In this document: piece by piece, positions 1 through 22,976 of the stretch
Layout: the number at the start of each line of letters is the position of its first letter
Position numbering within the stretch: the stretch's first letter is position 1
From: a virus
Strand: one strand, 5' to 3'
DNA: 22,976 bases
IMG/VR virus record: IMGVR_UViG_3300013126_002726
Span: 1 to 22,976 of that record
Notes under the pieces: generated by a model
The model's input: only the letters and a program-made list of their open reading frames with translations
Database searches by the model: none
Told to the model about the DNA's origin: nothing
Position numbers and translations under genes: made by a program

Positions 1-426
1 AAAGGTAATACTAAAGATATTGCATCTAGGTTTATTGATGTATATAAGTCACTTCCTCACAATGTGAAGAACCGACTGGTACTTGAATTAGAAGATAAAC
101 CCAACAGTTGGGGTTTAATTAAACTTTATGACTTAATTTATCAGAAAACAGGAATACCTATTACTTATGATTCACATCATTTTAGATTGAATAATCCCGA
201 AAATATTTCTCCTGAAAAAGCTATTTTAATGTGTATGGAAACTTGGGGTAAATATAAACCGTTATTTCATTATAGTAATGGAAAATCTAGTGTTACAGAC
301 AGAGCACATTCAGATTATGTTTATACTTTACACAAAGAATTATTTGAAAATGATGTTGATGTAGAATTTGAATTTAAAGCAAAAGACTATGCCATTGAAA
401 AATTTCAAACTGAATTTAAGGTGTAG
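1..426 (+). CDS. uvsE: UV-damage endonuclease (UvsE/UvdE family), C-terminal part
   Basis: The reading frame is open from base 1, so the gene begins before the window and only about 141 C-terminal residues are seen. UvsE/UvdE enzymes nick DNA 5' of UV photoproducts and use a metal-dependent TIM barrel. Visible family signatures are RLVLELEDK (the strand carrying the metal-ligand Glu), the following GIPITYDSHHF segment with paired His, FHYSNGKSS, and RAHSDYVY near the C-terminus, followed by DVEFEFKAKDYAIEKF. The GTG at 64 is an internal Val codon, not a start, because the homology begins upstream of it. The gene stops at TAG 424-426 and its last 11 bases overlap the 3' end of the opposing homing endonuclease gene. 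In a phage it would give photoproduct repair independent of the host. The family call is firm; the N-terminal half cannot be assessed. Confidence 0.85.
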   Translation, partial: KGNTKDIASRFIDVYKSLPHNVKNRLVLELEDKPNSWGLIKLYDLIYQKTGIPITYDSHHFRLNNPENISPEKAILMCMETWGKYKPLFHYSNGKSSVTDRAHSDYVYTLHKELFENDVDVEFEFKAKDYAIEKFQTEFKV

Positions 427-1093
427 TTCTCCATCCACCGCAAGTTTTTAATTTACCTTTTATTAACGAGGAAATATCCGAATTAACATTAAATTTTCTT
501 CTGAATTCTGATATATTATTGCCTGTATAAGTCCCGTGTAAATCGTGGTATAGAGTGAACTTTACACTATATTTTCCGGTATGTGATTCTCTTATATCAT
601 TTACTCTATACCATCCTTTACAGGAATTACATTTTTTACTAATAAGTGCATGAACTGAACTTACACTTGAACATCCTATAAAATCAGCTGCTTCGGCAAA
701 ACTATTAAATTTTTTGATTACATTAGTATGTTTGTTTTGTAATGAAAATTTTCTACCACATCCTTTTAATCCATCTCCTCCTTTTGTAAAATTAAACCCA
801 TTATGATAAGAATCGTATTTGGTTATATATTCTTTTTCTAATTCACCTAATTCTATTTTTACATTTTCTCTATTATTTGAATTTATATGTATTTCTTTTA
901 AAATTCCCCATTCTAAATCCGATTCTCCATATTTTATATAATGTCGTTGTAATTTGAGGTTGAAGTGTGAATTTGTCCTAAGTTCCGAATAGTGTCTTAT
1001 TTTTCTACGATTCAAGTCTACACTTTTTCCAATGTAATACTTGTTTTTTGTTTTAGATTTAATATAGTAAATTCCAATTTTTTTATTTTTCAT
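416..1093 (-). CDS. free-standing GIY-YIG homing endonuclease (I-TevI/Seg-like)
   Basis: The 225-residue protein opens with a GIY-YIG nuclease domain (residues 5-100): GIYYIK at 7-12, YYIG at 19-22, then NRR-x2-RHY around the catalytic Arg. NLKLQRHYIKYG (45-56) closely parallels the KLQRSFNKHG segment of T4 I-TevI. E88 in the EKEYI segment is the probable metal-binding Glu. The C-terminal half has two copies of a DNA-binding module of the NUMOD type, about 115-163 and 178-224. Each begins KF-S/T-L and ends C-K/G-GW. Such proteins are selfish mobile genes that cut a recognition site in related genomes and spread by repair. It lies alone on the - strand between two + strand genes and overlaps the uvsE 3' end tail to tail by 11 bases, which marks it as an insertion. 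Its cleavage site is unknown. Confidence 0.9.
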   Translation of the reverse strand: MKNKKIGIYYIKSKTKNKYYIGKSVDLNRRKIRHYSELRTNSHFNLKLQRHYIKYGESDLEWGILKEIHINSNNRENVKIELGELEKEYITKYDSYHNGFNFTKGGDGLKGCGRKFSLQNKHTNVIKKFNSFAEAADFIGCSSVSSVHALISKKCNSCKGWYRVNDIRESHTGKYSVKFTLYHDLHGTYTGNNISEFRRKFNVNSDISSLIKGKLKTCGGWRTTP

Positions 1094-1240
1094 ATAATAA
1101 TAATTATCATAAACTGGATTAAATATTCAAAATATAATTAATAAAGTTTTTGACACTTCTACTGACATAGTGTAAAGTTACTTCAAGTTAGTAATGAAGC
1201 TAACGAAATATAAAAGAAAGAAATAAATAAAAATAAAGTT
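1094..1240 (+). promoter_or_regulatory. divergent intergenic region with candidate promoter for the rightward gene run
   Basis: This 147-base gap lies between divergent genes. TTGACA at 1150-1155 is followed after 17 bases by TAAAGT at 1173-1178, a full -35 match with a 4/6 -10 match for a sigma-70-type promoter reading right. The leader then contains two mutually exclusive short hairpins: CTTCA 1181-1185 with TGAAG 1195-1199, and GTTAG 1187-1191 with CTAAC 1200-1204. It ends in an A-rich tract just before the ATG at 1241, with no Shine-Dalgarno motif. No convincing promoter for the leftward homing endonuclease gene was found. The promoter call rests on sequence match alone. Confidence 0.4.
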
Positions 1241-1450
1241 ATGATTATTCGTAAAAACAACAAAAAGCAGACCAATTTCGTTTATGAAAATGCTGCTAGT
1301 CTAGAAACATTCATCTCTTACCCATTTGCTGGGACCAAGCGAGCTGGTACTCGTTTGACTCTTCGTGCTGGTAAGACTCGTATTGACCTAAATGGTCGTC
1401 AAGTTAAGGCACTACGCAAGGTTCTTGCTACTGCCTCCCGTGTAAAGTAA
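1241..1450 (+). CDS. small basic protein, 69 aa, G+C-rich and probably highly expressed
   Basis: I do not recognise the family. The product is rich in Arg and Lys and poor in acidic residues (RAGTRLTLRAGKTRIDLNGR, then KALRKVLATASR), so it may bind nucleic acid. It is the first gene after a good candidate promoter. Base use is unlike the neighbours: about 42% G+C by hand count, and about 52% over 1321-1440, against 25-30% nearby. CGT, GGT, GCT and AAG codons, typical of strongly expressed genes, dominate. The ATG follows an A/T-only leader without Shine-Dalgarno, and the gene stops at TAA 1448-1450. Either strong selection for expression or recent acquisition from another genome could explain the composition. 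It is confidently a gene; function unknown. Confidence 0.75.
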   Translation: MIIRKNNKKQTNFVYENAASLETFISYPFAGTKRAGTRLTLRAGKTRIDLNGRQVKALRKVLATASRVK

Positions 1451-1464
1451 TTACATAATTAGAT

Positions 1465-1611
1465 ATGGGAAAAACATTTAGAAGAGAAAATGACTTTAGG
1501 AAAAAAAGTTCTAAGGTTAAAAATAAAAAATTGTCTAAATTAAATAATCCATATTTAAATAAAGGAGGAAAAGTAAGAAATTACTTGGATGAGATAGATA
1601 ATGAAGATTAA
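1465..1611 (+). CDS. small basic hypothetical protein, 48 aa
   Basis: A 48-residue reading frame starts at ATG 1465, 14 bases after the stop of the 69-residue gene, and ends at TAA 1609-1611, overlapping the next start (1601) by 11 bases. The product begins MGKTFRREND, has a long Lys/Asn-rich basic middle (KKSSKVKNKKLSKL), a LNKGGK segment and an acidic end (LDEIDNED). It is probably disordered and has no recognisable domain. It fills what would otherwise be a 150-base gap inside a tightly packed co-directional run, which supports it being real. An AAAGGAGG at 1561-1568 lies inside it, about 32 bases before the next ATG and so too far to act as that gene's ribosome binding site. Confidence 0.55.
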   Translation: MGKTFRRENDFRKKSSKVKNKKLSKLNNPYLNKGGKVRNYLDEIDNED

Positions 1612-1981
1612 ATCAATAATTGCATTAATAACTAGTGTAGTATTATTTTCATTATCTATTAAGTTTCAGAATATAACGCCATTCGCTGTATTGTGGTTGG
1701 CGTTATATTCTTTTTATTTGACAACTAAAGTAGAAGAGTATAAAAATACAATTCTTACTTTGATAGAGAACAATAAGAAAAAGTCTATTGAAGACAAAGA
1801 AAAGGTTGTAAAAGATTTAAATACTGTGTATCATAATCAACAGACTATTCTTACAGTAATCAATACATTAAGAACCAGAATTAATAATATTTATGGGAAG
1901 ACCCAAAAAGCAAAAATCCCCTCCTTCCAAGAAAGACTCAGTTCTATTGAACGACGAGAGTCAAACCTTAACAAAGACTAA
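1601..1981 (+). CDS. membrane-anchored coiled-coil hypothetical protein
   Basis: The 126-residue protein has two hydrophobic segments close together (about residues 4-20 and 27-41), forming a likely membrane hairpin. A long charged helical tail rich in Lys, Glu, Asn and Gln follows (about 43-126), likely a coiled coil. There is no cleavable signal peptide pattern. It overlaps the preceding 48-residue gene by 11 bases and shares its last 89 bases with the start of the clamp-loader gene in another frame. Codons 23-37 carry a perfect 12-bp inverted repeat. I do not recognise a family; an inner-membrane protein is as far as the sequence allows. Confidence 0.65.
   Translation: MKIKSIIALITSVVLFSLSIKFQNITPFAVLWLALYSFYLTTKVEEYKNTILTLIENNKKKSIEDKEKVVKDLNTVYHNQQTILTVINTLRTRINNIYGKTQKAKIPSFQERLSSIERRESNLNKD
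1669..1710. repeat. perfect 12-bp inverted repeat with 18-base loop, followed by T5
   Basis: GAATATAACGCC at 1669-1680 is the exact reverse complement of GGCGTTATATTC at 1699-1710. The loop spans 1681-1698 and TTTTT follows at 1711-1715. It lies inside the reading frame of the 126-residue membrane protein. In RNA it could form a stable hairpin resembling an intrinsic terminator or attenuator; in DNA it could be a spaced two-fold operator. No function is proven. Confidence 0.5.
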
Positions 1982-2420
1982 ATCTTTATTTGACCATATA
2001 ACTCAAATACGAGAAATTAAGAATCCTAAGTATTTTGATACACTTAGTTCTGCTGATATTAAGTCTTTTAATAAGTATACACTATTAATGGGATTGAGTA
2101 TGGATAAATCAATTATTGAAGAGATTGCATTTGTATCTAAGTATTTTGATATTCTTCCAGAAAAACATCTTTATACAGTATTGTGTGATTTGGTACCTCA
2201 TGAACGTAGATTTTGTAAATGGATTAAACCTAATAAAGTAAAGTTTAATAAAGAGTTAATTGAACTGGTTGTAAATAAATTTGAGGTTAGTAAAGATGAA
2301 GCTTATAGTTATTGTGTAACTTTTTTCAAGACGGAAGAAGGAATTAACAATCTGATTGATATATGTAAACAATATGGTAAATCAGACAAAGAAATAGAAG
2401 GGTTAATCGAAAATGAATAA
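1893..2420 (+). CDS. 62: sliding-clamp loader small subunit (T4 gp62-like)
   Basis: The 175-residue protein matches the layout of T4 gp62 (187 residues), the small subunit of the gp44/62 clamp loader that places the polymerase clamp on DNA. The best landmark is VPHERRFCKW at 101-110, which parallels VPRGKRYGKW in gp62. It is followed by a helix ending in NKFEVSKDEAYSY, which parallels KRYQVNTNDAINY. Residues 1-30 have no counterpart in T4 gp62: they begin MGRPKK, an AT-hook-like basic motif, and are Lys/Ser/Pro-rich. The start at 1893 lies 89 bases inside the preceding gene and lacks a Shine-Dalgarno sequence. The next Met is at residue 66, inside the conserved region, so 1893 is preferred. 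The stop overlaps the dNMP kinase start by 8 bases. Confidence 0.75.
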   Translation: MGRPKKQKSPPSKKDSVLLNDESQTLTKTKSLFDHITQIREIKNPKYFDTLSSADIKSFNKYTLLMGLSMDKSIIEEIAFVSKYFDILPEKHLYTVLCDLVPHERRFCKWIKPNKVKFNKELIELVVNKFEVSKDEAYSYCVTFFKTEEGINNLIDICKQYGKSDKEIEGLIENE

Positions 2421-3063
2421 AATTTATATAGGCGTATCTGGATTTGCTAGAAGTGGTAAAAACTTGTTTTGTGATATTGCAGAAAAGGTTCTTAAGGAAA
2501 AGTTTAATTTGACATCAAAAACATATGCTCTTGCGTATTTCCTAAAAAAGGATTGTGACCCATTTATTCAAGAAAAGTTAGGATTAAGTGTTTTTAGTGA
2601 AAAAACGGAAGACAAAAATCTATTTAGAGAGATGTTAGTATGGTATGGTTGTGTTAAAAGAAAACAAACTGAAGGTAGATATTGGACAGGACTCTTGCAT
2701 GAAGAGTTGAAGAAAGACACTAATGATATAAACTTTATCAGTGATATTCGATATGTAGAATACTCTGGAGATGAAGTATTTTGGTTGAAGAAAGAATTGA
2801 ATGGTAAATTAGTGCATATAAGTAAGTATACTTATGGATTTCCTACTGATGGTAGACATTATAGAGTAAATGATAATAGTAAGAAAATATATAATGAGGC
2901 TCCTAATCAACCTGAAGCGTTAAATGACCCTAAGATTAGATTTATTGCTGACTATAAATTAGAATGGGAACAGATTATGTCGGATGGTAATAAAGACCAA
3001 TTGATTAATAATCCTAAATTAAATGCTATTGTAGAAGAGTGTTTGACTACTCTATTGAAATAG
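2413..3063 (+). CDS. deoxynucleoside monophosphate kinase (T4 gp1-like P-loop kinase)
   Basis: The 216-residue protein should phosphorylate dNMPs to dNDPs for phage DNA synthesis, acting in the cytoplasm. Walker A is GFARSGKN at 10-17 (GxxxxGK with Asn in place of Ser/Thr or of the Asp of T4 gp1). RYWTGLLHEEL corresponds to MYWVKLFALDYL of gp1, and INFISDIRYVEY corresponds to the DTR segment that binds substrate. LVHISKYTYG matches the strand after it. It overlaps the clamp-loader gene by 8 bases; an AGAAGG lies about 12 bases upstream of the ATG. It ends at TAG 3061-3063, and the last 17 bases overlap the opposing small gene. Together with dUTPase at the other end of the window it frames the glycan locus with nucleotide-metabolism genes. 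Confidence 0.75.
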   Translation: MNKIYIGVSGFARSGKNLFCDIAEKVLKEKFNLTSKTYALAYFLKKDCDPFIQEKLGLSVFSEKTEDKNLFREMLVWYGCVKRKQTEGRYWTGLLHEELKKDTNDINFISDIRYVEYSGDEVFWLKKELNGKLVHISKYTYGFPTDGRHYRVNDNSKKIYNEAPNQPEALNDPKIRFIADYKLEWEQIMSDGNKDQLINNPKLNAIVEECLTTLLK

Positions 3064-3337
3064 TTCTTATGAATAAAGAGTTGTCATAAAACTCTATAAT
3101 TCTGTCTTGGGTAGAATCTATTAATTTGTTGATAGATTCTTGGTCTAAATTTCTAATAATATCAGCATATTTGTTATTACATTCAAACAATTTTTGACCT
3201 TTTTCTTTTGCTTTACAACTGCAAATGTTTTTGAATTGGTCTACACAAGCACATATTTGTATCAAATTTGAGTTTGATGACAATGTTTCTTTTGATTTAA
3301 TGTAATTGTAAAATTCACTTATATTATTTATTTTCAT
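3047..3337 (-). CDS. small Cys-rich hypothetical protein, 96 aa
   Basis: I do not recognise the family with certainty. The middle has clustered cysteines: C29 and C31 (CAC), C39 and C41 (CSC), then C53. This C-x-C ... C-x-C pattern could bind a metal or form disulfides. The N-terminal 20 residues are mixed polar and helical (ISEFYNYIKSKE), and the C-terminal half is a helical acidic segment (ADIIRNLDQESINKLIDS). It is the last gene of the leftward array. Its ATG overlaps the stop of the upstream membrane-protein gene as ATGA (3334-3337), and its TAG end overlaps dNMP kinase tail to tail by 17 bases. Confidence 0.6.
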   Translation of the reverse strand: MKINNISEFYNYIKSKETLSSNSNLIQICACVDQFKNICSCKAKEKGQKLFECNNKYADIIRNLDQESINKLIDSTQDRIIEFYDNSLFIRTISIE

Positions 3338-3663
3338 GGCGATAACTTATTGAATATAAAGTATATAATCAACGATGTTACATAAATAGTAGGAATTTCA
3401 ATCAATGAATAATTAAAAATAAATTTTCCTATAAAAATTAACCAAAAGTTAAGACAAAATGGACATGTTATTAATTTTGTAAAAAAATTATTATATTTTT
3501 GTAACAAAAATGAATGATATGTGAGAGTAAAATCCGTTTCTTTAGAAATTAAATATTCATTTACTTTAAACCATTTAAGTTTAAATAAGTGGATATATTC
3601 AACAAATGCTTCAGTATTAAACCAAACTACTAATAACATTGTATATAATAATATAAGTGTCAT
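3334..3663 (-). CDS. small membrane protein with TCPFCLNFW motif
   Basis: The start is placed at 3663, where ATG overlaps the stop of the upstream oxidase gene as ATGA, rather than at the upstream in-frame ATG (3729), which would run 70 bases into the oxidase. The 109-residue product has an N-terminal hydrophobic helix (residues 2-16) and a polar loop. Next comes TCPFCLNFW (66-74) leading into a second helix (to about 84), then a third (about 90-105). C67-x2-C70 followed by an aromatic membrane helix resembles small DUF1360-like membrane proteins that carry a CPxCxxFW signature. That assignment is tentative and no function is established. Confidence 0.6.
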   Translation of the reverse strand: MTLILLYTMLLVVWFNTEAFVEYIHLFKLKWFKVNEYLISKETDFTLTYHSFLLQKYNNFFTKLITCPFCLNFWLIFIGKFIFNYSLIEIPTIYVTSLIIYFIFNKLSP

Positions 3664-4829
3664 AAATTTATTTTTTTGATTATATAATCTGCTATTGCTA
3701 AAGATGATGTTGCTGCTGGACTCGGACAATTAATTACATTACAGACATTATCTGTTATTACTATTTCAAAATCTTGAATTAGTTCTCCTTTATCAGACAT
3801 AGCTTGAGCTCTAACTCCAGCTCCACATTTTATTAAATCGTCTTCTTTTATATTAGGAATTAATTTCTGAAGTGCTTTAGTAAATTGTTTTTTACTAATA
3901 GATTGATATAATTCTTTAAAACACATATATTTGTGTTTAAGTATAAATTTCCAAAATCCTTTAAAAGAGATATAATCAAATATGTCAATTAAATTAATTT
4001 TTGATAATGAATACCCTTCTCTAGAAAAAGCTAATACTGCATTTGGTCCGGCTTCAATTCCACCATTAATTAAACGTGTAAAATGAACTCCTAGAAAGGG
4101 ATATTTAGAATCTGGTACTGGATAAATTAGATTATTTACTAAATGTTCTGATTCTAGTTTCAATTTGTAATATTCTCCTCTAAAAGGAACAATTCTAGAT
4201 TTTATATTTGTCGTTAATTTTGAAATTCTATCTGAATATAGGCCTGTACAGTTGATTAATATATCATAGTTATAACTGTCATTTGTAGTATATACTTTAT
4301 TTTTTTCTATATTAATTACTTTTGAATTCAATTTGATTGTATGACCATTATTAATAATTATTTCAGATAACTTATCAATTACTTTTTTATAATCAACTAT
4401 TCCTTCTTGTGGAACGTGTATAGCTTCTATACCTCCTACATTTGGTTCTATTTTTAACATTTCTTCTCTATTTAATTTTCTTAAATTTTTTAACCCATTT
4501 TTTGTTCCTCGGTCAAATAATTCATTTAATTTTATAGATTCTTCTTCATTTGTTGAAACTACTAATTTTCCGCATATTTTGTGAGGTATATTATGTTCTA
4601 TACAAAAATTAGTCATCTGTTGTATACCATCAACAGATAACAATGCTTTTAACGATCCTGGTTTATAATATAAACCACAATGTAATACGCCACTATTATT
4701 AGTGCTTTGATGTTTACCTACATCATTTTCTTTTTCAAGTACGGTAATTTTTAAATTGTTTTTCGTTGATAATTTATATGCTATTGTTAATCCAACGATT
4801 CCTCCACCGACAATTACTACATTTTTCAT
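3660..4829 (-). CDS. lhgO: L-2-hydroxyglutarate oxidase-like FAD enzyme
   Basis: The 389-residue protein is a DAO-superfamily flavoprotein. It has the FAD-binding GGGIVG at 8-13 and the E of VLEKE closing the Rossmann beta2. LhgO signatures are SGVLHCGLYYKPGSLKA (47-63), the PVPDSKYPFLGVHFTRL segment, GGIEAGPNAVLAFSREGY, and GAGVRAQAMSDKGEL near the C-terminus. LhgO oxidises L-2-hydroxyglutarate to 2-oxoglutarate and passes electrons to the respiratory chain. It is coupled by ATGA overlaps on both sides, so it belongs to the glycan operon rather than being an isolated metabolic gene. It might regenerate 2-oxoglutarate spent by a sugar dehydrogenase, or oxidise a related hydroxy acid or sugar. 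The family assignment is strong; the physiological substrate is open. Confidence 0.8.
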   Translation of the reverse strand: MKNVVIVGGGIVGLTIAYKLSTKNNLKITVLEKENDVGKHQSTNNSGVLHCGLYYKPGSLKALLSVDGIQQMTNFCIEHNIPHKICGKLVVSTNEEESIKLNELFDRGTKNGLKNLRKLNREEMLKIEPNVGGIEAIHVPQEGIVDYKKVIDKLSEIIINNGHTIKLNSKVINIEKNKVYTTNDSYNYDILINCTGLYSDRISKLTTNIKSRIVPFRGEYYKLKLESEHLVNNLIYPVPDSKYPFLGVHFTRLINGGIEAGPNAVLAFSREGYSLSKINLIDIFDYISFKGFWKFILKHKYMCFKELYQSISKKQFTKALQKLIPNIKEDDLIKCGAGVRAQAMSDKGELIQDFEIVITDNVCNVINCPSPAATSSLAIADYIIKKINL

Positions 4830-6493
4830 ATTATTTCATACTCAATTTCAGTTTCTGAAAATCCCCAACATTCGTCGTTTCTGGATATCATAATATGTTC
4901 ATGATCTTTATATGTATCAAAGTACTCTACCCAATCCATAGCATTGTTATAAAATTGTTTACTTGGAGATGTACCATCATTTGCCATTCCTGTATGACTC
5001 ATATGATATAAAGGAACGTCATATATATCTTTAAGTTCAAATCCATATAAAACAGATTTCTTTTGTACATTAGTATCAACGAAACATGCATATTTCATTT
5101 GTTCTTCATATCCTCTCATTTTCAACCATATATTTTTTGTTGCAAATTGAAAATCTCCGCAACAGTTAAATAAACTCCATTTGTCATTTGGAGTGACTTT
5201 TGCTGGAAAATATCTCGGTTTGCTGGTTTTATTTAAATGATTGATATATTTATCTAAATTATTTATGTTAGATATTACGTCTTTATATTCAATATCTCGT
5301 CTACTTAATGCGTATAGTGTATGTTTATTTGATTTTTTAATGAAATCTTGTAAAATTTCTTTAGTTGGTGGGATTATATCTGTTGTAGACAATACAATAT
5401 ATTCAGCGTCTGTTCTTCTAATGCCTATATTAAATGAGAATACTGTAGAACATGCTTGAGCATTTGAATCATAATTTTCTAAGATTTTGGCAATTGTCGG
5501 TTCAATTACAAAGTGTTTTAATCTTCCTGTTTTTGGTATTTCATCTATTATCTCATACAAGAAACTTTTTTTTTCAGAATTCCAATCAACATAAATTACT
5601 TCGTCAAATGTTTCTAACATTTTAGTAATATGAATTTTGAATCTTACTTTTTCTTTATAACCGTCATTTCTTCCGAAAACTATGACGCATGTTTTACCTG
5701 GTATTTTATCTGGTAAGTTGTATTTTTTAATATCATCTTTATGAACACATAAAAAGTTTCCATTATCACATACTTTGTATGTAAAGTATTTGAATTCTCC
5801 CATATCTAATGGTCCAGCGCAATCTTTAAGATTGTCTAAAGGAGAAATGTCATAGATTTTATATCCCATTGAATCGATTACATTAAAATAATCCTCAAGT
5901 TCAGATTCGGTTAAAAACTTAAATGCTTCTACCATTAATACTGGTTTATTAGTTTCTATTAATGGTTTAATTGTTTTTAAAATTTCTTTATCATATCCTT
6001 CTGCATCTATTTTAATGAATTTTATTTTTGATATATCATCAGAATAGTTTTTGTTCAAGAAGTCTATCAAGTTTATACCATCAACTTCTTGTTCATATGT
6101 ATGAGAATTTTTAAAATTCTTGTCGTTTAAATTATTTAAAAATCCTCCGTTAGAACCTATTCCGTAAATTTTAGGATCACTATAATTAAAAGTATATTTT
6201 TTATTTTCTTTGGTACACGCTAATTGATGAGGTATGATGTTTAATCGAGAATTTAACTCTGCATTTTCTTTTAAAGACTTAAATACTACTGGATTTGGTT
6301 CAAATGAAATTACTTTTTTAGCGCATGAACCAAATAATAAAGAAAACCATCCAACATGTGCGCCTATATCTAATACAACACATTCTTTATCTATAAGTTG
6401 TGAAAATCGTTGATGTCTAAACAAAAACGTTTCTTCTGAAAAATCCGTTGAATATATTATTTTTCCGATTGATGTAACTTCTTTTGTAATCAT
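4826..6493 (-). CDS. fusion: FkbM-type methyltransferase + GT-A glycosyltransferase
   Basis: Two domains lie in one 555-residue protein. Residues 1-245 are an FkbM-family SAM methyltransferase, with the SAM motif LDIGAHVGWFS (41-51), the acidic FEPN (64-67) and FIKIDAEGYDKEIL near 162, the usual FkbM motif. Residues about 267-555 form a GT-A-like glycosyltransferase. It opens with CVIVFGRND, has RRTDAEYIVLSTTDI at the probable DxD-equivalent site, CCGDFQFATKNIWLKMRGYEE, and an acceptor-side HMSHTG near the end. The likely job is adding a sugar and O-methylating it or its neighbour in one polypeptide. ATGA overlaps couple it to the epimerase upstream and the oxidase downstream. Both families are common in surface-polysaccharide loci; substrates cannot be read from sequence. 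Confidence 0.8.
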   Translation of the reverse strand: MITKEVTSIGKIIYSTDFSEETFLFRHQRFSQLIDKECVVLDIGAHVGWFSLLFGSCAKKVISFEPNPVVFKSLKENAELNSRLNIIPHQLACTKENKKYTFNYSDPKIYGIGSNGGFLNNLNDKNFKNSHTYEQEVDGINLIDFLNKNYSDDISKIKFIKIDAEGYDKEILKTIKPLIETNKPVLMVEAFKFLTESELEDYFNVIDSMGYKIYDISPLDNLKDCAGPLDMGEFKYFTYKVCDNGNFLCVHKDDIKKYNLPDKIPGKTCVIVFGRNDGYKEKVRFKIHITKMLETFDEVIYVDWNSEKKSFLYEIIDEIPKTGRLKHFVIEPTIAKILENYDSNAQACSTVFSFNIGIRRTDAEYIVLSTTDIIPPTKEILQDFIKKSNKHTLYALSRRDIEYKDVISNINNLDKYINHLNKTSKPRYFPAKVTPNDKWSLFNCCGDFQFATKNIWLKMRGYEEQMKYACFVDTNVQKKSVLYGFELKDIYDVPLYHMSHTGMANDGTSPSKQFYNNAMDWVEYFDTYKDHEHIMISRNDECWGFSETEIEYEII

Positions 6494-7026
6494 ATATCTC
6501 TTTTTGATAAAATTGGGTTGTTAATTGGCCAATAGACATCAAACTCTGGATTATTCCATTTTATGTGAATTTGACTTTCTATTGGAACATAAGATTTTGT
6601 TAGTTTATAATGAAAAATACATTCATCTGATATAACTAGATGGGCATTTACACATCCTGCTGGTACCAATACTTGTAATCTATTTTTATCATTTAACTGA
6701 AAATATTGAATGTTTTTATATGTAGAAGAATTTGGTCTTGTATCTATTACTACAAAATATACACTGCCTTTTAGTACGTCAATTAGTTTCCAATTTTCTT
6801 TATCGCCGTGAAATCCTCTTAATACATTTTTTGTTGAGTTTGAGAAAGAATCAATAACAAATTTTAAATCTTTGTCTTTCAACTCTGGGATTGATTTTAT
6901 AAGTGAAGAATAGTGTTCTTCATTGTATGTTTCAAAGTTTTCTCCTCTATGGTCATAGAAAGAATCTGGTTGTATTACAATTAAATCGTTTATGATTTTA
7001 CTGAGTTCTTTTATTTTAGATTTCAT
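6490..7026 (-). CDS. RmlC-like nucleotide-sugar 3,5-epimerase (cupin)
   Basis: The 178-residue protein has the length and signature order of dTDP-4-dehydrorhamnose 3,5-epimerase. It has FYDHRGENFETYN near the start, NVLRGFHGDK with the catalytic-type His, GSVYFVVIDTRPNSSTYK, LQVLVPAGCVNAHLV, YKLTKSYVP with the conserved Tyr, and a C-terminal VYWPINNPILSKRD. RmlC-type enzymes epimerise 4-keto-6-deoxy nucleotide sugars at C3 and/or C5. In this operon the neighbour upstream is a ColD-like 3-dehydratase, so the substrate may be a 3-deoxy-4-keto sugar, where only C5 would be epimerised. ATGA overlaps lie at both ends. No rmlA, rmlB or rmlD partner is present in the window. Confidence 0.8.
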   Translation of the reverse strand: MKSKIKELSKIINDLIVIQPDSFYDHRGENFETYNEEHYSSLIKSIPELKDKDLKFVIDSFSNSTKNVLRGFHGDKENWKLIDVLKGSVYFVVIDTRPNSSTYKNIQYFQLNDKNRLQVLVPAGCVNAHLVISDECIFHYKLTKSYVPIESQIHIKWNNPEFDVYWPINNPILSKRDI

Positions 7027-8198
7027 ATATTGTTTAATACATTTAGTAAAGTATCAATTTTATCCCGTTGTAATCCTGGATAATTTCCAATATACCAACT
7101 AAAGTTATGAACATGATCTACAACTTTGAAATCGTCATAATTAATTTTAAAATGTTTTTTAATGTATGGTTGACGAAGTTGATTTCCGCCTCCAGACATA
7201 CCTTTTCTGAATTCTATTGCATTTTCTTTTAGTCTTAATTCTACATTTAGACTTGTAACGACTGATGAATCTTTTAATATTACTGTAAATGCATAATTAC
7301 ATTGTCCTTCTAGTTCTAAATCAGTAATATATTTTGATGAATCCAACTTACTCATAAAGTAGTTGTAATTATCTATTCTCTTTTTATTATTATTATCTAG
7401 TTTCTTTAATTGAGATAGTCCTAGAACAGCATTGAGTTCGGTACTTCTAAAGTTATGAGACGGACGCAAGAATATAAAATCTTTATTGAGATCTGGATTT
7501 TTATTGATAATTTCATTTCTCATAGATTCATTAGTCATTTCTCTGATCATTCCATGAGATCTTAATGCTCTGCAAATTTGATAAAACCGTTCATTGTCGG
7601 TACAAATCATTCCACCTTCTATTGTAGACATATGATGCGCAAAGTAAAAACTGAAGTTGCTTACAAATCCGTATGTTCCTACCTTTTTACCTTTAAATGT
7701 AGTTCCGTGAGATTCGCATACATCTTCAATTAGATGGATATTATTTTCTTTACAAATGTTCAATAGTTCATCAGTCAATCCATTAATACCAAGAACGTGA
7801 GTCAAGAATATTGCTCTAGTTTTAGGTGTAATTAATTTTTTTAGTTTTTCTAAATCAAACGACAGATTCTTTAGGTTTATATCACAGAATACAGGAGTAA
7901 ATTTACTAAATATTACGGAAGAAACATCTGATATCCATGTCAACGGTGGCAAGATTACTTCTCCATCTTCATATAGTTCATTTAATGCTAATATGGTCAA
8001 TTCGTTTGCACTAGCACCACTATTAACCATTAAGTTATATTTTGTGCCTAACCATTGTCCCCATACATTTTCAAATTCAACTACTTTAGGACCATTAGTT
8101 AATTTTGGTATGGGTGTTTGACTAAGAAAATTAATTAGTGAATTGATATCTTCTTTATCAATATTGTCTTCCATTAATGGTAGATAAAAGTTGTTCAT
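7023..8198 (-). CDS. ColD/RfbH-like PLP (PMP)-dependent sugar 3-dehydratase, DegT family
   Basis: The 391-residue protein has the DegT/DnrJ/EryC1 fold: SGASANE (60-66) in the phosphate-binding loop, the cofactor-stacking W88, and ED159 contacting the pyridine nitrogen. Aminotransferases of this family have Lys in SFYPTK. Here the segment reads SFYFAHHMSTIEGG, placing H188 at the Lys position. That swap, with AHH(M/I)(T/S), is the hallmark of GDP-4-keto-6-deoxymannose 3-dehydratase ColD and of the E1/RfbH CDP-sugar 3-dehydrases. These enzymes use PMP and His to remove the C3 hydroxyl. The length matches ColD (388), not the longer [2Fe-2S] E1 enzyme (437). I therefore call a 3-deoxysugar-forming dehydratase, not an aminotransferase. 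ATGA overlaps link it to RmlC-like and nucleotidyltransferase genes. Confidence 0.8.
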   Translation of the reverse strand: MNNFYLPLMEDNIDKEDINSLINFLSQTPIPKLTNGPKVVEFENVWGQWLGTKYNLMVNSGASANELTILALNELYEDGEVILPPLTWISDVSSVIFSKFTPVFCDINLKNLSFDLEKLKKLITPKTRAIFLTHVLGINGLTDELLNICKENNIHLIEDVCESHGTTFKGKKVGTYGFVSNFSFYFAHHMSTIEGGMICTDNERFYQICRALRSHGMIREMTNESMRNEIINKNPDLNKDFIFLRPSHNFRSTELNAVLGLSQLKKLDNNNKKRIDNYNYFMSKLDSSKYITDLELEGQCNYAFTVILKDSSVVTSLNVELRLKENAIEFRKGMSGGGNQLRQPYIKKHFKINYDDFKVVDHVHNFSWYIGNYPGLQRDKIDTLLNVLNNI

Positions 8199-8617
8199 AG
8201 TTTTGTTAATAACTCACTTGATGAATATATTTTTGGTAAATCTAGAATTGATTCTATTATTCCTACTTCTTTACATACGTCAGATTCAGAAGTGACTAAA
8301 TTAGAACCTTTTCTATCTCCACTATTAAAAAATATCAAGCAATCTTCTTTATATTTATTTTTTAAGTGTCTAAGAGTTTGACATTGAGTTTTATCTTTGT
8401 CAATAGAAATAAATACTTCATCTACCGATTTCAAATTAAATATAATTTTTGAACGATGATTTTCGTCCATGAATTCTTTTGTTCCTTTTAATTGTCTTTG
8501 ATAGTCGTTATTAATTACAGCTATTAACTTGTCACAGTTTTGTTTTGCTGCATTTATATATTCAATATGACCATAATGAACTGGATTAAAATAACCTGAT
8601 ACAATTCCTATTTTCAT
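8195..8617 (-). CDS. HxGH-motif nucleotidyltransferase (TagD/RfaE2-like cytidylyltransferase)
   Basis: The 140-residue protein is a compact Rossmann-type nucleotidyltransferase. SGYFNPVHYGHIEYI (7-21) has the HxGH motif that binds the NTP, and SGDRKG (99-104) resembles the GGDR of RfaE2. YSSSELL (131-137) stands at the usual ISS(T/S)xI(R/V) position but lacks its final Arg. The length equals glycerol-3-phosphate cytidylyltransferase or the RfaE2 domain. It should transfer CMP or AMP to a sugar-1-phosphate or polyol phosphate. It stands directly after the GHMP kinase (3-base gap), so the pair could phosphorylate and then activate the same sugar. The nucleotide and the substrate are not decided by the sequence. 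Confidence 0.75.
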   Translation of the reverse strand: MKIGIVSGYFNPVHYGHIEYINAAKQNCDKLIAVINNDYQRQLKGTKEFMDENHRSKIIFNLKSVDEVFISIDKDKTQCQTLRHLKNKYKEDCLIFFNSGDRKGSNLVTSESDVCKEVGIIESILDLPKIYSSSELLTKL

Positions 8618-8620
8618 AAT

Positions 8621-9583
8621 TTAACTAGAAAAAATTTCTGATGTTCCTGTTTTATCAAAATTAAATTCTAATATATTACCGTTGTATTTTTCTACTATTT
8701 TATTTTTTACGATTGGGTCTGAAATTACCAATACAAATCCACAACCTCCACTTCCTAATAATTTTGCTCCATATGCACCTATTGACATAACATCATCAAT
8801 GATTTCTTTTATTTTATCATTTGAAATTAACGGAGATATTTTTTCTTTATTGATCCAACTTTGATAAAGCAATTCTCCTATTGTTTTAATATCTTCTTTT
8901 AAAAATGAAGAATAAGATAATTTAGATAATTCTAAAATATTTAGCTTGTTTTCAATATCATTTTCATGAGATTTTGCTATTTTGTCTGTATTTCGTTGTT
9001 CGTATGTATATATTAGTGTAAATGATTTTTGTAATTCTTCAATAAATTCTTCTGTTATAGGTAAAGGTTTAACAAAAAAATCTCCGTTTTTATTTATTTC
9101 AATTGAATTTAGTCCTTTTGCAAATGGCCAAATTTGATCTTGTATTCCTCCACTTTCTTTTAAAATTTCTCTTTCAATGTGAATTGCGGATTTGACAATT
9201 TCTTTTTTGTTAATAGATTTATTTTGAAGTTTATGTATCAAATAAGACATTCCTACACAATATGTAGAAGATCCACCTAAACCTGTTCTCGCAGGTATAT
9301 CAGAATATGAAAAAAATTCAATTGGTGTATTAATACTATGATAGTTTAATGTTTCTCTTATTAATGGATTTTGTATTTGTTCTATTGTATCAACCAATTC
9401 GTATTTAGAATATGTACATAAATACTGTTTTGAGAGTATAGAAGGTCTATATCTCATTGATAAATAACAATATTTATTTATACTAGCACCAATAATGAAT
9501 GATCCGTATTTTTCATAGAATCCTTTATAGTCTGTAGATCCTCCGAATAAAGATATTCTAAATGGTGATTTAACTATTGTCAT
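8621..9583 (-). CDS. GHMP-family sugar kinase (HddA-like)
   Basis: The 320-residue protein is a GHMP kinase of the type seen in D-glycero-alpha-D-manno-heptose-7-phosphate kinase (HddA) and related anomeric sugar kinases. Motif 1 is SPFRISLFGGSTDY (6-19). Motif 2, the phosphate loop, is ARTGLGGSSTY (98-108). GGIQDQIWPFAKGLNSIE (145-162) is the HddA-like Q-D-Q segment, and the motif-3 region is GAKLLGSGGCGFVLVIS near the C-terminus. It would make a sugar-1-phosphate using ATP. A GGAG about 10 bases before the ATG (inside the preceding gene's end) is one of the few plausible Shine-Dalgarno sites here. The neighbouring nucleotidyltransferase is a natural next step. Confidence 0.8.
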   Translation of the reverse strand: MTIVKSPFRISLFGGSTDYKGFYEKYGSFIIGASINKYCYLSMRYRPSILSKQYLCTYSKYELVDTIEQIQNPLIRETLNYHSINTPIEFFSYSDIPARTGLGGSSTYCVGMSYLIHKLQNKSINKKEIVKSAIHIEREILKESGGIQDQIWPFAKGLNSIEINKNGDFFVKPLPITEEFIEELQKSFTLIYTYEQRNTDKIAKSHENDIENKLNILELSKLSYSSFLKEDIKTIGELLYQSWINKEKISPLISNDKIKEIIDDVMSIGAYGAKLLGSGGCGFVLVISDPIVKNKIVEKYNGNILEFNFDKTGTSEIFSS

Positions 9584-9584
9584 A

Positions 9585-10121
9585 TTATTTTTCTCCGTAA
9601 TAATCTCCCCACTCGACTAATATAGTAGATCTGTTATCGGTTCTTTCATATGCATATTGAAATGATTCAAAGATTTGATATGGTTCGTCCAGTCTAATGA
9701 TATCGACTGTATCACACATTGATCTGAATCCTCCTGTAAAATCACTTATATGTTGGTGTTGAGGATGTAACGGACGTTGAGATCCTATAGAAGTTCTGAT
9801 AATTACTTTTGGTTTATATCCACCATCTGACATTATTTTCATTTTATCTAGATGATTTACCAATTGATTTGCAGCTAATAATAGAAAATTCCATCTAGGA
9901 TAGATAGAAATAGGAACGGTTCCGTTTAATGCCATTCCAATTGTCATTCCCATTTGCATGTCCTCGTTGACTGGCATTTCTAATAGTTTAGATCTATCTA
10001 CATCTTTCAACGTATTTGTCATACCAGTACCGGCATATTCTACTGCTTGACCTAAAAACAAAGTGTTTTCTTTAGCTGCTAACCAATCCATTGATCTTTT
10101 TAGTTCGTCAAAATATTTCAT
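9585..10121 (-). CDS. TPP-dependent enzyme, E1 beta-like small subunit
   Basis: The start is placed at 10121, four bases after the alpha subunit stop. An in-frame ATG at 10226 would run 101 bases into alpha, and the extra residues do not look like this family. The 178-residue protein resembles the Pyr-domain (beta) half of pyruvate/acetoin dehydrogenase E1. MPVNEDMQMGMTIGMALNG (49-67) holds the Glu (E53) that activates thiamine. PISIYPRWNFLLLAANQL matches the family's region facing alpha, and HPQHQHISDF matches the loop of active-site His residues. It ends without the C-terminal transketolase domain, being half the usual ~330 residues. It should form an alpha2beta2-type complex with the adjacent alpha subunit and carry out a 2-carbon ketol or acyl transfer; the substrate is unknown. 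Confidence 0.75.
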   Translation of the reverse strand: MKYFDELKRSMDWLAAKENTLFLGQAVEYAGTGMTNTLKDVDRSKLLEMPVNEDMQMGMTIGMALNGTVPISIYPRWNFLLLAANQLVNHLDKMKIMSDGGYKPKVIIRTSIGSQRPLHPQHQHISDFTGGFRSMCDTVDIIRLDEPYQIFESFQYAYERTDNRSTILVEWGDYYGEK

Positions 10122-10125
10122 AATA

Positions 10126-10731
10126 TTAAAATTGAATTCTTTTGCCTGCTCCAGCGTGTGGATATTTTGTTTCGTACTTGTAATATTTAATTTTGCGTGT
10201 TTCTCTTGTAAAGAATAATTCATCACAATTCCAAACTTTTAATGTGTCTGTACAAACGGATTTGCCATTATCTTCTATTACATAAGTAATTGGTAAGTCA
10301 TGATTTACAGAATATTTCCAATTTTCAAAAAAGGTTCCCGTTTCTGATGTCATATCACCAACGAAACACCATACTTTTTCATTTGATTTCTTTCTTTTAA
10401 TGTCTAATGCTACTCCTGTTGCGATAGGAATATTGCCTGTTACAATTGCAGATGAATAAATTTTATATTCTGGATAACATAATGTAATTGATTTACCTTT
10501 AAGAATGTCTGATTTAACTGTTTCCGGTGGAACTCCTTTCAATAAGCATTGATAATGAGATCTCCATGTACAAAAAACCCAATCATTTTCTTCTACATTA
10601 TTAAATATTTCAATCATTTGTGATTCATTTCCGGAATACAAATGTACGGGCGCTTTAATTTTTGAATTATTAAATTCTTCTGCAATATTTTCTTCAAATG
10701 AAATCAAATCTGTTGATGTATACTTTTTCAT
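10126..10731 (-). CDS. TPP-dependent enzyme, E1 alpha-like small subunit
   Basis: The 201-residue protein resembles the PP-domain (alpha) half of pyruvate/acetoin dehydrogenase E1. It has VHLYSGNESQ near 29-38 and FCTWRSHYQCLLKG (53-66), matching the tyRsHg-kG family motif. The TPP/metal motif starts at GD 125-126 and ends at EDN 153-155, the expected spacing of about 30. It lacks the ~100 or more C-terminal residues of the usual ~330-residue subunit. It lies directly upstream of the beta subunit with a 4-base gap, so both should be made together. In a sugar locus a TPP enzyme can add a 2-carbon branch to a keto sugar, as proposed for split E1-like genes in avilamycin synthesis. That role here is inference. 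Confidence 0.75.
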   Translation of the reverse strand: MKKYTSTDLISFEENIAEEFNNSKIKAPVHLYSGNESQMIEIFNNVEENDWVFCTWRSHYQCLLKGVPPETVKSDILKGKSITLCYPEYKIYSSAIVTGNIPIATGVALDIKRKKSNEKVWCFVGDMTSETGTFFENWKYSVNHDLPITYVIEDNGKSVCTDTLKVWNCDELFFTRETRKIKYYKYETKYPHAGAGKRIQF

Positions 10732-10748
10732 ATAATCTATATAGTAAT

Positions 10749-11546
10749 TTAAAACATCAAATATTTATTTCTATTTAATTTCATGATATTATAAATTGTA
10801 TTCCATTTATCGACCATTCGATTGTCAATTTGAACTTTACTATTTTCTGATGCTTCGGCAACTCTTTTTGATATATCATCAATTTCGCTTTTTTTATTAT
10901 GAATAGAATAATGATTAACTCCAAATATTGAAGTAAAATCTAAAATTGCAACATTTGTTGCTTGCATCACCATAAAATTCAAACATGTATCTGCGCTCCA
11001 GGTTGGTATTTCTTTTGGATAAAATTCTCCTAAATCATTACAATAATTTGAAGACAACAATGGAAAACAACAACTTGAATCCATTGGATTTACATTGTCA
11101 TCTGAAATCCAATGTGTATCATCTGATATACGAATATAATAATATAAATTATTTTCATCTATATCTTTATAAACATTGCGGTCACATTGTTGTAAACCAA
11201 GATGTAAAAGTTCGTCCCAATTTTCCGTTTTGATTTCACAATCGTTTCCTAAAATCCATGTAAAATATGATTTGCTTCTTAATTTTAAACCCAAATCATA
11301 ATAATCATTTGGTAAATCTAAATTTTCTTTTTGCTTTCTACAAATATAATAGAAATCATAAGTTAATGTACTGGAAATAGAATTAAAAAAATTAATTGTA
11401 TCCGTATCATCTTGATCTACTATTGAAATTACTTCAATTGCAGACTTGTCTTTTGTTTTTTCTTCTATAGAAATTAATAATTTTTTTACCAAATCCAATC
11501 TTGACCGTGATGGAAATATAATTGATACTAATTTAGTTTTTTTCAT
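10749..11546 (-). CDS. GT-A-fold glycosyltransferase (GT2-like)
   Basis: The start at 11546 is preferred over the in-frame ATG at 11570 because AGAGGA stands 4 bases before it, a good Shine-Dalgarno in a region where most genes have none. It also shortens the overlap with the upstream oxygenase gene to 14 bases. The 265-residue product begins with a family-2-like strand (LVSIIFPSRSRLDLVKKLL), then EVISIVDQDD, and has WILGNDCEI (98-105) at the nucleotide-sugar/metal site. The C-terminal half (IPTWSADTCLNFMVMQAT) looks like the acceptor side. It probably transfers a sugar at the inner face of the membrane. Donor and acceptor are unknown. Confidence 0.7.
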   Translation of the reverse strand: MKKTKLVSIIFPSRSRLDLVKKLLISIEEKTKDKSAIEVISIVDQDDTDTINFFNSISSTLTYDFYYICRKQKENLDLPNDYYDLGLKLRSKSYFTWILGNDCEIKTENWDELLHLGLQQCDRNVYKDIDENNLYYYIRISDDTHWISDDNVNPMDSSCCFPLLSSNYCNDLGEFYPKEIPTWSADTCLNFMVMQATNVAILDFTSIFGVNHYSIHNKKSEIDDISKRVAEASENSKVQIDNRMVDKWNTIYNIMKLNRNKYLMF

Positions 11547-12396
11547 AAAATCCTCTGAACATATATTCATTGTGGGGTGTTTTTGGTATTATATCAAACA
11601 ATGTTTCTTTAGAAATTTTAAAATTATTATTTCCATCGTGAAAATGCATATTATTTAAATACAATCCGTATCTCCACCATACCAACAATCTATTGCCTTG
11701 TTGCAAAGGTTGTCCTCTATGAATCGCAAATGTGTCAGCTAATATTGCTGTTCCTGCTTTTCCTGTTATAACATTTTCTTTTCCATTTTCTTCACCGTCT
11801 TTTGTTCTTGAATAATAAACATGAGGGCCATTTGATTCATCGATGTCTGTTAAATAAATAAAAAATGCGAGAAATTTAAAATCATCGTGATCTCTATGAT
11901 TATTTTGAGTGCCATATATACCACCTTTAATTTTATGCCACCAACAATTGATTGAATACATAGTAGGAAATGAACCTAAATAAGATTGTGCTAGTGATAC
12001 TATGTGTGGATCTATAAGTTTATCTAGAATTGTATTATTTTGTAGTAATACATTAGGTTCATAACTAAAAGTTGAATATTCGTATGAATCATCCCAGTTT
12101 CTTAATTTTTTGTCACTATATTTAGCGACATGTGCATTGTATCCTTGTTTATTTTTTAAATAAAACAAGATATTGTCGATTTCATTTTTATTTAAATAGT
12201 TGTCAAATTTTATAAATCCGTCTTTATTTAAAGTATCCAATTCTTCTTGTGTATGTGTAATTGGGACTTGCGGTACATATGAATTTACAATTTTATTTAT
12301 ATATTTTGTTGCTTCATTTCTTAACCCGACATTTAAATACATATGAATGTCATTCTTATCGAAATTTTTATGTATTTCCGATTCTATGATATTCAT
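11533..12396 (-). CDS. phytanoyl-CoA dioxygenase-type Fe(II)/2-oxoglutarate oxygenase
   Basis: The 287-residue protein carries the PhyH-family core. NNHRDHDDFKFLAFFIYL (165-182) holds the iron-binding H-x-D, and DIDESNGPHVYY (184-195) is the typical following strand. AIHRGQP (224-230) gives the distal iron-binding His, and a following Arg in LLVWWRYG should bind 2-oxoglutarate. These enzymes hydroxylate, desaturate or epimerise small molecules with O2 and 2-oxoglutarate. Relatives are frequent in polysaccharide and natural-product loci. The first ~45 residues are not part of the usual domain. It starts one base after the upstream methyltransferase stop. The substrate may be a sugar, a lipid part or a polyamine; the sequence does not say. 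Confidence 0.75.
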   Translation of the reverse strand: MNIIESEIHKNFDKNDIHMYLNVGLRNEATKYINKIVNSYVPQVPITHTQEELDTLNKDGFIKFDNYLNKNEIDNILFYLKNKQGYNAHVAKYSDKKLRNWDDSYEYSTFSYEPNVLLQNNTILDKLIDPHIVSLAQSYLGSFPTMYSINCWWHKIKGGIYGTQNNHRDHDDFKFLAFFIYLTDIDESNGPHVYYSRTKDGEENGKENVITGKAGTAILADTFAIHRGQPLQQGNRLLVWWRYGLYLNNMHFHDGNNNFKISKETLFDIIPKTPHNEYMFRGFYEKN

Positions 12397-12397
12397 A

Positions 12398-12970
12398 TTA
12401 TTTGTTATATATAAAACCTACACCTCTATTACTGCCATTGGCTTGATTGTTATATTCAACACGATGTGAATTACTCCAGTTAGTCAATGATTCTTTAATA
12501 AATTCGTAAGTAAATGGTTGATTGTTATATGTATCAAATCCTAACTCTGGATGATTCGGTACAAGAAAATCGTGTACAATAATAATTCCTTTGTTCTTAG
12601 GGAGTATTTTAATTTCATCATTAATTGGCCAATAACTTTCCCAATGTGCATCTAAAAAGAAAATTGTATGTTCCACATCAATACTGTCAATAATTGAAGA
12701 CAAAACTTGTGGAGAATTTCCCACATACAATTTTACATTTGTTCTGTTTGAATTGTCAATTCTGTTTTTTGCAATTGATATTGATTCTTCTAATATATCA
12801 ATTCCGATTACTTTTTCTACCAAATTAGAAAATTCAAGTGTAGATCTACCTTCGTGTACTCCGGTTTCTACAATTGTATTTATATCATATTCTTTTATTA
12901 TATCAATGAATTTTTGTTTTAAAAAAGTGTCGTCTAATGCGTATTTTCCGTATGTATTTATTAATGGCAT
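12398..12970 (-). CDS. class I SAM-dependent methyltransferase
   Basis: The 190-residue protein has a Rossmann methyltransferase core. IVETGVHEGRSTLEFS (33-48) is the SAM-binding motif, VIGIDI (54-59) carries the acidic ribose-binding residue, and VEHTIFFLDAHWESYWP near 99-115 resembles the acidic strand of Methyltransf_24-like sugar or cephalosporin-type enzymes. IIIVHDFLVPNHPELGF follows. It probably O-methylates a sugar of the glycan. The ATG at 12970 is preceded by an A/T run and by a 91-base gap, the longest gap between genes inside the leftward array, so an internal promoter there is possible. It is separated by one base from the oxygenase gene. Confidence 0.7.
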   Translation of the reverse strand: MPLINTYGKYALDDTFLKQKFIDIIKEYDINTIVETGVHEGRSTLEFSNLVEKVIGIDILEESISIAKNRIDNSNRTNVKLYVGNSPQVLSSIIDSIDVEHTIFFLDAHWESYWPINDEIKILPKNKGIIIVHDFLVPNHPELGFDTYNNQPFTYEFIKESLTNWSNSHRVEYNNQANGSNRGVGFIYNK

Positions 12971-12978
12971 ATATTTTT

Positions 12979-13061
12979 TTATTGTTTTAAAAAGTTTATT
13001 AGATATCTTTCGTTTGTTAGGTATCTTATTATTGAATTTGGATTATTCCAAAATAGATATA
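12979..13061 (-). other. protein-like remnant in the gap, possible frameshifted tail of the radical SAM gene
   Basis: One frame of this gap, not the frame of the upstream radical SAM gene, reads a plausible protein ending. It includes IIYLFWNN and then PNSIIRYLTNERYLINF, stopping at TAA 12979-12981 just before the methyltransferase start. It has no ATG of its own and opens right after in-frame stops near the end of the radical SAM gene. A single missing base near 13065-13070 would join the two frames. The gap also contains the near-palindrome TTTGGATTATTCCAAA (13037-13052). It may be a vestige or chance. Confidence 0.3.
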
Positions 13062-14600
13062 TTATTTGGTATTATCATAATTTATAATTTTTCTATTTAA
13101 TTTTACCTTCAACATATTCGTGATATTATCGACTGCAATTTGTCCGAATTTATTTTTAATTTTTTCTAAAAACGGACCATATGAATGATATTCATCGAAT
13201 GCTTTGTCTCTAAATTCTAATATTTCTGCTGCGGTTAAAGTTTCGGTTGAAAGAGGAAATGTTTCATATCCATGAAATGAATATCCTTCGTATGTACTTG
13301 GTAATGGAACACCATTATTTAATGCATCTTTATATAATTGACTTCCTGGTAATGCCATCGCAGCATATGCATTCCAACCAAATGTGCATAATTCTTTAGA
13401 TAACTCCAAAGTTTTATTCATACTTTCCTTTGTATCTCCTGGCAAACCAAAAATATAATTTGCCATTACTTCAATATCCGCATCATGTACTTGTTGAATT
13501 ACTCTACGAATATCTACTTCTTCAAATTTTCCTTTTGATACTTCCAATCTTACTGATTTATCGGCACTTTCAATTCCTAATGCCAACCATTTAATGCCTG
13601 CGGATCTTACCAATTTCAACAATTCTGGATCTCTTACAGTATCAATTCTTGAATATGCCCACATTCTTAATTTGTCACCATAACCTCTATCTCGTAACAT
13701 TTCACACAAAGGTGCATAATATTTTTTATTTAACAAAAACATTTCATCTGTAATTTTGATTGTATATACTCCAAGTTCAATCAATTTGTCAAATTCATTA
13801 ATAATGAACTGTGGACTCCAATAACGCATATTACTATAATTACTAGCTACTCCAACTTCTTCATTGTCATTTCTATTTAAAATGTTAATCATGCAAAAAT
13901 TACAAGCAAATTGACATCCCAATGAAGTTTGAATTGCAGCATATGGTGTTCTATTTTCTAATTTATATTCTGCGTGCCACATTGGAGAACGGTATAAATC
14001 CAATGGTTTTTCTTTATATGGCAACAAATCCCATGCGTATCCTGGCAAATCAACATCCATTCTATTATTAGGCACAGATTTTTCTGGAGGATTCATTACA
14101 ATATTTGAACCATTTCTCCAAACTATACCATTTATTGATTTTAAATCATTAAAATTTGGTTGTTTTAAAAGATTTCTCAATGCATATACGGCTTCATTAG
14201 TGAATCCAAAGTCGATAGAACATTCGTCTTTTAATGTTTTAATTGGTAATGCTTGTATATATGATCCTACAAATGCAATTGGTGTAGATATTCCTTTTTC
14301 TTTTATGTATTTAGACATAAAAGTTGCGCCGGACATATTAACGGTACCTGCATTTACATTTTGTCCATATACAACAAAACACAATAGTCTTGGATTTAAA
14401 GATTTGATCCTATCAATGACTAAATCTTTATCAAGTCGTTCTGCGTTAATATCAAGAATATCTACTTTATTACCATCGGATCTACAAGACTGTGCTAACA
14501 AAAGTGCCCATGTAGGTGGTTCTATTGCCGAATATGTTTCTGATAATCCTTGATAAATTCCTGTGGAATTGCCTGGTGAAATGAATAATACATCAATCAT
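13062..14600 (-). CDS. B12-binding-domain radical SAM enzyme
   Basis: The 512-residue protein has an N-terminal cobalamin-binding-like Rossmann domain (about 1-145: VLFISPGNS at 4-12, then KVDILDINAE and FVVYGQN). A radical SAM core follows, with C229-x3-C233-x2-C236 in GCQFACNFCM, the [4Fe-4S] ligands. IKITDEMFLLN, LRMWAYSRID, LALGIESADKSV and VMANYIFGLPGDT are the usual later strands of the barrel. Relatives carry out methylation at unreactive carbons or other radical steps, and many lie in LPS or antibiotic sugar loci. The DxH-x2-G motif of classical B12 domains is not evident, so cobalamin binding itself is uncertain. It lies 5 bases downstream of a methyltransferase gene. The 3' end may be frameshifted, as noted for the following gap. 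Confidence 0.8.
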   Translation of the reverse strand: MIDVLFISPGNSTGIYQGLSETYSAIEPPTWALLLAQSCRSDGNKVDILDINAERLDKDLVIDRIKSLNPRLLCFVVYGQNVNAGTVNMSGATFMSKYIKEKGISTPIAFVGSYIQALPIKTLKDECSIDFGFTNEAVYALRNLLKQPNFNDLKSINGIVWRNGSNIVMNPPEKSVPNNRMDVDLPGYAWDLLPYKEKPLDLYRSPMWHAEYKLENRTPYAAIQTSLGCQFACNFCMINILNRNDNEEVGVASNYSNMRYWSPQFIINEFDKLIELGVYTIKITDEMFLLNKKYYAPLCEMLRDRGYGDKLRMWAYSRIDTVRDPELLKLVRSAGIKWLALGIESADKSVRLEVSKGKFEEVDIRRVIQQVHDADIEVMANYIFGLPGDTKESMNKTLELSKELCTFGWNAYAAMALPGSQLYKDALNNGVPLPSTYEGYSFHGYETFPLSTETLTAAEILEFRDKAFDEYHSYGPFLEKIKNKFGQIAVDNITNMLKVKLNRKIINYDNTK

Positions 14601-14605
14601 ATATT

Positions 14606-15289
14606 TTATTTATATAATACTAACAACTTATCACACTGATGAAGACCTGAATATTGATATTTATGTCGTGGTTCTATAAATAGAATATTTGAATAATACT
14701 GTTTAAATGGTTCTATTGCTTCTGCAAATTTTTCATCTACATAATCTTTACCTTTATGCACTACTGGATAAATATCTTCTATTATCATTATACCTCCTGG
14801 TTTAATATATTTATGCATTACTTCAATAAAATTAATTTGAGTATCAAATTTATGACAACTGTCTTCAATTACGACATCAAATTCTCCGCCTGATCTATCC
14901 ATAGCATCTATAATTGTATCCTTAAAATAAGCGTCTAACCAAAAATATTTTGTATTTGGTAAATTTTCATTTTCCATACTATCTAAAAATTCTTTTACAT
15001 GATCAAATCCAAAAATATCAGCTTCTTTAAAATATTCTCTGAAACATCTCATTGATTGACCATATTGAACTCCGATTTCTGCTAATCTAAATTTTTTGTT
15101 TCTTAATCTTGAAAATAAAAAATCATAAATTCCTGTATAAGCATGTCCATATTCAATTGGATTGTGTACATAATTTGCTATTGGACTACTTAATGGTGAT
15201 TTATCAGTTCTATATTTTGCTCCTAATAAACACAAATCAGTGACTGATTCGGTAGAATCGATTATTAATTTATTTATTTTAAAACTCAT
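14606..15289 (-). CDS. SAM-dependent sugar O-methyltransferase (MycE/cephalosporin-hydroxylase-like group)
   Basis: The 227-residue protein shows the pattern of a class of macrolide- and polysaccharide-sugar methyltransferases. GAKYRTDK (23-30) comes first, then GHAYTGIYDFLFSRLR (48-63), then the SAM motif LAEIGVQYGQSM (69-80). FGFDHV carries the acidic residue, FDVVIEDSCHKFDTQ the metal- or acceptor-side residues, and GGIMIIEDIYP follows. It likely adds a methyl group to a hydroxyl of a nucleotide sugar or glycan. Its ATG overlaps TGA 15286-15288, the natural end of the upstream epimerase frame, as ATGA. This coupling only works if the epimerase is translated past its internal TAG, so expression here may depend on readthrough or on re-initiation. 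Confidence 0.75.
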   Translation of the reverse strand: MSFKINKLIIDSTESVTDLCLLGAKYRTDKSPLSSPIANYVHNPIEYGHAYTGIYDFLFSRLRNKKFRLAEIGVQYGQSMRCFREYFKEADIFGFDHVKEFLDSMENENLPNTKYFWLDAYFKDTIIDAMDRSGGEFDVVIEDSCHKFDTQINFIEVMHKYIKPGGIMIIEDIYPVVHKGKDYVDEKFAEAIEPFKQYYSNILFIEPRHKYQYSGLHQCDKLLVLYK

Positions 15290-15483
15290 AGATTTGTAAA
15301 GTCTTTGTTCTTATATTTGTTAATTAGTTTATAACCTTGTAATAATTCTTGAATGCCATCATCTAAAGAATATTTTGGACTCCATCCAAGAGATTCTAAT
15401 TTTTTATTAGATACCATATAATTTCTTTGATCAAAGTCCTTTTTAAATTCATTTTGAACTATTAATAATTCGGGTACATATTC
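15286..15483 (-). pseudogene. distal part of the epimerase gene beyond an in-frame amber codon
   Basis: Directly after TAG 15484-15486, in the same frame, 65 sense codons follow before TGA 15286-15288. They look like a normal C-terminus of an extended SDR sugar epimerase: KKDFDQRNYMVSNKKLESLG, then WSPKYSLDDGIQELLQGY. The end overlaps the next start as ATGA, like most junctions of this operon. The full frame (15286-16224) is 312 codons including the TAG, the normal length of the family. A point change to TAG, natural readthrough or a sequence error are the possible causes. Confidence 0.8.
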
Positions 15484-16224
15484 CTAAATTTTTTCAGCTA
15501 GTTGTAGTTTATTACAATTTGCAGAAGACAGTCCTACATTATAAGCATTGCTATTACATTTATCGTAATTTTCAATCATGAAAAGAAATGTGTTAGCAAT
15601 ATCACGAATATGAATATAGTTTCTAATAAAATGAGATTCAAATAGTACTAAATAACCATCGGTAATAGCTTTATATGTTAAGTCATTAACTAATAAATCC
15701 ATTCTCATTCTGTATGAAATACCAAACACTGTTGCTAATCTTAAGGCAATACCATTTTGGTTATCCAACAATGCCTTTTCTGCATCACATTTAGTTTCTG
15801 CATATAAAGATAATGGTTTAAATGGACTTTCTTCAGTAATTATTTCTGTAGAAGATCCATATTGACTATTTGTATTTGGAAGAATAATCTTTTTATTTTT
15901 ACCGGCAAATTTTAATACATTTACGATATGTTTATAATTAACATCGATTGCTACTTGAGGGTATGATTTACAAGCAGGCATACCAACGATTGCAGCCAAT
16001 GGGATAATAACGTCTACACTATCTACTAATTCTTTTAAAAGAGTTTCATTTCTAACATCACCGTGTACAAATTTAAATTGTTTATTGTGACAAAACCCTA
16101 AGAGAGACAATTGATTATAAATTAAACTGTCTAAAACTGTAACATTATATCCACTTTGTAATAATTTTTCTGTAAGAATAGAACCAATATAACCCGCACC
16201 ACCTGTAATAAGAACATTATTCAT
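15484..16224 (-). CDS. NAD-dependent sugar epimerase/dehydratase (extended SDR), interrupted by TAG
   Basis: The 246 residues before the stop contain the NAD-binding GGAGYIG (8-14), HGDVRN, PLAAIVG, the catalytic-region PNTNSQYG (116-123) and the active-site Y141-x3-K145 (YAETK). FIRNYIHIRDIA and NAYNVGLS in the substrate domain follow. Such enzymes epimerise, dehydrate or reduce nucleotide-activated sugars. The frame is cut by TAG at 15484-15486, codon 247, after LAEKI, where relatives usually have Lys or Gln. The missing C-terminal ~65 residues include substrate-binding and dimer-packing parts, so the short product may be inactive unless the TAG is read through. The ATG is coupled by ATGA to the nucleosidase-like gene upstream. 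Confidence 0.8.
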   Translation of the reverse strand: MNNVLITGGAGYIGSILTEKLLQSGYNVTVLDSLIYNQLSLLGFCHNKQFKFVHGDVRNETLLKELVDSVDVIIPLAAIVGMPACKSYPQVAIDVNYKHIVNVLKFAGKNKKIILPNTNSQYGSSTEIITEESPFKPLSLYAETKCDAEKALLDNQNGIALRLATVFGISYRMRMDLLVNDLTYKAITDGYLVLFESHFIRNYIHIRDIANTFLFMIENYDKCNSNAYNVGLSSANCNKLQLAEKI

Positions 16225-16730
16225 AATAATTTTATAACACTTTCTTTTAATAAAAATCTACCTTTGTGGTAATTTTCAATCCAATCGGATTCTTGTTTAT
16301 TATCACCTACTATATCTGATATATATTTGAAACAAAAGAAATTTACTTTCTTTAATTGGCAAATTTTAGCAAATGCGAATCCTTCCATATCTATCAAATC
16401 ACATTTTCTTTCCGGTAAAGATTTTTGAAAAAAATCGAAGGTAGATAAAGTATATTTAGATGGATAAAACGTTAAAGTTTCAAGTTCATATGATGGATAC
16501 ATTATATCTCCTTGAATATAAATTCCACATTCATATACTTGATGTCTATCAACCGAAACTCCACCAGCGGTTCCTACATTTATTACATTTTTGATATTTG
16601 GGTTATCATACAAATGTGACAGTAGAGAGATACTAGCATTTACCTTACCTGCACCAGTATAAAGAATATTAAACTCTTCTTTAAATGGAAATTCTTGTTC
16701 TAATGCAGTAACAATTACATAATCTTTCAT
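16221..16730 (-). CDS. short MTA/SAH nucleosidase-like protein (PNP/UDP phosphorylase superfamily)
   Basis: The 169-residue protein keeps the main elements of 5'-methylthioadenosine/S-adenosylhomocysteine nucleosidase in a size about 60 residues below the usual ~230. TALEQEF has E11 at the position of the catalytic-water Glu. GAGKVNAS (27-34) is the glycine-rich loop and NVGTAGG (51-57) is the core strand. IDMEGFAFA (113-121) has E116 where MTAN has the ribose-binding Glu, and YISD (136-139) has D139 where MTAN has the proton-donor Asp. The enzyme would hydrolyse SAH, MTA or 5'-deoxyadenosine. In an operon with three SAM methyltransferases and a radical SAM enzyme that role makes sense. Another nucleoside or nucleotide substrate is possible. 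Confidence 0.7.
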   Translation of the reverse strand: MKDYVIVTALEQEFPFKEEFNILYTGAGKVNASISLLSHLYDNPNIKNVINVGTAGGVSVDRHQVYECGIYIQGDIMYPSYELETLTFYPSKYTLSTFDFFQKSLPERKCDLIDMEGFAFAKICQLKKVNFFCFKYISDIVGDNKQESDWIENYHKGRFLLKESVIKLL

Positions 16731-17611
16731 ATATTATTTAATACCGTTATTTCATCAAAAAATGAACAGAGTTGTTTTTCAAAAGAATCTTGTAACGCAA
16801 GATTATAATTATAATCAATATATTTTTTCATATCATAGTACATTTCGGGAGTAAGATTATTAATTATATTAATTAATTCTTCTTTTGTTTCAAATGTAAT
16901 TATACCACGTTTATCATAAAAATCTCCTATGTTTGGACATCCCCAATAGATAGGAACTGTTTTAGTACAAAATGATTCACCTATTTTTTCGGTATACCAA
17001 TTATTAGATTTAATGTTTTCAACACATACATGAAACATTGGTTCTTCATAACAAATACGTTTACCGAAAACTTGTGGACAGCTAAGTAAATGTTTTGGTA
17101 TATGATTTAAATCTTTATCATACTCATGATATCCAGGTCTAACATTGTTTTTTAAATCAAAATCATCCAATACTTTAAACCATTTTTTTGGTATATTAAT
17201 TTTATCGATTAAATCATAAATTTCATGTCTATATTTATGTCCGAATGATATATTTTTTATACCACATAGAAAGCTAACTTCAAATTTTTTGTTGACATTT
17301 AAAAATTTATCGTAAAACTCTTTATTGTCTTGTTGGTAATTACAAGTAAAAATTGATGTATTATCACAAGTTTTTGCAATATCTTCATTCCAAGTTAATA
17401 TAGCGGTATATAAATGGTGATTTTCTTTTATCCACGTATGATAACCAAAAAATTGATTTGGTTCATGTATCATAATAAAATTATATGGATTAATATTTAA
17501 TTCATACCTATTTTTTGGAAGATAATCATAGAAAAAGGTAAACGGTTTATCTTTAAACTTTTCTAAAAACCAAAAATCTTCTTGCTGTCTAAAATTAATA
17601 AACAATTTCAT
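16727..17611 (-). CDS. GT10-like (alpha-1,3-fucosyltransferase-type) glycosyltransferase
   Basis: The 294-residue protein carries the conserved C-terminal donor-binding region of family GT10. FHVCVENIKSNNWYTEKIGE (193-212) matches the fxxEN-x-YxTEK motif. FCTKTVPIYWGCPNIGDFY (214-232) matches the VPIxxGxPN motif, and IITFETKEELI follows. The N-terminal half (IMIHEPNQF, AILTWNEDI, KFEVSFLCGIKN) fits the acceptor-side domain. GT10 enzymes transfer fucose or a related 6-deoxy sugar from GDP; a 3-deoxy analogue such as colitose would fit the ColD-like enzyme, but this is only inference. There is no membrane anchor, so it is a soluble, cytoplasmic enzyme. ATGA overlaps lie at both ends. Confidence 0.75.
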   Translation of the reverse strand: MKLFINFRQQEDFWFLEKFKDKPFTFFYDYLPKNRYELNINPYNFIMIHEPNQFFGYHTWIKENHHLYTAILTWNEDIAKTCDNTSIFTCNYQQDNKEFYDKFLNVNKKFEVSFLCGIKNISFGHKYRHEIYDLIDKINIPKKWFKVLDDFDLKNNVRPGYHEYDKDLNHIPKHLLSCPQVFGKRICYEEPMFHVCVENIKSNNWYTEKIGESFCTKTVPIYWGCPNIGDFYDKRGIITFETKEELINIINNLTPEMYYDMKKYIDYNYNLALQDSFEKQLCSFFDEITVLNNI

Positions 17612-18483
17612 AACTTATTTAAAAATTCATGTACGGATTCATCAAAATTGTTTTTTGCAATATTCATGTATTCGTCTTTTTTATTGATGGATGTAATGTA
17701 ATCTTTGTATGGGTTAAACCTAAATTTATTATTTTCAATGATAATTTCATTATTAATTAAATATTGAGATGCAAAAAAATCTTTCTGTTGTCCATAAATA
17801 CAACACATCATTATAAATGTGTCATCCATATAGTATGGTCCCATTCTATCCGGAATATCTACTTTTTTTATTAAATTATTTGATAATAATGTAAACCATC
17901 CGCTTGCAAATTTAAATGTATTAATTTTAGTAATATTTACATCACCAACTAATCCAGTGGTTTCATATGGATCTCTATTAAAATAGTTTTCTTTAGATGC
18001 TTCTTCTTTTAAAGAGTGTGTATTTGTAATTACATCCCATGTATTATCCCATATTCGGGTAGTTTCCGGCGTAATAATAATATATTTTTCCGATTTAGAT
18101 AATTGTTTATAAGCTTCTACTATATAAAATAAAAGACTGACATCAAAAATTATATCTACATCTAACCAAATAAATGCATTCGGATTATACTTTCTTCCTG
18201 AAAGTCTATGTAGATCAGTACATCCTAAAACTTCATTGTTTTTGCTTATCCAAAATCTTGTTTTTGCCCATGACGTTGTTAATTTTTCAAAATTATTTAA
18301 TTTATTTTCAAAAAATTTTAAATCTAATTTACTGTTTTCCCAATCGGTCAAATTCGCATTAAGACATACTTCTACTAAAAAGTGATCATTCTTAATATAA
18401 TTATGACTTTTTTTAAGTTGAATTAAAGTTTGTTCTAATTGATCTATTTCGGCCGGCATTATGTGTATTAAAATTTCAATCAT
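17608..18483 (-). CDS. putative GT-A-type glycosyltransferase
   Basis: The 291-residue protein has an N-terminal strand typical of GT-A enzymes (IEILIHIMPAEIDQLEQTL) and a clear DxD site in FIWLDVDIIFDVSLL (104-118), D108 and D110. Later, FASGWFTLLSNNLI, MGPYYMDDTFIMM and IYGQQKDFF resemble the acceptor and catalytic-base region of chondroitin-synthase- or GT2-like enzymes. I cannot place it in a named CAZy family. It overlaps the upstream oxidoreductase gene by 8 bases and is joined to the GT10-like gene by ATGA. A transferase acting in the same pathway is the simplest reading. Confidence 0.6.
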   Translation of the reverse strand: MIEILIHIMPAEIDQLEQTLIQLKKSHNYIKNDHFLVEVCLNANLTDWENSKLDLKFFENKLNNFEKLTTSWAKTRFWISKNNEVLGCTDLHRLSGRKYNPNAFIWLDVDIIFDVSLLFYIVEAYKQLSKSEKYIIITPETTRIWDNTWDVITNTHSLKEEASKENYFNRDPYETTGLVGDVNITKINTFKFASGWFTLLSNNLIKKVDIPDRMGPYYMDDTFIMMCCIYGQQKDFFASQYLINNEIIIENNKFRFNPYKDYITSINKKDEYMNIAKNNFDESVHEFLNKL

Positions 18484-19174
18484 AAAAATATGTTAAGATC
18501 TTTGTTGTTTCTAAAGTCATGTGATGATTACTAATATAATCAATTTTATTTTCAAAACACAATTGTATAGACTCATTTAAAGGATCATTTGTTGGCAGTG
18601 ATAAGTCAAGAATATAATCGTCAATTTTAATGATTTTTGTTTTATTTCCTTGATACTCTCTATCATAGTCTATTTTAACTAGAACGTCTTTATAGATAAA
18701 ACTAACTTTAAATTTATTATATGTATTTTTATTTATCTTAAGATTTTCAATAAAATGAACTCCTAAAAAATGTATAATCAAATACAAATCATGATATAAT
18801 AAATCATTTAAAATGTTGTCTTTAAATGGCCCATTTTTATACCATATAAATTCAATTACTTTTTTTGGAATTAAATTATATTGTTTAATTTCATTCCTAA
18901 ATAAGAATAAATTGTCTATATATAATTTTTTATTTAATGATATTGATAAATCAATTAATTCTTGTGTTTGTTCTACACTTAACGTTAAAGGTTTTTCACA
19001 GAATATATTCTTTCCTTTATTAAGATATTCTTTTACTATAGAAAAATGAGAAACTGGCGGAGTTGTTACAAAAATCCAATCTACATCATCATATGGTGGA
19101 TTAATAATACAATTATTTAGTTTGCTATGAACTATTTTTCCCCAATATCCATATCCTATTAACCCCGATTTCAT
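18476..19174 (-). CDS. shortened Gfo/Idh/MocA-family NAD(P) oxidoreductase
   Basis: The 232-residue protein begins with the dinucleotide motif GLIGYGYWG (4-12), followed by VDWIFVTTPPVSHF (31-44) and the family hallmark FCEKPLTL (58-65) with catalytic-type K61. The family is usually 320-380 residues. About 40-45 residues are missing between the Gly-rich loop and the TPP-x-x-H strand, the part that carries beta2 and the acidic ribose-binding residue. The C-terminal sheet domain is also short. It is coupled by ATGA to an FAD oxidoreductase, a common pairing in surface-sugar loci. It might oxidise or reduce a nucleotide sugar, but the trimmed Rossmann domain makes normal cofactor use doubtful. 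Confidence 0.7.
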   Translation of the reverse strand: MKSGLIGYGYWGKIVHSKLNNCIINPPYDDVDWIFVTTPPVSHFSIVKEYLNKGKNIFCEKPLTLSVEQTQELIDLSISLNKKLYIDNLFLFRNEIKQYNLIPKKVIEFIWYKNGPFKDNILNDLLYHDLYLIIHFLGVHFIENLKINKNTYNKFKVSFIYKDVLVKIDYDREYQGNKTKIIKIDDYILDLSLPTNDPLNESIQLCFENKIDYISNHHMTLETTKILTYFYD

Positions 19175-20187
19175 ACATTATAAAGTAATTTATTTTTAAT
19201 TTTTTTAGCAATTACAACACAAGTTGAAATCTTACCTGAAAATACAGTAACGTAATTTGGTTTATCTGTATATGTTATTATTTTAGTAAGTCGTTCATCA
19301 TTCTTATTAATTGGTAATACTCTTATAGTTCTCCAATAATCAGTATATTTTACATCTTTTAAAAATGGATAATATCTCATGGAATCTTTTTTTATTAATT
19401 CTAAATTATCTGATATATCTTTTTTTGTATCTTTTATTTCACTGTCAGAACTTTGAATTACAGAATGTTTTACATGATACAGTAAAAACTTATTTTCTTT
19501 TATACCATTTGGCATTACTGAACAGTAGTCGCCATCCATAATAGTAAGTCCAATTTTTTCATGGTTATATTCAAATATAGGAATTATTACATCTTGATAT
19601 TTAAAATTAATCGAATCAACGCCAACTATTTTGTTTACTTTATTAATACCAGAATATGAACAGTTAATAATGTAGTCATAGTTTAAATAACTTTCATTAA
19701 AAGATTCGTTTAATTTTACGTTAACGTTATTAATTCTAGAAATAATAATTTCTTTCAATATATTCCAGTCATATATTGGTTCGGTTACTCTAAAACAATC
19801 ATCAATTAAATTCGGATTAATTATATTAAATTTAGGAAATTCTGATTGATAAGGGATACCTACCGTATCACAAAATATTTTATATTCTTTTGAGTTGACT
19901 TTACTATTATATTTACCAATTGCATAATAATTTTTAAAATTTGAAACTATTGAATCTTTATAATAGTTTTCAAAAAGTAAAATTCCTTCCAAACTCTGCT
20001 TTGCAGTTTCAATGCTTCTCGGATAATGATAACCATAATGAATACGATTATGATTGCATTTAGATGCATTTATCATTAATTCGGAATCTCTTTCTATCAA
20101 AGTTACGTCGAAGTGATTAGATAATTCAATCGCAGTTGTACATCCGAACAATCCACCGCCAATTATTAATACTTTTTTAATTGACAT
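19171..20187 (-). CDS. FAD-dependent oxidoreductase (DAO superfamily)
   Basis: The 338-residue protein starts with VLIIGGGLFGCTTAIEL (6-22), the FAD-binding Rossmann loop, and the acidic end of beta2 is in VTLIERD (28-34). NHNRIHYGYHYPRS (45-58) is the DAO-type segment after the first helix. A later YDYIINCSYSGIN strand and a C-terminal VTVFSGKIST region complete the FAD site. It is a different branch from the L-2-hydroxyglutarate oxidase gene. Relatives with the RIHYGYHYPRS motif occur beside sugar oxidoreductases in polysaccharide clusters; the exact reaction is not known to me. Its stop is joined to the Gfo/Idh/MocA gene by ATGA, so the two may act in sequence. Confidence 0.7.
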   Translation of the reverse strand: MSIKKVLIIGGGLFGCTTAIELSNHFDVTLIERDSELMINASKCNHNRIHYGYHYPRSIETAKQSLEGILLFENYYKDSIVSNFKNYYAIGKYNSKVNSKEYKIFCDTVGIPYQSEFPKFNIINPNLIDDCFRVTEPIYDWNILKEIIISRINNVNVKLNESFNESYLNYDYIINCSYSGINKVNKIVGVDSINFKYQDVIIPIFEYNHEKIGLTIMDGDYCSVMPNGIKENKFLLYHVKHSVIQSSDSEIKDTKKDISDNLELIKKDSMRYYPFLKDVKYTDYWRTIRVLPINKNDERLTKIITYTDKPNYVTVFSGKISTCVVIAKKIKNKLLYNV

Positions 20188-20190
20188 AAT

Positions 20191-20859
20191 TTATACTTTA
20201 AATCCTTTATTTTCTTCTTCCGTAAACATTTTATTATACTTTACATTTGTTTGAATTTGTTTTTCAATTGTTTTGTTATGATGTAAAGCTAATTCATATA
20301 TTGCCGGTAAATGAACAAACGTCTTTGACCCTTCTATTTTTTCATGTAATCTACGTTTCCATTCAATATAAGGTAGATTTTTAAATAATCTACCCTGTGG
20401 ATCTGGCCAATTTACAATTAATCTATCTTCATAAGGAGTCAATCTCCATCCCCATTGTGCTGAGTTTTGTTGATTGACTCCTTTGAAATCATTTATACGA
20501 GGAATCCAAAACAATTCTATATCGTTATTTAACTCAATTAATTCTTTTAGATTTTCTAATAACGTTTCGGATGGTAATTCATCATCGTCAATTTGAAAAA
20601 TATATTCTCCTAGACATTGACTTTTACCATAGTTTTTATGTTCACTATAATTTCTATCTAATTTATGTTTATAAATTCTAAAGAAGTTAGTATTAGATAT
20701 ACTGTTTAATACTTGTAATGTATTTTGGTCGTCACTATAATCATCTAAAATAACACACTCGTTGTTTTCACTATATTTAGATAGTCTGTCTAGTAAAGGT
20801 TGTAGACCGTACCCAGTATTTTTAGTGGTTACTAAATATGATATTAGTGGTTTTGACAT
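20191..20859 (-). CDS. family GT2-like glycosyltransferase
   Basis: The 222-residue protein opens with ISYLVTTKNTGYGLQPLLDRL (6-26), followed by CVILDDYSDD (35-44) with the first acidic site and YIFQIDDDELPSETLL (87-102) with the DxD motif, D91-D93. WKRRLHEKI is the later conserved basic segment near the acceptor site. This is the regular layout of a short, soluble family-2 inverting glycosyltransferase of the kind that extends O-antigen or capsule chains. It lies one base downstream of the GT4-like gene and 3 bases upstream of the FAD oxidoreductase gene. The sugar donor is not predictable. Confidence 0.8.
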   Translation of the reverse strand: MSKPLISYLVTTKNTGYGLQPLLDRLSKYSENNECVILDDYSDDQNTLQVLNSISNTNFFRIYKHKLDRNYSEHKNYGKSQCLGEYIFQIDDDELPSETLLENLKELIELNNDIELFWIPRINDFKGVNQQNSAQWGWRLTPYEDRLIVNWPDPQGRLFKNLPYIEWKRRLHEKIEGSKTFVHLPAIYELALHHNKTIEKQIQTNVKYNKMFTEEENKGFKV

Positions 20860-20860
20860 A

Positions 20861-22171
20861 TTAAGATACTTTACTTATTTTTGGTAACTCAATTTTCTTT
20901 AATTTAGGAAGAACAATTTTCTTTTCTACTGCAAACTCAGGTACATATTTATCTAAAATACTCCATAATTTAGTATCCATAGATTGTAAACTAAATTTCT
21001 CTGCATTTTCAAGTCTTAATTGTTCTGCTTTATCTGTATAAGATTGGTTATAACTGTGATAATATTGTTTAAATTTATCTTCTGCCAATCCATAAGCAAC
21101 ATAAAACCAACTAGATTCTTTAATTAACCAATCATTTGCAGAAGAAGGATCAATTGGTTTGATACTTCCTTCAAAGAAGGATGCATATTTTGGATTTAAA
21201 AAGTCTAAGTGACCGCTCCAATTTGATGATAATACTGGTTTACCACTTAGAGTAGCCAATAATAATGGATGACCGAATCCTTCACCATGAGTAAAACTTA
21301 CATGAACTTTTACTTTATTATGATTTAACAATCCATTCATTTCTACTTGTGAAAGTTCACCGTGTAATAAGTATACATTAGGACAAACTCCTTCAATTTC
21401 TGATTGAATTTGTTTAATTCTACTTAAAATTAAATCACGATCAACTGCGGAAAAATTTACTCCATTAGTTTTTAGCAATAAACAAGGTCTATTTTCCGAA
21501 GATTTATTTTTAAATGCATTACAAAATGTTTTGATAAGGTTACCAATATCTTTTCTATCACCGTATAAACTTTGGTGTGTCCATTGTCCAACAAACAAAA
21601 ATGCAAATTTTTCTGGAATTTTAGATAAAACGTTATCAATAGATTCAATTTTATCTTCTATTTTTTTGTAAATTGAAGTATCTGCACCCCAAAAACAAAT
21701 TTCAATTGGTTTTTCATTTTTTAATATTTCTTTTCTACCATCTTCATATTGTTTTTGATATTGAACAGATTCAAATACTTTTTTAACATGATTACTTGTA
21801 ACAATATTCATGTTCATTCTATTCATACCTTCAACAAATTGTCCAGAAGGCATGGTAGTTTCAATACCAGCAGTAATTCCTATATTATATTTACCTGCAG
21901 GCTGAAATTCGTTTGGAATACTAATTTGTACGAACAAATCAGGTTGTTTATTTAAATTTTGAGATAAAAACATTGATGCTAGTTGTTTATCTTCTTCAGT
22001 AGATAATTCATCAATTGTTGTTTTTGATGGACATCCGCCCCATCTGGTAGGCGCAATTTTAACATCATATTTACCATATCTAACAATACTTTTTGCTAAA
22101 TCCGTTGCTAAATCGCCATATCCACTTCGGTTGAATACGGGCCCTTGAATCACACATAATGGTTTACTCAT
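20861..22171 (-). CDS. GT4-like (GT-B fold) glycosyltransferase
   Basis: The 436-residue protein has an N-terminal acceptor domain with NRSGYGDLATDLAKSI (14-29) and an IGITAGIETTMPSG segment (97-110). The C-terminal donor domain holds FLFVGQW (191-197) and the GT4 donor motif GEGFGHPLLLATLSGKPV (296-313), where E297 lies in the E-x7-E-like region. WSGHLDFL follows. The last ~22 residues are a basic repeat-like tail (LPKLKKIELPKISK), perhaps binding membrane lipid. An AGGA lies 8 bases before the ATG. It is the first glycan gene after dUTPase, separated by 4 bases, and so may be transcribed together with nucleotide-metabolism genes upstream. Confidence 0.8.
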   Translation of the reverse strand: MSKPLCVIQGPVFNRSGYGDLATDLAKSIVRYGKYDVKIAPTRWGGCPSKTTIDELSTEEDKQLASMFLSQNLNKQPDLFVQISIPNEFQPAGKYNIGITAGIETTMPSGQFVEGMNRMNMNIVTSNHVKKVFESVQYQKQYEDGRKEILKNEKPIEICFWGADTSIYKKIEDKIESIDNVLSKIPEKFAFLFVGQWTHQSLYGDRKDIGNLIKTFCNAFKNKSSENRPCLLLKTNGVNFSAVDRDLILSRIKQIQSEIEGVCPNVYLLHGELSQVEMNGLLNHNKVKVHVSFTHGEGFGHPLLLATLSGKPVLSSNWSGHLDFLNPKYASFFEGSIKPIDPSSANDWLIKESSWFYVAYGLAEDKFKQYYHSYNQSYTDKAEQLRLENAEKFSLQSMDTKLWSILDKYVPEFAVEKKIVLPKLKKIELPKISKVS

Positions 22172-22175
22172 AAAT

Positions 22176-22865
22176 TTATCCTAATTGTCTTTCTCTTTCT
22201 TTGATTGAGTCTACGTATTTTTTTGATGGTGGAGATACATTACTACTAATTTTTTCATATAAATCAGCAATATTTCTCATTTGTTGTTTTGAATGTTCGG
22301 TTGGTTTAGTATTTGTACTACCAAAACCACCTTCTCCTCTGTTGGTAATATCTAATTCATCCACTAATACAAATTCTACATTTTCTACTTTAGTCACTTT
22401 GAGTTGACAAACTTTATCTCCTTTACCGTAAAGTTTGGCGTTGTTAACGTAACCTTCAATTAGATTATCGGTTCTAATTTTATAATCTTCTGGTTGCCAG
22501 ATATATTTAAATCGAAGTAGTATTTCACCACGATAATCAGCGTCAATCAGTCCAATGCAGTTCGCCAATACTAGATTATACTTACTTACACTGCTACGAG
22601 GAAATGCTAAAATATCATAATCCATTAATTCAAAAGCTCCAAACATGTTTCCGCCAAAATTTGATTGTCTTTGAACAGCTAATTTAAGATTAGTTTTATA
22701 TTGAACATAATCAATTCGTTTATATGATCCGTTTTCATATTTTTCGCCAACTATTTCAGAATCACTCGTAACTATTACATCATAACCAGTAGCACGTTCA
22801 CTACCTTTCTTGGGTAGATTTTCTACGTCTTGATAATCTTCATTTTTTAATACTTGAATTTTCAT
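22176..22865 (-). CDS. dut: dUTPase (dUTP diphosphatase, trimeric type)
   Basis: All five motifs of the homotrimeric dUTPase are present in order: ATGYDV (25-30), PRSSVSKYNL (89-98), NCIGLIDADYRGEI (102-115), YGKGDKVCQL (146-155) and RGEGGFGST (176-184). The enzyme hydrolyses dUTP to dUMP and PPi, keeping uracil out of DNA. At 229 residues it is longer than the common ~150. About 25 additional residues lie between motifs 1 and 2 (around EKYENGSYKRIDYV), and a charged ~45-residue tail follows the last motif, where the ordinary enzyme ends. Its ATG overlaps the stop of the upstream gene as ATGA. It marks the boundary of the nucleotide-metabolism part with the glycan locus. Confidence 0.9.
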   Translation of the reverse strand: MKIQVLKNEDYQDVENLPKKGSERATGYDVIVTSDSEIVGEKYENGSYKRIDYVQYKTNLKLAVQRQSNFGGNMFGAFELMDYDILAFPRSSVSKYNLVLANCIGLIDADYRGEILLRFKYIWQPEDYKIRTDNLIEGYVNNAKLYGKGDKVCQLKVTKVENVEFVLVDELDITNRGEGGFGSTNTKPTEHSKQQMRNIADLYEKISSNVSPPSKKYVDSIKERERQLG

Positions 22866-22976
22866 AGTTTAGATACTGTAACACTAATATCATTTTTCAA
22901 TTTGTCAATATCAATCTTTGGTATTTCTACACCGATTTTATTGTGAGGTTGATAATTTCCAACGTGATTGTTAATT
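22862..22976 (-). CDS. partial gene, C-terminal 37 residues, unknown function
   Basis: An open frame enters from the right edge and ends at TGA 22862-22864, overlapping the dUTPase ATG as ATGA. The visible residues (HVGNYQPHNKIGVEIPKI, then DIDKLKNDISVTVSKL) have no motif I recognise. The coupling to dUTPase, identical to the other operon junctions, supports it being a real gene and shows that the leftward transcription unit begins outside the window. Confidence 0.6.
   Translation of the reverse strand, partial: INNHVGNYQPHNKIGVEIPKIDIDKLKNDISVTVSKL

Follow-up and report, generated by a model that had tools for sequence, protein, structure and literature searches.

PC4-like domains are typically built from a meander of strands followed by a C-terminal helix, and many of those described bind single-stranded nucleic acid, often through a concave sheet (PMC8545432, PMC11042805). 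BpuR, a PUR protein of Borrelia, is described as a translational repressor of its own mRNA, whose 5′ region it binds (PMC4347634), and stem-loops in the 5′ untranslated region that protect bacterial mRNAs have also been described (PMC7509114). Here, we analysed a 22,976-nucleotide stretch of viral DNA (IMG/VR record IMGVR_UViG_3300013126_002726; the whole stretch is hereafter the window), which carries a small basic gene whose leader and predicted product can be compared with these systems. The family to which it belongs is among the most codon-biased genes of phages that we encountered solely as metagenome contigs, but no named family in the libraries searched matches it.

A small basic gene among T4-type replication genes

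The first-pass annotation had placed an open reading frame of 69 residues at 1241-1450, and this was present as a real gene of 69 codons. Its product is basic, as annotated, with a net charge of +13 and a pI of 11.6. The gene and its surroundings comprise:

64-426, plus strand: UvdE-like UV endonuclease, C-terminal part, the upstream neighbour (the window starts inside the gene; the start lies outside the listed ORF)
1150-1178, plus strand: sigma70-like promoter, TTGACA-17-TAAAGT, of a type conserved in the family leaders
1187-1204, plus strand: predicted hairpin GTTAGT-AATGAA-GCTAAC at the predicted transcript 5′ end
1205-1240, plus strand: A-rich leader preceding the start codon, with no structure predicted
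1241-1450, plus strand: gene for the 69-residue basic protein, with an ATG start, G+C-rich and with capsid-like codons, predicted to form a β-sheet and a C-terminal helix
1893-2420, plus strand: gp62-like clamp loader subunit (T4), downstream neighbour (phrog_225)
2413-3063, plus strand: deoxynucleoside monophosphate kinase-like, downstream neighbour (phrog_139)

Relatives were found in another 65 IMG/VR contigs, the longest of 303 kb, and fell into five protein clades. Clade A comprised identical and 88-96% identical relatives in 13 contigs, and the larger clade B (MYTR...) was opened by a degenerate DNA pattern. A profile search returned 56 loci, which included the 13 of clade A and added clade C, and a looser pattern yielded nine further contigs and clades D and E. 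Across six members computed, pI ranged from 9.7 to 11.6 and net charge from +5 to +14. Variable C-terminal tails rich in Lys, Arg, Ala and Thr extended some members (L104, L107-L114, L122, L123, L128, L132 and L133) to 84-106 residues; many members, including that of the window, were tail-less.

Gene order was compared in 35 of the 65 contigs. A gp62-like match was located 3′ of the family gene in 34/35 loci (the exception, L018, ends 100 bases past the gene) and a UvdE-like match 5′ of it in 33/35. In most loci, CobS-like, CobT-like and winged-helix-looking genes preceded the UvdE-like gene. The CobS-like gene matches phrog_249 (porphyrin biosynthesis), and the labels CobT-like and winged-helix-looking are our own reading of proteins with weak or no family match.

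The T4-type replication genes seen in the window were the gp62-like clamp loader and the dNMP kinase; no capsid gene was seen there. Among five long contigs, gp23 (PF07068) was detected in two (E 5e-72 and 2.8e-59) and gave no match in three, which are possibly partial, and the 173-kb contig also carried gp32-like, UvsX-like and tail tube proteins. The presence of gp23, gp32, UvsX and gp62 marks the phages carrying this family as T4-like by gene content, in a wide sense only, because their best capsid relatives among the matches listed for named phages were Microcystis phage Mel-JY01 and Flavobacterium phage immuto. The 132-kb contig (G007) additionally encodes, at L206:9653-12426, a predicted tmRNA (tag AEDNVVSYDFSYDDVVALAA) and eight tRNA genes. 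Most of the remaining window (3660-22171, minus strand) is a long cluster reading like surface-sugar biosynthesis, with ORFs resembling glycosyltransferases, aminotransferases, epimerases, kinases and methyltransferases; all were read from their ORFs except the glycosyltransferase (20861-22171), which was searched against families.

A GIY-YIG homing endonuclease gene (416-1093, minus strand) lies between the UvdE-like gene and the promoter of the 69-residue gene. Positions 301-1154, including the 3′ end of the UvdE-like gene, were 93.7% identical over 856 columns to the same place in a clade D contig (L136), where the endonuclease counterpart occupies 1408-2082. The downstream proteins of L136 were 38-65% identical to those of the window; compared to the clade A contig L024, its UvdE was 61% and its CobT-like fragment 96% identical. 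Another clade D contig, L137, had no such match to the endonuclease region at that place. This pattern suggests recent movement of the endonuclease with co-conversion of its flank. Adjoining the insertion, L136 also carries a tandem duplication around the -35 element of the family gene.

Similarity searches

Outside these contigs, the family was not recovered. A tblastn search of four members against 50,697 phage records returned nothing credible (two matches at E 8-9, one of which was read and proved unrelated). The family profile gave two weak matches in nine phage records, including Flavobacterium phage immuto, Microcystis phage Mel-JY01 and Rhodothermus phage RM378, one of them partial and the other interrupted by stops, and the ORFs listed near gp62 in LR756508 and Mel-JY01 included no such gene. 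No relative was found in 72,556 plasmids by tblastn with one member, and no credible one in 84,980 prokaryote species genomes by pattern-seeded scans, which required exact short peptides and which a distant relative could escape. Pfam, NCBIfam and PDB sequences likewise gave no significant match; a likeness to ribosomal protein S9 was set aside at E 0.2 or worse.

The nearest described sequence family was phrog_14777, a phage family of 63 positions with no function named, which 30/31 members matched at E ≤10 (best E 4.4e-5). The window protein matched it weakly (E 0.12), along residues 32-65. Searched in T4, P-SSM2, HTVC008M and five other phages, phrog_14777 gave a single match, within a longer frame of phiM12 (E 0.024), and in six further records it gave two weak matches, both in Mel-JY01. 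Within the libraries and collections searched, and the literature on PC4-like and phage proteins consulted short of a full survey, we consider the family undescribed.

Composition and codon usage

The annotated G+C of about 42% over the gene and 52% over 1321-1440 was reproduced (41.9% and 51.7%). The latter is the maximum of the window at the 120-bp scale (mean 27.3%, SD 4.6%), the second-highest place reaching 42.5% at 22029. This contrast was general: in 57/57 loci measured, the window included, the gene exceeded its own locus in G+C (mean 0.464 vs 0.325, smallest gap 0.093), and the clade D and E members read showed it too. RNA structure within the coding region was considered as a cause and rejected, three 120-nt folds being not unusual (z -1.1 to -1.6). 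Fourfold sites were identical at 0.78 in the family gene vs 0.56-0.77 in four neighbours (at most seven clade A loci), a synonymous-site conservation that is only modestly higher.

Codon usage of the kind found in highly expressed genes had also been proposed, and the bias is real. The commonest codons were CGT, AAG, GCT and ACT, and GC3 was 0.314 compared to a median of 0.171 and a highest other value of 0.276 among 32 window ORFs, hand-picked from a mechanical ORF list. When codon weights were taken from a relative's capsid gene (gp23), the gene ranked first of the 32 by CAI (0.582; next 0.473; median 0.414).

Comparison with the capsid gene in long relatives, a check proposed in the first-pass annotation and made here again using mechanical ORF lists, also supported strong expression as far as codons can indicate it. 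When the 122 ORFs of the 132-kb contig were scored against gp23, the family gene came top by likelihood ratio and fifth by CAI, and its GC3 (0.382) equalled that of gp23 (0.381; median 0.242). The four ORFs above it by CAI were the ORF beside gp23, the tail tube, gp32 and a 1304-residue ORF; tail tube and gp32 were named by likeness to PHROG-tested proteins of relatives, and we read the other two, from position, size and sequence, as scaffold-like and sheath-like. Of 230 ORFs in the 173-kb contig, the family gene had the highest G+C and the tenth-highest GC3; some of the ORFs that outrank it look spurious. The signal was weaker in the 303-kb contig (41% G+C), where the gene ranked 65th of 405 ORFs by CAI, fifth by likelihood ratio and outside the top 16 in G+C, which were dominated by one G+C-rich stretch. 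This contig (G002) has a distinct G+C-rich stretch at ~107-127 kb, possibly an acquired island.

Similar composition in many neighbours outside the window, which the first-pass annotation regarded as counting against a special status for the gene, was seen in part. A few upstream genes of L024 (CobS-like, a small winged-helix-looking gene and a 104-residue ORF) reached 44-46% G+C over 180 bp, but the ranks in the 173- and 132-kb contigs set the family gene apart; in the latter, the CobS-like (0.546) and winged-helix-looking (0.531) genes fell below it (0.624) by CAI. Two further types of small, G+C-rich protein gene whose products look basic and winged-helix-like were noticed in these phages (L024:6680-7063; G003 138073-138435 and 69562-69804; G007 14219-14584). 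The G003 pair had no PHROG match at E 0.01 and the L024 protein none at E 10.

A conserved promoter followed by a predicted 5′ hairpin

The site at 1150-1178 had been called the best promoter match in the window, but over bases 1-20000 two minus-strand sites score 11/12 and this one scores 10. Many other sites in the window tie with it at 10/12, seven more of them in the last 3 kb, and promoter-like sites were no commoner than in shuffles (135 vs 158, bases 1-20000). Support for the promoter comes instead from its conservation: TTGAC, a spacer of 16-17 nt and TAnnnT were found in 44/45 distinct leaders. No such site was listed before gp23 in the 132-kb contig or before the tail tube gene in three contigs. 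Two of the long contigs each contain one further ORF with a strict promoter and some hairpin in front of it; although rare, the arrangement is therefore not unique to the family gene.

All 45 distinct leaders had a predicted hairpin at, or close to, the 5′ end of the mRNA. In 43/45, a nearly constant stem, GTTRG/CYARC, lay 3′ of the promoter, as located by a search expression that favoured paired forms. The stem began 36-37 nt from the start of the -35 element in 42/45 leaders (39 in L103 and 42 in L150; in L127 the start was mispicked), which corresponds to 7-8 nt past the -10 element at 16-17 spacing, the predicted start of the transcript. G-U wobbles occurred among the five outer pairs in 8/43 leaders, one of which also had a compensated pair; covariation is slight because these pairs were otherwise constant. 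The sixth pair forms in 32/43. Stronger evidence comes from clades C and E, which have hairpins of unrelated sequence at 39 and 42 nt (z -2.9 and -2.4), and from folding, as the first 36 nt out-folded all but at most 10 of 200 shuffles in 44/45 leaders. The lone miss, L127, had a wrongly chosen start, and its hairpin was found by the stem search. The 303-, 173- and 132-kb contigs each had a single copy of the common hairpin with a GAAA tail, before the family gene, and a looser pattern gave one extra stray match in two of the three.

A palindrome immediately after a promoter could also be a DNA operator for a repressor, and both its placement and the near-constancy of its stem would suit that function. 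However, the G-U pairs preserve RNA pairing while breaking DNA symmetry, and clades C and E carry their unrelated stems at or near the same place, so that we regard an operator as rather doubtful. An RNA hairpin that persists despite changes of sequence is a small and testable candidate for 5′-end mRNA protection or self-regulation. Capsid-like codons, the conserved promoter and the 5′ hairpin together support the high expression proposed by the first-pass annotation, as far as sequence allows.

Predicted structure and an invariant sheet face

An AlphaFold2 model based on a 31-member alignment reached a pLDDT of 92.5, compared to a poor 52.6 for an earlier model from a shallow alignment. It comprises strands 2-6, 11-18, 21-28, 38-43 and 46-50 and a helix at 52-68. 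Comparing element order only, the last four strands and the helix match the PC4-like order, and strand 2-6 is an additional, fifth strand at the N terminus. Foldseek gave no match at E 0.001 against the PDB (best E 0.51) or against viral models. In a second look with VIA, the top rows were unrelated proteins (KhtT N-domain, Z 7.0), and 13/50 rows, all below KhtT, were PC4/Sub1, PUR or MRP1/2 domains (Z 4.3-5.8); Sub1 and MRP1/2 we take to be PC4-like. Because Foldseek found nothing at that threshold and the top VIA rows were unrelated, the likeness to PC4 and PUR may reflect just a common arrangement, a caution that VIA itself attaches to Z scores of this size. Pfam PC4, PUR and Whirly were not among the eight families listed for the 31 members (E ≤10); distant PC4-like proteins can lack a sequence match to these profiles.

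One face of the sheet was nearly invariant across the five clades. Mean entropy was 0.25 bit for 11 positions on this face vs 1.40 for 13 on the other, and 8/11 positions were invariant vs 2/13 (36 distinct proteins, ~6 effective), with faces assigned from the residue pattern rather than from coordinates. The truncated L134 did not enter the entropy count, and alignment A5 was built without the long tails and without several near-duplicates. The invariant residues are T11, F13, E22, S26, R38, T40, R42 and R47, joined by conservative positions F/Y24 and D/E49; the other face varies except at L39 and L50. Allowing any choice of face, 17/5000 permutations were as extreme with weighting and 26 without.

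Possible roles of the protein

On balance, and with moderate confidence, we favour an abundant nucleic-acid-binding protein made under an early-type promoter in a group of large T4-like phages. A role in nucleic-acid binding is plausible from the charge, the predicted fold and the invariant face, although the least basic member computed carries a net charge of only +5. Transcription would start at the host-type (sigma70-like) promoter, and the first bases of the transcript would fold into the short hairpin, which might shield the 5′ end from decay or provide a site through which the protein regulates itself. With its capsid-like codons, the message would then be heavily translated. The product, a β-sheet with a C-terminal helix of the PC4/PUR type and probably a dimer, could use the Arg, Phe and Thr residues of the invariant face to contact single strands of DNA or RNA (duplex DNA being a less likely target) while the phage genome is replicated and transcribed. 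Coating of single-stranded DNA is not a vacant role, because these phages already have gp32. A bolder version, in which an unrecognised early core protein is made in capsid-like amounts, binds single strands in the PC4 manner, controls itself through the 5′-terminal hairpin and serves in coating or as an RNA chaperone beside gp32, seems to us unlikely as a whole.

The same invariant face may instead contact a protein. Glu22 and Asp/Glu49 could serve a protein partner, and a small, basic product of a sigma70-like promoter, with no relative found in prokaryote genomes by the pattern-seeded scans, would be in keeping with an abundant early host-takeover factor that binds host RNA polymerase, the ribosome or another protein. 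The gene, however, is set among replication genes in conserved order and not in a variable cluster, and we judge this role improbable.

T4 heads carry internal proteins, and by analogy a very basic protein of predicted high abundance, extended in some members by the tails described above, might coat duplex phage DNA in the cell or travel in the head. This sits poorly with the early-type promoter, none of the kind being listed before the gp23 or tail tube genes, and with the many tail-less members, the window's included; such a chromatin-like or packaged protein is distinctly unlikely. Recent acquisition of a G+C-rich foreign gene, with composition inherited from its source rather than shaped by expression, is suggested by the sharp local contrast but contradicted by the same neighbours and contrast in five protein clades and by codons resembling the phage's own gp23, and is very improbable; the G+C peak looks like codon selection.

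Comparison with known systems

The nucleic-acid-binding reading that we favour places the family closest to PC4-like domains (PC4/Sub1, PUR and the PC4-like SSB of phage T5, the last compared by description only). The family model shares their β-meander and C-terminal helix; the family differs in having no sequence match to them, an extra N-terminal strand and weak structural scores. AcrIIA22, a prophage-encoded PC4-like DNA nickase, is, going by its published description, likewise phage-associated, very small and built on a PC4-like sheet, but it is described as having no helix and as being located in hypervariable regions, whereas the present family has a helix and a fixed replication-gene context. 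Borrelia Pur-alpha appeared among the structural rows of the second look, and BpuR offers a precedent for a self-regulating 5′ site, although it is a cellular protein and self-regulation in the phage family is hypothetical.

This family illustrates how important unknown genes of uncultured phages can be recognised from their codon bias. T4 gp32 is also a nucleic-acid-binding protein with high codon bias in these phages, but it is a different protein encoded by a separate gene. If the family does encode an abundant PC4-type binder, it would represent a second major nucleic-acid-binding protein beside gp32 in the T4-like replication set.
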